The translations under genes were made by a program, and so were the position numbers. DNA of 64,000 bases from Boswellia sacra. Its lineage: Eukaryota > Streptophyta > Magnoliopsida > Sapindales > Burseraceae. Positions 1 through 64,000 of the stretch are shown one piece after another. Under the pieces are notes generated by a model, which searched no databases, had not been told where the DNA came from, and worked only from the letters and a program-made list of their open reading frames with translations. Position 1 is the first letter of the stretch, and the number at the start of each line of letters is the position of its first letter. Location of the stretch: positions 292,908 to 356,907 of the forward strand of contig SNVD02009053.1 of the NCBI GenBank assembly GCA_013180625.2, given 5' to 3'.

Positions 1-835
1 TTTTAAAAAAATACTTATCTCAACACACACATATACATTCATGGCTAGAGATAAATACTACTTAACTCTCTAAAATCTCTCAAAATCCCTAACTCTCACT
101 ACAATAAATAACATATTTAGTAGCACTACATTGTAGCATTTTTTTTTATTTATAATGCTACTAAAAGTTTATTTTTTGTGCAACATTTTAGAAAAGAATT
201 ATTATTTAATTTTTTAAATTCATAAAATGTAAAAATATATAAAAATTTAAAAAATGTTATTTATTTATGAAATAAAAAATAAATTTTAATTTTATTGAAA
301 TATAATTCTCGAAATAAAAAATAAAGAAATAATATAATATTTAAAATTTAAAGAAATGAATTAATATTTATTTAAAAAACTTATAAATTAGGAATATGAA
401 AGAAAAAGTCACTGTTAAATAATATAATTTTGATCATGACTCATTAAATAATATATTTGAGGATTTTTTATAATACTGTCAACTATATTATTAATTGAGA
501 ACCATGATTTTAATAATATTTGTGGGTTATCAATGTTCAAATTTGTCATTTCAAAATAAGAGACAAATATGAAAATTTTGTGTATAAAAAATAATGACTT
601 CCTCCTATTTCGATATTGACTTTTCCTCCCTCACTTTCCCTCTTTTATATGTCATTTCCCTCTTTCACTCATAGACTTGAAATTCGCTCCTAATTTCCAA
701 TGCCAAATCCCTGATTTTATCTACTATCTCTCTCGTATTACAAGTGCCAAATCCCTAATCGAAAGTGCCCTAAAAATCTTGGCAAAATATTTCAGATTCT
801 TGGCGTCCACACTTTGCGAGGTTACAGTCAAGAAA
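1..835. other. AT-rich spacer, no gene seen
   Basis: Very AT-rich non-coding DNA. A small inverted repeat (tagtagca at 118-125, tgctacta at 156-163) and a CACTACAA-like string at 98 hint at a short decayed DNA element. From about 600 the sequence is richer in C and T, and the phrase tgccaaatccct occurs twice (near 702 and 744). No open frame with recognisable content is present. Confidence 0.6.
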
Positions 836-1020
836 CACTACAAGAAAAATAAGATATGACAACACATTTTTCGCAACGCGCAAAAATGCACGTTGCTGAA
901 TGATGTTTTTCGCAATGTGCATTTCTTGTGTGTTGCAAAAAACTGATAAAGTTAGTTTTTAGCAACGCGCATGGAAGGCATATTGCAAAAAATTACGTGT
1001 TACGAAATGTCTTCTTGTAT
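836..1020 (+). mobile_element. CACTA-type terminus with subterminal repeats
   Basis: Positions 836-850 read CACTACAAGAAAAAT, the canonical plant CACTA (En/Spm) terminal inverted repeat. Subterminal repeats follow: variants of gcaacgcgca, gcacgttgc and gcaatgtgca recur on both strands from 875 to 1000, as transposase-binding arrays of this superfamily do. A possible degenerate copy of the opposite end (cttcttgta) lies near 1009, so this could instead be a roughly 180-bp non-autonomous element. Confidence 0.6.
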
Positions 1021-4000
1021 TTTTTAATTAATTTTTAATTTTATTTTTTAGCTCATTAAAATTAAATTTTTTGAACATTAAATATTTTAAGAACTTAGAA
1101 AAGATGAAATTATTAAAATCTTAAAATTATTTAAAACTATAATGATTTCATTTATTTATTTAAAAACATATTAAAAAATTAAAGAAGTGTGATTATAATA
1201 TTATTTAATTAATATTATTTTCTGGTTAATATAGTAAGATAAATATTTAGTTTAAATATTAGTAATTTAATATCTTAAATGATGTCGTTTTGGTGGGTTT
1301 CATTTTTTATTTAATATTATACAGAAACGACGTCGTTTTGGCCTAAGTGTTTAATAAAAAACACAACTTTTCATTTTGTTATGCATAACAGATCGTGAAG
1401 ACCTACCTCCATGAAGACTAATTCTTCATCGTTTTGGAGTTCTTAGTGTGATTTCTGTCCGCATTTTTGAGTGATTATCACTGGGCAACGTGTGAGAGGC
1501 CATCTTCTCCGTTTCTCTTTGCTTATGGTAAGTAATTCATCTTCTCTTTGTCTAACTTTTTGTCACTTTTTTCCCCTAATTATTGGTACAAAACGTGTTT
1601 GCTAAATTTTTGGAGGTTGGATTGATGACTGTATTTAATTAATAGCTTGGTTTGTTGTAAACATCTTTAATTAGTGGGCTATATTGCCGTTTCTCTCTTT
1701 GATCTCAAAACGACGTATGTAACTGTCAATACCACCCAGTCGGTCTGTTCTAGAGAAGATCCAAGAAAAATGAAGGAAAAATTAAATGTTCAAACTTTGT
1801 ATATTTTTCATCGTTTTGGTCAACCTAGACAAACATTTCCTTCAAACCCAGTTCATAAAAGTCATAGATCTACATTTTTACTCCCAACCCCCGCATTTTC
1901 TGGGGAAACAAATAGAAAGTTAAATGCTTTTTATTAAAGGATTAAGATGGTACTGACCTTGAGAGACATAAGTCTTGAAGCTGCAGTTCTATACATAGTC
2001 ACCCACTTCTTCAAAAACCGTAAAGAGTGTTCCTTGTCAAGGTTCCTGTTCAGGTTTGATTGTTGTTGATGTAAGAGAGAGAAGTGAACGAGGCTAGCTA
2101 TCGGAGAAGAAGTTAAATTGTTTTATATTTTGTTGAGGACTAGGTAGTCAAAGTTCATGTAGTCAAAGTCAGGCTTTCTTTGTGATGTTGCCATGTCAAC
2201 ATCAATGATGGCTTTTAACAAGTTATATGCGTTTGTCTATAAAACAAAGGAGAGACATGTAGTTTAGTTATAATTCTAGTGAATGACAAGTAGATTAGAT
2301 GGAGTTAATGAGCAACCCGTCGTTTTAAGCAAATGAATTTTTTGTGATGCTGCTATTCGCATGAATTGATAGCTACCACTCAAACAAATAAAACTATTGA
2401 GCAAAATTTAAAAAGAAGAAAAACAGGTTGAGAGAGAGAATTTGAGTTCTAAACAATTTTTTTTTAATGTAACTTAAGCAAGTTGTTAAATCTTCTAATA
2501 GATTACTCAACAATAACTTAGTTAAAACTTTTTTGGTTGTCTATTAGCAAATTCTAACTTAATTAACGTTAGTAATATCGATATAAAAGAACTTGGTCTG
2601 ATGGGAAATTTGTCTTTTATACATGGCATGTTGTCTTTTATAAAATTATTCCATTCTTCAACATGTTTTCTTTTATAATATTATAATAAAATAATATGTT
2701 AATTATCCTAGCCATCGCAATCAGGATTTCCTTTATTTTATTTGAAAAAGACATTGATTTGAGATGAAGAATAATATATATTTTTTAGAGATTTGTTATG
2801 TTGTTGGCTGGATATATATAATTAACAATTGCTTATACAATTAAAAATCAAACTTTGTTACAAGCTGTAGAACGCAAGCAAACTAGCTGAAAATCCAAAC
2901 CCAATAAACATGTTAATTGACTAATTGATTGTGACTGACATTAGAACAACTTAAAATAATATAAATTCAGTAAAAGAAAGTTAACCATTAAAGCCATATT
3001 TATCAACTTTTTTAAATAAACAGCATAATTAAAAAGTAGACATTCATAAAGCCTAATTTATTTAGAGTTGCCTTTATCGTGTAGTTATATACATGAATGC
3101 TGCAGTTTACATTTAATTTATATTATTTTATAACTTATATATGTATAATAATAAGCAATCCTAACATTTTGTGCTAAGGAGGGTGCAGCCAGGGTTTGAC
3201 ACAAAAGGCAAAAACAATTTCCTACAAGAAGTGGCTAAAAGCAACGCGGCAAAAGAGCTTGACCCCTCCTTTACTTTGTTGTTGTAAGTTAGGCTTGCAG
3301 CCTTATTGTACCTATTTTCTATTGACATAATCATTTTTTCCACGTTGGAAATTGTTCAACTTTCGTACTACATTTAGTAAAAGTTAATGATACCAAAGCA
3401 CACTATATAGATAAATTATAATTTATTTACTCAACTGCCTTTGCTATCATTACAGGCACACCAACATATCATCCGACTCATTGTAAAAATAGACTTCTGT
3501 TTGTTGATCTTGCATAAACGACTACTAAACTAAGGTACAAGTTTAGTTTCTAATCTAATATTTTGTTAGTTTTTTTTTCCTTAAAGAATTATGTGATCAT
3601 GTTTTAATATAATATTATTTTGTGCGAGGGAGTTGTGTTTGTGATTGGTTTTTAACAAAGGATTTGAAGAATACTAAATAGTGGAGTAAGTGGCATGAAT
3701 GTATCCAAATGTGGTGATTGCTTTACAAGCAATTATTTGCAGACTGGAGCGTGAAGGTGGGTTAGGAGAATCACCCTGTTGGCATCCGAACTTTAGCTCA
3801 TTTTTTTATTATTTGATTCTTTGTTATTTGTTATGTAGTATAGGTTTTTCAATATTTTATTAGATATATGGGAATAAAATTTTTTAAAGTTATAAATTTC
3901 TTCACAGATTATAAACTGCACAGTTACCTAAAAAACTAATGACTGTAAGCACACTCTATTACTCGTCTGCTTATTGATTCATTTATACATTGAAATGCAG

Positions 4001-4250
4001 TTTTATATGTCATTTTGTCTATATGATTAAGTTTAAGTTATTCATTTATACTTCGCTTTTTATCTAAAATAAAACACATTTATGCATATAACTTAAATGG
4101 TTTACTTTCCCATTGCTTTCATATTTCAAAAATACTAAACTCACTGTTGGTAATCATTAGCAATGATTGGCATGATACTCTTTTCTTTTTTTGTGCTGAT
4201 TTCATGTCAAGTTCCCTGATCTGGTTATACTTTCCCTCATGTTTATACAG
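1021..4250. other. Non-coding AT-rich DNA between CACTA end and gene fragment
   Basis: No recognisable protein is encoded. There is an AAACGACGTCGTTT palindrome near 1325 and a splice-donor-like atg/gtaagt at about 1529, so part may be the leader of a captured gene, but no identity can be given. Short open frames here (for example 1674-1937 on + and 3161-3343 on -) show no family motif. Confidence 0.5.
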
Positions 4251-5549
4251 TTGTGCAAGTTGAAATTGGAGCTTGTGGAACTCCGTAACAATCCTCAAGA
4301 TCTACTCTTGGAGGCAATTCATTCTGCTGGTTATTTTGGTGCATTAGCAAATCCTCTTTTGGCTCTTGCATCAGCACTGAACAGACTGGATGGCACCATT
4401 TTGGAGGAATTCGTTGCTGTAAGATCAATTAGCTTGTGAAAATAGCTTATATTGCAGACATAAATGCATATATAATGTCTGCATGCATGATCATTCAAGC
4501 CCACATTATAATATCGATAGTTTGATTTGACTAGTTTTAATTTGGACTCTGTTTTGCACTCATTAGATGTGTTTATTGGTCGATGTGAGAATTTCAGGAG
4601 AACTACACTGCTCTGCTAATGGTCCTAGCAGCATCTGGGATTGATCTTGATGAGCTTTTACAAGTTGCAGAGCCGTTTCTTTCAGACCTACCAAAAGTAC
4701 CCCGTCCTGCAGAGCCAAAATCTCTTTACATTGGAGGGGATTACCGCTAGCAAGCTGATTCAGAGTTGTGAGTTACTAGTTGCAATTACTAAATGAGTTT
4801 GCCTTGCCTCATCAAGAGGAAGGAGAAAAAATAAATAAAAAGTTTGTTTTCTTTTAAGCACTCAATTCCACATAGATTGTTTAATTCTATTGTTATTTTC
4901 AGAGTACACATATTGCTCTTGCTTTTGGAGTGCCTGGTGGCTGGCTGCAAGAGAAAGAAGTTATGAAAGAAGTTATCAGTTTGACTGTTCTGCGGGTACT
5001 GCCTCTTCTACTTTCTTTCTTAAGATATTTAACAAATTGGCAATCATTTGTTTCCTCTCTCCTTTTGTGATGATCTTCTAGATTCATTGCTATTGATTTG
5101 TATGCACTTTTAGTATTATTTCTTCATCTCCTTACCAATACTTGAGTATTCTTTAGCTCAGTATGAATTTTTATAGTTTTGTAAGTGCTTATGGGAGGGA
5201 GGTGGCTTATTTTCAGCAAGAGGCCCTGGGAAAGGGATGTGCTCATGTCTATGTAAGTTTTGCTTAAATGCTGCACTGTTCTCTTTGCTGGGCAGTTTAT
5301 TTTTATCTTGGTTGTGGTTATCAGTTACTTTGGTATGTGTAAGTTCATTTGTATTACTACTTAAGATGCATTGATTCTTGTGTGTGCAAAAGATAGTTTT
5401 TTTGTCAAGTTTTTAAACATTTTTATTCCATGCATATTGAATGCAGATCTCAATGTGTTGAATGAGTATCAGCAGATTCAATATTTCTCTACATTCAACA
5501 ATATATTCAACAGTACTGGACTGTTTGGAATCTATGCTAGCACTATAAG
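4251..5549 (+). pseudogene. Fragment of mitochondrial processing peptidase alpha subunit gene
   Basis: Five exon-sized blocks match successive parts of the MPP alpha subunit, which forms the matrix presequence-cleaving peptidase with the catalytic beta subunit. Block 1 (4251-4418) encodes LLLEAIHSAGYFGALANPLL and ends LEEFVA. Block 2 (4598 to about 4767) begins ENYTALLMVLAASGIDLDEL. Block 3 (4903 to about 4996) contains IALAFGVPGGW. Block 4 (about 5188-5251) resembles the glycine-rich loop at DNA level but has one extra G. Block 5 (5447-5549) contains NEYQQIQYFSTFNNIF. Introns are kept, mostly with ag...gt borders, so the copy came from genomic DNA and not mRNA. It is dead: TAG at 4748, the frameshift in block 4, and a 12-bp tandem duplication (gaaagaagttat) in block 3. 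Both the N-terminal half and the C-terminus of the protein are absent. The flanking CACTA-type ends make transposon capture plausible. Confidence 0.8.
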
Positions 5550-6939
5550 GCATCTATTGCTTATACATCCATTTTTACTTAATCTGTGGATTAAGTAAAT
5601 TCCATATCACATTTTCCAATTATTACATAATTGGGATTAGATAAATAGATTGAATTTGGTTTACATCTAACTAATTTTGTTTTGATACTTACCTATATTT
5701 ATTGTAAAATTGAGATCCCTAGATGGTTCTTCTTGGAGGCAATGATTTTGGAAATGCTTACAATACATCTTAGTAAGGAAATGTAGAACTTGACTGTGAA
5801 TACAAGGATTGGTCTACGAAATTTAAAGAATACAGACTATTTTACATGCATGGCCATAATTGTTTTTTTCAGTGCCACATGTGGACAAAAATTACTGCAT
5901 CATCAGTCTGTCATTTTCATTTTGTTGCTTAGTTATCCAAAAAATGTACTGGCTAAAACAATTGGATTTTGGTTGGTATTGTGGGAGCTACAAGAGAGGG
6001 AAGCAAACCTGCACTGCAGTTGAGAGATGCTAAATTTATAGAAGGATATTTTAGACTTTCATGTTGAGATGGTTTTGCTTCTGCATTTCAATGTTCTATA
6101 ACTTAAATGTAACTTAAAATTTTGACAGCAATTGATAATGTTCATTTTATCAGAGCAACATGAGTGGCAAAAGCGGAGCAGTCATGGAAAGATCCAAAAT
6201 TTAGAGAATTATGACCCAATCATTGTAACAAATCTTCTTCTATCCCTTATTCACATAAAATTTGCAGTGTTTTTTCATTTTTCCTCTCTTTAATTCTCAT
6301 TTCTTTTGTTCAATTTTCCTTTTATGGTTGTGGAACTTGAACTAGCTTTAACAGAGAATTTCTTTTTTTTAATAATATTGTTTGGTATATTCATTGGTGT
6401 TGATAGATTGAGTTATTGCTGGACTTGGGAGTTTTGTTGGGTATTTTGCTAAGAATGGGAGGAGTTTTGCAGGGTATTTTGCTCAGAATGGGAGGAGTTT
6501 GCTAAGAATATGGGAGAAGTTTTGTTGGGTTTTTGCTGACAATAGAAGGAGCTCTATTGCAGATTTTGCTGAGAAAACAGAAGGAGTTTTGCTGGCTTAG
6601 CTAGTCAAATATAAAAATTTGCTCTTAGTTGCCGAAATTTGTCATGTGAACTCCAAATTGGTTGGCTATCATTTGTTATTGCTTTTGGATTCGAATTACA
6701 ATCACAGTTTGTTGTAAATAGTTACTAATAATTTAGCTTATGTATCGGTGATGACATATATGATCCATGTAATTTTTCTCTATATTGTTATATGGATGTC
6801 ATTACTATAAAAAGTTTTTGGACTCAATTGGATGTGCAATTTAATTTTTAATTCATATTGAATTTGTAAATGAATTTTAGAAACAAAAATGCATAAATAA
6901 AATAAAAAAATCATAGTTCTACGTAACTAAATTTAAATA
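5550..6939. other. Non-coding DNA with short imperfect repeats
   Basis: No protein family is recognised. Between about 6420 and 6600 the phrases gggaggagtttgctaagaat, ttttgttgggt and gaaggagtttt recur as an imperfect tandem array with a unit of roughly 40-50 bp. The open frame at 5790-6023 has no motif and lies in low-complexity sequence. Confidence 0.45.
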
Positions 6940-7308
6940 TTGTGACAGAAAATAATAATCATCAATTCTGTCACAAACGACATAATTTACTCACAAAAAT
7001 TAACCAAAAATTTTTGCACTAAAATTTTTTTGTCAAAATTAAATAGGAAGAAAAAAATAATTTTCCCGCCAAAATATTCATTCAAAAAAAGTCAATTTCC
7101 CGCTAAAAAATTTTAAGGAAATTAATTAAAAATTTGGTTTTCTAGTGTGATAGACATACGACATGTAAAAATTATCACAAAGTTGATGACAGACTTTTTT
7201 TTTGTCATAAATGAGTGACAGTGACATAGACGACTGATAGATTTTCTATCATCCACCCTTGTTTATGACTGTTTGTTCCCGTCATCTATTCCCATTTTTC
7301 TTGTAGTG
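6940..7308 (-). mobile_element. CACTA-type terminus (right-hand orientation)
   Basis: Positions 7294-7308 read ATTTTTCTTGTAGTG, the exact reverse complement of the 15 bp at 836-850. The preceding 350 bp carry repeated tgacag, gtcac and gtcat motifs on both strands, which look like a subterminal array but differ from the gcaacgcgca array at the other end. The 3 bases outside each end (aaa and cct) do not match as a target duplication. It may therefore be the partner of the 836 end after rearrangement, or the end of a different element. Confidence 0.55.
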
Positions 7309-7392
7309 CCTCTCCTTCGCACATCATATCTGAACAGCAATTGGCAGCAGTAGACTTTCGACACTCTCTAAACAAGAAGCGCCATACAAGCG

Positions 7393-8701
7393 TTGAGCAA
7401 GGACCAAGGGGAAGTAATGTTGAACAGCCAGCCTATTCTTATCATGGTCCCTAAGCTCCAGGGGGTAACTATCAGTCAAAAAGAAATCGCCCCAGCTCAC
7501 CACCTAGAGTTAAGAATCATCGCCCAGATGTTGCTCCAATGGATGTCTCAGAGGAGGAAACATCAGATAATCATTATGCGGAGTTCAAGCGAGAAATGGA
7601 TGAAAAAATTCATAAACTGGAAAAGTTGATTAAGCGTTCAGGAGGAGAAGAGGATGGTCGTCCACAATGGGAGTCACCCTTTGCTGAAGATATCCTTAAG
7701 GAAAGATACCCGTACGGATTTCGAATGCCGCAACTTGAGCTTTACCAAGGGACGACGGACCACCGAGAGCATTTAGACTCTTTTATTTCTCATATGAGAT
7801 ACACGGGGTCTCAAGCGGAATAATGTGTAAAACTTTTTCTCTTACCCTTGGAGGATCAGCTAAGCAATGGTACAAGAGGTTACCAGCCGCATCCATCTCC
7901 AGCTTTGATGAGCTTGCTTGTAGTTTTCTCACGCACTTTAGCAATATGAAGACAAGAAGTCGATCAACACAGAGCCTTCTTTCAATCAAGCAAGATCGTA
8001 ATGAATCCCTGCATGCATTTGTGGACAGATACCAGCGAGAGGTTGCTCGAGTGGATCTATTCAATGATGGTTACGCTATGTAAGGTTTGGTTTAAAGAAT
8101 CAAAAGGGAGCTCCCTCTAGCATGGGAATTCTCTGTTAACCTTACGCACATGTACCAAGAAGCATTAGCAAGGATCTCTAGCAATGCTGATGCAGAGGAA
8201 ATCTATCAAGCAAACTACCCTAGGCAGACTCGGGTGATACCTAATTCCTCCTGTATAGATAGACAGCCATATGATAATCACAGAAGAGAACCTCATGATA
8301 GAAATCGAAGGACAATCCCGGATCGACGCTCTACGCGAAATACATTCAGAAATGATCGCTTCTTGTTGCAAGGGTCATCCACCCGACCCCGCCAAGAGAA
8401 ACATGATCGACCTCAGGAGGAACACCGTACTTTCACATTACTTAACATGCCACAGCAGGATATCTTGAAGGAAATCAAAGATAAAGGTCTACTGAAAGAA
8501 CCTGCCCCCTTACGGTCGAATCCAAAAGCAAGAGATAAGCGAAAGTTTTGTCATTTCCACCGGGCTCATGGTCATAACAGTGTAGATTGCTTTGAACTGA
8601 GGAGACAAATCGAGGGTCTTATCAAGGATGGCCAGCTACAAGAATACATTTATCGACCCCCCAACCATCCAACAAGAATGACAAAGGGAAGGAACCATTA
8701 G
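7393..8701 (+). pseudogene. Gypsy Tat gag (broken)
   Basis: Gag coats the element RNA in virus-like particles. The recognisable core runs from FRMPQLELYQGTTD (frame of 7539-7823) across a frameshift near 7823 into LGGSAKQWYKRLPAASISSF, the usual plant gypsy gag domain. A TAA at 8081 interrupts the same frame, which then continues to 8701. Near the C-terminus, CHFHRAHGHNSVDCFEL is the finger-like motif typical of Tat gags, in place of a CCHC knuckle. An in-frame TAA also lies upstream at 7452. No start codon can be chosen with confidence because the leader is missing. Confidence 0.75.
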
Positions 8702-8730
8702 AAGAAGTAGCCACAATTTTTGGGGGAGTA

Positions 8731-9636
8731 GTGGCTGGTCCGAGTTCCCAAGCCCAGAGGCACTTAGCTAGGCAAGCAAGATACGACCTCCCTCGCCACG
8801 AAGTCAACCTGATAGCCTCCTCCACCAATGATGGGGATCGTGATGTTATCTCTTTTTCATCTCAAGATGCGCAGGGTATCCATCATCCTCATTGTGATGC
8901 CTTGGTCCTCACAGTAATAGTGGCCAATAAAAGGCTACGAAGAGTAGTGATTGACAACGGAAGCTCAGCTGACATTATGTCATTTGATGCATTTGATCGA
9001 TTGGGTCTTAACCGTAAAGATATGAGAGGCATTCAAACTTCCCTGATAGGATTCGCTGGAGGAAAAGTTATTCCCGAAGGAATAATTTCGTTACCAGTGA
9101 CCTTGGGAGAAGGTTCCCTACAGACAACCAAGATGGTGAACTTTCTCGTAGTAGATCATCCGGGTGTTTATAATGCCATTCTTGGACGGCCATCATTTTA
9201 CGACTTCAAGACAGTGATGGGTGTCTATCATCATGTCTTGAAATTTCCAACACCTGCAGGGATAGGAGAAGTTAGAGGTGAACAACAAACTTCTCGGGAA
9301 TGCTACAACATGGCTTTCAAAGAGAAAGCACATAAGCTATGGATGATTCGAGGAGAACCTTCCGAGGGGACGGAAAGTTTGGATCCGCGAGACCAAGAAA
9401 AATGGGAGGCTGTAGCTCCAATAGAAGGAATGGATGACGTCCCTGTCTGTTTGAATAATTCAGAAAAGACAGTGAAGGTGGGTAGGAATCTTCCTTTACC
9501 AATCAAAGATAGGTTGATTGGTTTTCTTCGAGAATACAGCGACATTTTTGCATGGTCTCACGAAGACATGTCTGGCATAGACCCGAGTATAGCTGTCCAT
9601 CGCCTTAATGTCAACCCTCAAGCTCAACCCATTTGA
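8731..9636 (+). pseudogene. Gypsy Tat protease region of pol
   Basis: This is an open stretch of 301 codons. VVIDNGSSADIMSFDAFDRL is the retropepsin active-site region; the usual D-T/S-G reads D-N-G here, a variant I recall from plant Tat elements. LGRPSFYDFKTV follows as the conserved flap-distal block. The C-terminal third (YSDIFAWSHEDMSGIDPSI, then HRLNV) is the linker leading into RT, and a TGA follows at 9634. Relative to gag (8150-8701) the frame has shifted. Confidence 0.8.
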
Positions 9637-9639
9637 CAA

Positions 9640-10640
9640 AAGATGAGGCACCAAGCCCTAGAGCATTCAGAGGTGATTGCCTTAAAAGTGGGAAAGCTCT
9701 TGACAAGTGGAATCATTCGAGAGGAAAACTAATGTCGTGTTGGTGAAAAAAGCCAATGGGAAATGGCGTGTCTGCATCGACTTCAAAGATTTGAACAAGC
9801 ATTGTCCAAATGATAGTTTTCCATTGCCCAGGATAGATCAACTAGTTGATGCCACAGCTGGCCATCAATTGCTGAGCTTCATGGATGCTTATTCTGGTTA
9901 TAACCAGATTCCAATGTATTCGAAGGATGAAGAAAAAACAGCCTTCATCACTAATAGAGGGTTATACTGTTATCGAATGATGCCTTTCGGACTGAAAAAT
10001 GCTGGAGCAACCTATCATACTGTTATCGAATGATGCCTTTCGGACTGAAAAATGCTGGAGCAACCTATCAACGGTAAGTAAACTCCATGTTTGCTCCTCT
10101 CTTAGGAAAGACAATGGAAGTTTATGTGGATGATATGCTCACCAAGAGTATGGATGCCAGATCCCACGTAGACGACCTCCGAACAACTTTTGACATCCTC
10201 TGAAAGCATAATATGAAGCTGAATCCCACTAAATGTGCTTTTGGGGTATCCTCGGAAAAGTTCTTAAGATTTATTGTCACCCAAAGGGGGATAGAGGCCA
10301 ATCCTGAGAAAATCCAAGCACTTATGCGGCTTGAGTCTCCCAAAACGCCAAAGGATATACAAGTTCTCACTGACGAGTGGCTGCCTTAAATCGTTTTATT
10401 TCTAGGGCGACCGACAAATGTCACCCTTTCTTTAAAGCTTTAAGGAAGTGCAAGCAGTGCAAGAAGTACTTAGGATCTCCTCCTCTCCTCTCCTCTCCTC
10501 TCCAAACCAATTATGGGGGAACCACTCTTTCTGTATCTAGCAGTCTCTGCATGTGCAGTTAGTGCAGCTCTTATCCGTGAAGATAGGGAATCCAGAGGCC
10601 ATTCTATTATGTGAGTAAAGCCTTGATAGATGTCGAAGGT
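9640..10640 (+). pseudogene. Gypsy Tat reverse transcriptase (broken)
   Basis: RT copies the element RNA into DNA. Blocks seen are NVVLVKKANGKWRVCIDFKD, SFPLPRIDQLVDATAGHQLL, FMDAYSGYNQIPM and YRMMPFGLKNAGATY. A perfect 53-bp tandem duplication (9965-10017 repeated at 10018-10070) then shifts the frame. The catalytic YVDD is still encoded just after 10118 (tatgtggatgat). Further stops follow, and a (CTCCT)n stretch at about 10478-10502 interrupts the thumb/RNase H junction. Confidence 0.85.
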
Positions 10641-11723
10641 AGATACCCTCCTATGGAGAAGTTGGCTCTCGCCTTAGTTGTTGCTGCACGAAAGCTTCGC
10701 CCATATTTTCAAGCACATACTGTTATGGTACCAACTGATCACCCTTTACGACAGATCATCTATCGTCTAGAGCTTTCTGGAAGACTTATCAAGTGGTCCA
10801 TTGAGTTGGGAGAGTTTGACATACACTATGTTGCAAGACCATCTATCAAAGGACAAGCAGTCGCTGACTTCATTACAGAATTTTCAAGTAGTGGAGTTAA
10901 GAAGGATGAAGAGACTAGTGCAGGGTCAAGTGATCGACCAATGTCCATGGGAATCGATCCGCAGAAGGCATGGGTCTTGTTCGTAGATGGGTCATCTAAC
11001 AAGATTGGTAGTGGAGTTGGCTTGATTTTGTCAACCCCGGATGGAGTAGAAGTGGCTGTGGCTCTACGTTTTAATTTTAAAGCCACCAATAATGTCGCAG
11101 AGTATGAAGCTCTCCTTGAAGGACTTAGGTTGGCGGTTGCCCTGGGAGTAGAAGAGATTGTTATCCATAGCGATTCCCAACTTGTGGTTAACCAAATCCG
11201 CGGAGACTATCAGGCAAAAGGCTCTACCATGATGGCTTACTTGGATAGAGTTAACTACTTTCTACGCAGTTTTAAAGGTTTTGACATCATAAGAGTCCTG
11301 AGAGTGGAGAATTCAAAGGCTGATAGTTTAGCCAGAATTGCTTCAGGGATAGACCCCCTTCTACCAACCGCCTCTCATATGGTCATTCTAGAATCTCCAA
11401 GTATATCAAAGCATGAACTTTCGCCGGAAGAAACAATGACCATAAACAGTAGCCTATGTTGGATGGACCCTATCATAAAGTTCTTAGAGACAGGGGAACT
11501 TCCAGCTAACCGAAATGAAGCGATCAAGGTAAGGGGGAGAGCCTCAAGGTACACTATGGTTAATGGTGTTCTCTACAAAAGAGGGTTCAGCCTTCCTCTT
11601 TTAAAATGTCTTCGCCCAGAAGAAGTTGATTATATTCTTAGAGAAATCCACGAAGGGATATGTGGTAACCATTTTGGTGGTCGATCTCTAGCTTATAAGT
11701 GTATCAGGCAAGGATACTATTAG
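10611..11723 (+). pseudogene. RNase H, second RNase H-like domain and integrase N-terminus
   Basis: This is the longest open stretch of this element, 370 codons. Residues about 1-105 are the ordinary RNase H tail (VDIEGRYPP-like start, LIKWSIELGEFDI, then KGQAVADFITEF). Residues about 125-250 form a separate RNase H-like domain with the acidic positions in VLFVDGSSNKIGSGVGLIL, NVAEYEALLEGLRLA and IHSDSQLVVNQI. This extra domain is the hallmark of Tat elements. The integrase zinc-binding His pair (HEGICGNHFGG) starts near residue 350. A TAG in place of Trp ends the frame at 11721. Confidence 0.85.
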
Positions 11724-12695
11724 CCAACCATGAAAAATGATGCTGAGGCATTTTCAACTAGATGCGGCAAGTGCCAAAAATTTGGCAACATTCCAAGGAA
11801 AGCTCCTGAGAACATGACTCCAATGGTGGCCCCATGGCCGTTCGCCCAATAGGGACTAGACCTTGTTGGACCTCTTCTAATGGGTAAAGGATAAGTAAAA
11901 TATGCTGTTGTGGCAATTGATTACTTCACTAAGTGGGCAGAAGCCGAACGCCTCGCATCGATTACTGAAAAGAAGACCACAGACTTTGTAAAGAATTCAA
12001 TTGTCTATAGGTTTGGTATCCCTCACACCATCATTACAGACAATGGAAAGCAATTCGACAACTCAAGCTTTAGGAACTTCTGTAAAGAGTTGAACATCTC
12101 TTTATGCTTTTCCTCTCCAGCTCATCCTTAAGCAAACGGTCAGGTGGAGGCTGTTAACAAAACAATAAAACACCTCCTCAAGACCAAATTAGATGCTAGG
12201 AAAGGTGCATGGCCATAAGAGCTTCCACGAGTGCTTTGGGCATACCGAACCACTATCCACACAGCAACAGGAGCAACCCCATACTCCTTAACATTTGGCT
12301 CAGAAGTAGTTGTACCTGTTGAAATTGGCCTTCCATCACCTCGTACTGAGAGATATGGCGAAGAGCTTAATCATAGAAGCCTGCAACTCAACCTGGATCT
12401 TCTTGAGGAGGAAAGGGATCTCACCAGTGTCAAAGTTGCTGCTTACCAAGAAAGAGTTGCTCGATATTTCAACTCTAAGGTTAAGCGCTGATCTTTCCAA
12501 GAGAGAGATCTGGTTTTGAGACAAGTACTACAAAGTACTCGAGATCCCACTGATGGAGCATTAGGGCCCAACTGGGAGGGTCCTTATCGAGTCAAAGCAG
12601 TCATCCGACCAGGCACCTACAGACTTGTCACCATGGATGGGAGGTTGCTTCGTCATCCGTGGAATGTTGAACACTTAAAGAAGTATTATCCATAG
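11724..12695 (+). pseudogene. Gypsy Tat integrase core and C-terminus (broken)
   Basis: Integrase inserts the DNA copy into the genome. The zinc-binding Cys pair is in RCGKCQKFGN near 11762. The three catalytic acidic residues can all be read: Asp in LDLVGP (about 11860), Asp in IITDNGKQFD (about 12040) and Glu in NGQVEAVNKT (about 12140). The GPYRV and HPWNVEHLKKYY blocks close the protein near 12693. Stops interrupt it at about 11850, 11891, 12129, 12217 and 12489, most at positions where relatives have Gln or Trp. No chromodomain is seen, as expected for Tat. Confidence 0.85.
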
Positions 12696-13074
12696 TCTCT
12701 TTATATATGTAATAACTCCTTCTAGGGACTTATGCATATGTAATAACTCCCATAGGGAGACATTTAAAGAGATTATCAATAAAGTGTTCAGTTTATTTCA
12801 AATCATACATCTTTAAAGCTCATGTATGATCAAGCTGTAAGAAGATGAAAAGAGTAAAAGAATACAACACTAGAAAAAATTCTTAGAGTTCTTATTATTT
12901 CAAAATTGGCTGAGGAATGCCACACATATAGTCCAAGTAAGGACAAATCATCACCTATGACATTGAACCGAAAGTGAAGACAATAAAAGATAAAGTCAAG
13001 GCTTAGAAAACAACCTTAATATGATTATTCCATACGAATAAGCATCTACCTAGCTGGAAGAATTCCAACTATCT
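12696..13074. other. Spacer between pol and antisense gene
   Basis: Non-coding. A short direct repeat (atatgtaataactcc) near 12704 and 12736 is the only structure noted. The convergent antisense gene ends just beyond. Confidence 0.5.
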
Positions 13075-15346
13075 CTAAGAAGTGGCTTCATCATCTCCTT
13101 CTTCGTCTGAAGATGATGAGGTAGAGTCGCCTTGCTTGGCCTCCTAGGCTGCTGTGTCCAATGTTGACTCGTAATCCTCATCTTTAAGGATGAAGTGGTG
13201 GAATTGCTCAGGATCAGAGTTTGCTGTCGGGATAGACTCTGCCACCAAGTTTAACTCTTCAGCTATGGGAAACTGATCAATCTCTGGGTAGCGATCATGG
13301 AACCATTTACGCACCCCATTGACCTCATCAATATAAGAACGTTCCATAGCTTGCTGGTAAATACGACCCCTACGGAAGTGAGCAACTGCTTTGTCAATCC
13401 TATTTTGCTCAGCAACAGCCTTCTCCCAAAGCTCTTGACCAAAGTCATTTGCCCTTTTATGCTAGATAGCTGCCTCCTTCTTGGCTTCGGACAAGTCTGC
13501 TTTCATTCTACCCATCTGTTCTTTCATCTCTGCCATCTTTCTCTCTGTTTCAGTTAAATTGTCAAGGCAGACTTGATGTTTCCCCTTCCAGTCGGTAACC
13601 TCAGAAGTGAGATGATTAACCTCCTTGAGGAGGTTGGTGTTAGTAGACTCTCCTTGAGCTAAGGGTCCTGTCGCCTACAGAAAGAAAGATAAAGAGAGGA
13701 AAGCAGATAAGGCGTGTCTTCCAAAGGTATAAAAAAAAAAAAGTCTTAGTAAAACCCCACCTGAAGTATGATGCCAATACCGACAGCGATCGCATCGAAA
13801 TATGTAAGTTTTACATTCTCGGGAAAGACATTAGTAGGCATGAAATGTGTAGCACTTTGAGACAATTCACGAAGGTAGTCTCCACATGTCGAGCCACTTT
13901 GAAAGCCCGTACTATCAAAGGTAAAATGCCTAGGTAGCTGAGAGGTTGGGGGTAACTTATTTTCAGTGGGCTTTGAGATTGCTACTTCGTCCGAAGGCTG
14001 AACAGAGATAGGCTTATCAGGAACAGACTTCCGTATGGGAGCCTCCTTGTGACCACTGGATTTCTTCTTCAAAGGTCCAAGAGTTGGAGGACTTCCACTC
14101 TGTTTCTTCAGGGAAGGACCAGGCTTGTCATGTGCGAAGGGCTTAAGAGGCATTTTGGCTTCAAGTTGGGCAAACTGCTTCTTGGTAGGATGTAAAGGAA
14201 ATAGACCTACGTAAAAAGAAAACTGGTAAGAAAGCAAACACATGCTTGATGAAGTGAGGTAAGATCAAAAAGTAATAATCAAGCTTACCTTCCGGAGGAA
14301 TGGGAGTTGACAAGCCAAGGCGGATCAATTTCTCCCGATCAGTGAGGCTATTCACGTTCTTTGAGTCAATGGGTAGCTTGAGTACCTCTTGCAAGTCGTT
14401 TCTTTCTTTTTGAGATAAAAGCGGGTGTTTGGTCCAAGGAGCTACGATAAAAACAGAAAAGAATGTCAGTTGATCAAGAGTTTTCATAATGAAAATAGAT
14501 AAGGTATCATTATAATAAGGTACCACAGAAACCAAAACGCCTCATAATTCTCAACTTCTCTCCCTTTGGACGGGCACTTTCTTGATACTTCCAACTGCCA
14601 CCGCACCAGAATTGTTTATACTTCCATTCTTTCATATGTGAGGGAATGCCAAAAAGGCGGTTGGGGTCATCCGTCTTCCCTCGCTGGGATATGCAATAGT
14701 AACCTGTTTTCTCTCCGTTCGGTGGGTGAATGGCAAAAATATACTTAACATGGTTAGTGGTAGGATCACCAAGACCTGCGCTTCTGAATAAACTTTGAAA
14801 TGCTATCAGAAGTCTCCATCCATTGGCCGACAATTGGGTAGGGGCAATGCCTATAGTATCGAGCATCCGTCGAACATAATTATCAAAGGGCATTTGGAGA
14901 CCAGCTCTCACTAGTTCTAAGCTTAAGCCGATGACACCTCGTGGTGGCCTAATCCACCGATCACCTTTCCTCGAAAGAAATAGGATAACTGAAACCGGGA
15001 TAAGGAAATGGGCTCTATATATTTTTAATCGGTCACCCGGGAGTTGATTATCAATATGGTCAGCCTCCCACTACTTTTCAACTTCAGGATCACTATCTGA
15101 GGTAGCAGAGGATGACCAGTCGCTCTCCCCCTCAGCATCTACCACCTTGTGATTAACAAAATTATGCCCTAACTCACGATCCTGACCGAAAAAATTCTGA
15201 TAAAACTCATTAACCTTTTTACAGTTAGTCGCAGGATCCTTATTCCTTGTAGACTGGGTTTGATGACTCGGTTCCCTCTGTAGCACTGTCACAGTAGTTT
15301 TAATTCTAGCCATCTGCACAGTTAAAGAGGAGTCGTTAGTCATCAA
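13075..15346 (-). pseudogene. Spliced antisense gene of the Tat element (PF04195-like domain)
   Basis: A four-exon gene runs against pol: 15346-14524, about 14441-14289, 14206-13761 and 13672-13075. The three introns (13673-13760, 14207-14288, about 14442-14523) are 80-90 bp, have gt-ag ends, and keep one reading frame across all joins. The first exon contains LQMPFDNYVRRMLDTIGIAP then LSANGWRLLIAFQSLF, which resembles the plant 'putative gypsy type transposon' domain (PF04195). Exon 3 is rich in Pro, Lys and Ser. Exon 4 has a coiled-coil-like stretch (ETERKMAEMKEQMGRMKADL) and an acidic tail. Only three in-frame stops are seen, all TAG, in about 670 codons. The function of such extra genes in Tat elements is not known. 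An earlier Met (MARIK, near 15313) could be the true start. Confidence 0.65.
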
Positions 15347-15770
15347 ACCAAGTCTACTAAGGAAGGGAAGAGATGAAAGAAAAGAAATGCTAGGGGACTA
15401 TATTGAAAGTTTTCCAAAATAGCCCTTGAAAAATACTTTTTGCCCTTGAAAAATATCACGTTGGTCCTTGGCCAGTATATAGTTGGTTTTCTTTAAAAAA
15501 AAAAAAAATTTGGGAGGTGTGCAAGTTTTAAGATTTTGCAAAAAGAACCCTATTTGTAGTTTTCAAAATTCGTAAAATAACCCCTCTTCATAAGTTTTCT
15601 AAAGTGGCAGAAAGACCCCTACAAGCAAAGTTTTCAAAAGTTACGGAAACACCCCTGCAACTAAAAAACGAAGTTTCAAAATTTTGTGGTGACACCCCTG
15701 TAACTAATATATGAAGTTTTAAAAATTCTCAAAGAGGCCCCTACAGATGAATATAACGGCTCACGTAGCC
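15347..15770. other. Leader/3' region with short A/T-rich phrase repeats
   Basis: Non-coding. The phrases 'ttttcaaaa...' and 'acccctgcaa/acccctgtaa/gacccctaca' alternate about every 45-60 bp (15540-15750), forming a diverged tandem repeat. It lies upstream of the antisense gene and between pol and the 3' LTR. Confidence 0.45.
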
Positions 15771-16130
15771 CTCGCATGCAGCATGCAAACTCGGCCCACA
15801 TGAGTTTGGCCTTCGCCTACGTCGCCGCTCGCCTCGCGCACTCGCCTGCGCGCCCAGCAGCTCGCCTCGCATGTCTCTCCTTGCGCGCCCAGCGCCTCGC
15901 ATGCCTCTCCCTGCGCGCCCAGCGCCTCGCATGCCTCGCCCTGCTCGCAGCTCGCTTCGCATGCTTCTCCCTTGCGCGCCCAGCAGCTCGCCTCGCATGC
16001 CTCTCCCTTGCGTGCCCAGCAGCTCACGTCGCGCACAGCTCGCCTCGCATGATCGCCCCTGCACACCCAGCCCTCGCGAGCTCGCCCATGCGCACCGAGC
16101 CCTCGCGAGCCCTCTTGCTGTGTTTGTCCG
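15771..16130. repeat. GC-rich minisatellite, 30-36 bp unit
   Basis: A strongly GC-rich island in AT-rich DNA. Units begin cgcctcgcatgcctctcc and end gcgcgcccag, with 30-bp units near 15868-15957 and 36-bp units (extra cagct) after that. All six frames are long and open only because of composition; the Arg/Gly/Ala- or Pro/Ala-rich translations resemble no family. Confidence 0.75.
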
Positions 16131-16503
16131 GACCACCCCACGCAGCAACCTTCCAAACTTGCCTCCTCCAAGAAGTAAGTTATTCCTTGTTGCGGCTCTC
16201 CTATCGCCTCCCAACTTTGACCTCTTGCTTTACATCAACTTGCTAGGGTTTTTAAGACTTGCGGCAAGGATATTGAAAAAAAAATATTAAAAGAGATTTT
16301 ATATAGACGGAAAAGTCTGCACCATATTTGTTAATTATATAATTTCCATCTCTGTGACGCCCATCTAGGGTTCAAGTCGCATTAGATTTATATGTATGAT
16401 TAAACTCACTATTTGGGTCTTCTACTAATATTTAATTTATAGCCCTGAATAACTAAATAGTCCCTACGTTGACCCGTTAGTCGACTTGGGCCTGGGGGGC
16501 TAC
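16131..16503. other. Region before the 3' LTR with polypurine tract
   Basis: Non-coding, ending in gggcctggggggc (about 16488-16500), which fits the polypurine tract that primes plus-strand synthesis next to a 3' LTR. Confidence 0.4.
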
Positions 16504-16862
16504 TATTATGGCCATAATAAAATTGGGCCTCAATTAAATCTAAGCCCACTATTAGAGTCATTGTCTGGCCTATTATCTGGGTCCCACAATGACTCATCCT
16601 GACTCCTATATAAACCCTCCGAATTATTACTCAAGGCATGCACACTTTTCTGAACTCATTCTCTCTCTAAATTTCCTTTGCTTTTGAGAGCTTCTCTCTC
16701 TAGGAAATTCCGGAGTGTCAGAAACTGACTTGAGCGTCGGAGGGTTTTCGCTGGCACCACCGCCAACACCCCTGACTGTTTTTCTTTGCTCACAGGATTA
16801 TACCCGACGTACAATTCGAGCTCCGACCCGCTTCCCGGCCATCTGGAAATCATGCATCAACA
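16504..16862 (+). repeat. Probable 3' LTR of the Tat element
   Basis: Begins TATTATGGCCATAATA just after the purine tract (TG expected, TA present) and ends CATCAACA. It contains a TATA-like ctatataaaccc near 16606 and a cttgagcgtcggaggg phrase near 16730, both typical of Tat-group LTRs. Without the 5' copy the borders cannot be proven. Confidence 0.5.
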
Positions 16863-17008
16863 GGTGTATATATAAAATATAAGATAATATTACATTTACA
16901 ACCATTTACAATCAACTCTTTCTATAAATTTACGTTGGTAAAATCCTATTGGAGATATAATTATCATGTTATACATTGTGACGTCACTTATTCATTTTTG
17001 TTTTTTAC

Positions 17009-17123
17009 TCTGAGTGAATTTTTGTCAACTCAGGTTGTAAGGTATTGGTTGTAAATTATATAATTTACAACCAAATTTTATAACCAATACCTTACAACCT
17101 GAGTTAGCAAAAATTCACTCAGA
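17009..17123. repeat. 115-bp hairpin element (MITE-like)
   Basis: Outer arms tctgagtgaatttttg (17009 on) and caaaaattcactcaga (to 17123) pair. The inner arms share ctcaggttgtaaggtattgg and its complement. The right arm has an asymmetric loop of about 20 bp. No coding capacity; a short inverted-repeat transposon is likely. No clear target duplication was found. Confidence 0.6.
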
Positions 17124-17254
17124 TATATATATAATTCATCAAATTGATTCATTTTTTACAATCTTTGAGTTTTATTAGGAAGGCAAAAAGCTTAATCTTT
17201 TGCAAATGGCTTTGTTGTACTATAAGAAAATTAGTTATTTACCTGGTTATTTTT

Positions 17255-18500
17255 TCCACAGGTTTTTGTTATGCAAAATCCGCAAGTACACATAATCAAA
17301 CAAGTAATATAATGATGCGTGAGTTATCTTTCCCACGAGGATTGATTATTAACTACTAAACTTAATCTCACTTTGATTTTATTTGAATAAATAACAAATT
17401 TAAAGGAATTAACTAACTAAAAAATTGAATAAAATTTAAACACGAAGTAAAGAAACTATATTTAAACTAAATTGAGATGAATTCAATGGATTAAGCTCTA
17501 GGATATTAGGTTTCACCTAAGTTATCCACTCTATTATTCAATCCAATTTAATTAATGTTCATCAATCTTGTTGCCAACCAATTTCTTTAAGTTATTTGTT
17601 ATTCTTTTTCAAGTAATAATAATGTATAATTATAAGGAGAATCACATGCCTCTCTCATCTGACAACCTATAATTACCCTTTAAGCACAACAAATCATATA
17701 GGGTTGTGCAAATCACAATTATATTTCTATATCATATGAGTTTGTGGTGAATCAATTAATGACTAATATAAATTAACTTCTCAATCTAATTTATATCTCA
17801 AAACATGCAATAGTTGGCCAAACCATTACAAGCATTAAACACATGAAAAATTCACTCAACAAGAAATTGAATAAACATTAATAAATTGAATTGAAATAAT
17901 AGAGTATCAAACTTGGCTACATCCTAACCCTTGAAAAAGAGATTTAGCTCATAAAAAAATCGAGTAGCATTCATAGATTACAAAGAAGGGAGAAAGACTT
18001 AAGGAACTTGGAGATCCCTTGAAGATTCTCCTTGAATTGTGCCTCTAAGGGCTGTAGATTGCTTCCCTGCCTCCTAAGAATCTCTAATGATGCCTCTATT
18101 ACCCTAAAGAAGACATACTCGTCTATTATAGTGTATAAGAGAAAGACGTCGAATCCAAGTTGAAAGAGGAATCCTGAATTTTTCCAGGATTGCACTTGCG
18201 TAGGAGCGTAGCCATAGTGGCACGAGAGAACCAACTTTCTGGTTGCATTAAGTTTGTTGTTCTTGATCTCGCGCCACTACGCCACTTGGTGTTGCACTAA
18301 AGTACTAAGTCTCTGATTTGGTCACCCACACTTTCTCTCTTTTTGGCCTTATTTTCTCCTAATTTTGATGTACTTTATTAAGAATCCAACTCCTTTCTAT
18401 AGAGTCTGCATTTAACTAAAATAACACATTATTTTCACCTTATTTTACTCAAAAATTAATCAAAACTTAAATTTGAGTGTATTATATTAGTGAATAAAAT
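17255..18500 (-). mobile_element. Decayed gypsy-type LTR, probably solo
   Basis: Positions 17270-17345 (ccgcaagtacacataatcaa, then cccacgaggattga) resemble, on the minus strand, the conserved 3' end of Athila/Tat-type LTRs. 18170-18290 carries the cgcacc/ctacgcc phrases common in those LTRs. No gag or pol is attached. The borders are estimates. Confidence 0.4.
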
Positions 18501-19186
18501 TCACTAATAGTTTTTTGTTAACGTGGTTAAAAAGAATTATTTACAACTTAAATGATTTATACTTTGTTAAAACTTCATTCAACAAATTGCATTAAATGAA
18601 AGTGATAAAAGTTAATATATTTACCATGTGCGATTGTAATGTAGTAAATGTCTATCATATCTTTAGCATGCATTGATTACTATATGGTTAATATAAATAA
18701 AATTTACATTTAATTTTATATGATGCTTTATTTTATTTACCACGTGTAATAATAATGTAGTTCATGTTTATATTTATTCACAACATCTTTTAATTGTGAT
18801 TGATATAAATAAAAGACCATGTCATTTTGCATGTTGTAGTTTATTTTATTTCACTACATATGTTACTAGTGATAAAAAGTGATTAATTTAATGGCAGGAT
18901 TGTTTTAAAAACTTTTCAGCTTTGGCGCTAAATAATTAAAGGAATATAAAAGATTATGATGCAAAAGCTAAAGGAAATGATAAATTGAGCAAAAGTTCAA
19001 AATTTGATCAATTGATAATAATGACAATTGATTGCAAAACTAGAGTAAATTTACCTTTTTATGGGCTAAGTAATCCTAGTTCTTGTAAAACAAGTAAAGC
19101 TAGAATAAGTAATACGACAACATCCATAATTCCCACAAAATCATCAATCACTACCACAAAATCAGTATCATAATGTAACTAACTTA
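18501..19186. other. AT-rich spacer
   Basis: No gene seen. A diverged direct repeat (tttaccatgtgcgattgtaa near 18620, tttaccacgtgtaataataa near 18738) is spaced about 117 bp. The open frame at 18985-19173 is Ser/Thr-rich and unrecognised. Confidence 0.45.
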
Positions 19187-19360
19187 TGTTAAGGAAAAGC
19201 TTTAGGAGAAATTGTAGTACATGGCTTATTTATTGTACTTGCTGTCCTCCTTAATTGGAGGCCTATTTCTTGCCTTCCTTTTTTTTTCCTGTTTGCGCTT
19301 GTATAAAGGTTTTGAATATCAATACAATTAGATATCTTTTGCCATACAATTCTTTTTTCT
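19187..19360 (+). repeat. 5' LTR of an interrupted copia element
   Basis: Begins TGTTAAGG at 19187, has a tataaagg promoter-like box near 19303, and is followed near 19367 by ctctcagagcc, a decayed form of the initiator-Met tRNA primer site (TGGTATCAGAGC) used by copia elements. At roughly 170 bp it is a short LTR; the 3' limit is approximate. Confidence 0.55.
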
Positions 19361-19430
19361 CCTTTATGCTCTCAGAGCCTATACGCTCAAACGAGATTTG
19401 ATCCTTGGTCATTTTTTTTTCTCTCTTACC

Positions 19431-19794
19431 ATGGCCAGTGATAGCTCAGTTACTTCTGACATCAAGTAAACTATTCTAACCACATTAACAAGTCCAAATA
19501 GCCTTGTAACAATCAATGCAATCAATCAGCTTCCCTTGAAATTAACCCTTACAAATTACCACTCATGGAAAACACAATTTGATGCACTTCTTTATGGATA
19601 TGATTTACTTGGCTTTATTTATGGAACAAAGCCACGTCCACCTTCTAAAATTCTAAATAACAATAAGAAAGTCTCAAATCCAGATTATACTTTTTGGAAA
19701 AGACAAGAAAAATTACTCCTTCTTGGTATCATTGGCTTTCTCAGTCATAAGGTTATGTCAATAATTCATTCCTGCACAACTTCAATTGAAGCCT
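19431..19794 (+). pseudogene. Copia gag N-terminus, cut by a gypsy insertion
   Basis: The ATG at 19431 opens MASDSSVTSDIK followed by TAA at 19464. The same frame then continues through LKLTLTNYHSWKTQFDALLY and FWKRQEKLLLLGIIGFLS, the standard copia gag_3/UBN2-type N-terminal domain. The frame breaks off exactly where TGTAGACA of the next LTR begins (19795), so the rest of this copia element should lie beyond the window's right edge. Confidence 0.75.
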
Positions 19795-21616
19795 TGTAGA
19801 CACTGGATTTCTAAGGCTCGATGATAAAATAAAGATGAATGTCAAGCGAGGAAAATGACTTAACTGTCCTTGAGGGCCAAGAAAAGAAGGGTGAGAAAAA
19901 GTTGGTGAAGGGCTTTAGAAATTGACATGTGACTTTGAAAAATCACAAAAATTAATCCAGGAGGAATTTTATGATAAGGTATGGATGTCTAGTTTTTAGA
20001 GAAATTTATGGATCACAAATCGAAGTTGAATTCGAGAAGTTATGTGCAATCGAAGGGACAAAGGTCCAAAGGGACTACATCAAATGATAGCAAAATTGGA
20101 AGGGGCCAAAGGGACAATGACCGATTGACTGTCAAATAGTCGCCCAGCTATCCATGATAGTCACCTAACCATCTGACAATCACCTTGCAATTGGCTGATG
20201 GCAGCCAATTGTTAGACAGTCACCTGAAAGTCTGAAGAGGACCGCTCGACCCTTCAAGGTCTATTTCTGAAAAATTGAATTATGGACCTTCCTTTTTTGT
20301 TTTGTTTCTTCCTTTTTCAGCTTCACCCCTCTTATATATAAACCCCTTGACTCACTTCTCATGGCACACCGATTGTTGAATACGATCATCGCTTCTCACT
20401 CTTGAAGACATGCTCGAGAATTCGAGAAGTTTTTTCTAGTATACACCTGAAAAGGGTATGTCTTGAGAGCATAAATCTCTCCTCCCTCCCATTTTTTCTT
20501 TTATTTTTCTTGCTTACAAAAAGCATGTTTGGTTTTAATTATATGCTTAGGAGCATGCTAGGGTTATTATGAATTGTTCTAACCCTATTTGTTTTGCAAG
20601 ATGGATAGGCGCTTCAAGGTAAGTCCGCAATCCCTCCTTTATTATAATCATGCTTAGGAGTTTATTTTCTTCACAAATCCTTAGAAAACATGCCTAGGAG
20701 TACATGCTAATAATGCTTAAGAGCACATGATTAGAATTATGCTAGGAAAACTTATTTGCTTTGATGAATGCTAGGAAATAGCATAGAATGGGTCAGAATT
20801 ATCGTTTTGCTCTTGAATTGCTTGTTTGATGATGATTGCTTGAATTAAACTAGAATACACTATGAATGCCATGTTAGGCTAGAAATGCCATGATAATTGA
20901 TGTGAATTATACTAGAATAAGCAATAGGCAGAATTGCCATGATAGAATTTATCAAAATTTAGGCTAGAATACCAGGATATTAGATTATGACTTTATTTGA
21001 TTTATAATTTGTTTGTTTATTTATGAATGTTTATACATTAAGAAGTGTAATTGTGTGATGTCATGAAGTAATGGTGGACTCACATTGATGGTGTGGGACC
21101 ATTGCTTAGAATGAATGTTCAAGCATAGAATGTATGGAATATTTCATTATTTTATTATTGAAGAACAAATGTTGTAATCCTCTCCCCTTCCCCTATATAT
21201 GACGAAAATCTAATCTATTCTCCTTCCTCTTTATTTGTATGAATATACAATTGTTTTTTACTGAATAATCATTTAGCATGTCTAAAGAAGATAAAATTGA
21301 AAATGTTGCATAAAACAAACAATCTAAGCGGACTATGTAACAACACCAGTTATTTTTATTTGGTACATCCCAAGTGGAGGCCGGATTTACATCCTGACTG
21401 AGTGAAAGAGTCGTACCTAACTTCCTAAATCTATCTCTGAAGAGATGAGGGTAGTTTAGGTCCCGAAGCAAGGGATCGAATTGCCCCCATTCATTCTCAA
21501 TTGAATAATTGGGTGGCGACTCCTTTCTCCAAAGGTGTCCATGGCTTGTTTGTGTTCCCTTAAGTCTCAAAAGAGGTTTTGACATGTGTTGTGGCAGGAT
21601 GAAAGTCCCGTTCACA
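19795..21616 (+). repeat. 5' LTR of gag-only Tat element (1822 bp)
   Basis: Starts TGTAGACACTG and ends cccgttcaca, directly before the primer-binding site. A TATA-like cttatatataaacccc lies at 20330-20345. The matching 3' LTR aligns from 38718 and stops at the point corresponding to about 20998. Confidence 0.85.
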
Positions 21617-21617
21617 A

Positions 21618-21634
21618 TGGCGACTCTAGTAGAG
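21618..21634 (+). promoter_or_regulatory. Primer-binding site
   Basis: TGGCGACTCTAGTAGAG closely resembles the TGGCGACTCTGCTGGGGA-type primer site of Tat/Ogre elements, one base after the LTR end. Confidence 0.7.
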
Positions 21635-22850
21635 AAAAAAAAGTTGAGTATGAAAGGAATACCAAATTCTAATACCTCGTGTTGGTATAATGATTTCTTG
21701 CTTCACTACACTTTGCACACAATGAGCACGAATTGCCAAAAATAGCCATGTGGCATCGGCATGAGAAGTCTTTTGCTCCATTTGACCCTTAAACAACTCA
21801 TGTTGATGTCACTACCTTTGAGCGCATACCATTGAATTGGCATAAAAAGAGATTAGCCCCAAGGACACGTCTCGCTCAAAGGAGCCCAGACTATTAGACC
21901 CTTGAGACTCAAGCCCATATCGATGACTCTAGAAATTTTCAATAGGATGAATGTCCAAAACCCTTGTTGAAATGCACGTCTATGGATGTAAATTCTCAAT
22001 GATTAGAAAAACAACAACTCAAGACCTCATGGAACCATGAACAAATGCCACATGTCAAGTCACCTATAAGAATAAAATGGGAACATATGCCATGAGTTAA
22101 GGTTATTATGACGTTTTGAAAACCATGTCATGATAATCATTAAGAATCCCATGTCAACATAAATGTTAGAATTACGAGAGAGAATCTCGCATTCCCACAT
22201 CCCATGATGATGTATTCGGAATGAGGCCGAAAAACCTAGGAAAAGAGACTTGACCACATGTGTGTGGAAGGAATAAGGTTAGAAGGCTGAAGTTTGTCTA
22301 TGCCCTTGTATAAGCATCTATCATATCGTTCTGCAACAAGACTCATGTACTCTTCAGTCAAGATATTAACAAACCTTCTTTTTGTGCTCAATCGACACAT
22401 GATTATAGGGCATTTTAAAAAGAAGCTATATCGGTTCTAATATTTGTTTAGGCTAACATCCTTAGGCAGGGAACATTCATTCATCATTATTTTTATTTTT
22501 ATATATATATATTTTTTTCTTTTTTTGAAAAGAATGCATCTTTAACCTGTGTAATGAGCCTTAGGCTAATGACTCCCAGACCAGTTGGCCTTAGAATATT
22601 AGGTGTTAAGACACCTCTATGAGCTTAACGACTCATGTTGTCGATGCTTCATTTTTACTTAGAAACTTATGGATAGTGCAATGTTCAATCCCCTTAAGCT
22701 TTCTCCTTAATCCATGTAACGAGCTTTGGGTCGATAGTTCTCAAACTAGTTGGTCTTAGGTTATTAGCTGTTGAGGCACCTCTTGGGCTTAATTGCTCGA
22801 ATTAAGGAGACTACGAGACCAAACTTATCGACAATTGCTTTTTTTTTTTT
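21635..22850 (+). other. 5' leader of gag-only Tat element with internal direct repeat
   Basis: Non-coding. Two copies of an about 90-bp module, starting near 22548 (acctgtgtaatgagcc) and 22711 (atccatgtaacgagct), lie about 160 bp apart and share ccagttggccttag / ctagttggtcttag. At 22296 the phrase tatgcccttgtataagcat matches a second copy at 32190. Confidence 0.5.
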
Positions 22851-23529
22851 ATTTCACTTTCTCTCTCTCTCTCTCTTTTTTTTTTTTAACTTTCCCCTTC
22901 CTTTTGTTGTTATCCTAAACAAAACAAAAGAACTCAAATATTGTAACATTTCAATCTATAACCCACAATCATGCATTAAGGTATGTGTGTGTGTGAAGAA
23001 AGGTACATGAACAAACTGTTTATTAAATGATAATATCGTGAGAGTTTATAGATTTGAATAATTCAAAGTGAAATGAATAAGACAACCTCGTTATAAAATT
23101 CAAAAATGAAAACTAAATAATATCAAGTTAGCTAAACTGAGTCTTCAAAAGTGCAAAATCAAAACAAAATGAAAAATTGGTTAGAGTGTGTTTAAGAGTT
23201 CAAAATGGCCCTCTTTACTCTGCTATTCCTGACCTAGAATGCGTCTCAAGAGGATTTAGACTCCTTACACCGCACTTTGAATCTAATTACTAACTTGCTT
23301 TTTCTTTTTTTTTTTTTGCAAGAAAAAAATTTAAGACACACTTGTGTCTACTATCCTTCCCCTCCCCCCCTCCCCCCGTAAAACCAAATGAAACATTGTC
23401 CTTAATGTTTAAATGTAGAGAGAAAAAAGAATAGAAAACATTACCAAAAGCTTTAGTTATTTAAAAGAGATGACATGAAAGACACGTAAAATAAAATGTT
23501 ACAAATAAAATAAAATAAAAATTACAAAC
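22851..23529. other. Low-complexity non-coding stretch
   Basis: Holds (CT)n at about 22858-22876, a short (GT)n near 22985, poly-T at 23300-23317 and a C-rich tract near 23360. No gene seen. The left border of the Athila-type insertion must lie in or near this stretch but cannot be fixed. Confidence 0.45.
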
Positions 23530-24150
23530 GGAGATTAAGATCTAATTTGCACTTTTTGTTTTGTCCCTTTGACCAATTAATTTGAGTTATAGCTGGGTCA
23601 TGTTCATACTTGACTGATTGTAATTTATCAAATAATTCACTAGTAGTAGTGACAGAAACAAGGATCTATCGCACCGAATGAGGGATAAAATTCTGTTTTA
23701 TAGCTGCATCAACAAAAAGTATCAAAGGATCAAAGAAATTTTTAACATTCAACAAACCTATGGGTTTTTTATGGAGATTCAGTTGGGCCCAAGAGGCAAT
23801 TTGAAAAGTTCCTTCGAGAGTATTAAAGCCTCCTAGTAAAGCAATAAAGGCATCTGAATTTATAAATATATGCCATACGTTCATGCATAGAGGAGATCTA
23901 TAACTCCTGCCCAACCGTTTTTCCAATGATGCTTTCTACAGCCAAAGATTTAGGAATAACACCTAAAACTTGACTGCCTCCTACAAGTACAACTATTGAC
24001 ACACAACCCATTAACCTGAGGCTACCTCTCCTATAAATCATATGAATCTTTCTTTCAGCTAATAAGCTATCAAGATAATTTACTACTGCTACAAACTCTT
24101 TACTTTTTCTAGGTCAAGATCCACAGAATACACGTCTTTTAGATTCGATG
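23530..24150 (-). pseudogene. Processed LOG (cytokinin riboside 5'-monophosphate phosphoribohydrolase) pseudogene
   Basis: LOG enzymes release active cytokinin bases from their nucleotides in one step. Reading minus from about 24145, consecutive blocks match the whole family: KRRVFCGS (family CVFCGSS), GSLRLMGCVS, VLGVIPKSLAVESIIGKTVG, SSMHERMA, DAFIALLGGFNTLEG (family PGGYGTLEE), SWAQLNLHKKPIGLLNV, and SVTTTSELFDKLQ. No introns separate these blocks although plant LOG genes have several, so this is a retrocopy; poly-T at 23300-23317 could be its poly(A) tail. It is dead: in-frame stops, a frameshift between MHERMA and the DAFIA block, and the motif glycine and last glutamate replaced (GGFNTLEG). 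It lies just downstream of the Athila-type integrase on the same strand. Confidence 0.8.
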
Positions 24151-24505
24151 TTTTCAAGTTCCCTCCATGTCTATGCAACTCTCTAACTATATGTGTGAAG
24201 ACGAGAACAAGAGATGTTATATTTATGGAGTGTAAAATGGTATTCTAATGATGACATCTATATAGGTAGCTTAGTTGTTTGTTGAAAAACGTTTGACAAT
24301 AAAGCATAGAAATTCAAAAAAAAAAAGACAAAAATAAGACACTTTAAATACATGAGTCAACCAAAAGATAGAGATATTAATTCAAAATGATAGTTGTAAG
24401 GCATAAAATTTCAAAAATGATAGCATACATGCTTATGTACAGGTAGTTATGACTGTGGCTCACATCTTCCCCTAGTTTTATGTCTAGAAATGACTTAAAT
24501 ACCTT
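24151..24505. other. Non-coding spacer
   Basis: AT-rich, no gene seen. Confidence 0.4.
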
Positions 24506-24997
24506 CTATGAGTTAGGGATATGTGTCCCATCTAGTTTTCTTATAAACTGGTGAACATGATCATTTTGAGTAAGATTCCCAAGACTATAACGTTCATACT
24601 CTTTTTGAAATTGTGTCCATAATTTCAAAATTTCACGCTGTACAATTCTACAAGAATGCATCTCAAGAGTTAATTGGATATTATCCAAAGAGTCCCTAAT
24701 CAGTCCATTCTTGATGAATTGTAGCTTATTCTCTGGATTGTTAGACAAATATCCTAAGGAGTAGAAGCGCTGGTTACAAGTCCATCTTGCATATTTCTCA
24801 CAAACTTGTAACCTTTTCGCTCTTCGCTTTTTGGAATAAGAGCTTTTTCCCAAACTTGGCATGTGAGAAACAAGATCATATGAAAATTCACAAGAACATC
24901 GAATATTGGCTTCAATTAACCATCTTAAATCAGTAGGAATACCCTTGCGTATCAACATCCTTAGTCTTTCTGCGCGAGCTTTGTAAATTTTAAGCAA
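24506..24997 (-). CDS. Unidentified 163-codon ORF beside Athila-type pol
   Basis: Uninterrupted frame, basic, beginning MLKIYKARAERLRMLIRKG and containing CEKYARWTCNQRFYSLGYLS, LSNNPENKLQFIKNGLIRDS and LWTQFQKEYERYSLGNL. No signal peptide or membrane segment is evident. It lies 190 bp beyond the end of the integrase region on the same strand, where Athila elements often have an extra gene, so it may belong to the element. I do not recognise the family. Being open when neighbouring pol is full of stops is notable. Confidence 0.45.
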   Translation of the reverse strand: MLKIYKARAERLRMLIRKGIPTDLRWLIEANIRCSCEFSYDLVSHMPSLGKSSYSKKRRAKRLQVCEKYARWTCNQRFYSLGYLSNNPENKLQFIKNGLIRDSLDNIQLTLEMHSCRIVQREILKLWTQFQKEYERYSLGNLTQNDHVHQFIRKLDGTHIPNS

Positions 24998-25183
24998 ATC
25001 ATTTGAGGAAGAGAGGGAAAACGTTTATGCAGCTTCAAGAGAATGGTATCCATGTGAAGAAAATGAAAGAAAAGAAAAGAAAATGAATACAAGGTGAGCA
25101 ACAATTTTTAGGGAATTGAAAAACCGACTTTAAAAGTCATGGAGTATTGTATCCACCACTTGACAAAAAAAAAAAATCAATCC

Positions 25184-26378
25184 TTAAAAAGGATCAATTA
25201 AAGCAATGGACTCTTCATTTTGATTACAATTTTCAAAGAATGGTTTTAACCGTTGTCCATTAACTTTAAAAACATTACCATTCTTTGGGTTCTCAATTTC
25301 AACAGCTCCATGAGAGAAAACATTTTTAACAATAAAAGGTCCAGTCCAACGAGACCGAAGTTTATCAGGAAACAAATGAAATCTTGAATCATACAAAAGA
25401 ACTTTTTCTAAAGGTTCAAAAGATTTTCTAACAACGAATTTGTCATGAAAAACCTTCATTTTTTCTTTGTAGATTTTAGAATTTTCATAAGCCTCATTCC
25501 TGATTTCTTTAAGTTCGTCAGTTGGAGTTTACGTAACTTGCAAGCATCATCCAAATTTGTGTTAAATGTTTTAATGGCCTAATAAGCTTTATGCTCAATT
25601 TTCACAGGCAAGTGAAAAGGTTTTCCATAAACTAATCTATAAGGAGACACTCCCAATGATGTTTTGAAAGCAGTTCAGTTAGCCCAAAGTGCATCATTAA
25701 GTCTTAAAGACCAATCTTTACGATTTGGGTTAACCTTTTTTTCTAAGATCTATTTTATCTCTTTATTAGCTAATTCAACTTGTCCACTTGTTTACGGGTG
25801 ATAAGGTGTAGAAAATTTGTGGGTTATTCCATATTTCTTCATTAGAGTTTCAAATGGTTTGTTACAAAAATGTGTACCCCCATCACTAATAATAGCTCAA
25901 GGAATTCCAAATCTACACAAGATATTCTTTTTCAAAAATTTGATAACCGTTTTGTGATCATTGTTTTGACATGGAATGGCCTCGACCCATTTCGAAACAT
26001 ATTCTACTACAACAAGAATGTACACAAAACCAAATGATGGTGGAAAAGGTCTCATAAAATCAATACCCCAACAATCAAAGATTTCAACAACAAGAATAGG
26101 ATTCAAAGGCATCATGTTTTGTTTTGAAATGGATCCCAATTTTTGACAATTTTCACAAGTTTTGCAAAATGCATGTGCATCTTTAAATAAGGTGGGCCAA
26201 TAAAATCCACATTGAAAGATTTTAGTAGCTTTTTTTTAGATGAAAAGTGTCCTCCACATGCTTCGGAATGACAAAAATTCATGACACTACTTATCTCATT
26301 GCCGGGTATGCATCTTTTACTTATTTGGTCCAGACAATATTTGAATAGATATGGGTCATCCCAATGAAAATTTTTCAC
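25184..26378 (-). pseudogene. Athila integrase (broken)
   Basis: Zinc-binding part near 26290-26130 (FCHSEACGGHFSSKK), then the core near 26090-25900: GIDFMRPFPPSFGFVYILVV, YVSKWVEAIP and FLKKNILCRFGIP. The C-terminal part (25459-25184) contains RWTGPFIVKNVFSHGAVEI and VNGQRLKPF, the usual Athila integrase tail. Several stops separate the pieces (for example near 25512 and 25790). Confidence 0.8.
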
Positions 26379-26411
26379 TTCGATTAAAAACTTCCTTTCG
26401 TCTTGAGCATT

Positions 26412-27241
26412 TCAATGAGGTGACATTTCTCCTATTGCAAAAAAATTTACAATGTTAGTAAACCAAGGTACTGCAGCAACGGAGAATAAAAATTCATCAG
26501 GAAAAGAGTCATTGATAGGTGAAGTTTCAATTAATGTCTTTGTTGTTAATCTTGAAAGATGATCTGCAACGACATTTTCGACTCCTTTCTTATCCTTTAT
26601 TGTGATATTGAATTCATGGAGAAATAAGATCCACCATATCAATCTAGGTTTTGCAACCTATTTAGACATTAAATATCTCGCAGCTGCATGGTCAATGTAA
26701 ACAATCATTAGAGAACCAATTAAATAAGATCAAAAGTTGTCCAATACAAATACCACTGCAAGTAGTTCTTTTTTGTGTAATTCATTTGTGCATCATTTAA
26801 AGTTCTACTTGCATAGTATATCACATAAGGATTAACTTCTTTTCTTTGTCTTAATTAAGATAGCACCAACGGCATAGTCACTCGCATCACACACCAATTC
26901 AAAAGGTAAAGACCAACCAGGAGATTGTATAATTGGAGTAGTTGTTAAAAGTCCAATTAACTTGTCAAAAGTATTTTGACATTCTTGAGTCCATTCAAAA
27001 GAAGTATCTTTTAATACAAGGTTACAAAGAAGTTTAGATATATAGCACTAAAATTTATTATGAAGCTCCTATAAAATCCAGCATGCCCTAAGAATGAACG
27101 GACCGCTTTGATTGTTTTTGGTAGAGGCAAATGAGAAATTAATTCCACTTTTGCTTTGTCCACTTCAATTCCCTTAGAAGACACCACATGACCTAAGACA
27201 ATTCCCGAAGTAACCATGTAATAACATTTTTCGCAATTCAA
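26412..27241 (-). pseudogene. Athila RT thumb and RNase H (broken)
   Basis: 27241-27011 encodes GIVLGHVVSSKGIEVDKAKV and IKAVRSFLGHAGFYRSFI, the RT C-terminal connection. 26642-26412 encodes LHEFNITIKDKKGVENVVAD then HLSRL, the end of RNase H. The stretch between has stops and shifts. Confidence 0.8.
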
Positions 27242-27311
27242 AATAAGACTTTTTTCTTCACACCTTTTTATGACTTTTTCTAAGTTTTCAAAATAATTAT
27301 CAAAAGAATTT

Positions 27312-27760
27312 TCAAAGAGTTAAATCATCCATAAAAACTTCTAAACAATGCTCAACCATGCCACTGAAAATGCTTAACACGCATATTTGAAAAGTGGCTG
27401 TGGCATTACAAAGTCCAAAAGACATCCTTCTAAATGCAAAAGTGTTGAAGAGGCACATAAATGTGGTCTTTTCTTGGTCTTCAAGTGCAATGGGAATTTG
27501 ATAATATCTTGAGTATCTATCGAGAAAGCAATAGTAGGAGTGCCCTACTACTCTTTCTAAAATTTGGTCAAGGAATGGTAACGAAAAATGGTCTTTTTTG
27601 GTGACAGCATTTAATTTTCTATAATTGATACACATCCTCCAACTAGATGAGACTCGAGTTGGTAATGATTCACCCTTTTCATTCTTGACTACTGTAATGC
27701 CAAATTTCTTAGGTACTACTTATGTAGGACTTACCCACTTACTATCAGAAATAGGGTAGA
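27312..27760 (-). pseudogene. Athila reverse transcriptase core (broken)
   Basis: YRKLNAVTKKDHFSLPFLDQ, YYCFLDRYSRYYQIPIA, RRMSFGLCNATATFQ and the catalytic EVFMDD are in order, matching Athila RT. The motif Asp in CFLD and both Asp of FMDD are kept. The usual G in 'DGYSGY' is replaced (DRYSRY). Upstream blocks are broken by stops. Confidence 0.85.
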
Positions 27761-28093
27761 TAATTCTCACATCAAGTAGTTTGAGAACTTCAGCCCTAAT
27801 GACCTCTTTCATGTAGGGATTTAATCTCATTTGAGGTTTTTGGGATGTTTTGGCATTTTCTTATAAATGTATTCTATGGTACCAATCAAAGAGTTCATGC
27901 CTTTTATGTCTTTTAAGGTCCACCCAATTGCATTTTTATGCTTTTTAAGCACTTCTATCAACTTACCTTGTTGCTCGCTTGTGAGGGATGAAGAAATTAC
28001 AATCGGATATGTCTGATTCTCCCCAAGATATGCGTATTTTAGTGCTTCCGGTAAGGGCTTCAGTTCTAATTGGGAGCTTCCTCTTCCTTGCTT

Positions 28094-28700
28094 TCATTCA
28101 TTTGCCTCAATTCTTCGAATCATGGTTTCGAGCCTTTTTTTCATCACTTGTGCACAATCCAGTAAAGAACATATATAAAAAAGATCAGGCCCTAGTTCCA
28201 TACTTGATTCTAATGAATTGACTAAACAGGTTTCCAAAGGGTCAGAAGAACTCCCTTTTTGGATGTGGTCTTCAACAATAGTTTCAATCATATTAGCCTC
28301 CTCAATTTCATCATCTTTTTTATATGGTTGTTTGAACATATTAAAAACTTTAAGTTCCAATGTTATGTTTCTGAATGATAGTTTCATGACTCTATTCCTG
28401 TAATTAATCAAAGCATTAAAGGTAGCTAGAAATGGACGTCCTAAAATGACAGGAATTAAATTACATACTTTCACTGGTTGTGTATCCAAGACGATAAAAT
28501 CCACTAGGTAAATGAATTTATCGACTGGAACTAACACATCGTCTATTACTCCTCTTGGCACTTTAATTGATCTATCAGTAAGTAAAAGAGTTACAAAAGT
28601 TGGTTTTAACTCACCTAGATTGAGTTTCTAAAAAACCGAGTATGGAAGCAAATTCACACTAGCACCAAGATCAAGTAAAGCTTGTTCAATTTTATGATCT
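28094..28700 (-). pseudogene. Athila protease region (broken)
   Basis: Near 28665 the frame reads LLDLGASVNLLPYSVF, the Athila retropepsin active site (D-L-G-A/S form). A stop follows, then from 28561 VDFIVLDTQPVKVCNLIPVI and LGRPFLATFNALINYRNRVM complete the domain. The C-terminal part to 28094 is acidic linker. Confidence 0.8.
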
Positions 28701-29149
28701 CCAATAACACATGAAATTGTAGGACAACCTGGATCCTTATATTTCACTATATTATTGTTTTAAAGAATAGCACTTACATGCTCAGCTAAAAAGGTCTTCT
28801 TTTTCACATTCAATTTTTTTTATAGTGCACAAATCTTTCAGAAATTTGGCATAAGAAAGTATCTGTTTGATCACATCTAGCAAGGGAATGTTGACCTTTA
28901 CTTGTTTGAGATTTCAAAGATTTCAGAATTGTGAGTTAGCTTCTTTTATGTGGCTAATGCTTGAGGAAATGGCGGCACATGTGGGGATTTGGTTCCTTTT
29001 TCGCTATATGTTGGTTTCGTAACCTCTTCCTGCCCTTTAGAGATAGATTCTTCTTTGTTCTCGTAAGGTTTAGGAATGTATTTTTGAACAACCTTATCAT
29101 CGCGAAGGGTCATGATCGATTTAGCTTAGTCAACATAATGGTTACTTGA

Positions 29150-30589
29150 ACTCCTCGCATTTGAGTTAGATTAATCTTTGGGGTTTTACAATGTTTGAGA
29201 AGGAAATTTCCCTTTTTCTTGAATGCTAAATGTGGATGCAAATTTTGCAAGAGTGTCTGACAAAATTGTTAATGTTTGAGCAATTTGACTATCGAAAGTC
29301 TCTTGCTTTGTAATGAATGAATGAAATGTTTCTTCAAGGTCCTTCCTAGGAGGAGGAGCATATACATGATCATGAGAATTTTGAAAATTTTGTTGTGTTT
29401 AAAAAGGGATTTGTGAAGATTGTGCATGATTGTCATTTTTTCAACTAAAATTTGGATGATTTCTCCAACCGAGATTGTAGGTTTGTAGGTATGGATTGTG
29501 ATTTGGCCTTTTGAAAGTGTTCAAGGCATTGGCTTGTTCATGGAGACATTCACTAAAGGTAGGCAAAGTTGGGCACTCATTAGTAGAATGGTCATTATCG
29601 TTACAAATACGACAACAATTTTTTGTATAGAATTCAATTGACTATTCTTTTTCATTTCTAAAGCCTTAACTTTTCTAGTTAGGGATGCATATTTGGCTTG
29701 AAGGTCATGGTCTTCCCTAAGGTTCTAAATGCCTCTACTAGATGTCGAGGGTGGGGCCTTGCTTGGTAACCATAGGTGCCACCAGTGTCTTAATTTTGGG
29801 CTTTGTATGCTAATGAATCTAGGTAGTCAATTACTTTATTAGTGCCTTTATCTCCAAATTATCCGTTACACATTAGCTCGACTAGTTGCCTATCTTAAGT
29901 TGTTAATCCTTCATAGAAGTGTGCAACTATTCTCCAAATTTCAAAATCCTAGTGAGGATAGATATTAAGTAATTCTTTATACCTATCCCAACATTGGTAA
30001 AGGGTTTCTCCTTGTTTTTGAGTGAAAGTGGTGATTTGTCTTTTAAGAGAATTTGTTCTATAGGTAGGAAAAATTTTTTTCAAAAATTGTTATTTCATCT
30101 CATCCCATGAACTCATGGAACTTGACATCAAATTTTGTAGCCATGTTCTAGCTTTATCTTTTAAAGAAAAAGGAAAAACTTTAATCTAATGGTGTTTATG
30201 CTACAATTTGGTTCACTATAGAAATTACACATCTCTTCAAAGATTTTTAAGTGCGAGTATAGGTTCTCCATATCAAGGCACTGAAAGGTAGGTAGAAGTC
30301 GAATGAAACTCAGTTTGAAATTGAAATGGATTGCATCGCGAGCAGAAATTACACAAGATGGTGCACTAGCCCTTACCGGATTCATGTAATCTCTAAGGGT
30401 TCTTGGTTGGTTTTGGTCATTTTGTTGAGAACGATTGTCCCCTTCATCCATGAGCCTTTTCACTTGATTGTTGGTCATATTTTCTAAGGAAGACGATGCT
30501 TTCCTAGAAAGTCTACCACTAGATGTGTGTGACCAAATTTTCATGCAAATTTGAAAAAGAGAAGAGAAGAAAATATAAACACATAACAA
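29150..30589 (-). pseudogene. Athila gag (broken)
   Basis: From 30589 the frame includes RTLRDYMNPVRASAPSCV and LLPTFQCLDMENLYSHLKIF, the Athila gag core. After a frameshift near 30170 further blocks follow with several stops. Near 29620-29470 STNECPTLPTF and YNLGWRNHPNFS match the C-terminal part that precedes the protease. No start codon is assigned with confidence. Confidence 0.75.
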
Positions 30590-30652
30590 AGAAAAAGATT
30601 AATGTGTAAAATAAGAAAAGAGAATACTTTTTTGCACGCCAAATTTTACCTT

Positions 30653-30669
30653 CCTCGGCAATGACGCCA
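30653..30669 (-). promoter_or_regulatory. Primer-binding site of the Athila-type element
   Basis: On the minus strand TGGCGTCATTGCCGAGG is a near match to the TGGCGCCGTTGCCGGGG site used by Athila/Tat elements, a few bases after the LTR end. Confidence 0.75.
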
Positions 30670-30675
30670 AAAGTT

Positions 30676-32187
30676 TGACACATTCAAAAAGGATTATCTC
30701 CCAAGTATACGAGTGTCAAAGTAATAAACTCAATGGTCGATCCATGAGGAAGGGGATTTAGCGGTACAATTTAAAAGATGCAATTATAATATGAATAATG
30801 TAAATAAATGACAAGATAATATTAACAAATGTAAATAAATATGGTAGGCGGTACTACCGACCATTCAAATGTAAAGCAAAAACAAAAGGTGGTAAAACCA
30901 TCCATGGAAATAAGAGGTAAAACCTACTATAGAAAATGAAAGAACAATTTCATAAGTAATAAATAAGAATAATTAAAGTACAAAAATAAAATCAATTAGC
31001 ACAATAATAATGAAAGCTAAGGTTAGGGATCCGCCCTTAATATCAAATAAGAATAAATGACTCAATTGGAATCTATACATCCATTAAGGAGGTTATCGAA
31101 AGATATGTCATTTAAGCCCACTTTAGTTATATGAATGATATTTGTTTCATTACTAATATTTATACCACTTCTTATAAATGGGTTTAAGCATCCAATGTGC
31201 TAATCACCATATGTCTAAAACAAATCAAGGTTCTTAACTAGACTTATGTCTGTAAGGAAGAACCATACGACATCTAGAAAGAATTCAAGCACTTGATGTG
31301 CCAAGGATTGTCTACAATGGACCAAGACCTCCACTTTACGAGTGGTGTCAAGATTGATTAGAGAAATAAATATAAATCATATAAAATAAATAAGAAATGA
31401 TTTTGAAGCACATGTCAAGGTTACAGAATCCTTATTCTCATATAAAGGGTTTTACCTTTTCACCTTAGCAAAAGAGAATTTAGCAAGATATTATGAAAGA
31501 AATGAAACAAGTTGTAAAAAGAAAATGATTTATTAATAACAAAATACAAGAGAGAAAACACAATAATAAGGGATCCTAGCCAAAGTCAAGATGCCCTAAT
31601 GGGTCATAAGGCACCTCTATTTATAGATACATTCAGAGGCAAACTTGTCAAATTATAAAGGGACAATTGTAAAATATATTGTTAACAATTTGGATCATCA
31701 TGTGCACTGACTTTGACCACCGATTTTGGCACCGAATCATTTAGAATTTTGATCATATGTCTTCATGAAAGTTGTATATATTTATTTCAGCCTTTTAAAA
31801 CATGTTGATTTATACGATTTGGATACGTATATCAAGAGATATGGTCAAAATATGGAGGCATGGTCAAGTTACATCAAAATTGTAGATGGATTCACTTCAA
31901 GCCCCTTTTTGGTCCACTAAGAGCCCGAATTTGATGGTGCTTATGAAATACGATCTTGTAGATAATTTAATCAGCTTTTTAACAAATTAAGATTTTCACT
32001 ATTCTAATCTATAAATAGAAAGTTATGCCCATTTTACCAAACTTGCAACAAAAACTAAAATTAAGATCAAGCTAATTCAAAATATGCAAAGACTACAAAT
32101 ATGCTTAAGCTAAGGAATTTAATGACACTATTAATGCAATATGATGAGTTAAGCTCTTATTAAGCATAAATATTTAAGTGTTCATCA
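30676..32187 (-). repeat. 5' LTR of the Athila-type element (1512 bp)
   Basis: Bounded by TGACACATTC and GTTCATCA on +, that is TG...CA in both orientations. It abuts the primer site. The tctat after 32187 could be one half of a 5-bp target duplication. Confidence 0.65.
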
Positions 32188-32326
32188 TCTATGCCCTTTT
32201 ATAAGCATATATCATATCATGTATACATGCATACATGCATGGCATTAGCACCTTTATTTTCCAGCCATCATAGCTTGGGTTAGACGAGGTGGTCGTTTGA
32301 CAAGACAAAAAGAATCAATTGTTGAC

Positions 32327-33484
32327 ATGGCTGCGCCCAACAACAATAATGCTAAAATGGCTCAAGTGAGGACCGACATCACTGCTCTTCAACAACAAAT
32401 GGCCCAACTCATTAAAGCTCTATGAAATAGGCTTAACCACATGAACCAGCCTCCACCCGAAGGAAATGGTGGTGATGAGGGTGAGACTAGCCAAGGTAGA
32501 AATAAAGGGAAAAGCCCGGCCAACCAAGATGAACCTAAATCAGTTAGGCAGTTGGCCAAAGACATAAAAAAGATCCAATCCCTGTTGAAGAAGAAAGGGC
32601 TGATAGGGTCAAAGACCTAGATGATATCTCACTCATTAGAGACAATGATTTACCACAAAACTTTCATCTACCAAACTTGCTCAAATTCAATAGAGAAGGC
32701 AATCCAAAGACACACTTAAGATGGTATGCGACTATCATGGCCACCACTCCTTTGACGAAGGAATATATCTTGAAGTATTTTACGCTATCTTTAGAAGGCA
32801 ATGCGATAGTATCGTATCATGATCTTCCCAAAAGAGTTCGAGAAGATTGAGAAGAGCTATCAAAACACTTCGTAGAACAATATCACTACAACACCTAATT
32901 GGGGGTAACTTTGAGGGATTTGGAGACGATACATCAAAAGCCCAACGAGACTTTCTTAGAATATCTAGTCCATTGGAGGGCCAAAGCTGTTAAGATGGCC
33001 ACAAGGCCTGTAGAGAAGGACCAGGTCCGAATGGTGGTCAATGAAGCCCATGCCTTCATCAGTTACAGACTTGCAGGCTTTCCAATCAAAACATTTAAAG
33101 ACTTATATGATTTAGGCATCCAAATACAAGATTTGGAGGCCAGACAAAGAGGAAACAACAACAACTTCCCTAGAAGAAATCAAGGACAGTATGACCAAAC
33201 TAGTGGGTCAGACGATGAGGATATAGAAGAGCATCAACAAAGAAAGTTCAATCAATTGGGATGACCTTTATATGAAGTATTTGAGGAGCTCTATGCCCAA
33301 TTTGTGTTGTGCCCATTGACACCAAAGCCTCCACAAAACCCACGACCAGCTAACCACAAGCATAATGAATATTATGATTTCCACTAACAAATTGGCCATG
33401 TCACCGACAAATGCCATCCCCTTCGACATGAGATATTAGACCTAATTGATAATGGAAGAATTCCTGACCCAAAGAAAGAATAAT
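32327..33484 (+). pseudogene. Gag of the gag-only Tat element (broken)
   Basis: ATG at 32327 opens an Asn-rich N-terminus (MAAPNNNNAKMAQVR) with TGA at codon 33. The gag core follows: FHLPNLLKFNREGNPKTHLR, then YFTLSLEGNAIVSYHDLP and, after a frameshift near 32897, LETIHQKPNETFLEYLVHWR. The Tat-type C-terminal finger region reads QIGHVTDKCHPLRHEILDLI (about 33388-33447). After DNGRIPDP the sequence ends in TAA and TGA, and no protease or RT follows. Confidence 0.75.
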
Positions 33485-34049
33485 GATGTTTTAAGAATGA
33501 TATGTTTATGAGTTGTGTGTTCTTTTGATGATCATTGATAAAGTCATGATACTCATTGGAAATAGATTTTTGGTAATACATGAGATTGTGTTATTTACAT
33601 GCTTGACTCTTTTAGTTAAATGAGTTTCATTCTTGATTCTTTAATCATTTGAGCACAATAGCCATGAATATGGAAGTTTATATTATTTAGAGAAACTTTA
33701 AATGAATAAGCTTGGTGTTGAGATCTCACAAGGCTCTAGAACCTGTTTTATCACTACTCGAGATGAAATCCTAGGCTTCACAATGTAAAGGAAGTGATTT
33801 AGGCCTTTTTTAGATTGATTGAGCCTTTCAAGCCCAGTTGCACTTACTTCATTGTCACTGGTGTCCCCTATTAAGCCTAATAAAGCCTTTTCTTTGTTTA
33901 CCAATAAAATTTATCCTAACACTTGGAAATTTTTTTGACATATTACTCTTCACTCATAACATATGAATATTCTAGAAAAGAGCATTGAGAACCATGCTTA
34001 TGGAGAATGCAAAGAAGTTGACAAGTTTTTGTGCAATTTTGAGCTCAAA

Positions 34050-34176
34050 AGAAGAAGCAAAAAAAAAAAAAAAAAAGAAAGAGAAAGAAAGAAAAGAAAT
34101 GAAAAGAGAAAAGGAAAAAGAAAAAGAAAAAGAAAAAGAGAGAAAATGGAAAAAAGAAGAAAAAAAAAAAAAGAAT
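34050..34176. repeat. Purine-only AAAG/GAAA tract
   Basis: About 125 bases of almost pure A and G on +, with gaaaaa repeats at 34108-34140. Open frames on both strands here are compositional. Confidence 0.8.
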
Positions 34177-35042
34177 GCTAATCCCATTGCACCTAAATTG
34201 TAAGGGTGCAGCCACTCAAAATTAAAAGCAAAGTAAACATGGTAGGTGAAAACTCAAAGTTTGGAGGTATAAATAGAAGAAGTTGATGCTTTCAATTAAA
34301 ATCTAGAATGGTTGTATGATTATGGGTGAGATAACCTTATAGTCTCTTTTATAATATATTGACCCTAGTCTATCATTACAAGCTTGATGAGGCCCTAATG
34401 ATCCTTGATGTTGTGATGAGCCTATATTAGTAAAGAGTGGTGCGAAAAGTGGGCTTATGATAGTCCTTCTATCTTTAGAGATTGATAACTAGTTTCTATT
34501 TTCATAAAGTTATCCGAGTATTAACAAATAAAGTATGATTGGCTACACACACACGAAGAATCTTGAATGAAATAATTCTGGCTTAGAGTCAAAATTGTGA
34601 ACAATCACGACGTCAATGCATTACCCTTGAGCTATTAAATTTGAGAAATCTTTGAGGAACTTGAATGTAAATTGATACACAACTCACATTTAGCATTTCA
34701 ACCTGTTATTGAAGAATGATTGGCTATAGAAGAAGTTAGTCATTTTGTCTAGCATGGATGTCTACAAAGAAAGAGGAATAATACCTTTGAAGTTACATGA
34801 AGAACTTCCTTAAGACGATGCTAAACTCTTCATCTAGGGGTAAAGAATTATCTATCCATCTTTAGAAGTGAAAACAAGTAAGGGACAAGGGTTTGTCCAA
34901 TCATCGTGAGTAAGAAATGAAATAAGGGGGCAAAGGATTGCCCTAATCATTTTGAAAATCATGACAGATGTTACCTCAGTCATCTCAAAGGAAGTGTAAG
35001 CAACGAAATCTGAGAAAAAGAAACAAAGAAAAATAAGAAAAA

Positions 35043-35340
35043 AAGCCTGCTAAGTTGAAAACCTAAAAGGCATCTTAGGCAAAAATTAAGGCAAGCCCAC
35101 TAAGCTGAAAACCTAAAAGGTTAGCTCAGACAAAAATTAGAGCATGAAAGAAAAGAAGAAACAGGCCGCTGAGTTGAAAACCCAGAAAGGACAGCTCAAG
35201 CAAAAGTTAGGGCAAGCTCGCTAAGTTGAAAACCCGAAGAGGGTGGCTTAGGCAAAAATTAGAATGTAAAAAAAGAAAAAAAATGATTGAAACCGCTAAA
35301 TCAAAAACCCGAAAGGGCGGCTTAGGTAAAATATAGGGTT
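35043..35340. repeat. Diverged tandem repeat, about 55-75 bp unit
   Basis: Five copies of a module containing ctaagttgaaaaccc, then gaaagggcggcttaggcaaa, then aattagg, starting near 35048, 35099, 35165, 35218 and 35292. Spacing varies because purine-rich linkers differ. Confidence 0.7.
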
Positions 35341-36314
35341 AAAAACAAAAATACTTGAAGAAACTGCCACAGAATCTCTGACTCGGATCTATCTTGACAT
35401 GATCCAGTGTAATCATTGCCTCAGCCAGATTCAAGGGAACAATTGTGAAACCTAGGCCTATTTGAGGAATGATGATCAGAAGATAAAGGTCACTAAGACC
35501 ATCCAGAAGACCAATAGAAATGCGTAAGAAGGAAGAACTAAAGAAGGCGAAGCTAATCAGATGTGCTCCTATCCATCATCTCAAGCAAAGACATGATAGA
35601 AGATAATGTCACTCTACCACTTCTAGTGTAAATGATTATGGTAGAAATTAAAAAGTTGAAAAGTTGGCAAGACATCGATGGCGTTAGAATTGAATGAATG
35701 AGAAACGAATGGTAGAGAATTCCTCATACAAGGGTAAAGCTCTTACCTATTGAAGCGAAAGACATGATCATGAGACTCCCAGAAGGTTGTGCAATCCTTG
35801 AGAAAGGGGATGTCAAGCTTTACATGTCAAAGGAATTTCAGATTGCAGAGATTGCTGGATTCGAGCTACTTCTAGTTGTTACCCTTTAAAAGCCTCAATA
35901 GAGGCCAAAGAGTCTTAGAAAGAACCTCAACATGTAGAATTATGAGAAGAGGTATTGGAAGGTGTAAAATGAAGTAGAAGGGAAAAAGAATAGCTGATAA
36001 TGATAGTCTTTACTCATTATCATCGTTATTATCAGCATCAAAAAGCAATGACCTAAGCCTGAAGGCATTTGATCCCTTGCACCAAACGAGCATTTTCTTG
36101 AGGAGTTTTCTAATCCAAGCAAGAAGCACATAGTTATAAAAGATAATCAAGATAGACATCATTCATATATGAAACATAAAATGTTTTCTTGCAGTAAGCA
36201 CAATTTAGAATGGTATACAATTTAGAAGTAATCAAGTAGAATTATAATGCAGTACAACATACTAGGGGTAACCACGAAAGAAATGGACTCAACAACTCAA
36301 AGAGACATAATAGT

Positions 36315-36716
36315 AGCAGTACGATGTGCAAGTCATTTTTGATGAGATCCAACAGAAACAACACGATGTGCAAGTCAATCTTGAGGAGATACAATGGAAG
36401 TAACACAATGTGCAAGTCAATCTTGATGAGACCCAATAGAAGTAGCACAATGTGTAAGACAGTCTTGATGAGATCCAAGAGAAGCAGCGCAATATGCAAG
36501 ACAGTCTCGATGAGATCTAATAGAAATCGCACAATGTGCATGACAGCCTCGATAAGACCCAATAGAAGTAGTACGATATGTAAGTCAATCTCGATGAGAC
36601 CCAATAGAAGTAGAAGATATGCAAAACAAATCTTGATGAGATCTACCGGAAGCAACATGATGTGTAAGTCAGTCTCAATAAGACCCGATCGAAGCAGTAT
36701 GAAGTGAAATATGCCT
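36315..36716. repeat. 42-bp tandem repeat array, about 9-10 copies
   Basis: Copies of acaatgtgcaagtcaatctt followed by gatgagatccaatagaagca, with starts at 36324, 36366 and 36408 exactly 42 bp apart. The unit is a multiple of three, so both strands stay open (14-residue repeats on +, Leu/Ile-rich repeats on -); more isolated copies of the gatgtgcaa phrase continue to 36960. Confidence 0.85.
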
Positions 36717-37007
36717 GATCCAGACAGTATGAGACCCAATTGAAATAGGACGATATACAAGCCACCTAGATGAGGGTTTTAATCGCCTGGATTAAGCTCC
36801 TCAGTTCAACGCGATGTGCAAGATCAGGTAACTTAATCTTGATGAGATCCCTCTCAAGCAACATGATGTGCAAAAGTAGCTTCGTCTTGATGAGATTTCT
36901 CTCAGGCAATATCATGTGCAAGTCAGCTCCATCTTAATGAGACTTCACTTAAGCAGCACGATGTGTAAAGGCAACTACCATAAAAAAGGTATCTTATTTG
37001 AAAAAAG

Positions 37008-37210
37008 GTGTTCACTTTAAAGAAGGAATCTCCCTTGAAGAAGGCATCTTCCTCGAAGGAGGTATCCACCTTGAAGAATGAATCTTCCTCAAAGAAGGCA
37101 TCTTCCTCGAAGAAAGCATCCATGTTGAAGAAGGAACCTCCCTCGAAGAAGGCATCTACCATAAAGAAGTTGTCTACCTTGAAAAGGCATTTCCTTTGAA
37201 GAAGGAAGTT
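37008..37210. repeat. 18-bp tandem repeat array
   Basis: About 11 units of the type gaagaaggcatcttcctc. On the minus strand each unit encodes six residues such as FFEEDA or FFKVDS, giving an open but purely repetitive frame (37213-36923). Confidence 0.8.
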
Positions 37211-37364
37211 CATCGTGAAGAAAGAACTTGAAGTCTATCCTACATAAGGGATTTTGAAGAAGAAATTTGATATTCACCTTGAAGAAAGGATTTGAAAAAA
37301 AGAAGAAAATTCATAGTTAGATAATTGGAAGATTAAAATGCTCAGAGGCCAAAAGAAGGAAAGA

Positions 37365-37572
37365 AAGAAAGAAGAAAAAGAAAAAAAAAAACAGAGAACT
37401 TAAAGGAGAGAAAGAAAGGAGAGAAAAAAAGAAGAAAAGAGAGAAAAGAGAGAAAAAAAGAAGAAAAGAGAGAAAAGAGAAAAAGAAGAAAGAGAGAGAG
37501 AAAGAAAAGAAGAGAAAAAGAAGAGAGAGAAAAGAGAAGGAAAAGAAGAGAAAGAGAAGAGAAAAGGGTAGA
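37365..37572. repeat. GA-rich low-complexity tract
   Basis: About 200 bases of gagaaaagaa-type sequence with several local periods; minus-strand Ser/Phe/Leu-rich frames are compositional. Confidence 0.8.
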
Positions 37573-38124
37573 AAGACTCCACATCGACCTTGAGATATTG
37601 AAAGAATTTTCAAAACAAACCAGTGACAAGCACCCTAGCAATAGCTTAGCAACTCACAAGAAAGAAGAGTAACATCAGCTGATAAAATCTTTGACCGGAA
37701 TCACATGGAAGAATTCCTCTAGATACTAGGAAGCGATTTGTTGAAAAACACAATGAATAAGGTAAAAATTTAAATTGATTTTACATCATCAAGAAATGTT
37801 TGAATCTTGTAGGAATTTACAAAGACAAGGGAAAGATCCCCAGTGAGTCAAATAATACACAACATGATTCTCCAGTAAAGAGCATGGTAAATGTAAGAAT
37901 GAAGGATGTCAGCACTCAAGAGATTTTTCCAGTGGATCAGAAGAAATCAAGAATAGAAGCAAGAATACTTAGAAGAGAGGCATGAAACCAAACAAATGCA
38001 AAGTCTGAAGAGATTATAGAAGAATGAAGAATACTTAATCAAAGGCACGAAGAATGAGAAGGTCTAAAGATCACGAAGCAGTACACGATAGAAGTTTTCC
38101 TACTGGGCATGCATTATAAGGAAC

Positions 38125-38420
38125 CCCTAGGAAGTAGGTGCACTTAAAAGTATTTTAAGCCCTTAGAATTGGCACAAGCCCTAAGAAAATGTGCACTAAA
38201 GAGTATTGAAAACGTTAAGAAGTAGGTACACTTAAGATTATTTTAAGCCCTTAGAATAGGCACAAGCCCGAAGAAGAGGCACACTAAAGAGCGTTGAAAA
38301 CCTTAAGAAGTAGGTGCACCTAAGAATGTTTTAAGCCCTTAAATAGGCACAATAAAGAGTGTTACTAAACCCTAAGAAGTAGGTGAGTTGAAGAGTATTA
38401 GAAACCCTTAGAAGTAGGTG
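38125..38420. repeat. About 88-bp tandem repeat, 3-4 copies
   Basis: Units start gaagtaggtgcacttaa at about 38131, 38219 and 38308 and include ttttaagcccttagaat and ggcacaagccc. A shorter, degenerate copy follows near 38378. Confidence 0.75.
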
Positions 38421-38454
38421 CATAAAAGATTGTTTTATTATAGCATCATAAGGA

Positions 38455-38590
38455 TGCATTCTAGCCCTTAGAAGGGCACATTCACTCTTGAATGGGCACA
38501 TTCGGCCTTGAATGGACACATCTGCCTTAGATGTTACACTTTTATCCCTTGAATGGGCACAGTAGTCCCTAAATGGGCACATCTTTTGAA
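38455..38590. repeat. Short tandem repeat around ttgaatgggcaca
   Basis: Five or six spaced copies of ccttgaatgggcacat variants, period roughly 20-30 bp. Confidence 0.65.
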
Positions 38591-38703
38591 GATGATGAGA
38601 AAGTTTGACAGTCAAAGGACGAAAGCGAAGATGCCAATAGAAGAAGAGAGAAAGACAAAGTAAGAGTACTTTGTCAACTTTTGTGTCTCACAAACCTCTC
38701 CAA

Positions 38704-38717
38704 AGTAGGGGGTAAGC
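38704..38717 (+). promoter_or_regulatory. Polypurine tract
   Basis: agtagggggtaagc directly precedes the TGTAGACA start of the 3' LTR. Confidence 0.7.
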
Positions 38718-39968
38718 TGTAGACACTGAATTTTTTAGGCTTGATGATAAAATAAAGATGAATGTTGAGCAAGAAAAATGACACAAATGTCTTTAAGGGC
38801 CAAAAAGAGAAAGGTGAGAAAGAGTCGGTGAAGGGCCTTGGAAACTGAAATGTGACTTTAAAAAATAACAGAAATTAATCTATGACAAATTTGATGATGA
38901 AACATATATTGTTGTGAAGGTATGGATGTCTAGTTTTCATAAAAATTTATGGATCACAAATCAAAGTTGAATTCAAGAGCTATTAAAAGGACAAAGGTCT
39001 GAAGTGACTGTATCGAAGGATGGCAAAATTAGAAGGGGTCGAAGGGATAATGACCGATCGACCATCAAACAGTCACCCAACCATTTGACAATCTCTGAAC
39101 TATTGGTTGATTGCCATCCAACTATTAGACAATCACCCGACGGTTTGAAGATGGCCGCCCGACCCTCCAAGGTTTATTTTCGAAATATTACATTATAAAC
39201 CTTCCTTTTATGTTTTGTTTATTCCTTTTTCAGCTTCACCCCTCTCCTATATAAACCCCCCTTGGCTCACTTCTCATGCCACACCAATTGCCGAATATAA
39301 TCATCTCTTCTCCCTCTTGAAGACATGCTCAAGAATTCGAAAACTCTTTTTCTGTATAAAGTTTTCAGGCGTTCTATTTCTCTAAACCCGGAAAAGGCAC
39401 GTCTTAAGAGCAAAATTCTCACCTTCTTCCCATTTTCTCTGTTATTTTACTTGCTGAGAAAAAGCATGCTTAGGGTTTAATTTTATGCTAAGGAGCATGC
39501 TAGGGTTATTATGAATTGTTCTAACCTCATTTGTTTTGCAAGATAGGTAAGCATGTCGAGGTAAGTCCGCAATCCCTCATTTATTAAAATCATGCTTAAG
39601 AGTTTATTTTCTTCGCAAATGCTTAGAAATATGCCTAAGTACATGCTTAGAATAATGCTTAAGAGCACATTATTAGAATCATGTTAGGAAAACTTATTTG
39701 CTTTAATGAATGCTAGGAAATAACATAGAATGGGTGAGAATTATCGTTTTACCATTGAATTACTTGTTTGATGATGATTGCTTGAATTAAGCTAGAATAT
39801 GCCATGAATACCATGTTTAGGCTAGAATATGCCATGAATGCCATGTTAGGCTAGAAATGCCATGATAATTGATGTGACTTATGCTAAAATAAACAATAGT
39901 AGAATTGTCATGATAGAATTTATCAAAATATAGGTTAGAACCATGATATTAGATTATGACTTTATATG
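38718..39968 (+). repeat. 3' LTR of the gag-only element, truncated
   Basis: Aligns with 19795 to about 20998 of the 5' LTR. The remaining 618 bp are missing because CACTACAAG of the CACTA element begins at 39969. Confidence 0.85.
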
Positions 39969-39984
39969 CACTACAAGAATTTTT

Positions 39985-42710
39985 AAAATATATGTCACTT
40001 TAAAATATGATTAATTGCCGGTTCTTGGAAAAATAGTCAAATATATAAAAGTCAAACCTGCTTCTTTCAATATGTGTCCCTTGACAATGTCCTCAAAATT
40101 ACACGTGTCATTCCTATATAAATAAGCTAAAATTTCCTCCCTTCCTTTCGCAGCCCTAATTTAGAAATCCCACCCCCTTCCTAAGTCTCTCCTTGAATTC
40201 CTAATCTCTCACCTTTTGAGATCCGAAATCTCTCCACTCCAAAAGCCCTATTCTCATGGAATCGATCCCTAACTCAACCATTCCAAAAGCCCTAGACTCG
40301 TTGAATCCGTAACTCATTTTGGAAAATCTCTAAGTAACTTACCATTCCCTGACGTCTATAGCAAGCCTATGATTTATAACTGCTCTGTCTATTGCTCCCT
40401 CGTCAACTTCAGAGTACTCTTCTTCACTTATCTCACCTAGTCCTTCTGCATCTCGGCCAATAGCTCATAGGTATTTCTCCCTAATTTCAAGTTTTGTTTA
40501 CTAGCTCCAAATTGTTCTTCATTGTTATTTATGAACTTATTAACACATTCTATATGATTGGGTGATCTTTGTAAAACATGTGTAGTTCTTTGGTTTTGAT
40601 TTAAAGTTGGCCCATTTCAAAGAGGAAGCTGTTGGATGTCTAAGTTTTTTTTTCTTTATTTCTTTTTTTTTAAGTTATTACTTTGAAACCTTTCTTCACC
40701 CACCTGCCTTAGTCGTTTGGTGAGTTGCTTTCTTTAATTTCATTTGTTTTTACTCTGCCTGTCTGCTTCTATATGTCTCTCTCTCCCCACTCTCTATTAT
40801 GATCTCTTCCTATTTTTAAAGGTACACGTTTTTGTTTCATCTGTTTCCTCTGTTTTCACATGTTTTCAACTGACATATATTATGTGCAATTTCACTATTT
40901 TCATTTCCCACTTCTCAAAGTTTAAGTTTTGAATGAAGTTAACATATCAAGTTGACAACTTTGTTTGAGTGTGACTAAGTTTAAGTTTTCATTTTCGTTT
41001 TGGGTCTATGAGTTTTGAGCTTGGTTTTTATTTTTCTTTTTATGGTTTTACTATGTAATGTTTGCTTAATTTTTTGTGCTATTATTTAGTTTTGTATTTG
41101 ATTCTGCTTTGATGAAACCATACATTGATAATTTTTTTTCCACTTTCCGTTTTGACTTTTATCTATTTTCTGAAATGGGAAATCATGTGACTCAAACTAG
41201 CTAAAGATATGTATGCCAGCTTTAAAATTCATCTAGGTATGGAGGAGTTATTCTCTTTTGTTGATTGTCTAAACAACCAAATGGAAAATAATAAGAAACT
41301 ATTCTGAGTTAAAGATTAGGTTTTGTTTGGTTGCCAAGAAATGCGAGAAAATGGATAAGAACTGATAAACTTGAATGAAATGGATGACTATTCATCTGGG
41401 TATGAGTTTGTTTTCCTTTGTTTTCACGAGAAACAAAGGGGAAGTATAATTATGAAGAAATGGAGAAGCAAATACGAGACATTTATCCTCCTTTTTCTTC
41501 TTCTCTCCCTTGGCTTTATGGGGTTTTGCCTTGCCTATTTTGGGTGCCATTTTGCATCAAATGTGTTGGATTGGTTATAAATTTGCAGGTTTCAATCTGC
41601 TTCTTTGACGATAAAAACTATGACTTGAATTGAACTTATCGATGAAACTTACAACTCTCTGCATGCAAATCTTGAACAGTAGAAATAGACAAATAGGTAG
41701 ATTTTGAGTGGGAGAAGAGTGTAATATAAAGAACCCAGAAAGTGCTTTTACATGGTGAAGATAAAGGAAACGATAAAGACAGAGTTGTGAGTGGGAGACA
41801 GTTAAAGTGAAGTGAATGTTTGCATGACAAAAGTGCTAGTGAAAGAAATAAAGATAGATATACTTAAAATGATCTTCTTGGTTATTTAGCATCTGGGTCA
41901 TGCAAATATACACAAATATAAAAGAGCGAAGAAGCATTTAGGGCTGCAGTGATTCGAGCTGGTACGTTATAATTATTAGGTGGGGTAATATGGTGGAAAT
42001 GATAAATGAATTGGCAGTGAAATGTCGTGATCATGATCATATGATCAGGATTCTAGAAGCTAGCTAGCTATTTGAGCTAGCAATAGTCAGCGGAATTGCT
42101 TTTTGTTAGTTCATTTGAGATTTGCTTTTGGAGATTTTCTCAATTTCTTTATTTGGAATTACTTTCGAAGATTTCATTACTTTGTTTCACAAAGATTACA
42201 TGTTTTCCAATCGAATTCCCTGAATCAATTTGATACGCAACTTGATGATTTGTTGTGTTTTTATTTGTTTCTTTAATAAAATTTCTTTTTTATTTTCAAT
42301 AACTATTATTACTTTTATCATATTCGTCACATGCATAATTTTTTTTGGCACACAAAACAAAATTCTTAAAGTTTCCTCCTCCCCTTATTTATTTAATATT
42401 TGAACTAAAAAAATTTATTAAATAGAATTTTTATGTCAAGTGTTTGTTTAATTTGAGTACAAAAACCAAAGTCCTGTGCGACAATATGATCATGTGCGTT
42501 CATTAAAGTATAATTAATTAATTAAGGTATCAAACCCCTGTTCCCTACAATAAATTATCAAAAGGCACAGCAGTGATTATTTAATGAGTGAAATCATTCT
42601 CATCATCATGCCACGAGTGCTAGCTAATGAACCACCAATTACTTTCATACAGCTAGCTAGCAAGCAAATTGATAGCTCATCAAGTCATTTGTTGATTCAT
42701 TTTGTGACAG
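39985..42710 (+). other. Non-coding part of the CACTA element
   Basis: Subterminal region to about 40130, then C/T-rich sequence (40140-40470) resembling a gene leader, then AT-rich DNA. 42460-42710 reads like the intron upstream of the HMA exon. No further protein is recognised. Confidence 0.5.
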
Positions 42711-42968
42711 TTAAAGCTTTGAATCAGGCAAGATTAGAAGCAAATGTGAGAGCATGTGGAGGGACAGCTTTCTGGAAAAAATGGCCAAGTCATTATGCAA
42801 TTTCTTCTAGGATTTTGCTTGCTCCATCATTTTTGAAGTATTTATACCATCCTTTGCATTGGTTGGCTATTGGAGTTGTTGCTGTTGGCATCTACCCCAT
42901 CGCTCTTAAAGCCTTTGTGGCAATGAAGAGTTTTAGGCTTGATATCAACACTCTTATGCTTATAGCAA
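42711..42968 (+). pseudogene. Single captured exon of an HMA2/3/4-type Zn/Cd P1B-ATPase
   Basis: Plant HMA2/3/4 pumps export zinc and cadmium across the plasma membrane or into the vacuole. The exon is 258 bp, exactly 86 codons, open throughout and framed by tgtgacag and gtaaatg splice sites. It encodes ALNQARLEANVR, WKKWPSHYAISSRILLAPSF, LKYLYHPLHWLAIGVVAVGI and LDINTLMLIA, covering the region from the end of the cytosolic N-domain through the first two membrane helices. The metal-binding head, the CPC helix, the phosphorylation site (DKTGT) and the ATP domain are not present. Intron-like DNA on both sides indicates genomic capture. Confidence 0.8.
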
Positions 42969-45867
42969 GTAAATGATTTTCCTTTTCCTTTCTCCAATTT
43001 AAATATTTATGTTTTCTATATCACCCACGAGAGATGTGACATGGTCATTTCATATTTTTGTTTAAATTTCATCACTTTTTTTTTTAAATTATGAATTTAT
43101 TAACTTCTTCTAAAGTACGATTTCATTATAGATTAATGTTTGATATGGGAAATAGACAAATATCTCTTATCAATGTAGGTTGTACAGAGTTAATGGTATC
43201 AATAAGTTGTAGATAGCATTATTGTTCTAATAAACTTTAAACTTAAAAGAACATATTAGAGATTTTTATAATCTCAAGAGATGTTTGCTATGAATACTAA
43301 TTTAAAATCAGCCAGATATATTTGTATTTCAACAAATTTTAAATAGAATTCATGGAAATTTTGAATTATCATGGATACAGTAACAATAATAATAATAAAT
43401 TTAATGATAAATTATTATTATTATTAGATTTTTTTTGAAATTAATGATAGCAATTAAAAGAAATAGATAATTTAGTTAATTGGAAACATTAAAAATGTTA
43501 AATATGAATAGAAATAAAAATAACAACTTTAATATTTAAATGAAATTAATATAAACAAGATGCATAGTTAATGTAAGAACTTGGTGAATCTAATGAACTC
43601 AAAAATGCCAACTAAGTACCAAACCTTACCGTTAATATCACTCATTTTAAATGAACATTAATTCCTATTGTAACACACTTTGACTAGCTAAATGTATTTT
43701 ACTGCATATTGTCAAAGGAATATCAAATTTTATATCATTAGTAGTAAACAAAATGGTTGATTTTTTTTTTGGTTTTTTTTAAGGTTGATTTCGTAACAAA
43801 CATAATATATGGCAAATCAAATTTTTATTTTGAAAACTAAGAAAAATATAATCTATATTTTCCCCTCCCATTTTAAGTTAGTGCCTTTGTTGTTGTCACC
43901 GTTTTGTTGTCGTTTTTTGCTTTCCCACTTTTTACAAATATACCTTCAGAAAGCACACAATATAATACAACAAACAACAGTAAGAACAAAATTTATTGTT
44001 CAAACTTAAAACTTGAAATCCTCATCGGGATTCCATTTCCATAATATATCCTTTCATCATGCTTGGCCCATAATTGCTTTACCTTTTAAATTTGCAATAT
44101 TTATGATCTTTACCTTTTAAAAGTATACGAGCTATCTTTTAGAATCATTGAATTGCGACGAATAATATTCATGAAATTTTGTTATAACTATATTAAAATA
44201 TTTATTGTTAAGAGATTTATTTATAATCGTATGATATATTTGGATCAGTTAAACAAAAACTTATAATAGAAAATGCCTAACAAATGATACATAAGAAATA
44301 TTTAGACATAAATCCACAACCTAATGTTTTTTATGCAATTTCTTAACTATTTTTGAAACATTAGATTAAATGACATGATATGATTAGGATTGGATCTTTT
44401 AAATCCTTAAACACATCCTAAGGAGAGAATAGCATCATTTTCTTTTTCACAAACAAATACAAAATACTAGTCAAATAAGTCTTTTTACTTTAATTTTATT
44501 ATTAACTTTTAACTCTTTTTTATTCCTTTTGGATTATATTAAGTCAAAATAGCTTTCTTTCTTTCACACTAAAAGCCACAATAGCTTTCTTGCTTTCACA
44601 CAAAACCAACCAGTACAGAAATGAGAGATAATGACTTCAAAAGTTGGTTAATTGCTTAACCTTTACACCTCACAAAGTTGCAAAGACTTGCTTTCTCCCC
44701 TATTATTATTATTATTAAGTTTTTGTAATTTTCGTTTCATACACTTGCTCAGTTGCTCTTGCATTTGGTCTCTTTGCCTCTAGCTAGTTATTATTAATAA
44801 ACTTACAAATAAATTAAAGCATTAGAATTATTAATTTTATACGAATTTATTGAGAGAGCTAGCTACTAGCTTCATGCAAATGTTTGAGTAGTTTTATAGG
44901 GAATATTAGAGATTTAAAGTGGCATATAAGATACGAATTTCATCTTTTACAGATGCTTATTCACAATCAATACTAGAAGTGCGCACACACACACCCAAAG
45001 AGAGTGAGAGAGAGAGAGAGAGGTGGATAGTATAAGGTGAGCATAAGCTAAGACCTTAATTTTCTTGTACACAAGCAAGGAGAAATGAAATGTGAGGCTA
45101 GCAATTTCAGGCCTCTCATTATAATAATTAGTGTTGGATTGGTTAATTTGTTAAACTTTTTGGGTCAAAACATCTTTTGTTACAGGTGTTTGATTTTATC
45201 TTGCTGGTAGCTTCTCTTGGTTTCTAAGCTTAGGCCTGCCAGCTGCTTCATCTTCCGGTTATTATTCTCTTTCTATCTTTCTATGTCTTGCTATTCTAGT
45301 TTCATTTTCTTGTCTTCCTAGTTTGGTGTTTTAACGAAACAAGTCATAATATATTGGTTTGGTGGTATTATAAATCAAATGTCACAAATCTAGTATGTAA
45401 ATAAATTTGTTTGTTTCATGCACACTTTTTAATGGCTTTATTGTAATATTAAAATCCCTCAAAACTTGATTGTGGTTAAGGACTTTGATCTGATTTCTCT
45501 TTTTATCCTTGTTGTCTTATATGCTTTAATGCTCATTCCCTATCACATAATTTCAGCTGCATGCAAAGTTTATATTGATTTTGTTTATATGATTTTGTTA
45601 CTTCTCTATTCAGCCCTTGCAACATTAATACTAGTTTACATTAATATTAATAGATTATAATTTTACTTTAACTATGAGTATATTTTAATTTAAACAGAAA
45701 AATTGATCTAGATCGTTGAATTAGTATCATAAAATTTAATTAGATTGCCACAGCCAAGAAATACATAATAAAAATCTCAAATTTTGTCCACTAACATCCT
45801 CTTTGATTAGAAGTTAACATTACTAAACAAAATCTTTATTACACAGGTGCATTACTTAACTACCAGA
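42969..45867 (+). other. Non-coding DNA before the transposase gene
   Basis: AT-rich. Includes an AT palindrome of (aat)n/(att)n at about 43385-43428, (TTA)n near 44701-44718 and (GA)n at 45003-45022. The open frame at 45466-45660 is hydrophobic and unrecognised. Promoter and leader of the transposase are expected here but cannot be placed. Confidence 0.5.
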
Positions 45868-46271
45868 ATGGATAAATCTTGGATATGGAAAGATAGATTG
45901 TCTAAAGACTATGAGGATGGGGTTGATAGCTTTCCAGAATTTGCAACTTTGAATTGTATGAATTCAAACCTCATTAAATGCCTATGTAAATCCTATCAAT
46001 GTTGTGTCTTTCACACCTAAGAACAAATACGAGACCATTTATTTAGGAAAGGGTTTGAGACAAAATACAAAAATTGGATTTGGCATGGGGAAACTAACAC
46101 TATGAAATCATCATTTGACGTTTGTGACAATGCATTCAATGATACAGTGGATATGTTCAACGATGCATTCCAATATGTTGATAGTGACCCCAAATGTTTG
46201 AAAAAATTACAAGATGATGCTAAAAACCCTTATACCCGGGTTACACCTCTCACACAAAATTATCTGTCCTA
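45868..46271 (+). pseudogene. Transposase-associated N-terminal domain (CACTA TNP2 gene)
   Basis: The ATG at 45868 starts MDKSWIWKDRLSKDYEDGVD, the usual opening of the Transpos_assoc domain (PF13963). HLFRKGFETKYKNWIWHGE is its conserved end. TAA at 46018 and TAA at 46270 interrupt one and the same frame. Its place directly before the TNP2 core is the normal one. Confidence 0.8.
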
Positions 46272-47573
46272 ATGAAACTATTTAACATAAAAGGGAGGTA
46301 TGGTTGGTCAAATAAAAGTTTCTCTGAATTTCTTGATCTCATTAATGATATCTTGCCACCCAATAATGAAATGCCATCCTCGATGTATGAAGCTAAGAAA
46401 ACAATGGTTTCTTTAGGTTTGTCCTATGAAAAAATACATGCATGCCCTAATGAATGCATTTTGTATAGAAAAGAATACGCATCTTCCACAAGTTGTCCCA
46501 CTTATGGGTTGTCAAGATGGAAAGTCACACTTAAAAGATGTAAACAAAAAAAGGGCATTGCTGCAAAAGTATAGTGTGGTACTTTTCTCCCATTCCAAGG
46601 TTTAGGAGGTTTTTTCAATCTTCTGAGATTGCTAAAAGCTTAACTTAGCATGCCAATAGTAGAGTCATTGATGGTAAACTTAGGCACCCAACCGACACAG
46701 CATCTTGGAAGCTAGTTGACCGTATGTGGCCCGATTTTGCTACTGATAGTAGAAACCTTAGGTTAGCTATTTCAACTGATGGGATAAATCCATATAGTAC
46801 CCTAAGTAGCACCTATAGTTGTTGGCCTGTGGTAATGGTTATGTATAATCTTCCTCCATGGTTATGCATGAAAAAGAGATTCATGATGTTATCTCTTTTG
46901 ATATCGGGTCCATGACAACCTGGCAACGACATCGATGTTTATTTGGCTACATTAATTGATGACTTGAAAATTTTATGGGAGGAAGGTGTTGAGGTCTATG
47001 ATGCCTATAACCAAGAAACTTTTAACTTGCGGGCAATGTTGTTATGGACAATAAATGACTTTCCCGCTTATGGAAACCTCTCAGGTTGTTCTGTCAAAGG
47101 GTATTATGGTTACCCAATTTGTGAGGAAGGAACATCTTCATGTAGATTAAAACATGGAAAGAAAAATGTTTATATCGCCCATAGGCGATTCCTCCCTCAT
47201 AACCATCCATTTAGAAAACTAAAAAAGGTTTTCAATGGCCAATAAGAATTTGATGTTGCCCCTAGGCCCCTAAGTGGGGAGGAAATTCTAAAAAAAGTTG
47301 AGAGAATTGAAAACAATTGGGGGAAGAAAAAAGAGAAAAAACGAAAAAAAATCTGATATTGATGAAAGCATGTGTTGGAAGAAAAAGTCCATATTCTTCC
47401 AACTTCCTTATTGGAAGAATTTATATGTATGTCACAATCTAAATGTTATGCACATTGAAAAAAATGTTTGTGAGAGTATCTATGGCACATTATTAAACAT
47501 TCCTAGAAAAATAAAAGATAATGTTAACTCTAGATTGGATCTCATGGATATGGGTTTGAGGGAAGAGTTGTAA
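46272..47573 (+). pseudogene. CACTA TNP2-type transposase core (broken)
   Basis: TNP2 (Transposase_21, PF02992) is the DDE-class transposase that cuts CACTA ends. Blocks in order: WSNKSFSEFLDLINDILPP, MYEAKKTMVSLGLSYEKIHA with CPNECILYR, then LRLAISTDGINPYSTLSST, NLPPWLCMKKRFMMLSLLIS, PGNDIDVYLATLIDDLKILW, MLLWTINDFPAYGNLSGCSV and IAHRRFLPHNHPFRKL, then NLNVMHIEKNVCESIYGTLL. At least three frameshifts and stops (near 46572, 46913 and 47243) break it. Confidence 0.85.
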
Positions 47574-47597
47574 CCCAAGGTTGGTAATAATCGGACA

Positions 47598-48285
47598 TTT
47601 TTGCCTCCTGCTTGCTATTCACTCAACAAAAAGGAGAAGCAAATTTTCTGTCAAACATTATATGACCTTAGGGTTCCTTTTGGTTACTGTTCAAACTTTA
47701 AAAACCTTGTGTCCTTAGATGATTTAAAGCTGATTGGTCTTAAGTCTCACGATTGTCATGCTCTTATGCAACAACTACTACTAGTAACCATAAGGTCAGT
47801 TCTTCCTAAGCATGTTCGACATGCTATTACAAGATTTTGTATTTTCTTCAATGATATTTGCACCAAGGTGGTTGATGTGCCCAAGTTAAATCGAATACAA
47901 AGTTATCTGGTGGTGACCTTATGTTTGTTAGAGAAGTACTTCCCACCTTCCTTTTTTGACATCATGAATGGTGCATCTTGTAAGAGAAGTGAGGTTATGC
48001 GGACCTGTCTATCTTAGGTGGATGTATCCTTTTGAAAGATTTATGAAAATTCTTAAGGGGTATGTCCGAAATAGAAATCGACTTGAAGGTTGCATTGCTG
48101 AGTGTTACACTGCAACAGAAGCTATTGATTTTTGCTCCGATTATTTACTTGATGGTCATGGAGCTATTGAAGATGATAGTCCATTGCTTGGGGGTCGAGT
48201 CATCTCTATCGGTGAAGAAGAATGGGATCAAGCACATCTTTATGTGTTGAAAAACATGGAACAAGTGCAACCTTTCATCGAGTAA
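47598..48285 (+). pseudogene. CACTA transposase DUF4218 region (frameshifted)
   Basis: FLPPACYSLNKKEKQIFC, GLKSHDCHALMQQLLLVTIR and CLLEKYFPPSFFDIM are DUF4218 blocks. A frame change near 47968 continues with MVHLVREVRLCGPVYLRWMY and GYVRNRNRLEGCIAECY. The gene continues past a short intron-like gap but is then split by the copia element inserted at 48420. Confidence 0.8.
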
Positions 48286-48420
48286 ATGGTTGGTTTTTTA
48301 AAGCATGTTTTATTGATTACTTATATAGTATTTAAAAACTAACAAATTAACTTTTTGTTCTTTTACCTTGTTTTTTTCTTGGCCAATTAGAATGCATATC
48401 AAATCTTTGAAATGACGTTT

Positions 48421-50414
48421 TGTTAGCCCTAAGGCTACATGATAATTTTGATGATAACAATACACATTGATTCATTGAGATTTACTAACATGTTTATTTA
48501 TGTACAAGAGTAATATCATTGAAATAATTGTAAAATCAAGAAAAGGCTTATTAAAATGAAGTGTTGAAGCTAAGGAAAAGACTACATGTTAAAGGCACTA
48601 AAGTTTAAGAACAAGGTTTGACTCAAGGAATGTGACACATGAGCAATGTTCAATCAAATGGTCATATATATCTTTATAGATGTCCAAATGATTTGATTAT
48701 TAATCCTTTGGAAAGCTTACTTAATTTATAACATTTCATATATTTTAAAGAAATTCAAATTTCAAGTGTAAGGTTGTCCAAATCATCATGCAAGTTGAAA
48801 GACAAATGGAAGCAGCTGACATGCGTACTGAATACTCTTTTGGACATATCTTGAGCTAGAAATATCAAAATGACTTGATTCTTATGGAATTGGAAAGAGG
48901 ACTTAATGAGGAACATTTCATATGTTTTGAAGAAATTCAAATTTCAAATGGAAGGCTTACATAATTGACATTAAATTTGATGGACTGACACAGAGAAGAA
49001 AAAATCAACTCATATGAGCACTGAATGATGTTTTATCCATATCTTAAGCTTCAAATATTCAAATGACTTGATTCTTATGGCATTGGAAATATGATTCAAT
49101 GGAGCACATTTCATATTCTTTGAAGAAATTCAAATTTCAAATGGAATGCCGACATAATAAACATGCAAATTGGTGGACTGACACAAGAAAGAAAACTCAA
49201 GTCACATGAGCACCGAATGGTGTTTTGGCCATATCTTGAGCTACAGATATCCAAATGAATTTTTTTTTATGCGTTGGAAATCTTATTCAATTGTACAGAT
49301 CTTTAATGTTTTGCAAATTTTCAAATTTCAAACGAAACATTGACAAAAATGGCAGACAAGATTACCGTTTTTATGGTGGGCAGAAAATTTAGAGTTAGTG
49401 TCTTCACTTGATTAAGTTCTTCCCATTTGCCTATAAAAGGAGCCCTTCTCCCATGCATTCAACAAGCATTGATCAAGCAAAAAATAAGAGAAATATCAAG
49501 TCTAGAGAGCTTTTATATTCTTTATCTACTCTTTGAAGAGAGTTGTACTTTTGTTGTAAAAATTTTCTTTGTTCTTGTATTGTGGTGAGAGTGAGATTTT
49601 CTTGTAAAGGATAAAAAGTTATCCTTGAGAGAACTCTTCGTGTGTTGTTATCAAGAGTTGAAAGAAGTTGCCTTGGTGAGGTTGTTCATCAAGAAGAACT
49701 CTTGGTGTGGTGTTATCAAGGGTTGAAGGAAGTTGCCTTGGTGAGGTTGTTCATCAAGAAGAACTCTTGGTGTGGTGTTATCAAGAGTTGAAGGAAGTTG
49801 CCTTGGTGAGGTTGTTCATCAAGAAGAACTCTTGGTGTGGTGTTATCAAGGGTTGAAGAAAGTTGCCTTGGTGAGGTTGTTCATCAAGAAGAACTCTTGG
49901 TGTGGTGTTATCAAGAGTTGAAGGAAGTTGCCTTGGTGAGGTTGTTCATCAAGAAGAACTCTTGGTGTGGTGTTATCAAGAGTTGAAGGAAGTTGCCTTG
50001 GTGAGGTTGTTCATCAAGAAGAACTCTTGGTGTGGTGTTTTATCAAGAGTTGGAAGAAAAAGTCTTGGTGAGGTTGTTCATCAAGCAAGTTGTAAAGAAT
50101 TCTACAACTTAGTGGAAAGCCTAGCTTGTGGAGCTAGGAGCCCGTGGACGTAGGCAAGGTTTGCCGATCCACGTAAATTGAGTTTGCACTCTCTCTATCC
50201 CTTTCCTCTTTACATTTACTTGCACTTGTGATTGTTCATCATTATTATTCTTTTGATTGCATCTTTGATAAATTCTAATTTCATCTTCTTCACCTTTATT
50301 CTCAAAGAAAGAGTGAACTAATTTTTGATCTTTCAAGAAAAGTTTTCTAAATCCGTTTTGATAAATAAAAACCCAATTCACCCCCCCTCTTGGGTTGCCA
50401 TACCTGGGTCAACA
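48421..50414 (+). repeat. 5' LTR of inner copia element
   Basis: Starts TGTTAGCCC, ends GGGTCAACA. The first 900 bp hold about four imperfect copies of a 180-190 bp module (each with gaaattcaaatttcaaatgg, near 48750, 48930, 49123 and 49313). Then a tataaaagg promoter box at 49432 and a 65-bp array. Confidence 0.9.
49640..50095. repeat. 65-bp tandem array in 5' LTR, six copies plus one degenerate
   Basis: The gttgccttggtgag phrase recurs at 49667, 49732, 49797, 49862, 49927 and 49992, exactly 65 bp apart; a degenerate copy follows near 50055. It lies downstream of the TATA box, hence in the transcribed leader. Confidence 0.9.
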
Positions 50415-50416
50415 AG

Positions 50417-50428
50417 TGGTATCAGAGC
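50417..50428 (+). promoter_or_regulatory. Primer-binding site (initiator Met tRNA)
   Basis: TGGTATCAGAGC is the standard copia primer site complementary to initiator methionine tRNA, two bases after the LTR. Confidence 0.9.
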
Positions 50429-50469
50429 AAGGTTGCTCAATTTTTTAAATCTTAATCGATTTTTGAGCT

Positions 50470-51775
50470 ATGGCAACTTTTAATTCAACTTCATATGTTG
50501 AGGGACTTTCTATCTCTAGACCTCCATTTTTTAATGGAAGTGATTACTCTTATTGGAAAACTAGAATGAGTATTTTCTTGAAATCTTTTGATTATGATTT
50601 GTGGTCTATTGTTTTGGAAGGACCTTTTGTTCCTACCAAAATTGAAAATGGGGAATGCATGCTTAAAGAACCTAAAGAGTTTAGTGAAGATGATAAAAAG
50701 AAATTGAGTTTGAATGCTAAAGCTATGAATGTGTTGTATTGTGCTCTAGATAGAAATGAGTTTAATAGAATATCTACTTGTTCTACGGCACAAGAAATAT
50801 GGCACACACTTGAAGTAACTCATGAAGGAACTAGTCAAGTTAAAGAATCCAAAATTAGTATGCTAGTTCATAGTTATGAGCTTTTTAAGATGAAATCGGA
50901 TGAATCAATTTCTGAAATGTTTACTAGATTTACGGATATTGTAAATGGTTTGAAATCTCTTGGTAAATCTTATTCTAATGTTGAAAAGGTAAGAAAGATT
51001 CTTAGGTGTCTACCAAAATCTTGGGAGCCAAAGGTGACGGCAATTCAAGAAGCAAATAACCTCACCAAACTACCATTAGATGAACTTATGGGTTCTCTCA
51101 TAACTCATGAAATCATCTTGAAGGAGAATGAAGAAGAAGATTGCGATGTGGCAAACATGTGCTTCATGGCTTTAAGAGAAAATGAGGTAAGTATTCTAAA
51201 CTATGATCCTAAACTTTCATATGATGAATTACTTGAAGCATTCCAAAATTTACATGTGCAAGTTGATAAACAAAATTCAAAAATCAATGCTTTCAAAAAG
51301 AAGTCAAAAGTCATGTTATCTCAATTAGAAGAATTGGTGGAAATAAATGAAGCTTTAGAAAATGAGAATGAAATCTTAAAGCAAAAAGATTTTGAAAGTT
51401 TGGAAAATCAAATACATTTATTAAAAACTGAAAATGGGATTTAAAACAAAAGGATTTTGATAAATTAGAGAAAGAAAATGTTATTTTGAAAAAGGAAAAT
51501 AATGACTTAAGAAATATTGTTGATAGTTTTACAAAAAGCACAAAAAATTTCAATTCTATGTTACAAAACCAAAGGTGTGTTTTTAATAAAAGAGGGTTAG
51601 GATATAAAACTCATAAAAATCAAAAGTATTTTAAAAATTATTTTGCTCATGCATCTTCTAGGAATAATCCTAATCATTCATGTACTTATTGTGGAAGAAA
51701 AGGACACAAAGTGCATTCTTGCTATATTAAGAGAAATCCTAATTTGAAACAAATATGGGTTCCAAAAGTACCATA
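50470..51775 (+). pseudogene. Copia gag (one frameshift)
   Basis: Capsid-like protein of the element. The ATG at 50470 begins MATFNSTSYVEGLSISRPPF. FNGSDYSYWKTRMSIFLKS and CSTAQEIWHTLEVTHEGTSQ are the DUF4219/UBN2 gag core, and a coiled-coil follows. The frame stops at 51442 through what looks like a 1-bp loss; the sequence continues in the next frame to the zinc knuckle CTYCGRKGHKVHSC (about 51680-51721), CX2CX4HX4C intact. Confidence 0.85.
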
Positions 51776-51829
51776 ACTAACCCCCAAGGACCCAAGAACT
51801 TTTGGGTACCAAAAAGTTACTCCTTGAAT

Positions 51830-52812
51830 GTTGATTGTAGAGTCAAAGTGGCAAAAACAAGTGGTACTTAGATATTGGATGCTCAAGGCATATGACCGGA
51901 GATGCCTCCAAGTTCTCAAGATTAATCATGAAGAAAGGAGGATATGTGACCTTCGGTGATAATGCCAAAGGAAGGGTAATCGGACATGGTGATATTGGTA
52001 ACCCTTCTTCACCTATTATTGAAAATGTTTTGCTTGGTAATGGTTTGAAACATGATCTGATTAGCATTAGTCAATTGTGTGATAAGAGATATTTTGTTGC
52101 TTTTGAGCCTAATAGATGTGTCATTAAGAATGTTAGTAACAATAAGATATTATTTATTGGTAATAGATGTGGTAATATTTATACAATTGATATTGATGAT
52201 CATGTGGAAAATTGTTTCATTGTTAATCATGATGCTTGTTTATGGCATAGAAGATTAGGTCATGCTAGCATGGACACAATTTCAAAAATTTCTAAAAATG
52301 ATTTAGTTGATGATCTTCCAAAAATAAAATTTGAAAAGTATAAGATTTGTGATGCTTGTCAATTTGGAAAACAAGTGAGAACTTCTTTTAAACAAAAGAA
52401 ATTTATTTCAACAAATAAACCTCTACAATTACTTCATTTGGATTTATTTGGACCATCAAGAACTCAAAGCCCTGGTGGAAAGTATTATGTTTTTGTTATT
52501 GTGGATGATTATTCAATATTCACTTTGGTGTTATTCTTGAAAACTAAAAATGAGGCCACACAAGCTTTTTCAAAATTTGCAAAAAGAGTCCAAAATCAAA
52601 AAGGGTATTCTATTGTGTCTATTAGGAGTGATCATGGTGGTGAAGTAGACAATGTTGCATTTGAAAATCTTTGTGATGAAAATGGTTTTGAACATAATTT
52701 TTCTGCACCTAGAACTCCACAACAAAATGGTGTTGTTAAGAGAAAAAATAGGACTATCCAAGAAATGGCTAAGACCATGTTACTTGAAAATAATTTGCTA
52801 AAATATTTTTAG
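51830..52812 (+). pseudogene. Copia protease and integrase (catalytic changes)
   Basis: WYLDIGCSRHMTGDASKF (from 51862) is the protease site; the active-site triplet is D-I-G at 51871-51879 in place of D-S/T-G. CLWHRRLGHASMDTISKIS is the integrase zinc-binding part. LLHLDLFGPSRTQSPGGK and IRSDHGGEVDNVAFENLCDE hold the two catalytic Asp, but the catalytic Glu of GVVERKNR is Lys (AAG at 52738-52740). A TAG in place of Trp ends the frame at 52810. Confidence 0.85.
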
Positions 52813-53563
52813 GCCGAAGCCGTTAATACCGCATGGTTTATAATCAATAAAGTCCATATTAAAGCTTTAATAAAGAAAACTCCTTATGAACTTTGGAAAG
52901 GAAGAAAACCCAACATTGGATTTTTTAAAGTTTTTGGACGTAAATGTTTTATTTTAAACACTAAGGATAACCTTGGAAAATTTGATGCAAAAGCCGATGT
53001 TGGAATTTTTTGTTGGCTACTCCAACCATAGTAAGGCATATAGAGTTTTTAACAAAAAGACTCTTACTATTGAAGAATCTATGCATGTTGAATTTGATGA
53101 AACTAATGTGATTTCTTCAAAGAATTTAGATGATGATATTGTTGAGGTTGAAAGGCAAATCAAGGAATCAAGGCTTGATGAAAAGAGTCAAAATGAATTA
53201 CAACTTCAACAATAAAAGCTTGAGGAAATAAATGACTCTTCCCAAGAATTACCAAAGGAATGGAGGTATGCAAAAGCTCACCCTAAAGATCTCATTATTG
53301 GTGAACCATCACAAGGTATAAAAACTAGATCTTCTTTTAGGAACTTTGGTAATTATTTTGCATTTGTCTCTCAATTTGAACCAAAATCTTTTAAAGAAGC
53401 CAAAAATGACGAAAGTTGGATTTTGGCTATACAAGAACAATTGAACCAATTTAAGAGAAATCAAGTATGGAAATTAGTCCCTAGACCCAAATATGACTAA
53501 ACCCCTTAGTCAAGATAGATTTTGCATAATTAAAAGAGAATTAGGCATATTGGATATATCTTA
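52813..53563 (+). pseudogene. Copia integrase C-terminus fused to RNase H tail; RT and RNase H deleted
   Basis: The integrase tail (EAVNTAWFIINKVHIKAL, TPYELWKGRKPNIG) continues with shifts. The RT leader ESWILAIQEQLNQFKRN then QVWKLVPRPK ends near 53490. The next codons, MTKPLSQDRFCIIKRELGIL from 53492, are the extreme C-terminus of copia polyproteins, ending TAA at 53561. All of RT and nearly all of RNase H are therefore missing between them. Confidence 0.85.
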
Positions 53564-53751
53564 ATTTTGCTTTTAGGTGATTATCTTTGAATGGTAGCAT
53601 ATGTTAAGGGAGGCATATATTTAGGGGGAGTAGTTAATTTGATTACATCTTTTTGATGATAACAAACGGGGGAGAAATGGTTGAATTGCTTACTTATATT
53701 CATTCTAGATTTTAGATATTATTTTAAAGCAATCAATGATTTGTCATCTTC

Positions 53752-53765
53752 AAAAAGGGGGAGAT
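53752..53765 (+). promoter_or_regulatory. Polypurine tract
   Basis: aaaaagggggagat directly before the 3' LTR. Confidence 0.85.
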
Positions 53766-55562
53766 TGTTAGCCCTAAGGCTACATGATAATTTTGATGAT
53801 AACAATACACATTGATTCATTGAGATTTACTAACATGTTTATTTATGTGCAAAAGTAATATCATTGAAATAATTGTAAAATCAAGAAAAGGCTTATTAAA
53901 ATGAAGTGTTGAAGCTAAGGAAAGGACTACATGTTAAAGGCACCAAAGTTTAAGAACAAGGTTTGACTCAAGTAATGTGGCACATGAGCAATGTTCAATC
54001 AAATGGTCATATATATCTCTATAGATGTCCAAATGATGTGATTCTTAAGCCTTTGGAAATATTACTCAATTTATTACATTTCATATGTTTTAAAGAAATT
54101 CAAATTTCAAGTGTAAGGTTGTCCAAATCATCATGCAATTTGAAAGACAAATGGAAGCAGCTGGCATGAGCACCGAATACTCTTTTGGACATATCTTGAG
54201 ATAAAAATATCAAAATAACTTGATTCTTATGGAATTAGAAAGAGGACTTAATGAGGAACATTTCATATGTTTTGAAGAAATTCAAATTTCAAATGGAAGG
54301 CCGACATAATTGACATGCAATTTGGTGGACTGACACAGAGAATAAAAAATCAACTCATATGAGCACCGAATGATCTTTTATCCATATCTTGAGCTAGAAA
54401 TATTGAAATGACTTGATTCTTATGGCATTGGAAAGATGATTCAATGGAGCACATTTCATATTCTTTGAATAAATTCAAATTTCAAATGGAAGGCCGACAT
54501 AATACACATGCAAGTCAGTGGACTGACACAAGGAAGGAAAATCAAGTCACATGAGCATCAAATGGTGTTTTGGCGATATCTTGAGCTACAGATATCCAAA
54601 TGACTTGGTTCTTGATACGTTGGAAAGCTTATTCAATTGTGCAGATCTTTAATGTTTTGAAGATTTTTAAATTTCAAATGGAACATTAACAAAAATGGCA
54701 GACAAGAGTATGGTTTTTATGGTGGCAGAAAATTTGGAGTTAGTGTCTTCACTTGATTAACTTCTTCCCATTTGCCTATAAAAGGAGCCCTTCTCCCATG
54801 CATTCAACAAGCATTGATCAAACAAAAAACAAGAGAAATATCAAGTCTAGAGAGTTTTTATATTCTTTATCTACTCTTTGAAGAGAGTTATACTTTTGTT
54901 GTAAAAATTATCCTTGTTCTTGTATTGTGGTGAGAGTGAGATATTCTTGTAAAGGATAATAGTTATCCTTGAGAGAACTCTTGTTGTGTGTTATCAAGAG
55001 TTGAGGAAAGTTGCCTTGGTGATGTTGTTCATCAAGAAGAACTCTTGGTGTGGTGTTATCAAGAGTTGAAGGAAGTTGCCTTGGTGAGGTTGTTCATCAA
55101 GAAGAACTCTTGGTGTGGTTTTATCAAGGGTTGAAGGAAGTTGCCTTGGTGAGGTTGTTCATCAAGAAGAACTCTTGGTGTGGTGTTATCAAGAGTTGAA
55201 GGAAAAAAGTCTTGGTGATGTTGTTCATCAAGCAAGTTGTAAAGTATTCTACAACTTAGTGGAAAGCCTAGCTTGGGGAGGAGCTAGGAGCCCGTGGACG
55301 TAGGCAAGGTTTGCCGAACCACGTAAATTGAGTTTGCACTCTCTCTATCCCTTTCCTCTTTACATTTACTTCCACTTGTGATTGTTCATCATTATTATTC
55401 TTTTGATTGCATCTTTAATAAATTCTAATTTCATCTTCTTCACTTTTATTCTCAAAGAAAGAGTGAACTAATTTTGATCTTTCAAGAAAAGTTTTCTAAA
55501 TCCGTTTTGGTAAATAAAAACTCAATTCACCCCCCTTTTGGGTTGCCATACCTGGGTCAACA
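53766..55562 (+). repeat. 3' LTR of inner copia element
   Basis: Matches the 5' LTR throughout; carries only three good 65-bp units (phrase at 55010, 55075 and 55140) plus a degenerate one. The 197-bp length difference equals three units plus 2 bp. Confidence 0.9.
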
Positions 55563-55567
55563 CGTTT

Positions 55568-56397
55568 CCCTCGTCAAGCTAGAAATAGTAAGTGGCCGCA
55601 AGGTGAACATATCACACTTTCATCAAATGGTTGAAAGATGAGGTTAATGCTTTTATAAACCACATTTTTGAACTTAATCTTTCCAATATATTCTTATTAA
55701 TACTATATAACTCACTAATTGTAGAATATAAAACTATTGCCTTTTACTAGGTGGCCAAATCAATTAATAATCAAGAGTAGTTGTCCTCCAAGTTGAAGTG
55801 CTTAGCAGAAAGCCTCATCAATATGTCATAAGTTATTCAAGCTATATTATCAACAATTTTCATTACCACACAAGAGATCATGGGGACGACAAGGTGCACC
55901 AAAACAGTGGAGTTAGCATTGTTGCAACAACAATGCAAATTTCGAGTGCCAAAGACAAGAATCCAATAGTTGGAGAGTTAACCTTTTACGGAGTAATAAA
56001 AGAGATATGGTCTCTTGATTATCAGTTGCCTAGTATTCCAATCTTTAAGTATGACTGGGTTGACAATAAAGGGGGCATTAGGGTAAATGAACTTGGGTTG
56101 ACTTTGGTAGATCTTAGTCGTATTGCTCACAAGTCCGATTCCTTTGTCCTAGCTTCACAAGTGAAACAAGTTTTTTATGTGACAGATCAATGTGATGCAA
56201 GATGGTCTATAGTGCAATTTACAGCCGATAAGTCTTACAAAATAGATAGAAGTCAAGACCAAATTCCCTCTTTGGTAGAACATCATCCATTCACAAATGT
56301 TATGCCTAGTGTTGAGTCGTTTGATAACATTGATGGTAATGAGATGAACTACATGCGTGATAATTGTGAGGGTACTTGGGTTGACAATAACACTTGA
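55568..56397 (+). pseudogene. CACTA transposase C-terminus with DUF4216
   Basis: The first codons after the copia (SKWPQGEHITLSFIKWLKDE) continue the sequence interrupted at 48420. After an intron-like gap, 55798-56397 is open and encodes DUF4216: GVSIVATTMQISSAKDKNPI, YYGVIKEIW-like FYGVIKEIWSLDYQLP, IRVNELGLTLVDLSRIAHKS and LASQVKQVFYVTDQCDARWS. It ends with TGA after an acidic tail. Confidence 0.8.
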
Positions 56398-56568
56398 AGG
56401 AGCATTAAAAAAAATTTGGTAATGACATATCTCAAATTGTGTACTTGTTAATTTTGTTTTGTTTGTTGTATGTCTCACACTAATACAATGATTTGTCTTA
56501 ATGTCTTTTTATAATGTTTTGTACTTAACAATTTTTTTTATTTCATTTCATTTTTTCATTTACCTAGA

Positions 56569-59500
56569 TGGCAACAAACTCTCAAAACCAAGATGGACAA
56601 AGCAATAGTGGTTATACAGCAAAAAAAAAAACAAGGAAAAGCAAGGGAGTTATCAACTCCAGAAAAGGAAAGAGCACTTCTGTATGTTTATTGCACTAAT
56701 ATATTGCTTACTCTTATTGACCTTAATTTCTTTTAACTGAAATCTTTTCTTTACTTAACTTTCATTTTTCATTGACCTATGTGTCAATGGATTTGCGAAA
56801 ACATGACAGAGAAAGTGATGGTGGACATGCAACAACAGATTTTAGAAAAATTAGGGGACTTCGCTGGTCTAAAAAAAGAAATAGGAGTGGTGTACGTCTC
56901 TTATTTGTACAAATTATTACTTGAACTTATTGTCCTTTTGTTTTGTACTTAATAATTTCTTTTATTAAGCTTTTTTTAACACTTAACTAGGTGGCAAAGG
57001 ATTCTAAAAACTGTGATGGACAAGGTGACAATAGACATGCAACAACAGATTCAAAGAAAACCTTAAGAAATGGGAATGCTGTATGTCCCTTGTTTTAATC
57101 AATTGCCTGCTGATAATGTCTTTTTTCTTTTGTACTTGAACTTTTTACTCATTTCACTTATTTCTTTCATTCACCTAGTAGGCAACGGATGAACAAAATG
57201 GTGATGGACAAAGTGACAGTGGTCATGCAACAATAGATTTGAGAAAAACCAGAAGAATTAGCACGAATGGAAAAAGAAATGGGACTCATGTGTGCCTCTT
57301 GATCTAATAGATATTGTTTACTCTTAATGTCATTTGTCTTTAGTACTTCAACTTTTTTCTGATTTCACTTATTTATTTCATTTACCTAGGTGGTAATGGA
57401 TGAACAAAATGGTGATGGACAAAATGACAATGGTCAAGCAACATCTTCAACAAAAACCAGAAGAATTTGCACAAATAATAGAAGAAATAGAAGTGCAACA
57501 GAGGGTAAAATTCCTATTAAAGTTAATGAGTGGGACCAAGCAGTGGGACCAAATCATAATAATTTTGTTTCTACTATTGGTGTTGAGGCATGAAATGCAA
57601 CTCCTATCTCAATTCATGGCTGGAGATATGTTGATCAGGAAATAAAAGAAAATATATGGCAAACTATACTAGTACAAATATCTAAAAACCATGTTGCAAT
57701 ATGAATGCATTTATATTATATACTTTTTGTTAATTATCTAAGAATACATTGTTTTGTTAACATTCGTATTAAATTCATTGTAGAAAGATTATGATATTGA
57801 CATCTGATATAAGAAGCGGTTGCTACAACAAGCTTGAAGTGCATGGAAAAACTTTAAGACGTATCTTACAAAGAATTGGGTCAGGCCTAACTTAGACAAT
57901 CCAAAAGCATTAGCTCAGCCACCCAAAAGGTATAAATGCATTAAAAACTAGCACTGGAGGGAATTTGTGAGACAACGTTTAACAAAAAAAATGGAAGGTA
58001 TTGCACTATATCAACCTTGTTACAATACAATTGATAGTACTTTGAATTCAATTATCTAATATAATTTAAAATCTGCTCATGGTTTGAAGGAGAATAGCAA
58101 GAAGCAAATGGAGAGACGAAGGGCAAACCAATATGACCATACAACGGGAAGGTCTGGTTCTATTCGTGTGGAAGAGAACATGTTAATCCTTTTTACATTT
58201 ACATGCATTTTTAATTTTTTCCTTTGGCTACTCTGGTTTATTAATCAATTACATTGCTTTATCATTTACTATTTATGCAGCGACAAGAAAGTGGAAATTG
58301 GAGTAAGCCCATTGACCGATCTGAAATGTGGAAAAGAGCTCGAAAAAGGAAGAATGGTGATTATCATCCCAATGTTACCCCTATTGTTGAGAGAATTGTA
58401 AGTAAATATTACAAAGCTCAATATATAATTTGAAGAATCTGTATTAGTTAGTCCTTATTAAAATCTTTATCCATTTTCATCCACCAAACCCACTTTAGTC
58501 AACATCTCAAAAACTTTAAATTTATTTATACATGTCCATAGGTTTTTTCAAAACTTTGATGTTAATGATTTCCTAACCTTAACTGTATGCTCTATGAAAG
58601 CCACTAAACCTCTGTTCTCTAACTCTTATTAAATAGAAATGAATAGATATTTGGAAAACATTCTAAAAATAATGATAACTTTCATTAATCAATTATTCCC
58701 AGGTGCAGAAAGTGGTCTAAAGAAATTATGAATGATTGTTTTTATTGAAAAAGTGGTACTATCATTTTATTTGTTGAAAAAATATGTTGGTTATAGACCT
58801 GATTATGCTATCATGATTTTATCATATAATTTTTTTCATTTATAGGATGGGCTTAAAGAACTAGCAGAATCTGGTGTCATAGACATGTCTGAGGGTGAAC
58901 ATATCCTAGTTCGTGCTTTAGGCACTAAAAAGCATACTGGTAGAGTGAGGGCTTAGGCAAATTTGTCACACCAACCTCTTATTTCAACACTGTTGGATCT
59001 GATTACAGGGTAGATAAAGAAAAAATGGAGTTAAAGAGGCAGATACAAGAAAGAGATGCCATTATAGCAGACTTACGTGCTCAAATACCAGTCACTAAGT
59101 CGGTAGCATCGAGCAATACCATGGATGACACTAAAGATATGGCCAAGCAATACAAGACAGACAAAGTGGGCAACAACCTAAAAAATTTGGAAGAGGTGAT
59201 AGATCAAGAAAAACCAACTGTTAGGAAACCTGCAATTAGTGGCAACAAAATGCCAAAAGCAATGAAATTGAAAGGTTTCATGGAGAATAATATGCAAAAC
59301 ACAGGAGAGCAACATCAATTGGTAGCAATATTATTCAATGAATTCCTTATATATTTTGATGAGACATTTTTTTTTTTAACTAAGAATGATGACATTCATT
59401 ATTTTCATACTTTACAGGAACAAACTTGTGACTTAGCCATATATGTGGGCTCTAATAGAGTTATTGTTACAAGTGGAACCATCATTGATAAAGATGAAGG

Positions 59501-59621
59501 AAAACCAACACGGGTTGTTGTCATTGAATTAGTTTCAAATAAAGCAGCCAGGTTGCCTCTAGTTAAAGATGATCAAGAGAAATCTTTAGTGTATGATGCA
59601 GTGGAAGAACATGTGGAATAG
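56569..59621 (+). pseudogene. Second CACTA gene, N-terminal part with tandem exons and Transposase_24-like region
   Basis: Five similar exon-plus-intron modules of 190-215 bp start near 56570, 56780, 56992, 57182 and 57390; each exon encodes a variant of DEQNGDGQSDSGHAT plus a basic tail, and the introns also resemble each other. Then come blocks typical of the plant En/Spm transposase family (PF03004): VGPNHNNFVSTIG, AWKNFKTYLTKNW, RPNLDNPKALAQPPKRYK, KQMERRRANQYDHTTGRSGS, SEMWKRARKRKNGDYH and HILVRALGTKKHTGRVR. 59025-59621 opens with a coiled-coil (MELKRQIQERDAIIADLRAQ). Stops near 57590, 57800 and 58955 suggest decay, although some may be intronic. Confidence 0.65.
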
Positions 59622-61105
59622 CCTGCAGATCTTGTTATTTTACAAGCTGAGGTAAAAAATTATGAGACAATTCCTTCTTCAAAGTAATTTGCTTATAAAT
59701 CAATGTAATAACAAAGATAACTTTTGTTCCAATATAGGTCCCAGCCCAAAAATTCACCAACAGAGAGTTGACAGCGCTTAACACAGAGAAGCATACAATT
59801 GAGAATCCTGAAGCTGTAGAAGTTTTTGAGGACCTAGTGAATCTTGCAGTAGGAGTTGTTGAATATGTGATAGTGGCATTTGATGAGGGCTTATTTGGGT
59901 ACTCTGTATCCACCTTCTTGAATTGTGAAGACATGTTTGCTGTGATTAACTATAAGGAGCTCACTCAGAACTGCATCTCTATATATAGCAGGTTATGATT
60001 TTTTTTTTTTTTACAATTAAGTCTATTAACATTTCTTTTAATAGTAATTTGTATAAAACATTATTGTAACTCAAATATTATTTTTTTTCTTGGACTTGTA
60101 GTTAACTTTATCAAAAATTTCAGAGTGATAACAGTCGAGTCACATTTAGGTTTGTCAACCCATCAACCATACTTGTTGATCAACTGAGCAAAAAAGAACT
60201 ACGATCTCAAATTTCTCAATCCTTCTCAAGCAAGATCAAAGGGTTTAACAACAAAAACTACATTTTAATTCTGTATACCCCAGGGTATGTTTTCTTGCCA
60301 AACTTATAGTTAATCTTATTTCATAACCATTTTATAAATCAGGTTAGAGATTCTAACTTGTGAGAGTTTCATGATATGATAGTTACCATTGGACATTAAT
60401 TGTGATTGATATGTCTTCTTTGTCAATCTTTTTCCTTGATTCAATGGGAAAAGGAGCCAAGCAAGATGTTAAGGAAGTCATTAACAAGTATGTGTTTTAG
60501 TGCCTTCAATGTTGATTATTAACATCATAATAATATGTTTAATTAAGTTGCAATATTTATGTGTGATTGTATGTTTTGCCAGAGGATTATTATTGTGGCT
60601 GTCATCATCCAGGAGAAAAAATAAAAAGTACACATTTGAATGGACGAATGTAAAGGTACATTTAATTGATTTTGATATGAGATTATAAAAATTGACTTGT
60701 GCAGAAAAGTTTTTTGCTTACAATGCCACTTTTTCATGTATACTTGCAGGGACCAAGACAAGTTGGCAGTACGGAATGTGGTTATTATGTTTTAAGAAAC
60801 ATGAAAGAGATTATGCAAAACCCCAAGATCCTCTGTGAAAATGTAAGCAATCCTAATTTGGGTTTCTCAAGTTTTCAGTGCGTTGTTATTAACATATATT
60901 TGTTTTGTTGTTAGTACAACAAGAAGGACCATTATACAATGGAGGAGATAAATGAAGTTAGATCAGAATGGGCTAGGCTTGTATCCAAGATTGTAAGAGA
61001 ATGGCATGAAAAGAAGAAGGCTACAAAATCAGGTTCATCAAATCCTCGAACTATGATGAATTTCCATCCAAGTTTAGTGTTCAATTTATTACTTCTAACA
61101 TGACA
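59622..61105 (+). pseudogene. Ulp1-type (C48) cysteine protease part of the second CACTA gene
   Basis: Ulp1 enzymes cut SUMO from proteins; copies carried by plant transposons have unknown substrates. Exons in order: FTNRELTALNTEKH (59753 on), VTFRFVNPSTILVDQLSK (60130 on), YILILYTPG, then YHWTLIVIDM with catalytic His (60387-60389), FFLDSMGKGAKQD with catalytic Asp (60438-60440), GPRQVGSTECGYYVLRNMKE with oxyanion Gln (60759-60761) and catalytic Cys (60777-60779), and MEEINEVRSEWARLVSKIV. Introns with gt-ag borders separate them. All four key positions are kept, so the domain could be intact if spliced correctly; whether the gene is still expressed cannot be judged. Confidence 0.7.
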
Positions 61106-61600
61106 CTTAAATTTTGTAGATTGAAGGAGTTTACATGTGTGTGGATAGTTGTGTATATAACTTTTTGGAAATTGTATATAGCTTGCTGATAACAACTCAC
61201 AGAATAAGGAGTGTCAACAACCATTTTTTGTGTGCTTTGATTACGAGTACCCCATGGAGTAGTTTTTGGGATGGTTTTGGAATGCCTTATCCATGAAAGT
61301 TGGTTGGTGGTTAAATGACCTCAAATGCATAGTTTTTGGGAAATTAAAACTTGATGAAGTCTAATGTATAATATTCTTTTTTGTTAATGGATGAAAGATT
61401 ATGACATTGATGTTTAAAGTTGATGTTTATATGTTGAATCTATCATTCATTAATTTGATCTTTTATTAATTTGTAAACAACCCAGCTTGGTAAGTTTTGC
61501 CTTCATCTTTTTGATATAATTTGTTAGCTCCAATATGATGTTTTTATGTATTTAGTTGCATGGTTTTGCACCATTTAACTTTTGTTTGCTAGTATAACAG
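61106..61600. other. Non-coding DNA after the protease gene
   Basis: AT-rich with no recognisable gene; probably 3' untranslated and spacer sequence. Confidence 0.4.
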
Positions 61601-63000
61601 CTTTTTAAGGCTTATACAGTGGTGGTGATGCATGCTTCTGATTTTGGAAGGGATCAACAAGGATTTGCTTCATGAAGTATGTATTCATCTTCCTTTGCCA
61701 TATGCAAAAGATAGAATTGTTCATTTTGTTTCAGATATCGATTGATGAAATGTGACTAGTTAAATGTGTTTTATGTTTTTGTTAATTTAATTGAGACTCG
61801 TGTCAGAAGTACTTTCATTTCAATCATTTCCATATTTGGTCATTGAGAAACTGTAGCAAAATAGAAAAATCATGTTGTAGAAATTGTTTATGGTGGAGAT
61901 GTTTTCAAGAAAGTCTCTTGTTTGTTAAGTGGAAATTGTTTCTTGTTAAGTGTAGTTTCTAAAGATAAGGTATATGGTGCTTGTATATTTTCATCTTAGC
62001 TACAGACCACATATATATTCATCGATTAAGGCATATGCAGATGATAATGTTCTTCAAGTAAGCATTCTATCTGTGTACTTAGCTTGTAAATCAGATGCTT
62101 TGTTTACATTGATTAATCTGCATTGTTACATTGTTACATTGTTTGATTTGCTGCTTTCTATGTCTGACATGGCATGAGACTATTGTGTTTGTATTGTGTT
62201 GTGCTCAGGTACAATTTTATTTAGTGCTTGTGCCATTCTAATACAGGCACAATCCATCGCATTGCTTCTTTGTTGGAGTTATTTTTAATTAACTTTTCAT
62301 TTTTGGTCCATTTGCACCGAATTAATGATTTTATAGCAGCCAAATTTTGACTAACAATTTTTTAATTGGATGCTAAGGTTTTGGAGCATCTCTTATATCA
62401 AATACAACAATTTCTATGTTGTAATGTTTTATCATGTAGGGAATATTTTATTGTTTTAGAATTTGAATTAAAACTGTGAGACTAATTGTTCGTAAAAATT
62501 GAGGCTAAGGCACGTTAGTGTATTTGTATCTTTGTTCTGTTGATTGTCTGACAAAACTTTTGGGTTTTCTAGGTGCTTACCCAACATCCCACAATTACTT
62601 TATCAGTACCATGTGGTGCTATGCAATCAAGTCTTTCTGGCGATTCTCTTTTTTCGAAGTTGAATTCAGTTCTACAAACAAAAATAAGTGCAAGGGTAAG
62701 TTAGCCGTTTATCATTTACTTTTTTTTTAATTGAATTGTATTCCTGTTCTAATTGAAGTTTTCTCATTCTTTTTTTTTTTTCCATGTTTGAACAGGAGAG
62801 TATTCTAAGCCTAATGAAGCAAGTGTCTGTCGGAGACTCTCCATGTATACACAATCAATTCTGCCTAGATTTGCTCCCTTTTTTTTGGGGGGGTATAAGA
62901 TGATCTTATCTTGTCTTTCCATTTACTCAGGTAACCGTGCAGTTGATGGAGGGAATACATCAACGAATATGGCTACGGAGAGATCTTTGGTATGTGATCA
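61600..63000 (+). pseudogene. Exon-like pieces of an unidentified gene
   Basis: Several short open blocks are framed by plausible splice sites: about 61999-62057 (YRPHIYSSIKAYADDNVLQ), 62573-62695 (41 codons, contains LSVPCGAMQSSLSGDSLFSK), from 62796 (ESILSLMKQVSVGDSPC) and about 62932-62990 (GNRAVDGGNTSTNMATERSL). The blocks from 62573 and 62796 join in one frame across the intron. I cannot name the gene. If the CACTA right end lies past 64000 these are inside it and therefore captured; otherwise they are host sequence. Confidence 0.4.
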
Positions 63001-63841
63001 TATAGCTTTATGGTTTTTCTCTCTTTTTTTCTTTCTTTCTTCTCATCCATTTTCCCAAGGCTCCAATATTCTTTTATGGTGGATAGACTCTTCTAACTTA
63101 AGAAGTCAGAAACTAAATTGTTTTGAAGAGTATGCGAATTGATAACTCATATTACATTCTATCGTGAAGCTAGGGCTTTAGTATGCATGTATAATCTTAA
63201 GTTGGATAAAGCTCATCTCATTGGAGGTTTGTATATATGTTGAAGAAGTTGTTTATCAGGTACTATTAAATAAATTAGAAGAAATATTTAACTGATTGCT
63301 ACTTGATGATATATATTAAAAATGCTAACATAAATGCTGAACCAATAAATATCTCTATTTAAGCATATGAGATTTTAATACTGTTAAAGGGATAACTTTC
63401 TGGACGTATAAGAATGGAATAAATTGGTGAAAGAACTTCAGCAGCTTTGAACAAACTGTTGGTTAACAATTGGAGAAGTGATCTTTTCTAGTCTTCATAT
63501 ATCTTTGAATCTTTTATGGGTTTAGGAAAGTGAAATTTTTTCTTCTGTAAATGATTCTGGTAATTGTGTAAACTGTAAAAGTTTTTCCTATGAGAGCTAA
63601 CTTTCATGGTTTGATTATGTGAGCTATTATTGTAGTCATTCTAAGCCATTTCTAGACTGTGCAAAGTGATGTAGAGGTGTTGCTAGGAAAGATTTGATAT
63701 GACAGTGTTAGTGTAGGGTTGTTACATTGTTTGATTTGCTACTTTCCTTGCATTGTACTGTTTGATTTGTTGACTTTCTTTTTTTTTATTTACTTTTATA
63801 GAATTAAATTGACAAAAAATCAATTTCAAAAAAATATTTAT
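63001..63841. other. Non-coding AT-rich DNA
   Basis: No gene seen. A phrase tacattgtttgatttgct occurs here (63723) and also at 62137, hinting at an internal duplication. Confidence 0.4.
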
Positions 63842-63903
63842 ATAATACTGGGCTGATACAAAGGGCCGGTATCAGCAAAGGGCCAGTATCAGCCCAGTAT
63901 TAT
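63842..63903. repeat. Perfect 18-bp inverted repeat with direct repeats in the loop
   Basis: Arms ataatactgggctgatac (63842-63859) and gtatcagcccagtattat (63886-63903) are exact complements. The loop repeats aaagggcc(g/a)gtatcag. It may be part of the right subterminal array of the CACTA element. Confidence 0.75.
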
Positions 63904-64000
63904 ATATTTTTAAATAATAAATACATGTCGGTTCTTAACACTCACATAATATTTAGACAACATGTCACTTATCAACCCTCATCTTAGGTAGGCACATAGC

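What the first reader, a model, noticed from the sequence alone, without database searches (positions are those of the whole stretch)
42711..42968. Intact HMA-type metal-pump exon carried by a CACTA element
An 86-codon exon of an HMA2/3/4-type Zn/Cd ATPase, free of stops and with both splice sites, sits in the same orientation as the transposase genes. It could be spliced into element transcripts or give rise to small RNAs that match the host metal-pump gene.
Basis: partly seen in the sequence, partly recalled or inferred. Interest (0 to 1): 0.75.

Follow-up and report, generated by a model that had tools for sequence, protein, structure and literature searches.

The report
Metal-pump gene piece in CACTA transposon
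A plant jumping gene copied a 3-kilobase piece of the host's zinc/cadmium pump gene, one exon plus flanking intron, and spread it through the genome; the exon looks intact mainly because the copy is young, so this is a clear but ordinary case of gene capture by a transposon.

Summary
Window 42711-42968 (+) is the second coding exon of an HMA2/3/4-type Zn/Cd P1B-ATPase, with AG and GT at its ends and no other HMA exon found in the window. It lies inside a CACTA element whose 5' end is 39969; the 3' end lies past the window, which is also the contig end. The host assembly holds the donor, a complete-looking HMA gene on contig C1707. The element carries a contiguous 3.1-kb DNA copy of it (window 41856-44967): part of the preceding intron, the exon, and the next intron to 51 bp short of the following exon. 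Eleven element copies carry the exon. The junctions compared are the same, so one capture was followed by spread. The exon appears to be a drifting passenger: it has diverged from the donor as much as the introns have (no significant contrast in 11 of 11 copies), dN/dS is near 1, 20 random substitutions leave it stop-free about half the time, and two exon-less elements sit at different sites. Chimeric transcripts and siRNAs are untested. Host-exon capture by CACTA elements is already published.

The parts
42711..42968 (+). Captured HMA2/3/4 exon (second coding exon of the donor gene), 258 bp, open frame from 42713, AG before and GT after
41856..44967 (+). Whole captured segment of the donor HMA gene: part of the preceding intron, the exon, most of the following intron; 90.8% identical to contig C1707
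39969..39979 (+). 5' terminal inverted repeat start CACTACAAGAA; the matches of seven relatives (L010, L014, L015, L018, L019, L035, L036) begin exactly at 39969
39969..64000 (+). CACTA element; 3' end lies beyond the window, which is also the end of contig C4574; about 196 bp more by comparison with L014
41485..41550 (-). Second host-like fragment, MAPKIGKAKPHKAKGEKKKKED, opposite orientation; resembles exon 1 of a TSS/REC (CLU-related) gene, identity recalled and untested
   Evidence: sequence; other copies
46916..48282 (+). TNP2 transposase remnants in different frames: Transposase_21 at 46916-47242, DUF4218 split over 47574-48014 and 47968-48282; some frame changes could be introns
48421..55562 (+). 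Copia retrotransposon inserted in the CACTA element, CGTTT duplicated on both sides, LTR pieces 93.5-95% alike
55771..56394 (+). Open frame with the DUF4216 part of the CACTA coding region
60375..60497 (+). Peptidase_C48 (Ulp1) piece, further coding region of the element

Best explanation
A CACTA element of this plant captured, at the DNA level and most likely once, a contiguous 3.1-kb piece of the host's HMA2/3/4 metal-pump gene, placing it 5' of its transposase gene. The element then spread and decayed by internal deletions and insertions. The exon is a neutrally drifting passenger and still looks intact because the capture is young (about 6% divergence). Shown: donor, junctions, element ends, spread, absence of any sign of selection. 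Inferred: capture by repair of a gap or break that copied donor DNA (a few matching bases at the left junction), and lack of function of the exon.
For: Donor: on C1707 nine stretches aligned to a castor-bean HMA protein cover its residues 1-953 in order, without stops, and no second gene of this type was found. The copied stretch includes intron on both sides, so it is not a retrocopy. Left junction: the same, point differences aside, in the window and six other copies; right junction: the same in the window, L018, L033 and L034, the last two without the exon. Five distinct insertion sites among the seven exon copies whose 5' end was fetched. Target duplications: TTC in L014, CTT in L019-L020, CAA in the exon-less C7257 element. 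Neutrality: exon against intron difference from the donor has Fisher p 0.22 or more in 11 of 11 copies; dN is near dS in ten copies; the window's 20 changes fall 7, 10 and 3 on codon positions; chance of no stop after 20 substitutions 0.50-0.62. Exon-less elements keep the captured intron, and two of them sit at different sites.
Against: In 7 of 11 copies the exon frame is still open, and 132 of 238 donor-exon 21-mers survive in at least one copy, so an effect on the donor is not excluded. With 258 bp the selection test has little power. The window copy's own 3' end and target duplication cannot be seen. L010, at the same site as L019-L020, has two extra bases at its 3' junction, so its duplication does not match directly. 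No element of this family from before the capture was identified.
Confidence: 0.93

Rival explanations
1. The captured segment acts on its donor: element transcripts give siRNAs that match the single HMA gene, or the likeness to a needed host gene restrains silencing of the element (epigenetic conflict).
For: One donor gene found against eleven element copies of its exon. Perfect 21-mers in some copy cover 234 of 258 bases of the donor exon, against none in the other eight donor exon stretches. The review PMC13317346 (passages) reports siRNA reservoirs from captured genes in maize.
Against: No small-RNA or methylation data here. Forms that lost the exon also moved, although they keep intron matches.
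Confidence: 0.12
2. The exon is spliced into element or host transcripts and makes chimeric proteins, as in soybean Tgm-Express1.
For: AG and GT kept, length a multiple of three, open frame, same orientation as TNP2. Captured exons in Tgm-Express1 are spliced (PMC1947982, abstract and section 6).
Against: The donor site is weakened by G to A at -1; acceptor AG lost in L009 and L014; codon pattern shows no constraint; TNP2 matches lie in different frames.
Confidence: 0.1
3. The exon is the remnant of a degraded HMA gene at this place, and not part of the CACTA element.
For: Only one exon is seen in the window.
Against: The segment starts and stops inside introns at the same bases in several elements, and lies between the shared 5' end at 39969 and element sequence further 3' in relatives at different insertion sites.
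Confidence: 0.01

Closest known systems
Tgm-Express1 (soybean CACTA with five host gene fragments; PMC1947982, abstract and section 6 read)
   Same: CACTA element carrying exon and intron pieces of unrelated host genes with splice sites kept
   Different: There the pieces were shown to be spliced; here expression is unknown, and the window copy still has transposase remnants
Jozin CACTA-like elements of Chenopodium (PMC8978399, passages read)
   Same: Captured host gene fragments lie 5' of ORF 1; coding region with Transposase_21, DUF4218 and DUF4216
   Different: Other genes captured; here the donor locus and both junctions are identified
Pack-TYPE / Pack-CACTA elements (PMC8903248, abstract; PMC13317346, passages)
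   Same: TIR-bounded elements multiplying host gene fragments; derivatives such as L010 and L014 lack the TNP2 region
   Different: The window copy is not a short transposase-free element; it keeps TNP2 and C48 remnants

Membership tests
CACTA (En/Spm) superfamily | Terminal inverted repeats beginning CACTA | tested here: met
   CACTACAAGAA at 39969; TTCTTGTAGTG at the 3' end of L010, L014, L016, L019-L020 and L032. The window's own 3' end is not held.
CACTA (En/Spm) superfamily | 3-bp target site duplication | tested here: met
   3 of 4 relatives with both ends: L014 TTC, L019-L020 CTT, C7257 element (L035, L032) CAA; the fourth, L010, shares the L019-L020 site with two extra bases. Not testable for the window copy.
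CACTA (En/Spm) superfamily | TNP2-type transposase | tested here: met
   Transposase_21 E 4.4e-46, DUF4218, DUF4216, in separate frames
HMA2/3/4-type Zn/Cd P1B-ATPase gene | Exon homologous to this subgroup | tested here: met
   19 of 19 reported matches carry the P-type ATPase domains PF00702 and PF00122; 8 of the 18 named are labelled HMA2, HMA3 or HMA4
HMA2/3/4-type Zn/Cd P1B-ATPase gene | Complete gene with metal-binding, phosphorylation and hinge regions at this locus | tested here: not met
   Only one exon in the window; the full set of exons is on C1707
Captured host gene fragment (transduplication) | Donor copy elsewhere, segment inside the element, shared by copies at different sites | tested here: met
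Tgm-Express-like exon splicing | Captured exon present in processed transcripts | not testable with these tools
   no RNA data

The most novel reading that the evidence does not exclude
The CACTA family works as a dispersed source of small RNAs, or of chimeric transcripts, matched to the one HMA2/3/4 metal-pump gene found in this plant, so that element load tunes zinc and cadmium loading, or likeness to the pump protects the element from silencing.
Probability: 0.1. Interest if true: 0.6.

Novelty: new member of a known kind. Interest (0 to 1): 0.3.

Why it matters
It is a well resolved case of exon capture: donor gene, both junctions, later spread, and loss of the exon in derivatives can all be read in one genome. 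It shows that an open frame with splice sites inside a transposon is weak evidence of function, because a young capture stays open about half the time. If small RNAs from it reach the single metal-pump gene, it would be a natural test of the epigenetic-conflict idea.

Tried and rejected
Remnant of a local HMA gene: rejected by shared junctions in dispersed elements. Purifying selection on the exon: no sign at the power available. Two separate captures: not supported for the copies compared, since the junctions are the same. Retrocopy: rejected, intron is present on both sides. Host identification from a copia gag protein: no close match, the best-scoring at 67%. The donor gene's last exon scores best against Pistacia and Mangifera (82%; Corchorus is 83% over less of the query), with only the 7999 candidates sharing most words scored, so a plant near Anacardiaceae in Sapindales (order) is inferred, species unknown. 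Rfam and tRNA scans of the window found nothing. A paper search on HMA genes and CACTA showed no report of such a capture among 15 listed papers (titles and abstract starts only). Counting all elements with the right-hand junction failed: the genome search was busy each time. The identity of the second fragment as a TSS/REC exon is recalled and was not tested. One match in the donor gene holds a TAA; it falls in the GTAAGG at the exon's 3' end, outside the exon stretch.

Full report
Observation. Window 42711-42968 (+) reads without stops from 42713 and matches plant HMA2/3/4-type P1B-ATPases: 19 proteins at E <= 0.001 among 83 candidates, best 2e-25, 52-66% identity, 98-99% coverage; 8 of the 18 named ones are labelled HMA2, HMA3 or HMA4. 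The exon ends are AG and GT. The 19 proteins find no further credible HMA exon in the window.

Host genome and donor. The window is the last 64 kb of contig C4574 in a 638.6-Mb assembly. The exon has 13 matches there: eleven element copies (one split in two pieces, one near a contig end) and the donor gene on C1707 (sorted). In the donor, nine aligned stretches cover residues 1-953 of a castor-bean HMA protein in order, with no stops; its first exon has the Pfam HMA domain. A search with a cacao HMA protein found no second gene of this type; matches outside C1707 and the exon copies are 25-50% identical (only 43 of 161 candidates were scored, so a paralogue could be missed).

The captured segment. 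Window 41856-44967 aligns to the donor in one alignment at 90.8% identity, from inside the intron before the exon to 51 bp before the next exon. The left junction is the same, point differences aside, in the window and the six other copies printed, and the right junction in the window, L018, L033 and L034. By BLAST, ten of eleven copies start at 41856; the eleventh, L017, is cut by its contig end. This points to one DNA-level capture.

The element. Matches of seven relatives begin at window 39969, CACTACAAGAA. The 3' ends seen are TTCTTGTAGTG. Three of four relatives with both ends have a 3-bp duplication: TTC in L014, CTT in L019-L020, CAA in the C7257 element. The fourth, L010, sits at the L019-L020 site with two extra bases. 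L009 shares the window's flank and is 97.6% identical over 36208-46167, so it is an allele or a duplicate of the same insertion. L014 (10,589 bp) and L010 (7,944 bp) lack the transposase region. The captured piece lies 5' of the TNP2 matches, as reported for Chenopodium CACTA elements (PMC8978399, passages).

Is the exon under selection? Difference from the donor in exon against intron is 7.8% against 5.9% for the window, and no copy of 11 shows a significant contrast (Fisher p 0.22-1.0). The window's 20 exon changes fall 7, 10 and 3 on codon positions 1, 2 and 3. dS and dN against the donor are 0.049 and 0.088 for the window, and both lie between 0.03 and 0.10 for the ten unsplit copies. With 20 random substitutions the chance of no stop is 0.50-0.62. 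Of 11 copies, 7 are open, three have a stop or frame damage (L014, L015, L018) and one is split. The acceptor AG is lost in L009 and L014. Three further elements, fetched because one search showed them truncated and one search lacked them (L032, L033, L034), have no exon but keep captured intron. L032 and L033 share a truncation point yet belong to elements at different sites. One search lists two more places with that truncation point and two more with that of L034; those four were not fetched. So forms without the exon also moved. At about 6% intron divergence, and neutral rates of 5e-9 to 1.3e-8 per site per year (recalled), the capture is roughly 2 to 6 million years old.

Possible effects. 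132 of 238 donor-exon 21-mers occur in at least one of eleven copies, covering 234 of 258 bases; of the 21-mers of the other eight donor exon stretches, none do. The window copy alone holds 33 of the 238. Small-RNA matching to the donor is therefore possible but untested. Splicing of captured exons is known from Tgm-Express1 (PMC1947982, abstract and section 6). Captured genes as siRNA reservoirs and the conflict idea are in a 2026 review (PMC13317346, passages).

Verdict. The finding is real and its frame is right: an HMA exon inside a CACTA element. It belongs to a known kind, and its intactness is explained by youth better than by function.

Noticed in passing
41485-41550 (-): A second host-like coding fragment, MAPKIGKAKPHKAKGEKKKKED, inside the same element; 41380-41855 gave 36 matches in the genome, on some contigs in two forms, as if fuller elements hold it twice and the window copy arose by deletion between the two. 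Identity as TSS/REC exon 1 is recalled.
   Followed up: partly
48421-55562: Copia retrotransposon with CGTTT target duplication nested in the CACTA element; both LTRs hold an internal array of about 65-bp repeats.
   Followed up: partly
56478-57495: Degenerate tandem array (about 66% alike, period about 210 bp) between the DUF4216 and C48 parts of the element; related sequence in L011 and L018.
   Followed up: no
38718-39968 and 19795-20999: Two 78.5% alike repeats; the CACTA element begins exactly where the first one breaks off, at 39968/39969.
   Followed up: partly
63840-63905: Hairpin-like repeats GGGCTGATAC...GTATCAGCCC near the 3' end of the element.
   Followed up: no
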